Shown piece after piece: positions 1-64,000 of a stretch of 64,000 nt of DNA. Every line of letters starts with the position of its first letter. The first letter of the stretch is position 1. The stretch lies in NCBI GenBank assembly GCA_008933995.1, contig WARS01000032.1:248001-312000 (forward strand), in the 5' to 3' direction. Source of the stretch: Datnioides undecimradiatus. Taxonomy: Eukaryota > Chordata > Actinopteri > Lobotiformes > Datnioididae. Both the position numbers and the translations under genes were made by a program. A model generated the notes under the pieces. That model ran no database searches, was not told the DNA's origin, and saw nothing but the letters and a program-made list of their open reading frames with translations.

Positions 1-3000
1 AAGATGTTCTGTTGCTTCCTTTTTAAATGTACAGAAAACTCTTGCTTTTGGAAAGGTCACGTTATCTTTTGCTCATCTTAAAGAGGCGGAAATGTGCTTT
101 TGCACCTGCTCTTAAACGGTGTCAGTATAGAAGACTTTCTCACTACACTGGCTGAAAACCAAATAAGATTTGGGGACCATTTTTAAGTGGTCTAGATAAA
201 GACATCAAATATTTATGCTTTGTCTCTTTTTTTTGCTTGGTAAGGTTTTAAACTGATTCCTTGCTCCTTTTCTTATCTCCTTCAGCTTAGGATACACTGC
301 ACCATCGTTTACGAAAGAAGATCAGATAATGTCATCCCACAATTACAACATTTAAAGCGACATTGAACCACATCATTAACATCCACCCTGGCATAATTAC
401 ACAGCTTCCTTATGATTTAGCCTTCACGTCTTTACTTCACCTCGTGATGTTATGGTTATTATTGTATTAATTATGGCGAGAAAAAGGAAAAGACAAGGAA
501 TGTAACTTTCTTGATTATTTGACAGCAGCCTTGGACTCTGGACTTAGTTTCTCTGTTAGTTAAGTAGACTATAAAAATCACTTCAGGAGTCCAACTGTTG
601 CTGCGTTTTTATGGAGCATTTTATTCCAATAATGACCAAAGGAACAGCTAAATCACAGTGAAATTGCTTTGTATAAAGATTTCAGTCAAATACATGGCAT
701 TTCCATGGTCTTCATAACAAGTCCAACTCCTGTTTCACTGTTTTGTGGAGAAGCTACAGTAGGAGTTGTTTGCATTTGCAGTTTTACTTGGCAACAAACA
801 AAAAGGAGACTGCTTTCATCTCAAAAGGCGCAAACATCTAATCCTGACCCAGTCTCTGAGAAAACAGAGTGGTCTGCTTCTATCTCCACTTTTGTTACTT
901 TTCTGTTCCCAGTCGTTTTTTACTTGACTCTCCAAAAAGCAGTCTGAAAATGCTTAAAGGTCCCACACAGTGGGGAATTTTACAGCAGCCACCCACCCGC
1001 TGTGTTTCGGTGGAGGTGGCTGTCGAATGTGTCGGCCCTGGATTATATACATCATCACACAGGGGACGCTGAAGCTTTCAATGCTGCAGCTTCACTGTAT
1101 CCTCCCTTACATAATATTCACACTACGCTGTCATGCCATGTTACTGCCTACTGCCTGTCAGAGAGGGAAAATAATGACTGCACTGATGTGTTGTTGGCAT
1201 GTGTGCGTGTGTGTGAGAGAGGGAGAGAGTGTATGCCTTGGTGCTCCAGCTGAAATTTTGTTTTGGTTCAAGGACACGATTCTGTCTAAAAGAATGAGGA
1301 AAAGCCCGTTGATTAGATACTACTTACTTCATTACAACACACACATATGCATACACAAAAGCACACACAACAAACACACACACAGCCCTGCAAGGTCACA
1401 GCCAAAGTGGATGTTTCTGTTAGATTTTTTTTTTTTTTTGGGGTGGGCACAATAGGTCCCTCTGAAACCCGACAAACCCTATTAGATGTAACTACCCTGA
1501 GCTTCATTTATCAAACAGTGCGTGAGTGTAAACAAGCTTGCATATGTGTGGAATAACAATACCTTTTGCATTGTGCGTGTATTCGTGTTTGTTTTGGGAA
1601 CAAGAATCTTGGTCCAGCATTTAATCGTCATGCAAAGTTTCATATTGACAGATGATGAGACGGAGAGCCGGCCCACCCTCGGAGAGGGTTTTTGTAACAC
1701 TTTCAAAGAGGATTTTTGAAAGCAGGCTGGGAAGTTAACAGGCAGAGATACGAGGACGTAGCAAAAGACACAGATTTCAAGGAAGCTCTGATATTATTTT
1801 ACGCAAGCAGACACACTCTGATCAAGTTGTGTTTGAGAAGCCAGTAAACCGCTTCAGAGGATTTTTTACTTAATTGCCAGCGTTTGACAACACTGAGGAT
1901 GCTTGAAGTGTTAACTGACCATCAACTCAAAGCTTTATCTCCTACACTAGAAAGTGTTAACACTGAAACTTCTTCTAATCATTTCACCACACGAACAGAT
2001 TGTTAGAATGCTTTGCTGTTAAATGGTTTATTCTTTCATTTGCATGTTTGTATTAGTCACCCATTTCTGCTGTGAGTTATCTTAAAACATTAATCCATCA
2101 ACAAAGTTTGTCTGTCCTAAAAGAAAGACGAGGTGTTCTACCATGGTGGCTACACCTGCTTGGTGGTTGACATTTTATCATAGAAAGTAGTTACAGCTAA
2201 ATCTTTGCTTATTGCAATCCACCAGACGCTACATTAGCATGTGTTTACAGTCATGTTTGTGGTGACCTGTTGAGCGCAAATATGATCCTGACTCTCCTTT
2301 CGACTCAGTTAGCTCTTTAGCTGCTAAATGTAGCATTTTTAGGAGCTTAAGAGCCAGAACCAGTAGCTCACTGAGTCTGTCTACCATTTGGCGCGTGACA
2401 GTTAATTTGTGGGTTCATCTGAGATTTTCTTCTGGAAACAGCTGGCACTCCAAGCAAGGTTGATGGGACTGGTGAGACCGAACCAAAACAATAAAGCTGT
2501 AGTCCAACAATCAAGATAATAAACATTACAATAATGGTTTTGTGTGACTATCAGCAACCCCTCTCACATTACACACGGGACCCATTGCTAACATGGAAGT
2601 AACTGTAATGTGATACGTGTGATAAAGCAGTGTAGAGAAGAGAGTTTTAAAGCACAAACTAAACAGTTGGACATGTTTGTACATTCACACCTTTATCAAG
2701 CTGTCAAACACCAGAAATCCTGTCATCGGCAGACTGTGACTCATCATTCACTCTCCTTCTGCACAGTTCACATTTTTTTGGCTTTAATGCCTCATTGTAC
2801 ATGAGTAAGTGGCTTTAAATCAGCCCCTGCAAAGACGACCACAAAACAAGACCACAAGCACAAAATCAAGATGTTCTCTCCTGCAGCGTTTCACTCAGGT
2901 TGAGAATCATTATGTCGATGCTTAGCACTATTGTTTTAATATCAAATATATCCAAACCCTGGAAACTACAGCCTGTAATCTTGATTAGGCCTTCTCCTTT

Positions 3001-3606
3001 GTTGATGTTCAGAAGTCAGGTACAGTAGTGAAAATACTCTGCTGGAGTAATTCCGCTAATTGAAACTACATTTCAGCGGGAAATACTGTACATTTTACTG
3101 CACTGCATTGTCTCAGAGGTAATGCATTTTCATATGAATACAAATATGATACAATTAGAAAATACAATGCTTCAAAAATTAAACTAGTTGTTTCCAGTTT
3201 TTTTTTTTTTCATTTCAGATGTCTCTGGGTTGTTAGCTTCTACACTGGAGACTTTTCCACTCTAAACATCTCATATTTAACTGTTATAGTCCCCAGAAGG
3301 ATAAAACACTTTGTTCTTCGTCTTTTCTGTCTCATTAAATATCTCTTGAACACTAGGACTCGTCTTATGACCCATTGGTGTGACAGGTTGGCAACCTGTT
3401 AACCAGCTTAACTTTGTCCAGCTTCAATAATAAAACATGGTTTATCCATTGATTTATCAATATTGATAATATCATATATATAAAAATGTATCTGTCAGAC
3501 AGGTTGATTCACTGGAAACACAAGTACTTTTATTGTTATATTGGTAATGGTTCTTGTGCTTAAGCTGCCACCCATACACAAGTCTCGTCTATGGACAGCC
3601 AACAAC

Positions 3607-3648
3607 TTTTTCTTTCAACAAACAACGATTTTTCTTTCAACAAACAAC
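3607..3648. repeat. 22-bp tandem duplication
   Basis: The 20-base unit TTTTTCTTTCAACAAACAAC occurs at 3607-3626 and again, identical, at 3629-3648, a period of 22 bases. It is a small local duplication within intron sequence. Confidence 0.8.
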
Positions 3649-4056
3649 AAAACAGACAAATTGTTGATCTGCTCTAAAATATCTCTCAAGAATTGAATCT
3701 CAAGATACGAAAACAGCACATTAAGATTCTTTCTGAATCAATCTGAGAGGGATGGATTCACGCTGCGAGCTAAGATCACCACTGTCATGCCAAACACAGG
3801 GCAGGGCAACGGGCACAAGAAGATTATTTTAAAGATGCAGAACTGTGCATAATGTATAACTAAGCTCGCTGCACTGAAAAGCTGAGGACAAGAAGGAAAA
3901 GGGCTCTCACTCACTCTCACCCTCACGCATTATTTGCACCATAATAAATCTCTAAATTATGCAAATGCATGCATGCTCGTATGTGCATGCACAGACACAC
4001 TGACAAAGGCAGTCATCTATGCATGTGTGCCAAGTCAGCAAAGTCACTGAGACTTG

Positions 4057-4500
4057 AGAGAGGGAGGGAAAAAGAGGGAAAGATGTGTTATTTAGTTTTC
4101 CAATGAATTTATTTATGGGAGGGTTGTTTTGATGGAGTTTGGGTTGCGCCTCTTGCGGGTTGCTTTTGATGGAAAAGAGCTACATTCTTGGTTATTTACA
4201 TTTCGCCTGTAAGAGGAAGAAGAGGAGAGGAGAGGAGTAAAAGGAAAGGTGAAGGGGAAGGGCAAGGAGAAAAGAGGAAGGGAGGATAGAGCGGAGAGAA
4301 GAGTCAGGTTGAAAGATGAAGAAAGGAGTGGAGGAGGAAAAGGTGGAAGGAAGGTGAAAAGAAACAAGCCGTGAAGAGAAAAGCATCGAGGGGAGGTGAG
4401 GTGAAAAGAACAGAGGACAGGATGGAAGGGAGGAAATGCACAAAGACGCTAAGAGAAAGATGTGGATCTGAAAAGAGGTAAAGGACGAGCGGAGTAGAAA
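4057..4500. repeat. Polypurine (GGA/GAAA-rich) tract
   Basis: The + strand is almost entirely purine, built from degenerate GAGGA, GGAAG and AGAGG units with only occasional pyrimidines. The tract makes long but meaningless Ser/Leu/Phe-rich open frames on the complementary strand. Such tracts are a normal component of vertebrate introns and can form triplex or other non-B structures. Confidence 0.75.
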
Positions 4501-4657
4501 GGACAGTGCAGACCAGGAATTAGCCCAATATACCGGTTCAGCTTGGAGTAGCATAAATAATGGAGGCAGAGTGCAGCATAGGTGGCATTGTCAGAAGTTC
4601 AGAAAAGAATGCATGCCTAACATCACAGCTACAGCAGACTGATGTGAGGTGGTAAAT

Positions 4658-4704
4658 GGTTTGGAGTTGTCGTTTTCTCACTCAGAGAACGACAACTCCA
4701 AACC
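4658..4704. repeat. Near-perfect 20-bp inverted repeat (hairpin)
   Basis: The left arm starting GGTTTGGAGTTGTCGTT at 4658 is mirrored by GAGAACGACAACTCCAAACC ending at 4704. The first 17 bases of the arm pair perfectly. The TCTC/GAGA pairing continues after a two-base T bulge, leaving a loop of only a few bases. There are no flanking transposon-like sequences that I recognise. Confidence 0.85.
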
Positions 4705-4787
4705 ACGTAGATGCGATTTGTACCACGCTTTCATCTGCACAGGGAATATGGTTAAACTGGAATAGAGTTGATAGGTTTTTGCTAAGG

Positions 4788-4870
4788 CTAGCATAACATC
4801 TGCAGGTAGAGGGAAACTAGTTAGCCTGGCTCTGTCTAAAGTCAAAAAACAATAAGCATATTTGCTTTCT
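4788..4870. repeat. Probable fragment of a teleost TIR element
   Basis: The phrase around 4815-4850 (TTAGCCTGGCTCTGTCTAAAG) resembles the interior of the widespread fish non-autonomous element whose better copies lie at 22052-22465 and 14570-14697. It is degraded and has no clear ends. The assignment rests on remembered repeat wording, so it is weak. Confidence 0.3.
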
Positions 4871-5448
4871 TATTAACCCAGCTATTCACAGCTATGTGTT
4901 AAGTCAGGAGGTGATAAGCTAATTGAGCATAAACGGAGGAGAATTACTACCTATCTATAAAACAAACTAATTAACACTCTGTGTAGTCAATGAGGCCACT
5001 GTGAGGGTACCAGACACAGTCACAGTAAGAACAGGGTTTGGTTTTGTCTCTGCATCCTCTGCGTTTCTTACTGTTTTCCCAGTAGTTATGCAAAACTTAA
5101 CATTAACATGTGTTCCAGGTCCATACTCACGTCTGCACAGACAAGAAATTGATCAACCTTTTCATCTCATTCTCAGAAAGAAAGCATGTGGTCAGGTTTA
5201 CCCAAATGTTTAACTATTATTCTAAATAATGAGGGTAATAGAAGTTGCTACTTGACAGCAGGAAAAATGACACACAAAAATGATATTTTTCAACATTTTA
5301 TTGATGAATTGAGCCATTTAAATTCTCCAGTAATGATTCTTTGGTATTGCAGTATGTCAGCCGATTTGGCTTAAGTATGACCAGCAATTGGTGATCGGTA
5401 GCAAAAACTCTCTGCTGTAGAGACATTGGTATTCACCTCCAAAAGCCA

Positions 5449-5742
5449 TTGGTGGAAAAGTGGTTAAGAGAAGAAAGAGAGCGAGATGAGCAGATCAGAG
5501 AAAGGAAATGCAGGAATAAGAGAAAATTAGGTGGTAAACAGGTGAAAGGAAGTTGGAGGAATAAGGAGGAAGTGATGAGACAAGTGAAGGCATTGGAAAT
5601 GGAGAGTAGACAAGCAGGTGTTGAGGAGCAATATCAGGCATGGATGCTTTTTAAGACAGCAAGACTGCGAGAATCAGAGCGCTGGGACAAATACAAAATT
5701 GCTCATTCAGTCCCACAATCCTTAACATCATTGCAGGTATGA
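5449..5742 (+). other. Charged open frame of unknown status
   Basis: A 97-codon open frame rich in Glu, Lys and Arg, starting MVEKWLREERERDEQIRERK and predicted to be helical or coiled coil. It lies inside the presumed b4galt2 intron and ends at LQV just after an AG. The sequence CATTGCAG|GTATGA near 5733 looks like a donor or acceptor, so the frame could be a mobile-element remnant or a chance open frame in purine-rich DNA. No family was recognised, and I do not claim that it is a gene. Confidence 0.15.
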
Positions 5743-7913
5743 ATATCAATGCCTCTGCCAACCTCTGGGTTTAAACCGGGCTTTATGTGGAACAAATCTG
5801 TTGTTTGTGTTGCCGACACTCCATTTGTTGTTGCATTAGATATAAATCTCTGTGCAGGGTTTTGCCCTTGTGTTGCATCATAGTGGTAATACAATATTAC
5901 CACTCTGCCTCAAAAGTTCTGATCTCATGCTTTGCCTCAGCCGAAACACACTGCAAATCCAATGTCTTTTCCCCAGCTGGTGTCCGCACAGTTCACAGCT
6001 CCTGAAGGTTGAACAGTTTGTTCCTCTTGGTGTTACAAAAGTCCGTGACTCGAGTGGAGGTTGTTCAGTAAGAGCCTGGGGGGTTTCTGTTTGTTTGTTT
6101 GTTCATTTGTTTGTGTGCAACACTGTTTGCAATGTGCCATGTTAAGGGGGATTATGATATGCTCTGAGAGCCCTGAGTGAAGGAATGCAGCGTGTTTTTG
6201 AATGCCCTGAACCGACAGTTGATGCTAAACAGGCACATTTTGCTGTAAATAGGCAGAGTTTTCAAACATTTGCTGTCTCCAGGTATACCACCAGTAATTT
6301 TCCTGACCTTGTAACCAACAGAAAGGTTTGGATTTAGCTGACTTAAATGTGTTTAAATTTAATATCTGAGTGGAATATATACATTGAAACAGTTATTGGT
6401 GACTTTAATCATTCTGCTTTCCATATTGTCAAAGTTGATCCTCTCCTAGTGTTATGACATTAAAAGGAAAACGAATGCCAGTAATTTAACAGAACTACTG
6501 AAGTTGCCAAAAAGGATAACACAACGGGGAAAGTCAGGGCTAACAACGGATTGGGCTGTCGGACTCAAAAGTCACTAAGCTGTGATACCTGTACTACAGG
6601 GCAGGATTTGAGGTTGGGGACTTCTGGGTTTTCAGGACTGCAACGGGGTTAAGTGGACTGTACTTACAGAGCGCCTTTCTTGTCTTCTGACCAATTAATT
6701 GGTCCATATCAGGTTATGTTGAAGACAGTAAGCTGTGTAAAGCACTGCCTACTGACTGCAGGTCTCACTATTAAGATCCTTGAGACCATTTTTTGGATGC
6801 GCAAAATGCCTTAATTTGACTATATGAGAAATGTAGATTGCTGTTGCAGGGACGGACTGATCTGTGTGAGCTTCTTTAGCCATTAGTTGCCAGCGTGACA
6901 CCTCGGGGTTGTGCTTTTACAGTTACCTTGTGTTGCTTTGCTACAGCTAGTTTTATGTGTGCTGTAAGTGATGCGAGCAATGTCAAAGCCATTTCATTGT
7001 GCTCTTGTATCCAGATACCGTCCTACAACAAAGACTGATTGCTGCACCAAAGCTGTGTACTTATAGATATAAAAGGATGCCTACTTACTGCTTTGAATTA
7101 GATTTTTAAGTTTATATTATATCAAAGAAATGCATGAATTGAATAGAATCAACAAATGTCATTAAAAATAAGATCTGCTGGTGCAGTAATGAATGGGCAG
7201 GCATCTTGTAAGACTATTTACACATTCACATGCTCAGTCATTTTTCTTTTTTTCTAATCTTTGCAGCTTTGTTGCCTTTGAACTGGATTATATCTTTCAA
7301 ATCCTCATATGTGTTTCAGGTTAGAGTTTGTTCTTGTGACTGGTCACCTGATTGGGCGACATCACCCCTTAAATGTGATCTCTCTCATAGCTACATGAGG
7401 AAATACTGGCTGGACCGATCAAGTTAATAACCACCGTCTTCATTCTGTTCAACATCATTTCAAGTCTTAGTCATTTATCAATTTCCAGCTTCAAAACTGT
7501 GACTATTTGCAGCTTCTTTTTGCATTTTGTGACTGCAACCCAATCATTTTAGGGGGATTGGACTGTTTGATGATTTTAGCCATCATCTTCAATTTTCTAT
7601 TTAGCAATTAATTAGTAATGAAACTATAAGTTTTGCACCCCTATCACCTTGAGCAACTGTGTGGGAATTAGTGATGTTAATTTTATTTTCCATTTTCTGA
7701 GTATATGTACACTAAATGAATAATAAATTGGTAAAAAAAAAAATTAAAGGATAATGAAAATAATAATTAGTTTCAGCCCCTCACTCCGTCATAAAACCTT
7801 GAGCTGCACTCCCTCTCCTCATCTTCCTCCTCGGTTTATTTATTCTGCCCCTTTTCTTTCCTGTCTTTGTTTCTCTCTCGCTCTAATAGATATTGTATCT
7901 CTGTGTGTTGCAG

Positions 7914-10900
7914 GATCACTCTGAATGGGATGAAGGTGTCCAGGCCAGACGTTCGCATCGGCCGCTACAGAATGATTAAACACGAGAGAGACAAACACAA
8001 CGAGCCCAACCCACAGAGGTACTGCATCATTGTCCAAACTCGTTCTCCAGCCTCACATGCGGATCGATGGCATTGCCTTTTGTCTCGTAGATAACCATTT
8101 CAGATGTTTCCTTACAACTTTTTCATCTCCATTTGAGGAAATTATGATTATGTGGCGCTGCAAAGGGCACGGTATCAATAACATGTCCTTATAATTAGTG
8201 TATTCGCTACAGAGCAGTGCACTGAAACATGGGCAGCAGGAGTGATCTAAGGCCAGCAGTGAGGGGAGGGATCATGTTTCCTCTGTCATTTGTCTGCCAC
8301 ATTATCTGTCTTCATTCTCTCCACTTTAGCTTCAATTACGTATCAAAGTTATTTTTACATTGATGGTTAAATTACAATCTTTGTTTGTTTTGTTTTATTG
8401 AGCATATTTTGGTTAATAATCATTATTATTATATATAAGTGTATCACTATATATTCATTTTGCACACTGCTCCACTAGCTAGTGAGATTTTTATGCTTTC
8501 ATACCCTCTTTTTAGTTAAAGTTACATGTGGACAGCTGAAGTGTGCAGTGGATATATGTTCTTGTTGAGGTAAATTTGGATATAGACAAGATAACAGTTG
8601 ATGCAGTATCACAAAAATTGTGCTTTAGGACAGTCAGTAATAAAGCTGACGATGAAAGAATTGATTTTACTTGGCCTACTTTCGATTATTTCGCCTGAAC
8701 TCTGGTAGTTTCCCTTCACATCTTGCTGCAGTAATGTTCAGGTGTGCTCCAGGATCCTGTAGCAACACTGCTGGGCGTGGTTACAGGTGCAGCAAAGCAC
8801 ACGTCTGACCACACCCGAGCACAATTATCGGTGATGCTGACCATGATCAAAAGGGGAACTTTCAAGCAGAGACGGCAGCTCATGACTGCTTTTCACCCTG
8901 CTGTTAAGTTACTCTTTTTTCTTCTTTCCTCTTTTACTCCTTTGCTGGACCATTTTAATTAACCAGCAATCTCCGTCATTTTAAAAATGTCTTTTTCAGT
9001 TTTTATCTTTCAGTGACACCGACTTATAAGCAGGATGCATGAGAAGTCCAGACACCCACCCTACAGACATCACAAGTCTCTAAAACTATACATTATTTAG
9101 TTTTTTCATCATTTATTTATTCAGTTAACTGTTCCATTATAGTTGCTGTAAATTTCATTTCTCATGTGACATGTGCTCTTCACGCTGAAAGGATTTTTTT
9201 TCCCTTTCCTGAGTCCTGAATCCTTACATAGGCTATTTTCATTTTGTGGCCTATAGGTAGTCAGATTTAAGCATACTGAATCAGTGTATATAATGCGTAA
9301 GCGCCCCATCATTCCCAAATAAATTCCTTCCAAAAATACTGTTGGTAGCCTCCTAAAAACTTCCATCCCTACAGGCGCTCTTACTATCCATACAGCCAGG
9401 AAGAAGCAAATGGGAGCATAAAGCCAGAAAAAAAGGAATAAAACTGGTCTTATGATAAGTCCACTGTTTTTTCTGTTTGAGGAGAGAAACATGTTTCCGA
9501 TAACTGACAAAACATTTCACTCCGCACAGGATGTTAAAAGATTCATGCAAGACGATATTGAAATGCATGACGAAATGAGGACATGTTAAATAAATAAAAT
9601 GAATGCGTTTCAAAGATGCCATAAGAATTTCTTGTCTTCGCGGCATTTATTAAAATTCAGTTGCTGCTAATGTGCAACTCCCGAGAACACTGAAACTACT
9701 GAATGAGCAGTCTTAGTTCACTGTAACGTGGTGAGATGTGGGCTGCAGATAAAGAAAAGGTGGAAGTATCAGATGAGAACATGAATTAAAACAACCCTCT
9801 GAGGACCACAGCTTGGTCTTCCTGGTCACCGAATGATTGAAAGACTTTAAAATGCCAAGTACAAAACATTGTCAATAAACCAAAAATTGCTTTTCAGAGA
9901 TACGGCCCAGGGGCTTAAATGTTGCTCTTTTGGCCACACCCAATTAAATTGCTTTTCAGACAAATGTGTAAAAATACTTCCTGTGCGAATGTGTTATTTT
10001 ATGGCTTGATGAATGAGGCCCAATATGCAGAGATGAGCCCTTCTAGACACATTAATCACCAGGAGTATAGCACCTCACATTAAGCTGCTTAAACGTGGAT
10101 TATCACTGTTTATTCTCCTCTAAGAGCCCCCGTTTTCACGCCTGGGTGGGCCGGGCAGCGATGCCTCTCAACACAAAAATCGATAGCTGCTGTAGCTGCC
10201 ACTGAATGGGGATCTAGTGAACTCTGTTCAATCTTTTGGTTTGTTTTAGTTTGATCTCATGTGACATTATTGCATGACAGCGTTTTGACAGGAACTCTGT
10301 CAGGGCTCAGAGTTGAGGTCTAGTTTAGTTGTGGCTCCAAAACTGGTTTACGAGGAGCTTAAATAGGCAGACAGCGTGAGTCATGTATGGATGAGAAGTG
10401 AGAGCCAAACATATTGTGACACGTGCTGATTTGAATTTTGGATAAAGCAGCTGAATGCATGTTTGAGTCTCTGATACATGAAATATGTTGCGTATTTAAT
10501 AAAGTATTCCATTTGTTTTCCCATCCTGATGGAGAACTTCTCCTCTGGTAGCTGATTTTTCTCCTTCATAGTTAAACTTTGTGAATATGTGGTGGAATTG
10601 TTGCTGAATCATTCATTCAAAAAAGAAATCAGAGCGACAACTTCAATACTTTCTAAAAAGCAACCCCATCATTTTCATCCCTAGTTTTACATAACTGCGT
10701 TTATCACACTATATCTTACTTGTAGAGGCACAATCATTCATTTCTCTGCTTCTGACTGTAAGTACAAATTCAATATAATAAAAGGCCACATTGACTCTAA
10801 AAACCCATTGTTTAGCCATGCATTCATGATTTAAAAAGTCTGATCCCAGCATTTTTTTAACTGATGTACAAAATTAAAGCTTTTTAACGGCTAGGATATG

Positions 10901-11880
10901 AAGTAATACCTTTGCAGATTATTTTTCTTCAGTGACAGGCAATTTGTTAGTCTCCTTTAGTAATGCTAATGGATTTTTAGTGGGAAGCAGCGAGCGTCTT
11001 ATTTTTCTGAAAAGATGGTAAAACATGAAGTGTTTCGTCTCTGGGAAGCTGGAACAGAGAAAATGTTATTCCCATCCTGGCCTTACATTCGTACCTTTTT
11101 ATTGACTTGGTTTTGATGTGATCACATATAGTGCGCTCCTCTCCATGCTAACAGTTAAATATGAAATCCACCCACTTGTACAGGTGTGGGAGGAAGGGAA
11201 ATTAGCTAGAAGTGGCGCCTGTGACATCAACTGAAAGAAAAGAAAGATTTCTTTTACGTTTTACCTGCTGAGAGCCAAAGAGACTTAAAACCTGTTTGTG
11301 GAAAAAAAAAAAAGATTTAAAAAATATGTTTGGATCAAAATGTGTTGAGTAGCTTTAAGAGAAAAAAAACTTTGCTGGCCATGTTACACTTATAAACCTT
11401 TTTATTGACCTTTTATCAATTTGATATGCCAGAATCACCTGTAGTGTGCCCTTTTCCATGTTAACCAACAAAGATGAACTCTACTTGTTACAGCACTGCA
11501 ATTTAGCCAGAAGCGGAGGCTGTTACAGCAATTGAAAGGAAATGAAGGATTATTTTTTTTTACCTGAAATGAACTCAGAACTCAGAAACGAGAGCGGTGT
11601 CACACATCCACCTTAAGTGGTTTAGCTTTCAAACAAACAATCCATACTGTAAAATGGCAGCAATAACTTAAATGTGAAGATGTCTAAAATAAACAGGCCT
11701 GTGTAATGTGTCATCCATCATTGGTCTGTGTGTGTGTGTGTGTGTCAGGGAGCGAGAGTGATTCAACAATCCCACAGTAATTGCCTGCTGAAATGACACC
11801 AATAGAGATGGGAGCTGGCTAGGTCAGACTAGTCTAGTTGCCTTCATCAAAATCAATAAATCAGCCACTAGACTGAAAGA

Positions 11881-11923
<43 letters not shown>

Positions 11924-14096
11924 CGTGTGTTAAGGTTTGTGTGTGTGCAGTTTGTGTCCGCTTGATACTCAATCCCCGTTTTCCTCCTCCTCTCGCTCAT
12001 CGCTCTGCTCTCTCTCTGGTCCGTGGACCAGACTTCCTCAATAAGAGGTGACACCAACAGGGACGCTATTTATTTGGGGCCGATACATTATTCATAACTG
12101 TGGCGAGGGACAGAAAATAGCAGCATATTAGCCGGCACAGACTTCATTTTTTTACGGCCCTTGTGGACACTCGTTATAATGTCTCGGAAATTTCGGCTTA
12201 AAGGATCTTTTGAAAAGAAGTGGCATTTGGACTTAACTGAAGCGTGGCGGCTCCAGATAATCAGGTGGTTGTGAGAGGAGGAATTGCTACCTCGTGGCAG
12301 TATTCGGTCGGTGTGTGTTGAGGGGGAGAGGAGTGTTGTTTTTCTCTCTCTGTATCTCTTTTACTACGGAACATTTTAATGAATCACTTTTCATCTGCTG
12401 AAGGAAGCGTTAAATTTGCAGGATTTCAGATTTGTCTGGAAGAGAAGCATCATTATGCACTGCTTTTCTTGACAAGAAACACATGCAAGCATCAGGATTG
12501 GCCAGTTGTCTGAATGGTGTGATCCATAGTAATGTCGTCAGTATAGCGTGTTTCTTTTAAGGCGATGTTAAGACAAGACTTAAATGTTTATAGTCGCTCA
12601 TGCTGTTATATTCTGTTAAAAACCATTTGCAATTCTGTCCCCAAATTGAATAAAATACATTTGTAACCACACTGAGAAATACATGTTAATCTGTCTTTAG
12701 GCTGAATGTTACAGGCAGTAGCAGCTTCCTTTAGCTGTGGTCATGACTTTCCAAAAGCAACTAAACCCCAACAAACTCCATAACAAAAATATGGGCTTCA
12801 ACATCTCCAAATACTGCATTTGTATAAATACATCCATGTTATTTAAGTCCAAGCCAGTCTACCAGCATAGCATCTGCTAATGCACCGTCTCTGCATCATC
12901 CGACCCTAGTGCTTGAGTGCTACGTGAGGCAGGTCTCATCAGGCCATCTGGTATTTTGTATTATTGAAAAATTAAAAAGAAGAGTTGTGTGGTTACAAAG
13001 GTAACCAAAGTTCTCTGAGAAGTACGTATCTCAAATGCCAACATCTGTATGCTAACATGCTGATGCAGATTTAGCAGGCGTGAAGTTTACCATGTACACC
13101 ATTTTAGTTTAGCTTGTTAGCATAGTCATTTTTGTTAATTGGTGCACAGTAAACACTAAACAAAGCTGAGACTGAAAAGAGTGTGATTTTACCGTAAACC
13201 ACAGTGATTGTACAGACCTGAGAATGACCACATGTTGGGGCGGGGTCATCGGATGCATAAGAAGTTATCCTCTGGGGACCAGGAATTTCATCAAATCCAT
13301 CAAATACCCAGACATTGCCATCCCAAACCATGTCAAACAAAACAGAAAAAACAATAATGAACAGAAAGACATTTGGAAGTTGGTTGGTTACTAAAAAATT
13401 GAGGCATACAAGACAAAAAAGGTTTAGATCTCTTACAGGACTTTTTAAGCTTTTACTAGATTTCACAGATATTGACAAGTCCAATTTCCAATAAGCAAAA
13501 TGTCTTTTACTACTTACATTTCCCTAAAGAGCTGCAGATACAGAGATATACTTCCCTTTTCCACCGTTACAGTTCTGACAACAGTTGTTTACATAGTTTT
13601 ATGAATGAAAGTGAACCTGCAATTGCTTGTGTCTACGGCAACAACCCACAACCCCACTTTGTCTTTTAGAAATACCTTGAAAAACCCTCCAGTTTTACTT
13701 CTCAGGCTGTACACACACAGGTCTGTCACTCAATTACTTTGATAAACTAAGGTTTTGTTTCCGCTCTTTGTCTTGAGGTGCAGAGTTGCCTCTCTGTTTA
13801 GATTCAGATTAATGATTGAGCCTTTGGGGAGAGTTTATCTGGAGTGCCTGCGTAATGTCCAGCATTTACCAAGGGAAGCGTTGTCTCGACTGTTTGATGA
13901 ATGTTTACTATCTCCTCTGCATTCGCTTGCATTCACACACACACATATATGTGCACATTCACTCAAATATGCACACAGTCTCACACAGGAGTCCATTCTC
14001 TGAGCCTTTTTGAAGATGCTGGCATAAGCAATGAGATATTGGGCCAGCGGAAGTAAGAAAGAGGCACATTCATCACCAGCCACGAGTACTGGTTTG

Positions 14097-14150
<54 letters not shown>

Positions 14151-17100
14151 GCTTCATGCATTGCAAATGAATTAGTCTCACAGTAACATTGTTCAATATT
14201 CCATTCATATGTTATCATCCTGGGACAGTGCAGATACAGGGTGTGTGTGTGTTTGGGTTTGATATGTGTGTGAACAGCTGGCCTCTGTAGAACTGTATTT
14301 ACCATGAACAGGACATGAAATTTATGGCCTGATTTAGAGTCAATTAAAAGAACAGTGTGACAATATTGGAAGATATTTGCTTTTATGGTGAGATTTAAAT
14401 GAGAAGATTGTTTTCTTCAGGTTCTCAAGGTCATGTTTAGAGACAAGATGTTGCAAGTCAGTTCAGTTTAACCTTGTAACAACTTGTATTTTTAATGTTT
14501 TGGTTTTTGGATGGATTCAGGGGTTGAGATATGACATGCTAATTTGTGAGCTGTGCAACATGCGAGGAGACAAATGTTCTCCTGCTTCGAGTCTTTAATG
14601 CTAAGCTAAGTTAAGTTAAGCTAAGCTTGTGCTATCAGTCTTCTCATCTAAGGAAGCATTTAGGCGTGCCTTCTCAAAATGTTGAACTGTTCCTTTGAGA
14701 CATTTCTCTACAACAAGGTCAAGTGGGCCAGCTCAAAATATATGACACAAGAACAAAATAACCCTCATTAGCCATCATGACAAGCTATTGTTGAAATTCT
14801 AAACCGGAAATGTTTTCCTGTGAGACCCTCGGTGGAATTAAAATAGAGCTTTACTTAGCCCAGTTAGGACTCAGCCTGGAAATCAGGCTAATGAATATGC
14901 AAGGAGGACTGTCTTTGTTTCGCCCTCTAACTTTAGAAAATAAAAGTAAGACTAATAGGTTTGAAATGATGCCCACTGTAGCCTGCAGAGTGAGTGTACA
15001 TGCGTCTGATATTCCCTGTACGTCTGCAGGGATTAGTTTATTGCGTTTAATCTCCACTGGATTCATCCGAAGATTTCTCTTTTTTCCCCAGTTCTCATTC
15101 ACTTAATTTTTAATATCAGTATATCTTGCTCCCTCCATCTGTCACTCTCTTCCTCAGATATATATTTATCTCTCTGCCTATCCATTCTCCAGTTTTCTCC
15201 CCTACCCTCAGCCCTCACTGCAGTCTAAACCACCAACTTCTTTTTGTCCCTGTCCCTCGTTTCCTTGCACCCTTAAACTAATTTCTCTCCCTTTTAGATA
15301 GAGCTGCCAATCCTTGGTAGGAGTCAGGGAACGCGTAATTCTGTTTATTTCTCATTGTATTATATTGTTCAAGAGAAAGATGCTTGACAACATTTTTCCT
15401 GCTTCCATTCATGCCAGTAAAGCTGTTTTTTGATTTGATTTGCAAGAGACAGAAGGAGAAAGCGGTGCAGAGAGTGGAGAGAGATCCTCACTAGTCAGCT
15501 CTGACAAGGCTCTGTAGACTCAGTGGTCCGTGTCGGACTGAAGTGTCAACTCCACTTGTACGTCCCAGCATATTATTAAGAAAATGTCTTTTGTTGGAGT
15601 CAGTCACTGCCGTCTTTTGAAAAGGCTCAGCGTTTGCACACATCAGCTTTTTCTCATCTGTTTCGCAGACAAAAAAAGGGATTTTTAAGACAAGAGTGTT
15701 GTAAACATGCTGTTAGACACTCACACACCGTGGCCTCATTTCCATCCTGACTGGCTGCAAAAACTGATTCTACTATGAGGGTGACAGGAGAGTTTGTGTT
15801 GTGAATCCGTTTTAATGCTAGAGGTTGCATCACAAAACTGAACTGAGGCACAGAAGCAGCGCTGTGCAACTGTCTGACACACTGTGTGAATTATTTTTTA
15901 ATAAAATCAGAGCAGATTCAAACGTAAGAGCAGATTCTGATGTAACTGTTGAATCACAGCCAATGGGGAAGGAGATTCCAGCATAATTCAAACAAATCGG
16001 GCGGATGTGATATATAACGCTGTGCACTGGGTCGCAGAGCTATGCAATTGCACCACCTGTTGGTCAAGGTCCACATGGTGAAGGAAAAGCTGATGTGTGC
16101 TTGATTTTAAACAATCCAACAGAGTGGCTTCTCTCCCTGCTTTCAGGTTATTGAACATGTACAATTACCCTGAGGGTGGCCTAGAAAGAAGACTTTATCA
16201 AAGAGATCTTTAATCAATACAAACATCAGACTCTTTGCATCCTGCGGGTTTAAATTATAATGGCTTTCTCTGTGTTTGAGCACTTATTTCTTTCTAACGA
16301 CTAAAGTTTTGTGATTTGTTTGTTTCTTATATGAGTGTTTTATGTATTTGGACCTCAGTCTCTTCATTTTTCAGGTCTTTTTCCTATGTGTACCTGCATG
16401 GTGTGACCTGACTGGATACATTTAATGTGTCAGTAGCTGGTTAAAAAAGATGAAAGAAGACCTGAACACATTTCTCTTCATATTTTGCTTTAATTGTTGC
16501 TCTTTTGCTTTAAATTACTCAATATTTTGGGTCAAACTTGTCACAACTGGTTAGACATAAGCAAAGACTGACATGGAAACTAACCGTTGTTGTTGGAGCC
16601 CTTTTCTCTAATATTTGCCACAATGTAGGTAAAATGACAGAAACCTTGGCTTTGTCACTAATACTTGCCTTGGACCTGAATGACAAACCTTTTTTTTTTC
16701 CTCTGGATTTGATTCTTTTTGGTCTTCTTGAAGTAAGAAATTGTGTCATGAGAGAAGCAATCTGCTGTGAAGTGAAACAGTCCAACAGAGAGCATGTCCA
16801 CAGTCAGTCCTGCAATTATCTGCACTTCCTGAAGCATAATTTGCATCCAAGACCTTCCTGTGCCTAAGCAATCAAACACAATTATGCACCCACACAGACT
16901 CATACAAACATGCACTGGTAAAAAGAATTTCATTTAAAAATCAAGATTTTACTTTGAAGCTGTGGCAGTATTGTTTTCGATCAAATTGTCTTCTTTGTCT
17001 CCCCATTTCTCTCCCCCTCCCGTCCTCCCACTTCTCTCTTTCTTCCTTTGTCTTTCCCACTCCAGATTTAATAAAATCCAGAACACGAAGAACACAATGA

Positions 17101-17216
17101 AGAAGGACGGCATCAGCTCCCTCACCTACAGACTGGTTCAGGTAAAGAGGTATCCTCTGTACACAAATATCTCCGTGGAGATCGGCAAACCACCGCCTCG
17201 GCCTTTCAAGGGCTAA
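7914..17216 (+). CDS. b4galt2: Beta-1,4-galactosyltransferase 2, last two coding exons (partial)
   Basis: B4GALT2 transfers galactose from UDP-Gal to terminal GlcNAc on N-glycans in the Golgi lumen; it is a type II membrane enzyme of the Mn-dependent GT7 family. Two coding exons are visible. Exon 7914-8018 (105 bp, after TTGCAG and before GTACTG) encodes ITLNGMKVSRPDVRIGRYRM followed by IKHERDKHNEPNPQR. Exon 17066-17216 (after TCCAG) encodes FNKIQNTKNTMKKDGISSLT, a YPLYTNISVEIG block and the C-terminus PPPRPFKG, then TAA at 17214. The junction codon AG|A (Arg) keeps frame. The family's C-terminal FTKIQNTK-type block and the basic RYRMIKH segment fit B4GALT2 better than B4GALT1, 3 or 4, judged from memory. 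The catalytic N-terminal part, including WGWGGEDDD, is outside the window. The intron between the two exons is about 9 kb. Confidence 0.9.
11040..11590. repeat. Diverged two-copy tandem duplication, period about 303 bp
   Basis: Copy 1 (about 11040-11290) and copy 2 (about 11340-11590) align through TTTTTATTGAC (11096 and 11399), then ATCACATATAGTGCGCTC versus ATCACCTGTAGTGTGCCC, CCATGCTAAC versus CCATGTTAAC, TTAGCTAGAAG versus TTAGCCAGAAG, and a shared CAACTGAAAG/CAATTGAAAG block before TTTTACCTG. Identity is moderate, so the duplication is old. It lies inside the last b4galt2 intron. Confidence 0.7.
11727..11745. repeat. (TG)n microsatellite
   Basis: Uninterrupted TG dinucleotide run inside the b4galt2 intron. 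Confidence 0.95.
11883..11921. repeat. (GT)n microsatellite
   Basis: Uninterrupted GT run of about 19 units inside the b4galt2 intron, followed by further interrupted GT repeats to about 11948. Confidence 0.95.
13036..13175. repeat. Teleost interspersed repeat fragment (GCTAACATGC family)
   Basis: Contains GCTAACATGCTGATGCAG, then TTTACCATGTACACC, TTTTAGTTTAGCTTGTTAGC and AAACACTAAACAAAGCTGAG. This matches, with divergence, the order of motifs in the longer copy at 33305-33631, which has TTTACCACATGTACTG, TTGGTTTAGTGTGTTAGC and onward. The wording is that of a common uncharacterised interspersed repeat of fish, recognised from memory. Confidence 0.5.
14101..14147. repeat. (CA)n microsatellite
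   Basis: Uninterrupted CA run of about 23 units in the b4galt2 intron. It generates artefactual Cys-Val open frames on the complementary strand. Confidence 0.95.
14570..14697. repeat. Right half of a teleost TIR (MITE-like) element
   Basis: Reads CTGCTTCGAGTCTTTAATGC, GCTAAGCTAAG, TCTTCTCATCTAAGGAAGC and ends CAAAATGTTGAACTGTTCCTTT. The last bases are the reverse complement, with few changes, of the left end of the copy at 22052 (AAAGGAATAGTTTGACATAA). The two together therefore define terminal inverted repeats. The copy is 5'-truncated. Confidence 0.6.
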
Positions 17217-17928
17217 AGAGAGAGAGAGAGACAGAGAGCGAGATGAGTGGGTCGACATTGGCTGGAGGGAAAAAGCGAAGAAGAAGAGAGCTTCAAGGAA
17301 GAGAACACATATCCTAAACATCTAGACCGATATGGGAGGGAAAGAGGAAGAAGTCACAAGCACATCATGGTCTCGTTCTCCCTCTTTACCCCCTCTCTTT
17401 GTTTTAATTTTTAAGATTTCAGCCATTTCTGTATCCTGGACTCAGGCTCTTTCCTCCTGCAACTTTTTCAAGCAGCCAGTGGCTTCACTCCTCCAATCTT
17501 TGCCAGTCAGTGACTACAGAATTAGAGAGTCGACCAAAAGCTCAGATATCAGTGGCTGAGCAAAGGGTGGCTTCAAACTTGAAACTTGAAACTTGGAGTC
17601 CGTCCATTAACGGTCATCTTTGTTAACCTGGGGGGCATCCACTGGCATATCAACAGAGGATAATGACCATTGTTGGAGAGTTTCACGTCGAGTCGAGTAA
17701 GCTTTCTTGGAATACTTGACCAAGGTCGGATAAACAAATAGAAAAAAATGGGCTTCTTACATGGATACAAAGGCAAGAGACATATCTGCTTTTTTGAAAA
17801 TGAATTATCAGGAAAATAACAAACTACAAACATGCTGAAGGCCATCCGAAATGCTCCTTTCCAATCATGACAGCGATGTTCGGGAGAATGAGGGTTTCCA
17901 TTAGAGGCAAACTATGACAGTAAATAAA
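17217..17928 (+). other. b4galt2: b4galt2 3' UTR (candidate extent)
   Basis: Sequence after the TAA stop starts with a GAGAGAGA run. The first AATAAA hexamer is at 17923-17928, others are at 18367 and 21336. I cannot tell from sequence which is used, so the 3' UTR may extend as far as about 21.36 kb. Confidence 0.4.
17923..17928 (+). terminator. Candidate polyadenylation signal of b4galt2
   Basis: First AATAAA after the b4galt2 stop codon, within GTAAATAAATGG. Alternatives are AATAAA at 18367-18372 and at 21336-21341. Confidence 0.3.
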
Positions 17929-20458
17929 TGGTGAGGCAGTGACGGTCAATTGACTTGAAACTGATGGATGGCATATCAAAGTAATCTCTCTCTCATCTTA
18001 ACAAATGATGCTGATTGACTATTTAATATTGACATCTTGTCAGGGAGTCACCTGTTTGGATCTAATTACTCAATCAAATCCTCCGGTATCAATTAATGAA
18101 TGTGTTTCGTGCCTGCATTTACCGCAGAAGACTCAAAGCAGCGCTGGGACACAGCGATTAAAACATGTCTGCAGCAGCAACAGACTCCTGAGAGCTCTCC
18201 TTTTGTTCTCTTTTTTATACATATATAAACTGAAACTTTGGAAAAGGAAACTGACTTTTGGGAGTGACGGAAAAGTTTTGCAGCAAAAGTAAACATACTG
18301 AAGATATGAAAAGGTTTCTCCTGTGCTGAATGCAGTGTGGTGGAACCACTTTGGGAATGCATTTTAAATAAAAATCGAGGAACTGAGGACAACAAGGCAG
18401 ACATGTACTGACAGCTCAGTCATGATTGTAACCCCACGTGGCACATATTGGAGATTAGATTCCTGGAAACCTTGTCTCACTCCACTTATAGGAAGACAGA
18501 GGTTTATTTAGGTAATCTGGGCTTAATTTTGCTGTTATGTCTCTACAAGATCTAAATGGCTTGAGGTGCATTAATATTCCCAAAGGAGCAAATTCAATTA
18601 AGTAGAAAAATACATTTCTCATCAGAAAGATTGGACATCTGGCACATTTTCCAAACACGTACAGGACACAAAGGGGTTCAACATCAGAAATGAGCTGTCA
18701 GGATAAAGTCATGACTCATGTTTTACAGGACAAAAGCACTGGTGGATACAAAAGCTTGTATAACTTTTACACATAATTAAAGTAATGAATTTTGGAGGTC
18801 ATTTTTTTAGCCTACAATTTAACCTGCAAGTTTTTTTTTTAAACAAGTATCACAATTCATTAAAATTCAATCGAAACCGTTACTATGCCATTTTCTCTCT
18901 CTACTATCTTTTTCTTTGAATCTTTGAGAAGAAGGCCATCATATCCGGAAAGAGGAAATTATAAGGTGATTGTCTTCTGTTGGTGGAAATTGAGAATTTA
19001 AGGGCAGTAATGAGAAGTTCTCATTTGAGCGGTTTGACTGACATCTCCATTGCTGCTTCGGATTTTATCATCGTCAGCTGTCACTTCTGCAGGGGCATCT
19101 GTTTTATCACACTTTGGGATTTCATTAATCAATCAAACAACCACAGATGCATCTTTTTTTTTAATTGGTTAAATTTGAAAACTTTTCTTGGTCTCAAATT
19201 AGCTTTATATCTTTCTCTATGTGAAAAATAAGCCAACAAAGTCATTGTGATTTGCGTCATCAGTCTTCTCTCTCTCTTTTATTTTTCCACGTTTCTGCTC
19301 TTGATGCTGTTACTGCGGACGCCTCAACACCAAACCGATGCCTTCGTACATAACCTACACTAAGGGGCAGGAAAGGTTATTTTTCATTTGAAGGTAATTA
19401 CGGGGGTGTAAAATCGATTAGTCAAGATGTGTTTTAAGATGGAATATACAAAAACCTACATCAAACCAATCCACCTATTGTCGTAACAGACAAATTGTGA
19501 GTAATGCTGCAAACGTTTCAATTTTGTATCATCCACAACGATTGAGGGCTTTTTTTTGGTGAAAATTGTGTATTGTTGGCTTCCTCTTTGGTCAGCCTTG
19601 AGGCAACAATGTTCCCATCTGTTTGGCTCTCTGTTATCCTCGCCTCAAGCCTGTTGGAAGGTATAATTCTTGCTCCCTGCCACACATATACACACACGCA
19701 CGCATTCACACTGTCTTCCCTTTTTTCTTTGCATTATCTCCTCTTTCATTGCCTTTTTCTTTCTTACTCTGCCAGTCCAGGCTGTGTTTGTCAATGGCAC
19801 TCTGCTGTGCTTTGTGGTGGGCCCACTTCAGGCACAGCTGTGTCTCACAAGAGTGCTTCTTCTTTCAATAGATATCGACAGGGCCTCTCTTTGTGTCTCT
19901 GAATCTGTGCCACTTACTGTATCTTTATTTTTCTATTTATTCTCTCCCTCACAGTAGACATCTCCATTTGTGAATCCTTCTGTCCTCCCCCCATTTCTCA
20001 TTCTTCCTCCCGACACAGGCCTTCTGACTCTCCTCCTCCTTTTCACTCTTTCTCTTTTCTGTATTTTGATGTTTGGGAGTGGACAACTCTCCTGGTGAGT
20101 TGCAGTGTCCTCATTGGGCAGACTACATGTGGGGTGGTCAATACAATGTCTTCTCTATACTGTTTACAGCTTACCCTGTGCAATATTTCAGATTTGTTAC
20201 AGATCTGCCCCATATCCTGCTTTGTCATTGTTTTAATGGAGGACATAAGGTTATAACATATTGTGAGCATTAGTTTCAGTTTGTATGCAGTCATGCTTTT
20301 TTATTTGATATATACATATTGCCTCTAACTCACCTGTTGATTTGAACTCTTTAAATTCAGTCAAAGCTGATTAAACGACAGCTGTTGCTTTTATTTTCCC
20401 CATTCTGACAAAATGAAGGGTCACTCTCATGACTTTAGTCCCTATTATCTGTCAAGAT

Positions 20459-20480
20459 CCTACATTTCCCATAATGCACT
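20459..20480 (+). promoter_or_regulatory. Staf/ZNF143-like motif
   Basis: CTACATTTCCCATAATGCAC resembles the ZNF143/Staf SBS consensus (ACTACAATTCCCANNATGC). No gene start is visible beside it, so it may lie inside an old repeat or be a chance match. Confidence 0.25.
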
Positions 20481-22051
20481 AGATAGCATCTTTCACAGAG
20501 TTGCAAATTTTTTAAAAAAAACAACAATAATTGGAGGAAACTCTTAAGGTGCATTTCGGCAAAAAACATCCAATCTGAGACCTTTAACATCAGATACAAA
20601 CTGCAAATGATGAGATTTTATAATCTGCTTCTAAAAACTTTTGATTCCTATGTCAGTCCTGGACAAATTTACTAACTAAAGTGTTTTGTTCACACATACA
20701 ACAGAGAAGTACAGAAAAGAATTGTAGAATCTAGAGAAATCTAAATTTTTCACAAAGTTTAAATATTCACAACTGGTCACAACATAAGTGTTAGTCCCCC
20801 AGTAAATTGAACTTTATGCATAAAATCAGTGGCGTGTCCCTTTAAAATTGTACCTTTATCCAGGATACTAGGACAAATTACAGGCAACCCTTTATGAGAC
20901 CAGTTACATGAAGCTGATGAGTGACAGTTATTGGTAGAAAAGGAAGGACAAAGCAAGAGAGTCAAGGCCCCAGTGTGTATAAACAGTATCTTGGGATATA
21001 GATGTAGAGATCAGCAACATCAGCAGAAATAGTATTTAAAATGTTTCCTTTACTTGAAAATAACCATGAGGAGCGCTTGATGTTTCATATTGGACTTTTG
21101 AAGCTGTTCCAGTTGTCAGGCAAACCTCAGGTGGTTTGAGTATTTGAAACGTTGTCTTTAAATACAATTTTTTGCTTGTCTACTGCAGAGAGCAGGCAGG
21201 ACTTTGAGGCCTGTTGGGCATTTTTAAACATTTACTGTATCTCTAGCTATGTTTTTTTGTACATTGAATGTTGAAAATGTTATATCTTATATAGAATGCA
21301 TTATGTCATATCAAACCTACTTTTTCTATACAATCAATAAATCTGATGGCTCAAGATTACATATACGTGTGCGCGCCTGTATTACTGTGATTGATCTTTT
21401 CTCTTAGGTTACTGTAAAGTCAGCTGATCATGCTCTAGTGGATCAACAGAAACGTTTCTCAGGTAATTCCAAATGCTTTTTAATGTAAGGCCGGCCACCC
21501 TGTTTTCTGTTTCCATGACAACCCACAGAAACCTGTTACTGTTGTTTCTGTGTGGTGCCAGCGAGTTGGTGGACTAAATGCTTTTCCACCTCCTGGACCT
21601 TATGGATTACATTTAGCTCAATTTCTACAGCAGTTCATTCTCTTTCCTGCCCTTCCTGCCACCCACCCAATAGCATAACTAGCATAACTACAAAGTAAAC
21701 TCACTGTATGTCTTTGTCCAACATTTACTTTTTGACTTCTCTTATTGCTTTGCAGGGATATTAGTCCCAAACTGTCAGGAGAATAGCTATGCAGCAAAAT
21801 CAGGATGGCATCCCCTCAGAGAGGAGCCAAGGTGTTCCCAAAGCATCAAATTGTTCAAATAAAATAAAAATTAAAGGGAAAACACAGAGAGAAAGGCTTT
21901 AAACAGACATCAAAAGCTGTTTTAATTTGAACTATTTTACTAGATATTTTCATAGACATGGTGTACTAATATTACCATTTGTAACTGTCCTTATTAGGTG
22001 TTATTCATGTCAATTCCCTTTGATTGGTGGCAGTGCAGTGAAACTCCTCTT

Positions 22052-22465
22052 AAAGGAATAGTTTGACATAATGGGCTTTTTAGTCAAGAGTTATATAAAA
22101 ACATTGACATTCCTCCCATGTCTTTACAATAAATGTAAAGATTACAGCCAACAGTCAACTAACTTACAACACCTAACCTGGCTCTATCGTCTCTCACTGA
22201 TGATACATTCTGTCTTGTTTGTCTAATCTGTAACCAAAGTGTAAAAGCCAGTCAGGTCAAAAACTCCATAAAACAGTAAGTTATAACTTTACATTTTTTA
22301 ATAGGTTGAACAAACAAACATAAAAACAAGTGCGCTTTAGATGTGCTACTCAATGGAATGCAATACCTTTGGAGCCTTGGCTAGCTGTCTTCCGTTGTTT
22401 GCAGTCTTTATACTAAGCTAAGATAACCGCTTATCCAACTGCTGGCTGAAGCTTTATTTTTAAAA
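22052..22465. repeat. Teleost non-autonomous TIR element, nearly complete
   Basis: Starts AAAGGAATAGTTTGACATAA, has the internal phrases TTACAGCCAACAG, ACCTGGCTCTATCGTCTC and AGTGTAAAAGCCAG, and near its right end TCTTTATACTAAGCTAAGAT then CTGCTGGCTGAAGCTTTATTTTTA. This order is that of a very common fish interspersed element. The right terminal repeat is truncated here but is present in the copy at 14570-14697. No transposase frame is present. Confidence 0.6.
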
Positions 22466-23443
22466 TGTTAACCTATCTGTTGAACCTTGTTTCTTTTTCT
22501 GTATTCAGAAATTATACTGATAACTATGGAAGAAGAGCGTTCAATCTCTTTTAGTCTCATTCTTGGAAAACAGAGTGTATTTATTCATAATGTCTCCTTT
22601 AAAGGCACTCATAACCTTCAACATTTAAACTTAGTCCCAAACCTTGTACAAAGAAGCGTTTCAAGGAAAGTTAGAGCTGTAAGACTTGTCAGTTATAAAG
22701 AAAAACTCCATGCAGCTGCAGCATGGGGAGTTTTAAATATGCAGTAAATTCAATGTCATCATAGGCTCCAACACTGCACATAAAATATGACAAAAAATAT
22801 TATTTTTGGTTTTCTTTCATAGTTCCCTCATGATTAGATAGATAGATATTATGACAAATAGCAAAAGGAAGATGTGATGTATGTAAACCTATAAACAATT
22901 ATGCTTCATGCTGCATTTCATCACATACTGAGGACCACTCTGAGGATGGTAAATAACAACTGTACATGTTGTTCACAGTGGATATAACAAGAACGGTTGT
23001 TTCTATGAAAGGCTACACATTCTTTCTTGAAGAAAACTAATAAAGCAGTAAATTACAGATTGTTGTTCCTACTCTACAGTGAACAAATAACCCTCTATTA
23101 AATGTAACCTTGTTTTCAAATACCGCCTATGTCTACAAGTACTGTACAGTTATATGTTAGGCCATAGTCTCATACATTATATTTCAATTAACATGGAAAT
23201 TGAACTGCAGAATTTATTGAACAGTTACAAATTGTTAATTGCTTTGCTACACCATCTCCTAGTCTAAATTGCATCACAGCTGTGCGTACATTTGGGTGCT
23301 GCATCAAACCGTGACAGGTCAATTACAATTTCTCATCATCCAATAATCTCATTGGCTTTGTTATGTTGCTGGTTGTTTGCCAAAGCAACTGTCTTGATAT
23401 TTTAAAAAGATATATAGCCTATCTTCTGGGTTTCTACTTGTAG

Positions 23444-23482
23444 TCTCTCTCTCTCTCTCTCTCTCTCAATCTCTCTCTCTCT
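23444..23482. repeat. (TC)n microsatellite
   Basis: TC dinucleotide run interrupted once by AA near 23469. Confidence 0.9.
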
Positions 23483-24450
23483 TAAAACATAAATGTCTGT
23501 TCAAACTTTCAAGAAGAAACTGTGGACAGACAGATAATGTATCCACCTTTGAAGCATCACATTTGTTTTTTTAAAGTTCCTATAAGTTTTGTTTAATTAT
23601 GTATTTTTCTGAAGGAGTACAGAAGATCAGCACAAGGGTTGAGGATGTTCAAGGCCCTGCCACAGCTGTAGTCACATTATTAAATAGAAAGAGTATTATT
23701 CCTGTTTTTTATCTTCTCATTTGATTGGCATGAAAGATAAGAGTCTTATCTGTTCCTCTTTGCATACGGCCAAAAATATTGCTATTGATTGCACGTTAGC
23801 CTACCCTTTATCCATTGTGTATTCACCAGTACCTCTCTGTTGGAGTTACACCACCTGGCCACAAAGTTTCTGTGCCTCAATTAGTTTGCAGTAATTTGAT
23901 AAGACACAAATTTATACTGGAATGTGTGCCACAGAAGTACATTATAAGTAAAAGGGTTCTTCATCTGGATACTGACTCAAGAGTCATGAACGAAGCACAA
24001 TGCTGGACAATAATGTAAATTGTGCTTATGTTGATATTGCACTGAACACACAAAATTCTCTAAAGAAATGTCAACGTGCAAAAACCCACTGACATGCAGT
24101 AAAGCTGGAGCTTTGATCGGTCTTTGAATCAGCCTTGAATCTCGTCCTCGTTTATAATATGCAGCTAAGGCCTGATAATTGGACAGCTTTGTCCCCCAAA
24201 GTGACAGATTCACTGGGTCTTGTCTGTAAAGCAGAGAAAAGTCCTTGTTGAATGGCAGCTGATGTCTTCTTTTTAAACCATTTCTTTGAATTTTTTTTTT
24301 GAATTGAATTTGAACTTATCCTTGATGTGTGATTATACCACTGTTGTTCAGCTGCACAGGCTGCCTCAGTGTGTTCTTAGAGATCTAAGAGGATGTGCAG
24401 GGATAATCAATCATAGTAAGTAAAAGCTGGTTCTCTGATGAGACGGTGGA

Positions 24451-25910
24451 TCAGTTTTTCTGGGTGGAAAGCTGTTCAGGTGTACAGTTTTTTAGGCGGG
24501 AACAGGTGGCAAGGCGGTTTCCCTCCCAGTAGCCAGCATCCTGGCCATCGTGACAGCGACACTTGGTGCAGGAGTCAACCCAGATGGGCTCTCCTGCAGG
24601 AATCACCTGGCTGCGTGAGGCATTCACGTAGCAGTTAGGACCTGCAGGGTGATGAGTAGCAAAGGTAAGTATAACTGCAGTAGAATAGATAAACAGGGTA
24701 GAAAATGAAGTCGGGTGGACATACGTATTTATTGTGATCAGAGAGGATAAATCTCCTGGTGATGGTGGTCCTCTGTGTCTCATAAGTTTCCTTTTTTTTA
24801 AGACTTACCATCCTTACATTCAGGGCAGCATTTCCCGGGCTGATAGACGGGGTTGACACATGGTGGAGGGGCACAATCTGCAACTAGACAGCGAGCGATG
24901 CCATCACTGTCACAAGTGCACTGCTCACATTCTGATGGCTGGGAAACCGCACACACACACACACACACAAACACACACATACACAGAAACTCAGTGAGAC
25001 TCAACATATTTCCAACCAGCACCTCTCACCAAGTCCTCTTCATGCCATCTCATAAGGGGGCGCCATTTACCTCTAATTCCCTTCTGTATACTCAAGTTAC
25101 ATACCAGCATACCAAACTGTATTTTACTGGTCCAGAGTTTTGGGAAGAATACACACTTAAAGATGTCTACAGGCTTGTACTGCAAAAATATCCTGTTATA
25201 AAGACATTTGTGTATGAGGTATTTGGTGTGTTTCTAAAAAATTATGCCTTACATTAGACATTATATAAATATTTTCCTAACTTTTTACCTTAAAATGAAT
25301 CAGTGTTGACTAATAAGCCAATGTTCACAGATTGTCGGCTGTGTCAAGCATCACAAGTGCGCTAAACAGAAAATGAAATGAAAGCTAAGATTGGAAACAC
25401 TGCTTGTACACATAGATTTTGGTGGATACGGTGTCCTTATCCTGATTGTGTAAATATAATTAAATATTCGCATAAAATTTAAGCCCCGACAATTACGAGA
25501 GTTATGTACTTGAGAACCATATCTTGAAAGTTACCATGCGTCACTGCTTTCAGTCTCACCTGGAAGTGCTGCCCCAGTTCGTACACCACTCCTCGGTACT
25601 CACACCCGATCTTCTCGCACCTGGGGCAGCAGTCGGTGGGGTAGTGGCTGACATGGATGCAAGCAGCCGGGAGAGAGGTGCAATCAGTGGGGGAACATGC
25701 AGAGCCCTCAGCGGTGCATTCACACTGGGTGCAATGATCAGAATCCAGAAAGTACCATTCGCCCACGAAGTATATGCTTCCGTTGGCCTCGCAGGTGGTT
25801 TCCTGCTGTCCAGCGACTGAGAAACTAAAACTGGCCTGTGCGCAAAGCAAGAGTGCCAAAACAGCCGTGCGTATTCTGCGCTCCAAGGAGAGTTTCTCAC
25901 TGAAAGCCAT
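24451..25910 (-). CDS. Secreted VWC-domain protein of the brorin (VWC2/VWC2L) family
   Basis: Three coding exons on the - strand: 25910-25560 (117 codons), 24938-24809 (130 nt) and 24641-24451 (191 nt), giving 672 nt and 223 aa. Human VWC2L is about 222 aa. Residues 1-35 form a basic N-terminus and hydrophobic signal peptide (AVLALLLCAQASFSF). Residues 40-98 are a VWC domain closing with CCPRC. A second VWC domain begins at Cys103, crosses the first junction and closes CVNPVYQPGKCCPEC. A third, partial Cys-rich module begins GPNCYVNASRSQVIPAG and ends with C...CRC...C...C. The CVNPVY and VIPAG blocks are typical of VWC2/VWC2L, secreted BMP antagonists or matrix modulators, chiefly neural. This copy may be a third family member rather than VWC2 or VWC2L itself, so no symbol is given. 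Phase is kept (0, then 1 with G|GT). It lies head to head with ccdc24. Confidence 0.88.
24950..24986. repeat. (CA)n tract beside the VWC exon-2 acceptor
   Basis: CA run with one interruption on the + strand. On the coding (-) strand it is a (TG)n tract lying about ten bases 5' of the TTTCCCAG acceptor of exon 2 (24938). Confidence 0.9.
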
Positions 25911-26439
25911 GATAATTTATTTGATTCACCTGATCCAGAACAAGAAGTTAACAAGCAAGTCAGTGAATTCAATCACCCACTGTAGTCCAGCTGGTATTTG
26001 GCAGACAGGTTTAAAAAAATGCGTTTCGTTTGTTACATTGTTACTGAACGCAAAAATCCTTGGCGTTACCTCAGTCCTCCTTCAGCGGTCCACTGGGGCT
26101 GCACGCGCTTCTGAATGGAGCCCGGAAGGGGGTGGAGGTTGGGGGCATAAAGAGGGAAAGTTATACTCACTGCTTCTGCAAGAGTTCATACGCCAGTCTC
26201 AGCTAAGTCTGTCCCTCCCTCAATTAAGCACCCTGAAGCATGTAGTCCAGACTTTTAGAAGAGTACGCGGTTTGACGTGTAATTACTTGAGTCTACACGG
26301 TATTCCGTAGGCATTTTGTAAAACTGTTCAATTGCTTAATTTTGCACTTTGTGTTTTCCGGCTTAGTCTTCATAAAACACAAACCTCACGCGCCTATCAA
26401 TGAGATAAAAGGCCTATAGGGTATTTGGGTTTCTGACCG
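25911..26439. other. Head-to-head intergenic region, VWC gene and ccdc24
   Basis: This interval separates the VWC start codon (25910, - strand) from the probable first exon of ccdc24. It includes 5' UTR of the VWC gene and a locally GC-richer stretch (about 26080-26160) with CpGs that is a plausible promoter. I saw no clear TATA box. Confidence 0.45.
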
Positions 26440-26539
26440 GCTGGTGACAGTTCCGACCGATCTCGCGATATCTCCCCATAGCAACTGGAATGTTTCTTAT
26501 GGATACCACAGCCAGGCTTGATACAAGGAACCAATTAAG
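26440..26539 (+). promoter_or_regulatory. ccdc24: Probable promoter and first non-coding exon of ccdc24
   Basis: The ccdc24 start codon lies in an exon preceded by an acceptor (CCTAG, exon from 27222), so a non-coding exon must lie upstream. The best candidate ends at 26539 in CCAATTAAG|GTGAGTG. Just upstream are TCTCGCGATA (26461-26470), close to the TCTCGCGAGA core-promoter element, and CCCCATAGCAAC (26474-26485), whose right half matches the RGYAAC half-site of RFX X-boxes. The exact transcription start is unknown. Confidence 0.4.
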
Positions 26540-26904
26540 GTGAGTGTTTGTTTCTCTGTAGCAACACAATACATGCAGTTTTCTGATCTTTAGTCGTGCG
26601 TTACTCAATTACTCACTTTATCCCTTCATCGTCAGCGTTTTTAATATGCTCTGTGAACACTTTGCTTCAGTGAAATGTTGACTTTATATTCCACAGGTGG
26701 AAAGGTTGCTAGCTAGCTCACGTTAGCCGTGCTTTTGTATTTACCAGTTTAGGGCACAGTTCATACACAAAGGTAACTTCAAGGTGCTGAGATCCTCTGA
26801 AGATACTTATATATAACTAGCTGTACAACAGTGTGAATATGTCTTACATTAAACTTGTTCTTGCTCTTGTACCTGTAGAAACATGGATGTATTTTTAGCT
26901 ATAC

Positions 26905-27120
26905 TTATAATCTAAGTATCAAAAGTAAAAGTGAGAGGTGCACATACAGCACATTATTGGATTAATTATTACTGCTGCATTTATGTCTAAATTTGCTAGT
27001 TAAATTAAATAAGTAAAGTAAAAAATGTAATTAAGTGAAAGTATGAAGTATTGTGATGTGAAAATATTGAAATAAACATTCAAGTTGTTTAACGTACCCC
27101 AGTAAAGTAAATCCACCTAA
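26905..27120. repeat. Degraded teleost interspersed repeat
   Basis: AAGTAAAAGTGAGAGGTGC, ATTATTGGATTAATTATTAC and AAGTATGAAGTATTGTGATG recall a common fish repeat built from AAGTAAAAGTAC-type phrases. It is heavily diverged, has no coding capacity, and the assignment is from memory. Confidence 0.35.
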
Positions 27121-27233
27121 CTTCATTTCACCCCTGATGAACCATCAGTCTGGTCAACCTCTCCCAGTTATAGTATAAATTGTTATATTTCTGCAATCTC
27201 TTTTCATTTCTGCACTCCTAGATTGCTATTCAT

Positions 27234-30200
27234 ATGCAGTCTCCTGATGAAAACCAGCTCTGGAGCCCCAGCCAATCTCTGTGGAGCCTGATCGTTGAAC
27301 ATGTTCCTGGGTCAGAGCTGCCAAAGATCCGTTCAGCACTGGGCCACTCCCTGGTTGACAAGTACACAGAGGCGCACTCTCAGGTAAGACAGTTGTTATG
27401 ACTGCAAAACTTCTTATTATTCCTGCTGTCAAAATATTGCTGCATCCTGCTGCTGCTTCTTATTCTCTCTTCAGATTCAGTCAGTTTCATCAGACATATT
27501 TTAACATTTTCTTTTTTATTCACTCGAAGAATGCAGACACTGGGTCTGTTTCTGTTAGAATAACATCACACTAAATACAAGAATTTCCTTCTGAGCTTGG
27601 GTTAAGGGTGAATCAAAAATTTGCTTAGGTAAGCACTGCTGCCCAAACAATTTACGAACTGTGGTGTTAGGTTGGGTATGTAGGTTAGTTTGGCAACACA
27701 CACTCATTAATTACAATTCCCAGACTCCCTAATAAAAGTAAGATGTGGGTTAACCGACGCGGTACAAGACTGAAGTCCAAATGCGAGCCAGACAGACATC
27801 AATATTTACTCAAGGCCAGCTAAACTCTTGGCCCCAAAGCCCCATGTATGAAAAGCAGTCGCAAAAAGGAACTCACCCAAGAAAGGCTTGCAGGATTGAT
27901 GAGAAAAATCCACAACTGTGATGGAGAGTTAAATTTAACTCTGATCACACTAAAAGGGGGGGACTTCAGTAATTGCTGTATGTTACATAGTTTGAGATGG
28001 TACAGTACTGTGTCGAAATAAATACTGTCCTGCAACTCTGGATTATTTTTTTCTCTGCATTTGTTTTCTCAATTAATTCTTTCATCTTTAAAATGTCTCT
28101 AAAATCACTTAAAGATATTCAAAATATTAAAAAAAACAGAAAAGCGAGGGAAAATAATATTTAAAAAAGCCAAATAGCTATAAATTAATGTTTTGTTGAT
28201 TTAGTGATTAATCAATTAACTGTTTCAGTGAAACTTCACTATCACAGTGCTTTGAAAGTGGCTCAGTGTTTGACCTTAAAGCTAAATGTGAAGAAATGCT
28301 GCCTCTTCTACCGAGGGAACATTCCTTTCAAGCTGAATTACATAAGAGAGGTCATGCCATGTGCACTTAAGACCAAGTCTGTCGCTGTAGATTTCACACG
28401 GACACGAAGCAATCCTCTTATTAGCACTTTCTGTAGGAGCTAATAATCTCTGCATTTACTGTTTTCTTTCTCATATCATACAATTTTCTTTGCTTTTCTC
28501 TACTTGCACCTTCTGCCGTCATCCTTTCTCTTCTCTTTTTCTTCAGTGGTGTTCAGTATTGAAATCTCTCCATCTGTTGATGTTATCAGCCTGCTGGCCA
28601 GCAGGCCAGTCGCTGTTTGCAGAAAACCACATGTACATAGTCTGTCTCAGCTCTCACGCCGTGCCATGTCGATCACACATTGTTGTTGTGTTATTGTGCA
28701 AAAATCCCATATGACAACTATGAAACACTTTTTCCATGCGAGCATGCATGCACACAGCCATGCACGCACCCTCATACACTCTGACACATTCAATTAACTA
28801 TTAAATAGTCAAATTAAATGTATTTTAAAAATGGATTTAAAGCACTATTCAGGAGCATCAAATCAGAATGATGCAGAGTAATCCAGTTCATACACAAACA
28901 CACACAACCTACACACACATATATACTGTACACAAAAAGAGACCCAGTAAGCTTAGTGAGTCAGGGGGTCGGTATAACAGGGTTAAAGAGGCTAATCTGC
29001 AACTGTTGATAAGACCGTTAGCAACACATATTCTTTGACTCAATTGTGTGTGTGCATCAGCGTGGAGAAAATAGATGTGTGCGGGTGTGCATATGTGTAC
29101 CGTGTGTGTGACTTTGAGTATAGCTCTGATGTTTTTTCACCTACACTTCGGTGTATGCAGTAGCTTGGGTGTAAAGCCCTCAGACGGAAAGAAAGACTTA
29201 GGCTGAGAGCTTTAAGAAATTTCCAGAGGAAAAAAAAAAACAAAGCAAAGCACAGAGCACCTTATTCAACTCCCAGACTTGTGCATGCAGTTTTCTTTCA
29301 GTTATTACTTTTACTGCTGGGTGGATCACTTCCTTTTCTCTCTTCTTTTCTCTGCCCATGTCTGCTTATCTCTGTGTCTTTCTCTTTCTGTTTTTTCTCT
29401 CGTCTGTCCCTGTCTGTTTCTCTTGCAGCCATGTAATAAATTCCATCCCTCACTGAGCCACTGTGAAAAGTAATAGTTGATCTGCAGGCGACTCCTTCAT
29501 TCCTCAATACTGCCATTTCTCCCTCCATCAAGGTCTCCATTGTCTCCGGCGGTTAGATCAGAGGGAACATTAGCCTCTCTTTTCAAGTCTCTCTACAAGG
29601 CCAATCTCTCTGTGCCTCCCTCTACACTCTCACTCTGAATGAAAATGAGCCCTTTAAGTTAAATGTGTTCTAAAACCAGATTTAAATTATTCAACATAAT
29701 GGCTCCTAGTAGGGTTTTTTTTTAACTGACAGGTTTCAACAGTGCTCCCTTAAAATAGCTCCTGGATGAGATCAACAGTCTCACAACAGAGGGAGGAGGA
29801 AAAAGATCCAGGAATGACTTGTTAGTGAGTGAGCCGTGAATCCTGTAACATAAACACCTCAACACCCAAACACAGACAGAGGAAGCCAGTGTGAGTTAAA
29901 GGGCTGTGTGTATGTATGTGAATGTAGAACATACTTTGTGAATGCTGGTATGTGAGTGGACACGCACACGCATTGACACACATGCGAAGACCAGAAGCGG
30001 TGTGTTTAGTGTCCCCCAGTGTATTCGTTTGAAGTGAAGTTTTTGACTGCAACATGACAGAAATGATTGGCAGGCAACAGGTGTGGGAGGTGTTAATGGT
30101 ATCCAGACGTCACTGAGACACACATGCACACAAGCATTCACACCCACACATTTTTCACATCTTCTCTTTTTTTAACACACATTATGGTCAAATTCTAAAG

Positions 30201-33200
30201 GTTTTTTTCAGCTGCTGGGTGTAAAAGTAAAATTATGGGCCTGGGTGCACAGCCCTTTATACAGGAAGTCATGCATAGACCGACCTTTTCTCCATTTTAT
30301 TTTACAAATACTTCATCTGCAGTGATAACCCAGCTACATGAAAACCCTGTCTGAGAGACGTTCTGTAAGTTAGGCTCCCTTTTTTTCTTATTAACAGATT
30401 TTCAGATTTTATGTCATGTTCAAAAGTTGTCGTCCTTACTGTAACAACAAGACAATGGTCAATGTTTACAGCCGTTTGCAATGTCTTCTTGTGCCAAGGA
30501 CGGCCTTGAAAATGATTTTGCTAAAATAAAGTGAAGGAAAAAATTGAGATACAGAAGCAACACAGTCCCTTTAGAGAAAGTTTTAATGGACACATTAATT
30601 CAGACTTTCCTTTTCTGTTTAGAAATATAGAGGCAGCAAAACCTCTACATGGGGTTCAACTTATGCCACATCAAGGATGAATCCTCCACCTACCTGCACT
30701 GCTGAGTGTACACTCACAGTATAATTGCTTTTTCACAGATTATAGTCATATTTTGGACTTGCTGAGACTGGACCAAAACAATATAGTCCTCCAACACCTC
30801 CCTGTCCAGCTATCATCCTCAGTCAGGGAGGCTGTCAGGAGAAGTCACTGAATGACGGATGTCTGGGTCACTGCTTGCAGCATATTGCAAGTGGACCATC
30901 CACTCTCCTTTAAGAGGATGGTTCTCAAAATCATACTGTGATCTGAGAATATTTTTATTCACCACTTCCCTCACTTCAGCTGCGAATGTGTCACTTGAAC
31001 TGACAGAAAAAGTCTATACTTGTCCCGCTACTATGAGGCGCTATGTGTGTATAACTCCCTGTTGTCTTTACCAACTGTAATAATGATGTTTGCAGGCAGA
31101 GATGTGTCACAAGATGCGGCAGGAGGCTCAGCAAGGAAACAATATCAGCAGAGCGGGGACACTGCTCCGACGTCAGCAGGGCTCCCCTCTGGCTGATCCC
31201 CCTGTAGTCAAAGAACTGGTGAGAGCCGAGGTCAAGATGTTGCTGCAGACTCTCAGAGAGAGAGCCAGCAGGGGGGGGAGGTAGGTGTAAGATCTCACAC
31301 CCATGAATCCACTTTCTACATCTTTACATTATTAGTGAATTTTTGAAAGGTAATGCTTGTGCTTTCCCTCAAAACATTTTGAGTTGTAACATATTCATAC
31401 TTTTACATCATGAGGGGACCATTAAAGAGTCTCGGAGGATAACTGTATGATAAAACCATAATACTAATAGTAATTTCTATAAATGCCAGAAGAATTAACA
31501 CAACTTATATTGTTTTATTATTTACGGTGAATTGGGAATGTATGAACAGTGAAAATAAAAAAATCGCTGAAATCAAATATTATCTCAATACTCATAATAC
31601 ATACAAAAAAGCAATATAGTCCCTCAAAGAAATTCACATTGAATAGAGGTTTACAAACACTATATTAAAAGCACACTTAACTGTAATGTATTACGTGTGC
31701 AGCTTGTAGCTTGCAGAGTGTGGGATTAAACTGCATACCAGTGTAAAAAAATCTGTTTTGTTACTCAAATAAATATCAGTATCTTAGATGAACACCAACC
31801 AGCTTAAGTTTACTCTGTCTATCCCAAGTTTTACCCAACCGCAGATTTCATTTCTTAAAAATATGTAATATTGTCACACACAGTTTGTCAGTCAACTCTC
31901 AGTCAATAGCCGAACTTAATGAAATTACATTTTTGAACAAAGTCCCCAGGAAATGAACTTTTTCAACATGCTGTTTGAATTAAAATTCAGATTAAATGTT
32001 TGACGGCTGCAGGCTTGAGAAGGCAGTTTAGTTCTAGATGAATAAACATTCGACATTTACATGATTAATCTCTTTAATATTCAATAAATGCACATCCTCT
32101 CTTGTTTTAATTTGTTAGTTTTTTCTATCAAGAGATTTTTTTTTTTCATGGTCAGTGGTCTGAACCAAGCAACACACACAGATGGCGTGGACAAGTAGGT
32201 TAAGACCCTGCTCCTCCTTTCCCTGCGCCGTCCCCTAACAAAGAGTGCCATAAAATGCTATATTGTGTTCCCTCGTCAGTTACAAATGGGATGGAAAGCA
32301 GATGAACAAAGGTTTTTGGCGAAGGGATGTTGCAAATTGGTTTGGGAATGTGGAACAATAGGACAATTATAGGAGGGGGACTTCCATGCATTCCACACTA
32401 AATGCCAACAAAACTAGCCTAGACGTTTAAGGCCCAGTCACTATTAGCTTTATGAGAATAAAGATGTGTTTCATGTTTTAATACACATCTTAAATTTCTT
32501 AAAGAGTTTGTGTACAAAAATGCATAAATTACTCACTGTATTTTCTGATGTGTTCACAGGAAGAATGTAATCAACTGTAATGAACGTAATGAACTCTGTA
32601 ACTGTTTTTATGATGCGCAGTCTTGAGGGAGTTATAAGCTCCTCATGAAGTGGTAATACTTTCTAATTGCTGTTTGGTTTTTAATTTCCACAGCTAATCG
32701 TGCAACTCAGGTCAGAGATGAGCTCGTAGCAGTTGGCATTTTAATGACATGTATTAAAAGACTCGGAAGAATGTCATAAAAACTGTTGGCTGAATAATAT
32801 CGGTTAGTAACACTGCCCTACATCCTTACATTATGTTCCATAAATTAGGCTGTTAAAGTGTAATGTGTCTGTGAAGATGTACAAGTTTGTGTAAATGTGC
32901 GAGAGTCCAATTACGTATGAGCTGGTCACTATCCCAGCAACTAGCATGCTGCTGCCAGGAATGTTGCCCCACTTCACCTCGCAGGTTTTGCTGAGGCCTT
33001 TCAGTAAAAGCATAATATAAAGTGCATTGTTCTCTGTTTTTGCGACAAACCATTTATTGCCTGTCAGTTTGTCAAAGTCCTCTTTATTGTGATATTCTTT
33101 GTTTTGCTTCAGTTTAAGTTGCTTTGTTAAACTTTAAGCTGCAGGCAACTCCTTAGTTTGAGTACGCTTACTTTGCATTTGATATTATCCTCTGTCCTCT

Positions 33201-34668
33201 GTTTGGAACCACTGGTCCATTGCCATGTTGAACTATTATGTAGTATCCACATTTACTTTTACCAAAGTTCCAAATGTATTACATTTGGCAAGTGCAACTG
33301 TAAAGGCTAAATGCTAACATCAGCATGCTAACCAGTGAAAAATAGCAGCATGCAAATGTTTAGCTGGTATCATTTTTACCACATGTACTGTCTTGGTTTA
33401 GTGTGTTAGCATGCTAACACTCACTAATTCACACTAACGTTTGAGGCCATAGGAACAATCATTAGTTTTTTTTAGGTGGTGCTGTTCACCAAAGTCATTA
33501 GAATTCAGCGTGCAGGGATAATGAAACTATCTACAAACCTTTATGAAAATCCACCCACTAGTTGTTAGTTGAGATATTTCAATTTGGACCAAAGTGGTGG
33601 TCTTACCAATGTTGCCGTCCCTAGAGCCACAGTGCTGATATGACTACAAGTACTAATCGGTTGCAGTATTTTTATGCGTGATTTTATCTTAATTAAAAAT
33701 GTGAGACATCTTTTAGTGTCTGCTCCTGACACTGATCTAAGATAGTTCATGCATCAAAACAAATATAAAAAGTATAAGTGACATTGGTGCTTGGTATAAC
33801 AGCTCAGTAGGCAGGGACTTATTTTGAAGTAATCCTGCAGGGGTTTCTTTTAAGTCAGGATTGAACACATGGCCTGATGTTTAAGCTGACAGTCCAATAT
33901 CTAAAAGGCCACAGGTCTGATGCCCACAACAGTACTGTGTCTTATTAAAGTGTCACTGAGCAAGACACGAACTGAAGCCTCACTTGCTCGCACATCACAA
34001 GTCACTCTTGTAAAGTGCTTCAGCGACGATGTAAATGGATTAGAAAAAGTTCCATTCAGAGGGAGAATTATATCTCATTGTTACTGGCTGTGTAGGAGCA
34101 TTACCAAAAAAGTATTTGTGCCGCACACACTGTGCCAACACAAATCGCTTTTCCTCTTTGAAGTTGGCTTCGGTATGCTTGTTGACCTTGATGCATGGGG
34201 CTGTGTGTGTGTGTGTGTGTGTGTTTCAGGCCTTTGATCGTTCAATTAGGCTAAGTCCCAAGCCTTTATCAAATGAATGGCTTTCATGAGTAAACTGTGT
34301 ACACTTGCCTGTAATAACACTTCCTCTTAATAATGCTACACAACCCACTGTTTGTCAGTTTCCTGCAATTTAATATGCCTTGTTGGCATAGAAATTAAGA
34401 AAATATTGCCTAAGCATCAAGATATGGACCCGCATCTTTCTGTACTCTTTTCCTGTATTTGCAACACATTCTTCACTAACTGGTTTACCGAAAGCCACAT
34501 TAACAAGAGAGGGCTAAAAATAGCTCCCAAGCCAATACCAGATTTTTCCTGTGATTTGAACCATTTGTTGGAGGGTGTGTGTGGGTGGGTGTGTACCTTT
34601 TAAAAGTCAACTGATTTATCTTATTGGCCTCCTCCTGTGTGGTCCTGATACCCTACTCATCCACCCAG

Positions 34669-34702
<34 letters not shown>

Positions 34703-37379
34703 CCATTTCATTGTCTGAGTGGTGCGGAAACATGCATTTTCCCTCATGCAGCAACTAAGATTAAGCAGAACTGTCCAGGCTGTCAGCCCGCCTACAGCTG
34801 CCCACTCCATCTGCTTGTTTCTTTTTCTCCCAAGGATCATTCAGAAAATAAAATGTTGGTTCTGCTTATCTTTCCTTCCCCAAGATCTGTTTCTTTTCCT
34901 TTTTTAGTACATTTTTTTAGATACTGTAAAATGAGCCCAACTCTGAAAGTAGAGTTTTAGTGATTTCACATTTTATAAAGCTAAAGAAGAACCAACATCA
35001 TCCTGGGTAAAGCAAGAATGTAACTTGTTATATTTCATTATCTTCAATAAATGCATCTTGTGCAAACCATTAATTAATCAAAATGTAGATGTTAAGTATT
35101 TTTTATACAAGTTGTATGATATCCATCCAACTATTTGTTACGTAAAATTATAGTGATATAGTATAAAGGTGACCAGAGCAGAGAGTGACGTTACACTCTC
35201 TTACACTGTATGTGTTAGTAACCTCTCTGATCTTTGTTTGTAAAGCATGAATGCATATATGTTAGTGCATGTGAGTCTGTTTTTTTGTATTACCCAGCTG
35301 GGCCACAAATCTTCTCATATTACAACCAAACAGTACTCTGAAGTGTGTCAGTAGAAACATTTGAGGTGAAAAATAGGCAATGCAGTGATAGGATCTTGAT
35401 TCATATTTGATGAGTACTGCCTGGTTCGACAGTTTCATCCAACTTTTGTGAGCTTCAGGTGCTGCACCCCCCCACACTTTATTGAGTGAACAGCACACAC
35501 ATTTGTTTTGGTCTGAGATGCTGGTGCTTTACAGCCATATGCAGCGAGACTGAAAGTTGAATATTGCACCTTTTTTAAATGTTTCACAGGTGAAAGCAAT
35601 TGGAAATTATTGTACACAAAAATAGCAAGTATAAAAGGCAATAAAAACACTTAAAAATAAGAATGTAACATAAAAAAATTAATGGCTATTGAACATGAAA
35701 TCGAATGTTTAAAGATATTAACACTTTCAGCTGCCCTCAGTCTGTTTATACTCTTCAAGCACTGCCAACGACTAATTAATAAAAACAATGAAAGAACTGC
35801 AGATACAGTAAACTGAACCTAGTAAAGTCTTTCTTTGCCTTTGCTGTTGTTGCTATAGAGATGGTGTGGAGCTTGTGCTTCGTTATAAACCTGAGACAGT
35901 GGACTATGCTCTGGGTCACCTTGACAGCTGTTACAGAAACCGTTCCAACACAGAAGATACTAATGATGCAGTCAGGTAAGTAACACTGGTAAAACAGAAT
36001 TTGAATGCTTCACTGGAACGGTACAGTGCTTTTCTTAAAGCGTAAAACTATTTTAATTCTCTTTTGTCTACTTTTTTTTTTTCAAATCACTCTCCTTCAG
36101 ACCAAGCTCTCGCTGTTCAATTCAGTCCAATGCTGAAGACGAGATTGAGGCAATGAGAGACAAGCTGAATGTTACCAACATTGATCAAGTGGTGGACCGA
36201 CTCAGGTGAGTTGTAAAGAGCAGTGTTTCCCTTGATTATTATATTTGGAAGATTTTACCTTTAGCTTTGCTCTTTTCAACACATGATCCAGGTGGTCACT
36301 GCATCCTCTTTGATTTATTTCCTGTTTGTTGCATAATACAGGAAATAATCTTAGATTTTCATCTGCTAGTTAGATTTATAATACTGACCAACAGAAACAT
36401 CATGCAAATCTTTAGGTGTATTTTGTTCTTTGTGTATGACAAATTTGTTGTCAATGACAGAACTTATATTTGCTCTTTAGGTCTGAGCTCCTCTGAGGCC
36501 TCTCTTTTTCCTCAGTTTTTCCCTTAATTTGCCCTCAATCCTTCTCAGTAGCTTCTGTCGCTGCCCTGCCTCCCTCACACTCCATCTCTCCTTTTCCTTC
36601 CTCCGTCCCTCACTTTGAGGCCCACAGGGCAATACAGTCACTGGGGCTACCTTGGAAGAGAGCCTCCTTCTTTCTCTCTCCCTCTCTTCCTCTTTTTCTC
36701 TCCCCCTCTCTCTGCCATTTCCTGACTCGACCAGAACAAAAGGCCCCATTGTTGGAAAATGGATCCCAGAGCAGGCAGAAGTTTCTTTTTCATCTGAAAG
36801 AAGTGAATAAAGTCTACTATGATTATGTAACCAGAGAAGGAGAAAATGTGGAGGGAGAGAGAGGGAGGAAGAAGAAAAATAGGACACTGTATCCTCAGTA
36901 CCCTTATGAAAACTGCAGAGGATAAACTCTGTGCAGACACCAAGTGCACCTATTATGTTGTCACTGCCTCAGTTGTGTGATGAGTTTTCTTTATCAATCT
37001 TCCACAGAGTGCCTTTCCAATATTTTGAAAATAACAAAGAGTTGTCTAGAGTGCTTGGATTTTACCCCTGCATCTATAACATATACGTTTTAATTTTAAC
37101 ATTATAGCTATTTAAAACTGCAAACTTCAAATGCAACTGTTCATATTGAATACAACTACGATACTTAGTATTAAATTTGTGGGTGCATTTTAGTGCGTTT
37201 AAAAAAACAACCCACAGCCACCATTAAAAGCTTTTAACTAAGGTGTTTGGCTGTGTGTGCATGTAGTGACTGTCAAGTGCAAAGTTTCCACTTTGACCTA
37301 GATTCTAGTTCTTGACTCAATAGATTTTTAATGAAAAACAACTGGAGCTCTGATGATAAACAGAGTCTTTTTCTGTCTG

Positions 37380-37437
<58 letters not shown>

Positions 37438-40400
37438 CATCTATCCATCTATCTATCTATCTATCTCTCTGTCTGTCTCTCTAGGTCTCTCCTAACAGAG
37501 GAATGTGAAGCATTAAACAGGCTGGTAAAGCATTCAAAGGTAAGAAGAACAGGATGGAAAGCAGCCAACTAGCAAATGAATCTTTAATCTTATTTGTTTT
37601 TCAGCTGCCACTGCAGTAGTGATCCAAATCACACAATTATTAATGGGAAACCAGGCCAAAACCAAAATATTCAACTGCTGTATCAATGCAGCTGTGAACA
37701 GACTTAAAATCAGAGTCGATACAGTATAACCTTGAAAGTCTGGATAGTCTATTTTTATTATTTTATGTAGTCATTTTACTTACTTAAACCCACCCCAGCC
37801 CCATTTTACCTTTACATTTTCATAAAGTTTCTTAACATATATTAAAAACAGTATTGTCACAATATTATTCAAGTGTTCATTGCAGCTACACCAAAAGTAA
37901 ATATCAGAGCTTACATGCGCATTATTATTTAAACTTTCATTCTAAACTCTGCCTTCTTTTGTCCTTGTGAATTTTACTTGAATATAAAATTTAATTTTTA
38001 GTATTTGAAAAACTGACCAAGGCAATTTGAGTTACAGTTGTCATATGCAGTTTGTACAGTGATTTATTCCTGCATAACTACAATGTTGTTAAATTATGTA
38101 TTCTGCCAAAGGCTGATGATTAAGAAGAGATACTGACTTCCTCAACCAAGGGCACATCATTCCTCGGAATAAAACACCTTTTTTTTTTTTTTTTTAAAAA
38201 AGGAGAAGTTTGAGAAGTTTGTGAAAGAAAAGTTTGAGCTCCCTCAGGTAGACCTGCTAACTCTCTATTGGCACTGAAACATTGCCAAGGTTTCCATATA
38301 CACACACAAATACACACACACAAACACAAACTTGGACGCACACATGGGAAACCTGCAAGGGCTCAGTCTAAGCTTGTTTTTTCCATCTGTCTGGCCAAGG
38401 GCTTTGCAGTGCTGAGTAAGATTGATCTGTTTCCAATCACTCAAATTACTACAAACATACTGTACATACATAGACATTCAGATGCACACATAGAAGCAAA
38501 CATTAACAAAGAAACACACGCACATGCATGCCTACAGTCTGGCTACACTGTCATGCTTGTCTGGCATTATGAGAGAACCTAAGAGGGAGTTAGTTAGAGG
38601 CCAGATGTATGACTTTTCTGCAGACCAGATGTGGAAGTTATCTCTCTGTGGCCTCTGTGTGTCTGCATGCAAAAGTCACATTGCCAGTTTTTCTGGAAAC
38701 AAGACAAGTTGAAAAATGGGAAAACTATACATAGAAAGGAAAAATGATTGACAATGATCTCTTAGTGCAAAATTGAATATGGTGTGTGGCCTAAGAGTGG
38801 CATTGAGCCAACAAGATGTACTTATTAAAACAGTGGTAATGTCAAGAGGATCACATTGCAAAGATAAGCCAAGCATCACATGTATTGTCTGTAGAAAATC
38901 TCATTGGGCTTTCTTGCTGCAGTAGAGGGAGAAGGAAACATAATGAGAGTAAAGTTTCCTGATCCAACAGTGTGTTGTTGCAGTCCTAAAGACCTGCGGG
39001 TGTGAAGCATTATAACTGTGAAGAGACCTTCCTTTCTTTACTGTAAAGACATTTTATGTCTTTCTCAGAAGGCTCCTGCAATAAAGGATAAAATGTGGCA
39101 CTTTCCTTGTAAAGAAATTGTCTCCTCTAGCGAAGCATTATTGTCTTGTGCATGAGCAGGTGGGATGGGCCATGACTCCAGTGGCTCTGTGCTCTTATGA
39201 CACAAGCTTATTGTGCATTTCTTTCATTTGCTGCAGTGATAACTCATCAGTACTTGAAAGGGACGACACTGTATTCAGCCTGTGAGATCTTCAGTGGGAT
39301 TTTTAGGTTGTCGGTTTTTTTTTTATTCAACATAAATCTTTAGACAGTCCTATTATATACAAATAGATTCATTCATCATGACCTCTGTTTGAAGTTTCAT
39401 TTAGCTGCACCTGCTGAGGCATTCATACAGCAATAAACAATAGAGGAGGCTCAAGAGACCAAGTTCAACACGGACCAAGTTTTATCTCTTGTTTCTCTGC
39501 CTCATGCAAAGATGTGAACCAGACAGACGTGCACTGTTTTGAGTTTAATTTTAAACAGTTGAAAACATATCTACAGTGTTCTTTCAGTCAGGCACTAATC
39601 AACCTCTTCAGATTTCCAGTACTTAATTAGCTATGTCTTTCGCAGGTCATGCTGCCTGTGTTGGTAATTGACTGGAAAATGTGTTAAATGTCTTGTAACA
39701 GCATTTGCCACTAAGCTGTACTGTAAATTGTTCTAAGTTGAGATATTATAAGCTCGAGGACAGTCGTGACTTTCTCATCACCAACACGTTTGACACAGCT
39801 GAGATTGCTATTGATTAAATTATATAGTTTTCAGCTATTAAATGGAGCCAAATCAGGTGTTTGGAGGCTTGATACCGTGTGAACAAATTGCCTTTTTAGT
39901 CCGTCGTGTAACGGCCAATCATAAATTGATCCCAAACACAAACGTAATGACCCTTTTTTCTCTTAGCAGGAGGGAGGTTCATGTAATGATTCAGTCCAGC
40001 AGTAGTCAAAGAGTAACTGCCACATACATACAGCGTACAGACTCAGTCGTCCAAAGTATGTGTTCAATGCAAAGTCAGTCGATGGAGAGAATTGTGCTGT
40101 GGAAACTATGCAGAAATTCTTTCTCAAATATCCTCTAAAGTATAGGCTGCACTGTTACCGCAGCTTTACATTTTAATTCGCTGCAACTATTAATAACTAG
40201 ATATTTTGGACACTGCATGTTGGCCTCACCCCCCCCAAGTTAAGGCTATTTCTTCTTTCAGCAATGATGTCCTTGCTTTTGGTTTTCTTGTTTAATTCCA
40301 AGGTTGTGGTTGTGTATCTATGAATTCTGGATGCGTGTTCTAGAACTGAATGTGATGCTGAATGTTCCCCATTCACTGTTCCGTTTAGAGTCACAGCAGG

Positions 40401-41568
40401 CTCTCCGCCAATATCCAGATGCAACTCAGGGGCTAATTTACATGAGTGCACCAGTGATTTTATGTCAGAATGGTTTTGTTGCTATGTAGGTTGGTTTAAT
40501 TTGCCTTGTCTGTTGTTTTTGTTCAGGAAGTCTCAGTTTTGGACAGGTGTTAGGTTTTCTAGTTTATAATAATATCATCAGCTGTGGTCTGTCTGTGCAG
40601 CTGTCTGTACATCAAAATGTTTATCCTACTGTGAAGTTTGCTCGTTGATTAATTTGTCACTGTTGTCAACAGGGGTGGTCTGGTTTTGGTGGTCTTTTGC
40701 TGATCCAACCTAAGCACTGTTGGTCAAGGAGATAAATGAGAAAACTAATACTGACCAGTCACACAAAATGGATATAGGGTCAAAATATAACTTAAACCTG
40801 TTCACGTGAAACCAGCATAAATGGTCTGAGCGTGGCCTCTGTATGCTGGGCCTATTGAATAAAACATCGTCACTGTCATCCAGTACAAGCAGGTGTTGTT
40901 TGAGGAAGGTTTCACTGGTAGACCAGCTACATCAAGCTTGTATACAACAGATTAAGAGATGATGAAAAGATGGCCATCGTCAATAGTTCCCTTCAGCTGG
41001 ATTTTGTAGCAGGACTGGTGACCCCTGTTCCTTTGCTTCTGGGTTTGGAGATGGGGGGTTGCTGTGTATGTTGGCTGCGCGTAGATGGATTTGGCTTTCT
41101 CGAGATTCATTTTTAAGAATAATGAAAGTAATATACAAACTTTCCTAAAATATAACAGAAAGTCGGCCTCGTGGTAATGGGTTCAAACCCCACTTGTACC
41201 ACAAAACCTATTTTTGTGTGTGTGTGCGTATTAGAGTTGTTTTGGTTTTCACATCACTGTCAGAGGTGCCACACACACTTCGTTTGCAGCTCTGAAAGAC
41301 AACGCCAGGAGGTTTGGGTTTGAATCCCACTGGGAAAATAGGCTGAAAATATATGTTTTAACTGTCAGTCTCCAAGCTTGTGGTTATGTTTGTGCGCGTG
41401 TGCATGCATGTGCACGCTTGTGTGTGTCTGTGCTGCTCTAAAAGACTCTTCATTAGTAGGGGAGAAGGGGCTGCCAGTCACACATAACAAACACATGAAG
41501 ACACACTTTTCAATCAGTTCTTTGGTTTTGCAAGCTGTGGACATCAAGACACACAGGCACATGCACAT

Positions 41569-41604
<36 letters not shown>

Positions 41605-44011
41605 GGCACTATGTTTTTCATTTGCTCTGTATAGATATTTGAGGCCAAATTATGATGGAACACTGCTGCTCAATCGTTTAGTGGTCACACGCGCACACAG
41701 AAACACACGGAGAAACACACACACGCATTCCTTTCCTGTTTCTCCCGCTGTTATTTTTATCCGTGTTCTTTTGCTATTTCCAAAGGCTCTCGCTCTCTTA
41801 AACATGGTCAATACATTAACCTCCTCTTTTTCCACTCCCTCTCTGTCACTGCACTGTAACTGTGTCCTGGTGCGTGTCACAGTCTCATGTAAAGTACACT
41901 GAAGCTGCACGTGTCACATAAACTCTGTCTTCTTCTGTTCTGTGACCGTGTTTACGACAGGGAAGCATTAAAAAGAAGTTTCGAAGCAAATCAGAACCTA
42001 CACTTGCAGGTGAGTCCATGTACCAACTGTTTGGTGTTTGCTGCCATCTGGTGGCACATTGTTGTTTAACACAGTGTGTGAGGAAAGTTCTCTGTATCTC
42101 TTACATCCCATTTAATCTTTAACTCTGAGAATGAATTTACAGATGAAACATGCATGCTGATCACTTTCCCAGCTGCCCATTAGTTGATAGAACTCATTCT
42201 GAAACTTATTTATGAAAGACAAAAAAGCAGCTCAGGACTCGGGCCAAGTCCATCTACTCTGGGCGAAATGACAATGAAATGAATTTGCGTACATTAGAGA
42301 GCAGTCTGGGTGAAACAGTAAGTGAGTTCATTTTCAGAGCTTGAAAATAAGCACTGTCTCCTTTTCTATGCACTAGGTGATTGTTATCTTTTGATGGTTT
42401 TCCATACTTAAGCATCTGACTGTTTCAATCATAACTGAGAGTGAAGCGATGGTTTCATTATTTTCAGACTTTTTTCAAATCTCCAATCTTGTATCTGTGC
42501 ATGTGCAGAGTTGAGAGAGCTGAGAGGAGCAATCCAAATGGACCTGGAGCTCTACCCCTCTTCATTTACTGCTGCTGCACCGCCACCTACTGCCCCTCTA
42601 CCTTTGAAGAGATTGAAAAACAGGTTTAGGTTTGTATATTTTGCTGTGATGACACCCAGACACGTTCTGTTTTAAGAGGGTAATCTGAGTCAAGGGTCAA
42701 CTGAAAAACAAGCATTTTATTTGGCCAGTAACACAAATCAATTCAGATAAAATGAAAAGGGAATAACAAGATTTAACAAAAGTAAGGGTAGCCACTAAGG
42801 CAATCCTCTTAACCTAATCTAAAGTAAAATAAACCACCTCAAACAAACAAATAATTAAAAATAAAGTGGTATAACTGCCACTTTGGTAAGAAAGAGAGAG
42901 CGAGATAGACAGTGTTCTTCCCCCATCTGTATACAGTAGGTTTTACCAGACAGGCTTAATCAGAGGCTGTAGCATGCCAGAAATCAGCAGGGGAAGGGCA
43001 AAGCACTCACAGTGTGCAGCTGATACCTTAAGGAGCTATTTCACAGTATTAGTTAGATTGTGCCTCTTCTTTTCATTCAAGCATTTTCAGTGTAGGTACA
43101 ATATTGCAACAAACAGTTTTTACTGTTCTATGTACAACTTGTTTCTCAATCTAACTCTACTCTTCATCTTCCTTTCCCCCAGACTGTCAGCAGCACAAGT
43201 GGTTTCTGGGGAGACTCCCCGAGCTTTAAGCACTACATCAGTCCTAAGGCCACATCCACCTCCTTTTCCTCTGTGCCATATTAAACCTAGGCCACCTTTC
43301 AGCGCTCCACCTAGCAAAACGACAGCATCAGTTAAACTAGTTAATAGTTCCTCACAGACTCTTGGACAGCATAGAAGCCGGTCAGCCTCCAGTGGGCCGA
43401 GAAAAGAAGAAACACCGACCTGTAACAGGATCACCTCTTTTACACATGCAGACAGTCATTTCAGCCCCTCACGTACAGACCTCCACAGTGATCTGATCGT
43501 GGCTAAAACCGACCACCTCAGTCTCCCTCCAGAGCAAGATGATGCTGGTCTCCACAGCAGGACCCAGGCCTTTAGACCCAGTTTTCAAATAAAATCTCCA
43601 AGAATCTCAACCATCCACGAAGCCCATCGATCATCCCATGGCAGTATTCAGAGCCCAAGCAGAGAGTGTGATTTGTCACCGCAGACAGAGAGAAAGCGCA
43701 GCCCAGCCTGGAGGTCAAGAGACATCAATACTACCACCTCATCCCTACACTGTGCTGCAGGCAGTTACAGCACCAATAGTAGTGACCACTCTGTGTCAGT
43801 GACTGTGACATCAAAGACACAAAATAGTACCTGTGGAGGTAATTTAATGTCAACAACAGTGCAGGCAGATAATGACAGAAGGAAGAGTACCTCTGAGAGT
43901 TCCCATGCTGGTGTTGGCAGGAAAAAGATCAACAGTGGAAATGATAGAAATAAAAATGGTCACCTTGGGAAGGATGTCACCCAACAGCAGAGCTTAGTAG
44001 CCACTGTTTGA
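27234..44011 (+). CDS. ccdc24: Coiled-coil domain-containing protein 24 (complete)
   Basis: Eight coding exons: 27234-27383, 31096-31280, 35859-35975, 36101-36205, 37485-37539, 41961-42009, 42509-42623 and 43183-44011. Total is 1605 nt, 534 aa, with phase kept at every junction. The N-terminus (SPSQSLWSLIVEHVPGSELP) matches the SLW..VEEHVP start of human CCDC24. The most conserved block, LNVTNIDQVVDRLRSLLTEE at residues 173-192, matches LNVSNIDQV.RHLRGLLEEE of the human protein and continues as a helical ECEALNRLVKHSK. Exon 7 encodes a Pro-rich segment. Exon 8 (residues 259-534) is Ser/Thr/Pro-rich and looks disordered. The function is poorly known; expression in ciliated or testicular tissue is suggested for the mammalian gene. 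Neighbouring b4galt2 on the same strand supports orthology. The protein is much longer than human CCDC24 (about 307 aa), mainly from exon 8. Confidence 0.88.
27384..31095 (+). other. ccdc24: ccdc24 intron after first coding exon
   Basis: Bounded by CAG|GTAAGA and TTTGCAG|GCAGAG. It contains short interrupted CA-rich stretches (about 28895-28930 and 29040-29110) and pyrimidine-rich DNA. I see no other gene. Confidence 0.75.
33305..33631. repeat. Teleost interspersed repeat (GCTAACATGC family), longer copy
   Basis: Contains GCTAACATCAGCATGCTAAC, TTTACCACATGTACTG, GTTTAGTGTGTTAGCATGC, TCACCAAAGTCATTAGAATT, CCACCCACTAGTTGTTAGTT and GAGATATTTCAATTTGGACC. This motif order belongs to a widespread non-coding fish repeat. 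A shorter copy lies at 13036-13175. Confidence 0.55.
33781..34055 (+). repeat. Degraded tRNA-derived SINE (V-SINE-like)
   Basis: An A-box-like ACAGCTCAGTAGG (33800-33812), a degenerate B box CAGGTCTGATGCCC (33912-33925), then TCACTGAGCAAGACACGAAC and a tail GTAAAGTGCTTCAGCGACG followed by ATGTAAATGG. The tail resembles the shared core and 3' end of fish V-SINEs (CTTGAGCAAGACACTTAACC type). A-to-B spacing is longer than in a tRNA, so there may be an internal insertion. Confidence 0.5.
34202..34224. repeat. (TG)n microsatellite
   Basis: TG dinucleotide run in a ccdc24 intron. Confidence 0.9.
34670..34701. repeat. (CA)n microsatellite
   Basis: CA dinucleotide run of about 15 units in a ccdc24 intron. 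Confidence 0.95.
36206..37484 (+). other. ccdc24: ccdc24 fourth intron
   Basis: Bounded by CTCAG|GTGAGT and CTCTCTAG|GTCTCT. It contains a long pyrimidine-rich stretch (36500-36730) and ends in the CTAT array described separately. No gene seen. Confidence 0.8.
37377..37480. repeat. (CTAT)n tetranucleotide array at a splice acceptor
   Basis: About 14 pure CTAT units (37381-37437), then imperfect CCAT/CTAT and CTCT units running to within a few bases of the AG at 37483-37484 that precedes ccdc24 coding exon 5. Confidence 0.95.
41160..41340 (+). repeat. Two tRNA-like B-box segments
   Basis: GGGTTCAAACCCC (about 41180-41192), flanked by GTGGTA and TACCAC, and a second GGGTTTGAATCCCACT about 140 bases later both resemble tRNA T-arms (B boxes). 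Neither is embedded in a complete cloverleaf that I can fold by eye. They are best read as tRNA or SINE remnants. Confidence 0.3.
41569..41603. repeat. (CA)n microsatellite
   Basis: CA dinucleotide run of about 17 units in a ccdc24 intron. Confidence 0.95.
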
Positions 44012-44310
44012 CAGACTGCTACCCAGATTATTGAGAGCGCAGTGATACTAAGCAGGGGCTGTGTCTGATCCTCACAGGGTTTTTCTTTTATATGTGCAAC
44101 ACGAATTAACATGGACTTGAACTCTCTGTCAACTACAGCCACAAAATGACCTGAACGATTGTAAGTTTGCAGTGATTAAATGTGTGTGTTGCTCAGAAAG
44201 TTAAGAGTTGCATCCCCTCTTTTAAGAAACGCACTTAACAATGTTAGTATGTTAGAATCACTAGAACTAGACTTTATGTTGTAATTAAAGTCATGACATT
44301 GTTTGTGTTA
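44012..44310 (+). other. ccdc24: ccdc24 3' UTR (candidate)
   Basis: After the TGA stop the first plausible polyadenylation hexamer is ATTAAA at 44284-44289, followed by GT-rich sequence (CATTGTTTGTGTT) that could serve as a downstream element. Confidence 0.45.
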
Positions 44311-45039
44311 CCAGCTTGACAGGTTCAGAAAACAGAAAATCACTCAAAAACAGCCTATAAATCTACAGAGTCAAAGAAACACAAGTTGAAACATGAGTGT
44401 GTACATTCTTGAAACACAGGTTTATATTTTAATATTAAATAACCATCAAAACTTTATTTCCTTTATTGATTTATGTTCATCATCTGTCTAAAGTCTAAAG
44501 GTACTTGTGTACTTGAAAGATGCTGACAAACAGAAAAGCATGCAGTAATAGAGTGAGGGAGCGGCACTTGGGCTGTTTTATATTGGATCATTGGTCAAAT
44601 TACATTTCAACATTAAAACACGAACAAAAAAACACTGGTTCTTCTTTTTATCTGTACACAGATATTTGTGGTGTTTGAAACGTGGCAACGCAGCCACACA
44701 AAAAATCTGAATCATTTCAAATTGCTAAATATTCATGAAATAGAATCAGATTATGCCCCTCTGACATCCCATCTAATGACCTTATGAGTTCTCCAGGTTA
44801 CCCTCAATATATCAATATAAAGCTTGCCAAAAACCTGATACTGGAAGTGAACAACCTCGCGTTCAGCCACGCGTATCCTAGTTTGTCAGTGCAGCCAAAC
44901 TCACCGGGTGAAAACCTGTTATGTTGCTGCAGCGTTTGATTATTTTAGTTTCGTTTTCAACAAGTCACACCCCAAGGTGTGATACTGACCTCTCAGTCGC
45001 GTAAGGATAATTCCCGTCCGTTCACAAACTTGTAAACGA
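44311..45039. other. Intergenic, ccdc24 to the SAM/VWA/UBC gene
   Basis: AT-rich spacer with no recognised gene or repeat. GC content rises toward 45100, where the probable promoter of the next gene begins. Confidence 0.6.
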
Positions 45040-45146
45040 TATATCGCTGCTTAGTGTTTTCTGTGTAATTTCTCCGAATTGCTCTAATCCATCGGGTTTG
45101 CTGACGTGCCGCGCCGCTGTTGTCTGCACTCATACTACGAAAACAG
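45040..45146 (+). promoter_or_regulatory. Probable promoter and first non-coding exon of the SAM/VWA/UBC gene
   Basis: The start codon at 45854 immediately follows an acceptor (TTTGTATAG|ATG), so a 5' non-coding exon is required. CATACTACGAAAACAG|GTGAGT gives a strong donor at 45147. The upstream bases GCTGACGTGCCGCGCCGCTG are locally CpG-rich. The transcription start itself is not determined. Confidence 0.4.
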
Positions 45147-45853
45147 GTGAGTTGCTGTTTTCATCAGGTTCCGACAGTAACAGCAGTGTCATTATTAAGA
45201 ATTAAGTCATAATTTTGTGATTTTGCGGTATATTATATAGTATATAGAGAGAGATTTTAAATTGCCGCTTTCAATTTCCGACAACTATTTAAGAAAACAC
45301 TGTGAATGATATGTAAACTGGGGCTGAAAAGCGAATCGCAAATTTTTACTTTTACTTCTACTTCTACTTTATAAAAAAAAAGTCACGTGAAATAATCCCA
45401 TGATGCACAGGCTTGTAAATGAAACCAAAGGATCGTCAAACCAGCAGCTGGAGGAGGGAAGCTGCGGGTATGTGTTTGTGCGCGCGCGTGTGTGAGCTCC
45501 GTCGTCCAGAGAGGAGAGAGCCTCGGCAAATAGTAACAAACGGAATGTGCACAATTACTGTTAGTAACATAAGTAAATGCTTATTAGTGCAGTCAAACTA
45601 AGGATGGACAGTGAGGATGGATGGTATTATGATACTATTAGAATGGCGGATGCAGTTAGCTATAGAATAATATGCGTGGATAGCACTCCCTGCTGTTTTA
45701 ATTGAACACAAAACTTTTTCAGACTTCAGCAGTTTTACCAACACTCATCATTTTCTCCGCTCTATTGATTTGTTTCTAACCTGCCAGCGTTGTTTCATGT
45801 ATTCAAGAAGATGGAGTGAGCGATGACAAAAGTATCTCCATGTGTTTGTATAG

Positions 45854-48800
45854 ATGGGTGCCATATTTCACATACTCGAGCAGTTCAGACTGGAATCTTA
45901 CTACAGCCAGTTTTCCCAGTTGGGTGTCAAGGATGAGAGAGATTTCCTGGATGGCATTACAGATGAAGACCTAACCAACATTGGTGAGATAGCCCTCAAC
46001 TTTAAACCAAGCACTGTAAAAAAAAAAAAAAAAAAGAAATGTGGCTGCCACTAAGTGGAAAACCATTAATACATTACAGAGTATTTGTATTTTTTGCCAA
46101 ATGAAAGATTTTTTTTTTTAATGCCAAACCATGTACATGACAATAAAATCCAAGGCAGCAGTCACCCTATACTATAAAGTGTCATATAGTGTTTCTGATA
46201 TCCTCATATACATTTCCTGTGCTGTTCAGTGCCATCACACTCAATGAACAACTCAAAGACGATCAAAACAAAAGGCCATTTAGAGTTAAATTTCCACTAT
46301 ACTATATAAAGATACATTAATTACTCAAATACCATTTTCCAGGTTTAAGTCATGTGGAGAAGAATCGTTTTTCAGCCATGAAAAACTTAATTCAAAGACT
46401 CCGAGCTCCTGAGCAGCAAGTTCAAAATGAGACACCTCTGCAAAAGTCACTGGAGGCGTTCTGTCTGCAGTACATGTACCCTAAATGCCCTTGTCCAAAA
46501 TATATTAAAGGTAAGAGGAACTCATTGCTTTGCTTCACACAGTGGGATCTGATGTGTTTGAAATACGATGTAATGATTGTGTTAAAGGGATAAGAATACA
46601 TTGAGAATACACTCACATACTCCTGGGCAGCTTAGCAATGTTTTTCATTTTATTTTAAATGCACAGATATGGATCCAGCTCAAAACACAGTTGAAGACCT
46701 CATGTTAAGGATCGGCCATCTTGAAAGTGTTGGCAATTCCAATGGTGTCTGTCTCTACACAATCAATGGGATGCCCTTGACTGATGATCCCTTCTTCAAC
46801 ACATGTGAGCAGACAGTGAATTTTACTAGATATTTGATTTTATGTTGCCACGGTGATTCTTAATTTTTGTTTTTAAACATTTACTGGGTTTGTGGCTGTG
46901 AAAGTAACACTATATAGGACCTATATAGAGACTCTGATTCTGAGCGTTTCTAGAACAGCGTCTCCTGTGTGCGCTTCTGCTGTCTCAAATGTGCCTCAGC
47001 CACAAGTCTTGTCCAGGACAAGACCAGTGTCAGATTTTTGTCAAAAGTGGAGACCAAAAACTGAGCTTACAGCAGAGAGAGTATTTGATTAGCATTCATG
47101 AAGTATCCTGACACAGTGCTCTGAATAATGTAATAAATAAATAAATTAAATATAAAGCCTGATGCTAAGAGGTCCACCATATCAACATGAAATGTGTTCT
47201 CACGCAGGGTCTTTGAAAGACAGACATATTCAGAGTGGAGATGTGATTTACGCCATCTTTACACCAAAGGAAAACTTGAAACAGGCTCCTCAGATACCAA
47301 AGCGAGAGGCTGCTGAAACCTACGGACACGATGTGGTTCGATGCAACATTATGCTCAAGGTGCGTCTTAACAACTAATGATAATATTAGCAATTGATTAG
47401 TTAATATTATTGTATAGTAAGATGTATATCGTTTATGTATTGTCCTGCCTTAAAAAGCATAATTCACCATCACCACCCTGTCCTCCAAAGGCAAGAAGCA
47501 CTTGGCTGTTTACATATTTTAATGTTATTGCTTAAGCATTCCCAAAATCTTTCCCTTGAAAGGCCAAAACTGAATAGAGGGCAATGGGCTATAAGTAAAT
47601 ACCTTTTATGTTGTATTGATGAGTTTTTAAAGATACCAGGATCCCATGTTACTTACTGCAGGTAGGGCTCAGGACTCTAAAATGACATTGTTCATTGTTC
47701 ATTAACCACTATGGAGGTCACATTATTTTTTTTAAACATACATTAGATGAGGTATACATTCAGTATTTATATTTGTTTATTTCACACAGGGAAACTATGA
47801 GGTTGTGGTGAACTTGGCAAGTGACACCCTAACCAGTCTGAGACTCAAGCTGGCAAATGAAAGTGGAATCCCAGCACATGTCCTTTATTATAAGTAATTC
47901 AGAATCATCACACAAAACATTGACCATATGGCCATCGTTGACCCTCACTCACACGGTGACTCTATCCTCTCCTGTGTTCATCATATTTGCAGAGGTTCAC
48001 ATTTTGGTGGTGACATACTGCAGAGTTGTGGAATTGCTAATGGCTCAACAGTCTCCTTCTCTTTGTCCACCTTCTCTGACGAGACTCCACACAGCAGCAC
48101 ATTCTTCATCAATGACGTCCTGCCTTCAGTCCAACAAACCCAGAAAGGAATCAGTGTGTTGTTGTCATCACTTTATGCTATTGTAAGTGTTTTGCAATAC
48201 GTTGTTAGAACTGTGCACTATTTTCATCTGTATTCCATTATATAACATTGTTTAAATATGAGCTGCTTTTAATGGAAGAGTCATCAGCCCTGTACTGTGT
48301 GTCTGCACAGAGTCATTTCATTACTATGTTTTTAGCCATGCTTACAGCATGGTTATGATGAGCAGTCTGCCTGTCCACCACTTTGGTCCTTATCAGAAAA
48401 AATTTTAATAATTTAGGTGACCCTTCAGCTTTTAATCTAGTGCAATCTCAAGGTCAAACTGTTCAGTTTGTCTTATACTTGGTTTGTGACCAAATACAAA
48501 TACAAACACATTTCCATGAACCCTAGCTGTACCACGTTCCTGCTATTTGGAAAATTGCTGGGGGCATCAGCATCTCTGATTTCGTAAGCATGTTTGCATT
48601 AACACCAGTCCTGCTGGCATGGCTCTAGACTGTTAATCATGTTTAATGAAAATAGACATTCATAACTAGTCTCAAAAGATTGCAAATTTGTAATAAAGCT
48701 GCAACAATGTAAGCCTACTTTACCCCAACTCTGATGTGGATGTAATCTTACTTTGGGATACCTTTTCTTTTAGAGAGTTCATTACAAAAGAGAGAAACTG

Positions 48801-51800
48801 AAGAAACTGATTTCCTACATACGGCAACTGACTGGATGTCATCCTCTTGCCCAAAGTTTGCATCAGTTACTCAGCAGGAATGAAAGATTAACCAGGAACC
48901 AGAAGGTAAATAATATGAGTTGACATAATTAGGCCTTTTATGTTCTTTGCATTGTTTGTTTTGTAAATGGGTGGTCTGATGTGCTGCATTGCACTTCAAT
49001 ACTTAATAGATAACATTGTTACATATATGCATACATTTTTTTGAGAAATGAGATCTATAAAATGTTTTCTGTTACCAAACAAAAACTAAAAATAATATAA
49101 TTCCCTATTTTAGGGCCATGAAAAAAGTGAAAAAACCTTATGAGCTACGAGCAGGAGCTATTCTCTCTTGAATGTGTGAAAGACCAAAAGTTCAATAGTA
49201 CGTTCAGTAGATTATTCTGAGTAACTGGTGACAACCACGCGTCAAGATGTTTTCTCTGTAATTTGCATACCTATGTCTCTCTGTTGCTTGTGCTTGTTGT
49301 ATTGTAGGTTGCAGTTATTGAAGGCTTGTACTTGCTCTTCAGAGAGCTTCTTCCTCAACATGGAGCACAACAGGGGGGGAAAGTCATTGAAGACCTGCAT
49401 GTCTTTGAGAATTCGCTGTACTGCTGGGCACATCTCCTATCAGAGGCTGAGGTATGATGACATTGAGGTTTGACTGTTATTGATGTCTCACAACACCTTT
49501 GCTTGAAGTGCCATTAATTTCAGCAAATGGCTCATATGTGACTTGAATTTGTTTATGAATGGACAAAGGTTAATTCAGTAGCTGACCAGTTAAGACATGA
49601 TCCCTCTGCTTTTCCTTATATTGACAGAAACAAACATCAGACCAGGAGAGCTATGCGCCAATGACTCTTACATCTGAAGATGGCAGCCGCTTCTGTGAAC
49701 CAGTCAGAGTACCTGGTGTACCCTGTGCTTTCGAACGAGCAAAGGTTCTCCAGAAAATCAAAGGTAGAACTGAAACATTGACATTAAACTGAGGAGACTT
49801 GCTGCATTCGCTGTCTGAGCAGAGAAAACGCAGATAGCAGCCCCACTGTTTGCTGCAGAAGCTCAGAACAGCTGCTTAAAAAAAAACAACGGTGTCTCAC
49901 GATTACAAGTATTTTGTTATCTCAAGAAAACAGTTTTGTTATGATCAGTGCTCATGACATAAATGAACTGGGCACTCATTTTTGAGTTCTCCTTGCTTAT
50001 CATGTTTTCAAGTCACCTTCCCACAACAAATTATCTCACTATCTTGAGAAACCTCGCTTTTGTTTTCTTGAGATAAGTTAACAAGTAATCACATAAGAAT
50101 AAATGTTGCTATCTTGAGATAATGAAATAATTATCTTCTGATCTCACAAATGTGTCATATTTACCTATTTGTGCTTGACTTGGGTAGTTAGATATTTCAG
50201 CAAGCTCTGAACAGTCTTGGAATTGGATAAATGGGGTGTGACTAGACTGTCTTTGGGGTCTTACCCCAAAATCTGCGATGATATATGGTTTCCATATATA
50301 CTGTGACAATAAAGGCAGATCTGAGAAATTCCAAGAACACAAGTTTTCACCATTCAGTTGCCATATGTTAAAAGTTTTTGACACCAAGTCACTGCATGAA
50401 TTGTTCTGCAGGGTTCCTGAAGACGCTGATGGATTCATTAAAATTTGGTGCAACATCTAATGAGACATAAAGCACTGAGATGCTCATCACATACTTAAAT
50501 CATAATGTTTTAAGCCTTCAAACACTCTAAACTTTCAAAATTAAAAGGTCAAAGATCAGAGATTTAAATTAATCCCCAGGTTTCAGGTGATATGTATCAC
50601 CTTTGACCTGCTGTTCGCCCCTAAAGAAAAAACATGAATAAAAAGTGTTCTGTTGTAACTTCATCAACTCTAACCTAAATTTTTCTTTGTTCTTGTTTTA
50701 TAAGTGAACTAATGCGCTTCATTTCTGTCCTTTTGTTTAGTTGGAGAGAAAATTCCAAATTGCACCGAAGAGGTTTTGCGGGAGTCTTCATTACAGAGAG
50801 CCAAAGACATTGAAAAGGTCCTGCTCAGTTTGCCTCCATACATCAAAACTTATTCTCTGTGGATTCATCAGAACAAGACGACAAACCAGAAGTAAGTTTC
50901 ATCAAAGTTTTACTTTTCCCTAAATCAGTGAGATCATTTTTTCTGCTCCAATTTATAGTTATTACATTTGCTGTTATTGGTTTATTATTCTACTTTTATA
51001 CAATGCTTTTGTCATAAGCTGCAGAAAATGTACTTTGGTGCACTTAGTATTCACCAACAAATGGTACAATAAATGTTCATCATCATTTGTGCCAATGATA
51101 CAAACATTATAGACTTAATAACCAAAATATTAAATGTTTTTGTATTTTTTGAGGTTTCGAGCAGGACAGTTAAAAAATTGTGATGTTTTTCCCAATGATG
51201 GCACAAGAGAGTAAAGAATAAGCACACGCATAATGTTTACTTGTACAATCGTCTTTTTTAAGATTGTATCCTATTGTGATTCTCTATTGTCAATTCCCAG
51301 TATTCAATACAAGCTAGAGCACTGGAGAATACATAAAAACAATACAACATCCAATATCAACGGTTGTAACTAGCGTTCAGTGAAGCCCTGCATGGGTTTG
51401 GTGCAACAATAAAGTAATTCAACACACTCAGCAATTAACAGTTAAATATTATCTACAGAATATGTTTTATACTCTTCTCTCAGATGTGTGAAGTCAATAT
51501 CACACAGAAAAGACACTCAGCTCAGGCTTTCTTACCATATTTTAGTTTTAAATGTAAAACGCCTTTTTTTTTTAGAAAATTACTAGATTAAAACAGCAGA
51601 TTTAAACAGTTTATATGTAAATTGTATTGCACCACCCCAGAAAAAAATCTATAACACATAAAATCAAAATCACAGGTGGGATGTCATAAACTGCCTCTTC
51701 AGTTATCAAACGTGACGTGAGCAACCTCAGCGCTCGGTCTCACAGGTCACAGTGACTCCTTTTAGCCCCTCTGAGGACAAACCTTTCCGCTTCCTTCATT

Positions 51801-54800
51801 TATGAAAATGTAATTTTCTTAATGTTGTTATACATCTCCAGTAATGACACTGATTTTAATGTCATGTCTGTCACATTAGTCCTCTAAAAAGATGGCACCA
51901 CCTTAATTGCTTATATCCCAAACTATTTGTTGCATCCAACAGAAGTTTTGATTTTGACTTAAACCTTGTTCTCCTTTACCTTGTACAATGAATTGATAGC
52001 TTCAAGATCAACATGGTGAAGACTTTTGGAAGTATGGTGGAAGACTTAAAATCTCCCGCCAACCGGTACCTCAACGTGACTCCACCTCTGCGCTTGAAGG
52101 AGCTGGGACAGTGTGAGGTGCGCCTTCTTCTGCTGAGTGAAGGTAAAATCACAACCTGGATGGATCATTTCTGACCAAATGCGTGTACTTACTGCACCAG
52201 AGTTATGTGCCCAACTGCTGCACATGTGTGGGGACGACTCAAGGCCCCCAAACATCCATCATGTATCCATCCATCCTGTAACAGTATTGGGTTATCGCTA
52301 TTTTTAAGTAAAGGATGTGTGTACTTATTCCACCACAGGGGTCACAGAGAGACAGGGCTGTCTACAGAAAAGGTTCATGCTTTGCTAAGCCCTTATTTTT
52401 CTTCTGTCTGAGCGACACATTCAGTTGTGTTATAGGCATAGGATGTGGCTCCACAACACAGCCAGTGTAAGATGCTTTGTGTGTGGAGGATGTCTGGTTC
52501 ACAGTGATGCCTCCTCACAGTAAAGAGAAACACAGAAAAACATTATGCTCCGTGTTCTCAACCACTCTGATGGGAACTTACCACCAATTTCAGTTTTATC
52601 TCTAATATTAGTGCCGTTTTTAATGAATGAGTGATTTTTTTTTAAATGTCTTTGTCAGACAACGTTGGTCTGTGTTTGCAAAAAGAAAAAGGATCCCCTG
52701 ATATGATCAAGGTGCATGATTGTTTGGATGGCAAAGCAAAATCAGTGGATGTGAATCTGTTGGCAGCCAGGTAAGCACCTTACACTGCAACAAAGAAGCA
52801 CTTTTATGGAGTATTCTCTTGCTCTTTAACTCAGTGTTATTCTGAAAGGATCTCCTCTGCTTCTTTCCCACAAAATCAGAATATCTCAGGTCATGTTTTG
52901 CATTTTTATTGTATGAGAATATCTTTTTTCAAAGTCAGCTAAAACTAACGGACAGACCACATGAGGTCTATAGAAACAGCCGATATGGAGACAGTCAAGA
53001 AAATTCATTGTGCTTTAAATTAAACAATGGGATTTTTTTTCTTTCTGATTTGAATTTGCACCTCCAAAAATGTAAATTTAAAGTTATTTCTTGAAGTATT
53101 TTTAACATGTTAAATGAAGTGACTAGGAATTCATCTCCTTTTTGTACAAAAGCAAAAAACAAAGACCTCCAAAGTCCTAAAATTTACATGTGTTTTATTG
53201 TTTCTGTATACAATATACATGCTCTACAGCTTTTTCTGTAGTTTCTACAGCAAGCGGGCACCTGTATAAATCGTGGTATGTGCAGCACACAAAAGGCTTG
53301 TGTATAGTGTATGAATGTATGTTAAACCAGCTGGTTGACTGTTTCTTTTTTGACATGCAACACAGGACTGGTGACTATAGAGACGACCGCACATTCGTAA
53401 CAACCAGAAGTCCAAAAGAAGCAATCCTGGTAATGTTTTGTTTGTCTCACATCTTTAGTTATTTTTTTAGAAAAACATGGAATGGGTGGGACAAGGTTAG
53501 ATTTTTTTTTTTTTTGCTTGACTGTTCAGTGTGGAGCCACTGCAGTACCTTTACATAAAATTAAATTTCAGTTTCCATCAAATATTGTTATTCAAAATAG
53601 GAAAAAAACAACATATTTTGAAGTGTGGAATCTACCCAGGGAATGGTTCTGACCATAACACATCAATAATACATAATGCTTGATCATTCGTAATCATGTA
53701 AATATGCCATACATTCTACATCATGACTACACAATGGAATAAAACTGCATTTGAAAATGAAGTTTGGAAGTTTTTTTCTACATCAATGTCAGGGCAAACT
53801 TAAAATATGATATTTTTTATGTGAATTTCATCATCAGGTGCTGATAGATACAAGCTCCTCCATGGAAGAAGAGTGCTACGAAAGTGCAGAAATAAAGAAA
53901 ATTAACGTGGTCAAGGAGCTCTTTGACAACTTTGCAACAAGGACCATGGCATATGATTTCCATCACATCATTGGCCTCGTGAAGTTCGACTCCATGGTGA
54001 AAACTCTGCATACGTTTACTGAAAATCTGGAAACGTTCAAGGTAAATTCTGTTTATTTTAGAAAAGTGTGCACCCGGTTGAAATGTGGTAATGTAATCCT
54101 GTGTGGAGAATTCAGAGAGGTTCTTTTCTCATTTGTAGGAACACATCCGTAACCTCGAGGCAAGTGGATGCACACTGCTGTATGACGCCCTGCGACGTGG
54201 GGCGTCCGAATTGGAAAAGGTCAAGATGAGGTTCCCCAACTGTAGACTTCGCATCATGTGTCTCACTGATGGAAATGATTCAGGGTAACTTTCTTTCCCT
54301 TTTTTAATCAGCTATGTGACAACGACTTCAACATGTTTTTTTCAGTAAGCTGACATCATAATCTCTTCATAGATCCTCCATAGAGCCAGTTGCTGTCACG
54401 GCAAAGCTGCTGAAATCCAACATCATTGTGGATTCAATCCTTCTTGGAAATGTGGAGAACAATATGCTGCATGGAATCAGCAATGCAACAGGTTTGGCAC
54501 CTTTAAGTCAGCTTCCTTAACTGAGTTCCTTAAACCTCAAATGTTCTTCTAGTTCTCTGTGACAGACTTTTAGGATTGATGGAATTCAAGCTCATCACTG
54601 TAGAAGTCTTATTTAATGTTGTTAGCTGGTCCCAATGTGCTGGTGTCTGGGTCTTGGTCACTTTATTTCCTACATTAAACATAAATATTATTATGTCACA
54701 ACAAATAAAATAGCAAAATGAAGCAATTTAATGTGAACAAAACAAAGAAACACTCATGGTGTACCCACTGATCTGGAGTAACCCCAGGAGAGTTCAGATT

Positions 54801-56773
54801 CTTTTCCAGATCACAGTATGCCAAGCATGTCATGGTAATGGTTTTGTTCAAACTTACATTTTTTTCAGAAAGTTCAACAGAAGCGGCCAAACACATGGGA
54901 TGATTAGTACCACATGTGGTGTGATTTTATTGAATGTGCTAAAAATTGTTTTTCTGCTGCAGTGTACACAGAGCAATGTAAACGTAAAAAGTGGCTGGAA
55001 TATGTTTTTATGTTGCTTTTTAGTTTTTTGAGTTTTAAATGCCTCTTCGTGACACCGGATGGCAACAGAACTTATTTGATGGTGCAGTTATTCAGATTTG
55101 TGGTAATCTCTTCACCACACCTTCTATGTTACTTCCAGGTGGTTGTTGTTTCAAACCGCAGACAACCAAAGAGGGTCTGAGGCTGTTTGAGATTGAAACC
55201 GTTCTGTCTTTGGAGCAGAGGACAATCAAGAGAAAACTGAATCCGTCTCTCATCAGTGAAGTTAGTGATTTCAGATCATTGTCCACCGTTCTGCCGGAAG
55301 TGATATGAAAATGATGTGCTAACTCATTTGTCCCTGTAATTTTATAGGGCATTTTGAACAGAATCTTCATGATTCAGGGGTATGACAAGTATCCAGAGAC
55401 GTCACTGCCAAGTCAGATAAAAAGCAAAGTGACAGTGACAGAGAGGTGAGTGAAAGTACCACTGCTGCATAGATGCTGATAATAAACCAGCTGCCTGTAC
55501 TGTCAGAGAAGTTCAGCATACTCTGTCTGTCTTTTCATTATCTGGTTTTACTATTGCATTACTATAGCAATCATGCCAGGTGGTCACACAACATAACTCA
55601 TTAAGTCAATCCATTATACAGAGAAACTGCAAGTGTCACATTGGTACTATACAGTATCTTCACCCAGAAACTCAATCTAATGTAAAAATCATCATGGAAA
55701 ACGATGAACAAATGATTTTTCCAGTTTCTGAACACTAAGAGACACACCATCAACGTTTGTACAACATGTCACAGCAATCCCTCCAGTATTTGTTAAGGTA
55801 TTGTAGTGTGGACCAGACAGTCAATCACGCTGCCACACTGACTAAAACTTGAACACACTCTGATTTAATGTAAAAAGTGCCTTGCAAATGATGTGCTGAA
55901 AACTAATATTTTTTCCAATTTTCATTGATTTTTGAAATGTCTTGATAACTAACAGGACTGAAAACAGATGAAAAGAGAGCTGGCATAGACACATAGCCCC
56001 GAGATTACAGATTAATTTTATATTTGTATATATTTACTATCTAAAGGGGTTTGCATTACGTTTGAAGCATTAGTAATACTTCTCCATAGGACTCTGAAAA
56101 AGAAGATGCCAGAATTAAAACGAGGATGGTTTCTGGAGAAGGACAAACGTATCCTGGAGGAGCTGAGGAACCTGCATTGTGACCCACATCCCTTCATCAG
56201 AGTCTTTCCATCTGAGTCAGACTTTAGTGAGTGGCCTCTTCTATAATTTTGGTCAAATGCATGTACATTGCATTTGTACTCTGCACATCACAACATGTTT
56301 TTCTTGTCATATTCTTTGATATTTTACCTCGTACGTTACGCTTTTATCAAGTTTTAAGTAATAAAAAACGACATTTTTTAAAAATAGCATTTTGGAAGAT
56401 TCTCATGGAGGGTCCTCCTGACACGCCCTATGAGAAAGGAGTGTTTGAGCTGTACTGCCAGTTCGGTCCCGACTACCCAGTGAAGCCTCCACTCGTCCGC
56501 TTTGTCACACGAGTATCCTGCCCAAATTGAAACTTTTGTGAAATGTGTCTAGTCATGCACGTTGAACTTAATGAAGTGATATCGTGTTAGCAATGCACAT
56601 GGTGTTGTTCTTAACACAATGACAGGTGTACCACTGCAATGTCAACAGTGTGGGCCGCATCTGCCATAACATATTTGACCGCAACTACAATGCCCACATC
56701 ACCATGAGAGAGATCCTGGAAGCTGTGTATGGACTTCTCATCATCCCGGAACCTGACGATCCACTGGACAGGT

Positions 56774-56811
<38 letters not shown>

Positions 56812-57696
56812 AATAAGTCACACTCACATACATAAATAAGTCTTGGTTGCATGAGTCAGTTGTCGCCAAAGCTCATTTTTAACAAGAGCTATTCCTCATG
56901 CTGAGGATGTTTTTGATTCATTCAATCTTCAACCTGCTTATGTTCATTTTGATTTGACTTTGTCTGACATTGATCATTTGATCCCTTACTTTGACAAAGT
57001 GAAAAAGCGGCTGTTGAGAAGCGACTTTGTTTTACCTCTCTATAAAGATTGAGGCTCAAAAAGTTGTTGACATTTTACAAATGTGTTGGAAAAGCTGAAT
57101 TTTATTTTTATTTTTTTTGGGAAGTGTTTTGGCCGAGGAATTCCTGACCAGCCGTGAGACGTATGAGCGAGAAGCCGAGAAACATACAGAAGAAACAGCA
57201 GGAAACTCGCTGGATGACATGGAGAAAGTAAAAGGACTCTATACAAATCAGTAGTGGATATCACCTTTTTTTCGTATTACATGTTTACATGACGTCAATT
57301 ACAAAGCGTTTATGTTCTATGTTTCCTCTGATATTTTTTTTTCAAGAAACTGGTGACCCCTGTGCCGCAATTTATACCCCAGCATCTGATCTGTCCACTC
57401 ACCAAGAAAATGTTTATTGATCCTGTCAAAACAGTGTATGGGACTGTGTATGAACGCAAGGCCCTAGAGGAACACCTGAGACAGTGAGTTCATTTACCGC
57501 TGTTGACTACGATTAAAAATAGTTTACCGGTAATGCTTGTCCAAATGAACTAAATAACTAATTATTCATTTGCAGACACCAGTATGAGCCGTTGGCCGGC
57601 CCAGGGCATGAGCTTGAAATGAGTGACATCATAACAGACCAGGACATGAAGAAAATGGTGATGGAACAGCGTTCTCGTCAAATTGAATCAAAGTGA
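45854..57696 (+). CDS. SAM-Ubl-Ubl-VWA-UBC-U-box multidomain protein, 1073 aa
   Basis: Exons, first half: 45854-45983, 46343-46510, 46667-46804, 47208-47359, 47790-47893, 47993-48182, 48774-48905, 49308-49451, 49628-49763, 50741-50891, 52000-52142, 52659-52770. Second half: 53366-53429, 53838-54041, 54139-54284, 54373-54491, 55139-55260, 55348-55445, 56090-56226, 56388-56512, 56626-56771, 57125-57227, 57347-57483, 57576-57696. The total is 3222 nt and all 23 junctions keep phase. In order the protein has a SAM domain (5-63), two ubiquitin-like folds (100-164 and 188-258), an unassigned region (295-588), a VWA domain with full MIDAS (589-775), an E2/UBC domain with Cys918 (838-975) and a U-box-like end (998-1060). 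There is no signal peptide or membrane segment, so it should be intracellular. I recall no named vertebrate protein with this order. The likely role is self-contained ubiquitin transfer; substrate unknown. Confidence 0.88.
45866..46403 (+). other. SAM domain (residues about 5-63)
   Basis: Split over the first two coding exons. It reads FHILEQFRLESYYSQFSQLG, then a DERDFLDGITDEDLTNIGLS segment, then a C-terminal helix (RFSAMKNLIQRL). The L..Y...F..LGV..E..FL.GITDEDL..IGL pattern is typical of SAM domains, which mediate homo- or hetero-oligomerisation. That suggests this protein may self-assemble. Confidence 0.75.
46667..47262 (+). other. First ubiquitin-like segment (residues about 100-164)
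   Basis: Encoded by exons 46667-46804 and 47208-47359. NTVEDLMLRIGHLESVGNSN resembles the helix of a ubiquitin fold, CLYTINGMPLTDDPFFNTWS the core strand and turn, and LKDRHIQSGDVIYAIF the 'L.D..IQSGDVI.' closing strand (compare LSDYNIQKESTLHLVL in ubiquitin). There is no C-terminal Gly-Gly. The assignment is by pattern only. Confidence 0.5.
47334..48074 (+). other. Second ubiquitin-like segment (residues about 188-258)
   Basis: Spread over three exons. CNIMLKGNYEVVVNLASDTL then SLRLKLANESGIPAHVLYYK matches the ubiquitin layout strand, strand, helix, GIP, strand. GSHFGGDILQSCGIANGSTV then SFSLSTF matches the '..L.D...L...GI..GSTL.L.L' ending. This is the clearer of the two ubiquitin-like folds. 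It too lacks a Gly-Gly tail, so it is unlikely to be conjugated through its C-terminus. Confidence 0.65.
49885..50150. repeat. Palindromic TTATCTC/GAGATAA repeat cluster
   Basis: Within an intron of the multidomain gene. TTATCTCAAGAAAAC, TTATCTCACTATCTTGAG, TTTTCTTGAGATAAG and ATCTTGAGATAATG recur in both orientations. The wording resembles an interspersed repeat seen in several fish genomes, but no ends can be set. Confidence 0.4.
53838..55260 (+). other. VWA domain with intact MIDAS (residues about 589-775)
   Basis: Starts at VLIDTSSSM, giving the DxSxS motif Asp592, Ser594 and Ser596. It continues through the GLVKFDSMVKTLHTFTEN strand-helix, the MIDAS Thr668 in GCTLLYDAL and the MIDAS Asp700 in MCLTDGNDSG. 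It then runs through LLKSNIIVDSILLGN (a typical later VWA strand) and ISNATGGCCF (compare L..IA..TGG.YF). All five MIDAS residues are present, so divalent-metal-dependent ligand binding is likely. The domain is split over exons 53838-54041, 54139-54284, 54373-54491 and 55139-55260. Confidence 0.85.
56148..57187 (+). other. UBC (E2) domain with catalytic Cys918
   Basis: Residues about 838-975. RILEELRNLHCDPHPFIRV is the N-terminal E2 helix. FWKILMEGPPDTPYEKGVFE, FGPDYPVKPPLVRFVTR and YHCNVNSVGRICHNIF follow the E2 core closely, as does the EPDDPLDS closing block. Asn910 and Cys918 keep the eight-residue N-to-C spacing of the HPN...C active site (as in HPNINSNGSIC). The HPN proline is Cys909. 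The usual Q.WSPALT is replaced by NYNAHIT, so the Ser-Pro-Ala loop that many E2s use to contact RING/U-box domains is absent. Confidence 0.85.
56776..56808. repeat. (CA)n tract beside the E2 active-site exon donor
   Basis: A CA run of about 16 units that starts four bases after the GT donor at 56772, downstream of the exon carrying Cys918. Confidence 0.95.
57347..57696 (+). other. U-box-like C-terminal domain (residues about 998-1060)
   Basis: Encoded by the last two exons. IPQHLICPLTKKMFIDPVKT then VYGTVYERKALEEHLRQ follows the U-box signature (P..F.CPIT...M.DPV....G.TYER.AI..HL). The second half (EPLAGPGHELEMSDIITDQD then MKKMVMEQ) is shorter than usual and lacks the CP.TR/Q..L block. It may therefore be a reduced U-box or a related zinc-less RING-like fold. 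The protein ends at SRQIESK, TGA at 57694. Confidence 0.7.
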
Positions 57697-58123
57697 ATCT
57701 TTGAAGTTAGAGCAAGTTACTGGCATCTCAGTACTTTCATGCAGTTTCAGCGTTTTGAAGAGATGTTTGGTCAGTTCTTGATAAGCCTGGTACTGATAAC
57801 ATTGCTTTCATCAGCTCTTTCATATCATAACCTTTAAAGTTTATATTATTTTAATTAACTCTCATATAATTTGTGATGGTATTAAAATTGTGCAATTTGA
57901 ACAGGGTAATAATCATTATGGATATGTTTTTTGTGTTGTGAACACTGTTTTTGTCCTTACACCACTTCACTTTATAAGAACATGTGCTTGTTTTCTCTGT
58001 TGAGACACTAGCGCTTGAGTTAATTCCTGATATTAACTTTTGATTGTTCAATGTTTGTTTTCCATGATTTCACATTTCCTTTTTTTCATCCATGTTAATT
58101 CTAATAATTCAATGGACAATAAA
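57697..58123 (+). terminator. 3' UTR and polyadenylation signal of the multidomain gene
   Basis: AATAAA at 58118-58123 (GGACAATAAAATCACAC) is the first canonical hexamer after the stop codon. Confidence 0.55.
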
Positions 58124-58960
58124 ATCACACAAAAGTGGGATTCTTCTGCAGGCCGGCTAAAGCCTATTTTAAATTAAGGGCAATATCTTTTATGTTGAAT
58201 ACTATTTAGAAAAAAAATCCTCTATATAGTTTTGTATACCTTCACATATTGAAGAAATTAAAGATTTTCCATTCAATATTTCACTTGGCAGTTTGTAATA
58301 TGTTTGCAAATTGAAAATGATCTGGTAAATAAAACATTGTAAGTGACACAAATAAAGGATTTCCCAAACGAGTGTCTTAATGAACATGAAAGCTTTGAGA
58401 CAGACGTTAATGTGATTATTTTCTTCCTAATAGAGGAATCAGAAATATGCCCCTTTGAACTGTTATGCCATGTTATTTTACAGTTTGACGAAATATAACG
58501 AAATTACACCACTGTAATTCGCCAAGACATTCATCGTCAGTAGCTGCTGTAAACTCCACAGCTTTCACCTGTGTTTAACTACAGTCATTACTATCATTAA
58601 TATTATTGCCAGATTAGGTCTTCATACTTTCATGCTAGAGGACCAATCACCGTCACTCATTCTGCCCTACGTCATGTCCCGATATCCTGATCTCAGGAGC
58701 ACGCGCCGGAGAGGGATCCGTATGATCCACCGACACCGAGTAGGACAGGAAGCGAATCACTCGCGCTATCAAATTAAATTACCAATTTGAAAAAAAAAAT
58801 ATTCAAGACATTGTGGCCAACATACACATTGAAAGAGTAATCTTAAAGCATTAAAAATACATTACATAAAAGATAAAACCTACAATTTCATGAGTGTGTG
58901 CTTTCTTCCTGATTAAACGAAGAATACACCTGCCTCAGTTACGGATTTATTTTGAAGGCT
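58124..58960. other. Intergenic region before them6 copy 1
   Basis: AT-rich spacer. A GC-richer stretch (about 58670-58760) contains AGCACGCGCCGGAGAGGGATC and may belong to the them6 promoter region. No gene or repeat recognised. Confidence 0.5.
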
Positions 58961-59077
58961 GCAGCCGGAAGTAATTTAAACCTGTACTTAAACATCCGCT
59001 TAACTCGTGTTGACCACAGTGTATGGATTGAGGGAAGTCGGCAAATTTGAGAGGAAACAGGAGGGACGAGACAGCAG
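58961..59077 (+). promoter_or_regulatory. Probable promoter and first non-coding exon of them6 copy 1
   Basis: An ETS-type CCGGAAGT lies at 58965-58972. A strong donor, GACAGCAG|GTGAGTG, ends the probable non-coding exon at 59077. The coding exon acceptor is CCCCAG at 60548, which requires a 5' exon. Confidence 0.45.
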
Positions 59078-59765
59078 GTGAGTGTAACTAGGAATCTGCC
59101 AAAGTTTTAAAGTGTTTGCTCTTAAACAGTTTTCCATGTTTGTTGTTAAATTAGACTGAAAACTGTGGGTATGAACTTACCTCAACAGGTAAGTTGGTTC
59201 ACTTCATACCTGCCAGCGTAAACGGTAACATTAGCCTAGATTTCAAATCACAGAAGCTTTGGTCGTTTTGTTATTTTCCATTTTGTGAATTACATTATTG
59301 GTAAAACGCGACTCTTTGGCACTAACTTGACTAACTGCAGTTGCTACCTTTGCAGCCATAGCACTGAATGATTTAGAAATCATTCGCTTTAATCACATTT
59401 CTATGTAATTTTATAATGTCAGAGTTACTATCTACGATCATTTTTTACATAAATCATTAAATGCGGAAATCTTTTTATTTACTTGAATCTAATCGTGTGC
59501 GTGTTTCATACAGGTTTTGCAAAAGGTAGCCTGCCTCTCCTGCAGAACCAGTTTTCACATGTTTGCGCTTGTTATCTCAGTTCACAGGCATCCTGTAAAA
59601 GGGGGGAAACATTGAAGCCTTCTTTAGAAACAGTCGCACTGATTCACAGTGGACACAGGTGTCAGGTCAACATCTGGGCGAGCACAGTCTTGATTATATC
59701 CATTAAAACAAAACAACATGCTGCAGGTCTTGGTGGTGCAACAGTAGACTTCCCTCTCATTTTTG

Positions 59766-60195
59766 TCATAAGAAAGGAATAAATACACATGATAGAAATA
59801 TGGCTGTGTTAAAATGGGTAAGAATTGTTGGTATTACAAATATACAACAAGAACTAAAAGCCAGCGAGAATAAATTAGTCTTTAAAAGTGTTTTAAACTG
59901 GCCAAGGGTGTGGGAAGCTCTTACATGGAAAGGTAAGCTGTTCCAAAGATTGGGGGCTACAACAGAAAAGGCTCCATCACCTCTGCTTCTGAGCCTGGTT
60001 CTGGGACAGTCCAAGACCAGTTCATTAGCTGACCTCAGTGCTCCGGCTGGAGTATGAGGCTGTGGGAGCTCAGCCAGGTAGGGTGGTGTCATGCCATTCA
60101 GACTCTTAAAAACAAGTAATACAATTTTGGAGTGGATCCTAAAACAGATTGGAAGCCAGTGTAGGGAGGCCAAAACAGGTGTAATGTGATCTCAA
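59766..60195 (-). mobile_element. 3' fragment of an L2/CR1-group LINE (ORF2 end)
   Basis: On the - strand the frame reads LASLHWLPICFRIHSKIVLL, then FKSLNGMTPPYLAEL, RSRGDGAFSVVAPNLWNSLP and FKTLLKTNLFSLAF. This is the stereotyped end of ORF2 in L2/Rex1-like fish non-LTR retrotransposons. The upstream limit is about 60195, where an in-frame stop and unrelated sequence begin, so the element is 5'-truncated. It sits in intron 1 (59078-60548) of them6 copy 1, opposite to the gene, and is inactive. Confidence 0.8.
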
Positions 60196-60552
60196 TGAAT
60201 ATAAAATGCCTTTTTTTGGGTCACGGATACTGTAATTTGAGACCAGATTGGCCTAAATAATCTCATATTGCTAAGAGGTACAGAAATGAATGGTTCCCAT
60301 GGAAATCTGTTAGAGCTGTCAGTCAAAGCAACACTTCAGGAGCTAATAAAAGATTTAGCATAAAGCAGTGTAAATTGAATGTTTGTGACTTTATTTAATG
60401 AACTGTAACAATATGAGCAGTGAAATAATTCATTCATTTGGTAAAAATGTATTTGTTTAATTTGATGAATAACTTGATTCATTTTTTTTTCCATATTAAG
60501 TAACCACACTGCCTTCCTCTGCTTGTGTACTGTACATCTGTTCCCCAGAGAG

Positions 60553-61263
60553 ATGTGGTGGGTGCTGTGGGTGCTCGCAGCCTTGCTGGCGCTCTTTTGC
60601 AGTTTTGACGTGTGGTACTTCCTGCGGGTCGCTGCTGTGATTCTGCGGGCCTGGTTCCAGCCTCCAGTCTGGGATATCACAGCGGAGCAGACCATCACTG
60701 GCCGGGTCACTTCCCATGACATCGACATGTGCCACATGAACAATGCCCGCTACCTGCGAGAGTGTGACTTTGCCCGCTTCTCCCTCTACGTGCGCAATGG
60801 TGTGTTTAAGGCACTACGAGCACTCAGAGCTTCAGTGGTTGTTGGGGCTACCACCATCCGTTACCGCAGGGCTCTGTGTATAGGTGAGGGATACGAGCTC
60901 CGGAGCCGCATTGTCACTTGGGATGAAAAAGCCTTTTTCCTGGAGCAGAGATTTGTGTCGACCAAAGATGGGTTGGTGTGTGCCGTCATGTACTGCAAGC
61001 AGAGTGTCATACGCAGTAGCCCAGACAAAATCATGCAGCACCTGTGTAAGCGAAAGGTAAGGAACCTGTGTTTCATCATTCACATATACACTGGAAAGGT
61101 AGTAAAACAAAACTCCTTTGATAACTAATGAACATTCATGGTTTGTTCACTGCAGGTCGAGTGCCCTGAGTTTCCAGAGGACCTTCAGCACTGGGTCAAC
61201 TTCATCTCTGCCAGCAGCCAGTCCCTAAGGGCTGAACGTGGACTAGAAGAGAAAAACAAATAA
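60553..61263 (+). CDS. them6: Thioesterase-superfamily member 6-like protein, copy 1
   Basis: Two coding exons, 60553-61056 (168 codons) and 61156-61263 (35 codons plus TAA), give 203 aa; human THEM6 is about 208 aa. An N-terminal hydrophobic helix ([14 protein letters not shown], then DVWYFLR) is a likely signal anchor. The hot-dog fold follows with [41 protein letters not shown], and a conserved C-terminal [16 protein letters not shown]. The family has a 4HBT-type fold and is ER-associated, but its substrate is not established. The active-site loop is D56-I-D-M-C60-H61, one residue shorter than in copy 2 and with Cys in place of Gly. The start was chosen because both copies have the same CAG|AGAGATG boundary; the frame is open further upstream only through intron sequence. 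Confidence 0.88.
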
Positions 61264-61476
61264 GACATTGCATTGAGAATTATTTAAGACTGGCTTTGTG
61301 TAAGTCAGCTCATTTACCAGCTCACGATCAGAAAGATCCTCTATTCATTATTACTTGACTTAAACACACTCGTGCCTTCACTTCTGAAAATGAGCTTTAC
61401 TTAAACTTTTAAAGACCTAATATTACTAGGACAGTAATATTATTGCACAAAATGTATTCTCTTGTACTATGAAAGC

Positions 61477-61482
61477 AATAAA
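61477..61482 (+). terminator. Polyadenylation signal of them6 copy 1
   Basis: AATAAA within GCAATAAAACATTAAACC, about 215 bases after the stop codon. Confidence 0.55.
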
Positions 61483-62224
61483 ACATTAAACCCTTTATGC
61501 CCTCACTAAGCATATGGGCCCACAGCTGCACAGAGAATGTCACAAACTTTATATTGGAGAATGCATTAATTAATAAAATTGTGGATAGACATGAGATGTG
61601 GTGGTAAACTGTCTTGATAGTGCAATCTCTGAGTATGTAGATCTAGACTGTAGCTCCCATTCAGTTACTGAACAATTTTAGTGCCAATTTCTTTACAGTT
61701 ATAATGAATCTATATATAGAGTATGCGTATGGTGTTTTCCAATGGATCGAAAGGTCCATTAACAGTTCTAGCCCAGCCACAGAGGTGAGGTATACAAAGA
61801 AAGTTTTTTAGTGTATATCGTTTTGATTTGTATGTCACTTTGGTGATTTAAAAAAATAATAGTATGAAGGGACAAATACATCCAGTAATCACCAGGACTT
61901 AAAATTGCCATGCATTTAACAAGGCACTAAGGTCTTATTAATTTGGCCTCCTGCTCATACGAACACTGAAATGAGAGTGTATGAAGTAGCCATACAACAT
62001 GTTAAAAAGTAAACAGACATCCAATTAGGTTAACACTGAAATGGCAAATACTGTACTTTCATTCTGGGTGTAGCTGAAAAATTGTTTTATACTATTTCTA
62101 TCCTATTCTTTTCGAATGGCAACACCAGTGGGGTCATTAAACACGGCGGGAAACATCTCCATTCAATTCAGAAAATGCTTGGAACGTAGAAGGGAGGTTA
62201 TAATGACTGTAGAACTTTAATAAC
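61483..62224. other. Intergenic region between the two them6 copies
   Basis: AT-rich spacer with no recognised gene. It is followed by a repeat tail and then the promoter of copy 2. Confidence 0.55.
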
Positions 62225-62293
62225 CCCAGGAGGTGGCAGCAATGCAACACTGAGGATTCCAGGTGCCGTTAAACACAAAGAAGAAGAAGAAAG
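62225..62293 (+). repeat. Teleost repeat tail ending in (GAA)n
   Basis: CCCAGGAGGTGGCAGCAATG, GGTGCCGTTAAACACAAAG and AAGAAGAAGAAAG resemble the end of a common fish interspersed repeat (GGTGGCAGTAATGCACC ... AAACACCGAAGAAGAAGAAG type). Recognised from memory. It lies directly upstream of the promoter of them6 copy 2. Confidence 0.5.
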
Positions 62294-62392
62294 ACTGTGT
62301 GTGTCGTCACCACCCGGAAGTCATGGTCATTCATTCTACCGGTTTTTTAAGTTATATCGCATCCCATGGTAGCACTCTCTTCTGGACGCACG
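62294..62392 (+). promoter_or_regulatory. Probable promoter and first non-coding exon of them6 copy 2
   Basis: Contains CCGGAAGT at 62314-62321, the same ETS-type site seen before copy 1. The non-coding exon probably ends at 62392 (GGACGCACG|GTGAGT). Confidence 0.45.
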
Positions 62393-62950
62393 GTGAGTTT
62401 TGCAGCAATAAAAAGATATGTTTAGAGCATATGTGATTGTAACTTAAACTTTTAAAATGGAGAAAACATGAAATATCGACTTTGCGCGTCATGAGTAAGA
62501 TATATTATGCCAAGGCCACCAACTCCTGGTAGCTAGCAGCTAAGCTAATAGATTTGGCTGTCACAGCAGGTTGCGCCGCCTTCATTTGAATGCAGCGGCT
62601 TTAGCTTCCTGGTCCTCTCAAGGTTGAAGTGGGTTATTTATGTGAATATGCTGTGTCCGTATTTTTAGCTTTAATATAGTACCAACGATTGCCAGAGGCA
62701 CTAACCTCTTGTTACTTTCTTTTCATTTGCACTGACATTGATGAGGTCAAAGGAGCATTCGCTTAAATATTGAGCGTGGTCATGGTTTTTAAAAATGAAA
62801 CTGCTTTGTGTAAGCGTTTTTGAAGAAATGCTTTGGATTTATATTTTTAAGTCTCATGGAATTACTGTTGTAATATGTAACATATAATTTGCCTGTAAAT
62901 GTATCACTTCTGATTCTTGGTACTAATAGTAGGATTGTTGTTACAGAGAG

Positions 62951-63713
62951 ATGTTGCTGCTGGTGCTGGGTGCCCTCCTCCTGCTCTTCTGCAGTCTGGA
63001 TGTATGGTACTTCCTACGGGGGGCCCAGGTGTTTATCGAAGCATGGTTCCAACCCCGAATAAAGGATATTCTAGCTGAGCAAAGCATTGACGGCATGGTC
63101 CTTCCCCATGATTTGGACTACATGGGCCACATGAACAACTCCCGCTATCTAAGGGAGTGTGACTTTGCCCGTTTCCACCATTACATGCGAAATGGGCTGT
63201 TCATGGCCTCACGCAAGCTGGGGGCCAAAATGGTCGTTGGGGCCTCCACCATTCGCTACCGGCGCTCATTGGCCTTCCGTGAGGCTTTTGAGATTCGGAC
63301 CAAAGTACTAGGATGGGATGAAAAAGCCTTTTACTTGGAGCAGCGCTTCGTGTCCAAGAAAGATGGTTTTGTCTCTGCAGTTATGCTCTGCAGGCAGAAT
63401 GTGGTGCGCTGCAGCCCAGAGAGCGTTATTGAGTTTGTCTGCAAAAAGAAGGTGAGGAACAACAGGGGATGCTTGTACAACAGCTGCGGGGCTTCAGCTA
63501 TGTGATGTTATGCATGCCCAACCAGTATCCAAATATACTGAGTTTTCAACAGCAGACTGCTTTCATTCTGCGTTGGCTCTCAGCTAATTTTGTCTTTGTG
63601 TGCAGATCGAGTGCCCCGAGTTTCCAGAGGACCTCAAACACTGGATTAGCTTCATCTCAGCCAGCAGCCAGGCCCTGAGAGCAGAGAGTGGACTGGAAGA
63701 GAAGAACAAGTGA
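62951..63713 (+). CDS. them6: Thioesterase-superfamily member 6-like protein, copy 2
   Basis: Two coding exons, 62951-63451 (167 codons) and 63606-63713 (35 codons plus TGA), give 202 aa. The N-terminal hydrophobic helix [20 protein letters not shown] is again followed by the hot-dog domain. The active-site loop is canonical, D54-L-D-Y-M-G59-H60-M-N-N, close to the D..GH.NN pattern of 4HBT thioesterases. The blocks [20 protein letters not shown] and [16 protein letters not shown] match copy 1. Exon boundaries are at the same places in both copies (CAG|AGAGATG, RK/KK|GTRAGG, CAG|RTCGAGTGCCC), so this is a tandem gene duplication, not retroposition. The two copies have clearly diverged. By its loop, copy 2 is the better candidate for the ancestral activity. 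Confidence 0.9.
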
Positions 63714-64000
63714 AGCCGCACCATGTATCATGAGTGTAGACCCACATATCATTTGCATTGCACGCACATATACAGTAAATATACATACATGCACACAAAC
63801 ATCGTAGAGAGTTTTTAGTTGACTTAAAATATTCCATTTTACCGTTTTTGGGTCGATCCTACCTGCTGTGTAATTTTGTGTGATGTGAACAGAACTACTG
63901 CACTTGAGACAGCTGAATTAAAAACTTGAACTGTAAGGTATTCCATGTTTTAAAACTCACTATACTGTATGCACAGGGATCATACTGAAAGTTGCTCTCT
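63714..64000 (+). other. 3' UTR and flank of them6 copy 2
   Basis: A candidate hexamer ATTAAA lies at 63917-63922. The window ends shortly after, so the true 3' end is uncertain. Confidence 0.4.

Follow-up and report, generated by a model that had tools for sequence, protein, structure and literature searches.

An E2 domain and a U-box encoded together in a duplicated gene of Datnioides undecimradiatus

Gene structure

The window, a stretch of 64,000 nucleotides from contig WARS01000032.1 of the Datnioides undecimradiatus assembly, contains on its plus strand a coding region of 24 exons (45854..57696), supported by its reading frame, its splice sites and a paralog with the same exons. Exons 1-8 lie at 45854-45983, 46343-46510, 46667-46804, 47208-47359, 47790-47893, 47993-48182, 48774-48905 and 49308-49451; exons 9-16 at 49628-49763, 50741-50891, 52000-52142, 52659-52770, 53366-53429, 53838-54041, 54139-54284 and 54373-54491; and exons 17-24 at 55139-55260, 55348-55445, 56090-56226, 56388-56512, 56626-56771, 57125-57227, 57347-57483 and 57576-57696. 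The spliced coding region of 3222 nt is translated into 1073 amino acids followed by TGA, with no internal stop, and all 23 introns have GT-AG ends. The phase-consistent model proposed in an initial annotation of the locus is therefore borne out as a single frame. Domain coordinates given below are all on the plus strand.

Splice-site scoring was trained on introns 13-23 and applied to introns 1-12, where 10 of the 12 donors rank in the best 16% of GTs; of the 12 acceptors, 9 rank in the best 11% of AGs. Intron 12 has a poor acceptor, whose score is reached by 77% of AGs, and the acceptors of introns 6 and 9 are middling (32% and 37% of AGs score as high). Codon usage, trained on exons 14-24, prefers the frame of the model in 12 of the 13 first-half exons, exon 9 being the exception.

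The ATG is directly preceded on the plus strand by a sequence resembling a splice acceptor (..TTGTATAG, 45842..45853, recognized by sequence only), and the ATG of the paralog is preceded by CCGTCAG, so an upstream non-coding first exon is likely. A CpG-rich stretch at 45001..45500 (CpG observed/expected 1.19) is a possible promoter region; the ratio across intron 10 is 0.36-0.40. About 420 bases past the stop, on the same strand, lies an AATAAA (58118..58123), a candidate poly(A) signal identified by its motif, which is one of 32 AATAAA/ATTAAA listed within 45-58.6 kb.

Second genomic copy

This genome has a second full-length copy on the minus strand of a different contig, at C5:1870962-1859053. 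All 24 exons were placed there, 21 of them equal in length to their counterparts in the window, and the two proteins are 67% identical (710/1067). The script used to place the exons imposed GT/AG ends and stop-free exons and let exon length differ only by multiples of 3, to a maximum of 36 nt; equal exon length, similarity and stop-free joints between paralog exons were not imposed. A genome search with residues 1-846, which is independent of this script and in which only the best candidates were scored, gave 37 matches, 19 on contig C476, 18 on C5 and none elsewhere. Among the listed matches, 78 to UBC and 27 to the U-box, a comparison by eye showed both domains within 10 kb at these two loci only.

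The dS between the copies is ~1.07, which together with the 67% identity rules out that the C5 locus is a haplotype copy. Tandem duplication is ruled out by the location of the copies on different contigs and by the absence of the window gene's neighbors near the C5 copy: none of four neighboring ORFs was found in C5:1849001-1879000 (~10 kb either side of the copy) at E<=0.01. Across the whole chain dN/dS is ~0.21, with values of 0.11 for Ubl1, 0.12 for UBC, 0.16 for VWA, 0.19 for SAM, 0.23 for the middle region, 0.29 for Ubl2 and 0.43 for the U-box, and purifying selection thus acts along the chain. Because the genome contains, at another place, a full-length paralog whose exons are arranged in the same way, the domain arrangement is not due to chance, and it is very unlikely that the window gene is a pseudogene or split between genes.

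Domain composition

The protein begins with a probable SAM domain at residues 1-63 (45854..46401), which matches PF22931 (SAM_TNK) with E=0.02 in the full protein and 9e-5 when searched as a segment. The paralog segment gives 7.7e-5, and a Caskin SAM in the PDB matches at 0.022. The SAM domain proposed in the initial annotation is likely on these values, yet both copies fall just under the curated Pfam cut-off (22.9 and 23.1 versus 25 bits).

Two ubiquitin-like segments had also been proposed, and the results support one of them. The first, Ubl1 (residues 80-172, 46450..47287), is strongly conserved (76% identical to the paralog, dN/dS 0.106) and matches no ubiquitin family in Pfam and nothing in the PDB. 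With a home-made Ubl profile, at least its own score was reached in 15 of 2000 shuffles, compared with 4/2000 for a VWA control segment and 0/2000 for Ubl2; because the control did better, the score of Ubl1 is no evidence, and a ubiquitin fold is not accepted for this segment. The second, Ubl2 (residues 184-262, 47321..48086), lacks a C-terminal Gly-Gly. PF00240 is the only family found for it in the window copy (E=0.024-0.058, under cut-off), and the same family is over cut-off in the paralog segment (1.6e-6, 28.2 versus 25.4 bits) and scores 24.1 versus 25.4 in the full-length paralog. A profile built from the two copies matches ubiquitin and ISG15 chains in the PDB; a single-sequence phmmer search of the PDB with the SAM-to-Ubl2 stretch of the window copy returned no ubiquitin chain. 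Profile evidence therefore points to a ubiquitin fold for Ubl2. The middle region that follows (residues 263-585, 48087..53420) is 62% identical to the paralog, has no known family in Pfam and gave one match, at 0.4, in a single-sequence PDB search.

The Pfam search called for in the initial annotation places the VWA, UBC and U-box domains each above its cut-off. The proposed VWA domain (residues 587-753, 53424..55164) is confirmed by VWA_2 at residues 587-701 (E=3.4e-11). Metal sites of VWA domains are marked by the motif DxSxS, T, D, and the predicted MIDAS-type set is complete here (D592, S594, S596, T668, D700), with equivalents kept in the paralog. All four NCBIfam matches of the protein lie over this region, far under cut-off, and a single-sequence PDB search with the VWA domain found nothing at E<=0.01.

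The UBC (E2) domain at residues 838-974 (56148..57185) matches UQ_con with E=1.9e-35, and its best PDB match is UBE2E1 (5.4e-29). The predicted catalytic Cys918 (codon 56662..56664) lies in an HCN motif with N910 eight residues earlier, and the same arrangement is found in the paralog, so that both copies appear to encode an E2 with the catalytic Cys and HxN. The UBC fold, HCN/HxN and catalytic Cys are shared with E2s of the UBE2E/UBE2D class, whereas the S-P-A loop, Phe62 and post-Cys Leu-Asp of that class are all replaced. The S-P-A motif found on loop L7 of CHIP-cognate E2s, a feature needed by CHIP-type U-boxes (PMC2396629), is not present in either copy, the loop reading N-A-H in the window copy and N-A-Q in the paralog, and Val occupies the position of UbcH5 Phe62.

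The U-box (residues 998-1063, 57374..57663) begins after a spacer of 23 residues past the UBC match in both copies and is identified from Pfam, the PDB and the paralog. PF04564 matches the window copy with E=8.6e-10 (39.1 bits versus a cut-off of 21.4) and the paralog with 2.1e-16 (60.2 bits), which argues for a U-box E3 ligase domain. The SUMO-ligase type finger zf-Nse matches weakly and under cut-off (17.1 bits in the window copy and 24.8 in the paralog, versus 27), and NSE2 chains in the PDB match at 0.025. Among the residues equivalent to CHIP contacts, the U-box has Leu in place of I235 and retains His260 and Pro269, and Arg272 is missing from both copies; the U-box also differs from CHIP at R263, V264 and F237. 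Since neither the E2 loop nor the U-box follows the contact residues known from CHIP and UbcH5, ordinary pairing in cis is not to be assumed.

Relation to known proteins

The E2 and U-box proposed for one chain are upheld at the level of the gene: both are above their Pfam cut-offs in the window copy, and they share one frame there and in the paralog; the genomic evidence therefore places a predicted UBC domain and a predicted E3 domain in a single polypeptide. E2 and U-box E3 activities had been described in the initial annotation as normally residing on separate proteins, a premise weakened by the precedent of BIRC6 and UBE2O, E2/E3 hybrids that combine a UBC domain and E3 function in a single polypeptide, are classed as atypical E3s (PMC13061254) and are named among multidomain E2s (PMC11354881). 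The E3 part here is instead a U-box, accompanied by SAM, Ubl and VWA. To our knowledge, BIRC6 and UBE2O contain neither a U-box nor a VWA domain. The protein is best read as a putative E2/E3 hybrid that resembles them in principle and is differently built.

Among the matches listed in the open-access literature, no named vertebrate gene with this domain order was found, which agrees with the initial annotation, and the sections available from PMC4327156 and PMC7159879 describe no VWA/UBC/U-box protein. Genes of the type of Mb_UBOXa, accession XM_001744651.1, in Monosiga, Naegleria and other protists, which are described as ancient and as 'not present in animals', resemble the window gene, as far as they can be compared by description, in predicting VWA and U-box in one protein, and differ in that UBC, SAM and Ubl go unmentioned for them in the relevant passages (Marin 2010, PMC3087547). 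The same passages describe WDSUB1 as an animal protein with SAM and U-box, but one with WD40 repeats and without mention of VWA or UBC. UBC or U-box domains are also fused into multidomain PARPs, with UBCc in fungi, moss and a green alga and a U-box in Dictyostelium; the two are not reported together in the parts of these sources that treat them (PMC2964712, PMC4245714), and no PARP match was found by Pfam in the window protein.

No relative was found in IMG/VR using the entire protein, exons 14 and 21 separately, or the two-copy exon-14 alignment; some of the whole-protein peptide patterns cross exon joints and therefore could not match intron-bearing DNA. One IMG/VR match (L001) was rejected as a 16-residue chance match within a phage-like contig. 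The exon-14 alignment gave 76 pattern matches in GTDB contigs, none of which was confirmed.

Proposed function and alternatives

Both copies consist of one open exon chain with the domains and with intact catalytic and metal-site residues. We consider it probable, with considerable reservation, that this real, duplicated gene encodes a self-sufficient E2/E3 enzyme composed of SAM, a conserved segment, Ubl, a middle region, VWA, E2 and U-box; expression, enzyme activity, pairing in cis and the parts played by SAM, Ubl and VWA are what we infer. E1 would load ubiquitin onto the predicted catalytic Cys918, and the U-box, on its 23-residue tether, would position the loaded E2. Alternatively, the U-box could be supplied by a neighbor within an assembly made by the SAM domain. 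The VWA metal site may bind an acidic group on a substrate or partner, and the Ubl may regulate the enzyme from within or offer a site for docking.

It is rather unlikely, though worth serious attention, that the chain is a scaffold bringing together an E2 and a U-box that are not partners; the U-box would then recruit ordinary UbcH5-type E2s, or the E2 would work with other E3s. The N-A-H/Q loop in place of S-P-A, Val for Phe62 and the missing Arg272 equivalent would fit such a scaffold, as would a U-box that still has Leu at the I235 position and equivalents of His260 and Pro269. Against it stand the equal spacer length and the joint retention of both domains in both copies, and changes on the same contact surface of both domains fit a private, co-adapted pair as well. 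It is improbable that the window copy, once duplicated, kept its E2 and VWA work while its U-box decayed, full function staying with the paralog. The U-box is the least conserved of the named domains (52% identity, dN/dS 0.43, 39.1 versus 60.2 bits), and its second half departs in the window copy from the DPV..PLT pattern common to CHIP and the paralog; however, it remains above the Pfam cut-off with an intact frame, and without an outgroup either copy could be the one that changed.

A wrong fusion at intron 10 of two genes, one encoding the SAM-Ubl part and the other the VWA-UBC-U-box part, is very hard to credit. In its favor, no intron of the window gene is longer than intron 10 (1108 nt), whose acceptor is of only moderate strength (its score is reached by 11% of AGs), and an unspliced reading stops just past exon 10 (ORF end 50895). 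The paralog nevertheless has the same order and junction with an intron 10 of 350 nt, the split codon and its flanking residues are conserved (NQNFKIN / GQNFRIN), and the donor is strong (0.8% of GTs score as high), with no CpG peak there.

Extending the self-sufficient enzyme further, we suggest tentatively, as a possibility short of an expectation, a self-contained ubiquitin-tagging machine of fishes, in which the VWA domain with its metal site would capture a target, the Ubl would restrain the enzyme until then, and a private, co-changed E2/U-box pair would tag the target without mixing with the other E2s and E3s of the cell. Such a machine may perhaps occur in many animals, outside the seven main human U-box genes. 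Pairing between E2s and E3s is usually weak and promiscuous. A U-box beside its own E2 would offer a natural fusion for studying this pairing, with two paralogs whose U-boxes differ, and would join a class in which the named E2/E3 hybrids, BIRC6 and UBE2O, are few (PMC13061254). Should the gene be homologous to the protist VWA/U-box genes, the claim of Marin 2010 (PMC3087547) that these are absent from animals would need correction, and the question of the gene's fate in mammals would arise.

Gene model and domain content

The initial annotation proposed a 24-exon, single-frame gene at 45854-57696 on the forward strand, and this model was rebuilt intact from the raw sequence, giving 1073 residues with GT-AG boundaries at all 23 introns. 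A splice acceptor lies immediately 5' of the ATG in both the window copy and its paralog, making it likely that each gene begins with an untranslated exon. There is a CpG-rich stretch near the 5' end (45001-45500), and none was found at intron 10. A (CA)n repeat (56772-56810) starts directly after the donor of exon 21, which encodes the E2 cysteine, and variation in its length could affect splicing.

Three Pfam domains exceed their cut-offs, all within the C-terminal half of the protein and in the order VWA (VWA_2, 3.4e-11), UBC (1.9e-35) and U-box (8.6e-10). The best solved-structure match of the E2 domain is UBE2E1 (5.4e-29), and those of the U-box are LubX and CHIP. The SUMO ligase NSE2 is a weak U-box match (0.025), and zf-Nse, the Pfam model matching NSE2, falls below its own cut-off in both copies. 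The second ubiquitin-like segment (Ubl2, residues 184-262) is sub-threshold for PF00240 in the window copy (0.024-0.058), which gave no ubiquitin match in a single-sequence phmmer search; the paralog exceeds the cut-off as a segment (1.6e-6) and reaches 24.1 versus 25.4 bits within the full-length protein. A two-sequence Ubl2 profile matched 232 PDB sequences at E<=1, the best 60 being ubiquitins, engineered ubiquitin variants and ISG15; the top E-values are inflated by polyubiquitin chains, and among single-copy chains the strongest match is to an engineered ubiquitin variant (0.0024), with ISG15 at 0.026. Because Ubl2 lacks a terminal Gly-Gly, it is predicted to be a built-in domain rather than a tag. 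Of the domains originally proposed, VWA, UBC, U-box and Ubl2 stand. A SAM domain is likely in both copies, slightly below the Pfam cut-off (22.9 bits in the window copy and 23.1 in the paralog versus 25). Ubl1 (residues ~80-172) is unproven: the segment is 76% identical between copies, and searches of either copy returned no ubiquitin-family match. Residues 263-585 (the middle) matched no known family.

Second copy and selection

The window lies at C476:248001-312000 of the 581-Mb genome, whose size and gene content indicate a fish. When residues 1-846 were used as the query, the genome yielded 37 matches at exon level, split between the window gene (19) and contig C5 (18), with none outside these two contigs among the best candidates scored. 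The E2 and U-box part gave 27 matches (6 on C476, 5 on C5), and the 16 elsewhere cover the UBC part only. By eye, among 78 UBC and 27 U-box genome matches, only these two loci have both domains within 10 kb. At contigs C471/C472 and C215/C218 the E2 and U-box matches are near-identical and similarly placed, which suggests uncollapsed haplotypes of the assembly.

All 24 exons of the paralog were placed by similarity at C5:1870962-1859053 (minus strand, 1068 residues), and 21 of the 24 equal their window counterparts in length. Placement demanded GT/AG ends, stop-free exons and length changes in threes up to 36 nt, so these properties hold by construction; the equal lengths, similarity and stop-free joints do not. 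The last exon is weak taken alone (14/39 identical), and the paralog's U-box match extends through it, spanning profile positions 1-69 of 73.

Of the 1067 residues that align between the two proteins, 710 are identical; the Nei-Gojobori estimates are 1.07 for dS and 0.227 for dN, a ratio of 0.21. By domain, dN/dS is 0.11 for the Ubl1 segment, 0.12 for UBC, 0.16 for VWA, 0.19 for SAM, 0.23 for the middle, 0.24 for residues 757-836, 0.29 for Ubl2 and 0.43 for the U-box, the highest among named domains; three short linkers are saturated in this estimate. One gene with one product predicts values far below 1 in both halves, as computed; the gene is duplicated and under selection. The U-box of the window copy (57347-57696) is much less canonical than that of the paralog (39.1 versus 60.2 bits).

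Several open frames near the two copies were noted by eye. In the window, these resemble exons encoding a secreted, VWC2-like protein with a VWC domain (24451-24804 and 25479-25916, minus strand) and the last part of a reverse-transcriptase protein from a fish LINE (59766-60191, minus); a Ser/Pro/Thr-rich frame of 373 residues (42890-44011, plus) is probably a long exon, or part of one, of an upstream neighbour. Two THEM6-like genes form a tandem pair at 60478-61128 and 62933-63505 (plus) and are 62% identical to each other, and a genome search with the second gene matched only these two loci. Immunoglobulin-like (V-set or Fc-receptor-like) frames flank the paralog (C5:1849495-1855533 and 1874557-1875571), hinting at an immune-gene neighbourhood, and a frame at C5:1877215-1877835 (plus) resembles a piggyBac-derived transposase.

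Catalytic and contact residues

Both copies retain the E2 Cys918, the HxN Asn910 and the DPL-turn aspartate, together with VWA residues D592, S594, S596, T668 and D700. The spacer between UBC and U-box is 23 residues in each, despite only 45% identity across residues 978-997. As described in the available text of PMC2396629, the CHIP U-box requires S-P-A on E2 loop L7, contacts E2 Phe62 and works through its own Arg272. Here, loop L7 instead reads N-A-H or N-A-Q, Phe62 is replaced by Val and the 272 position has no Arg, all of which count against simple in-chain pairing of the E2 and U-box. Equivalents of I235 (as Leu), His260 and Pro269 are kept, whereas F237, R263 and V264 are changed. Either the two surfaces have co-changed into a private pair, or each would have other partners.

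Relation to known systems

The available text of Marin 2010 (PMC3087547) lists seven main human U-box genes, describes genes of Monosiga, Naegleria and others that combine VWA and U-box as absent from animals, and describes none of the U-box genes it covers with a UBC domain. Among the matches listed and the passages covered in a search limited to open-access papers, no description of a SAM/VWA/UBC/U-box protein was found; this is weak evidence of absence in print, and the gene may well be annotated automatically in fish genomes. The gene model and four domains are upheld, and the proposed interpretation is partly supported; we infer expression and mechanism, above all ubiquitin transfer within the chain. 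BIRC6 and UBE2O are E2/E3 hybrids in the accessible portion of PMC13061254, and the window gene, judged by its predicted protein, would be a new build of this kind.
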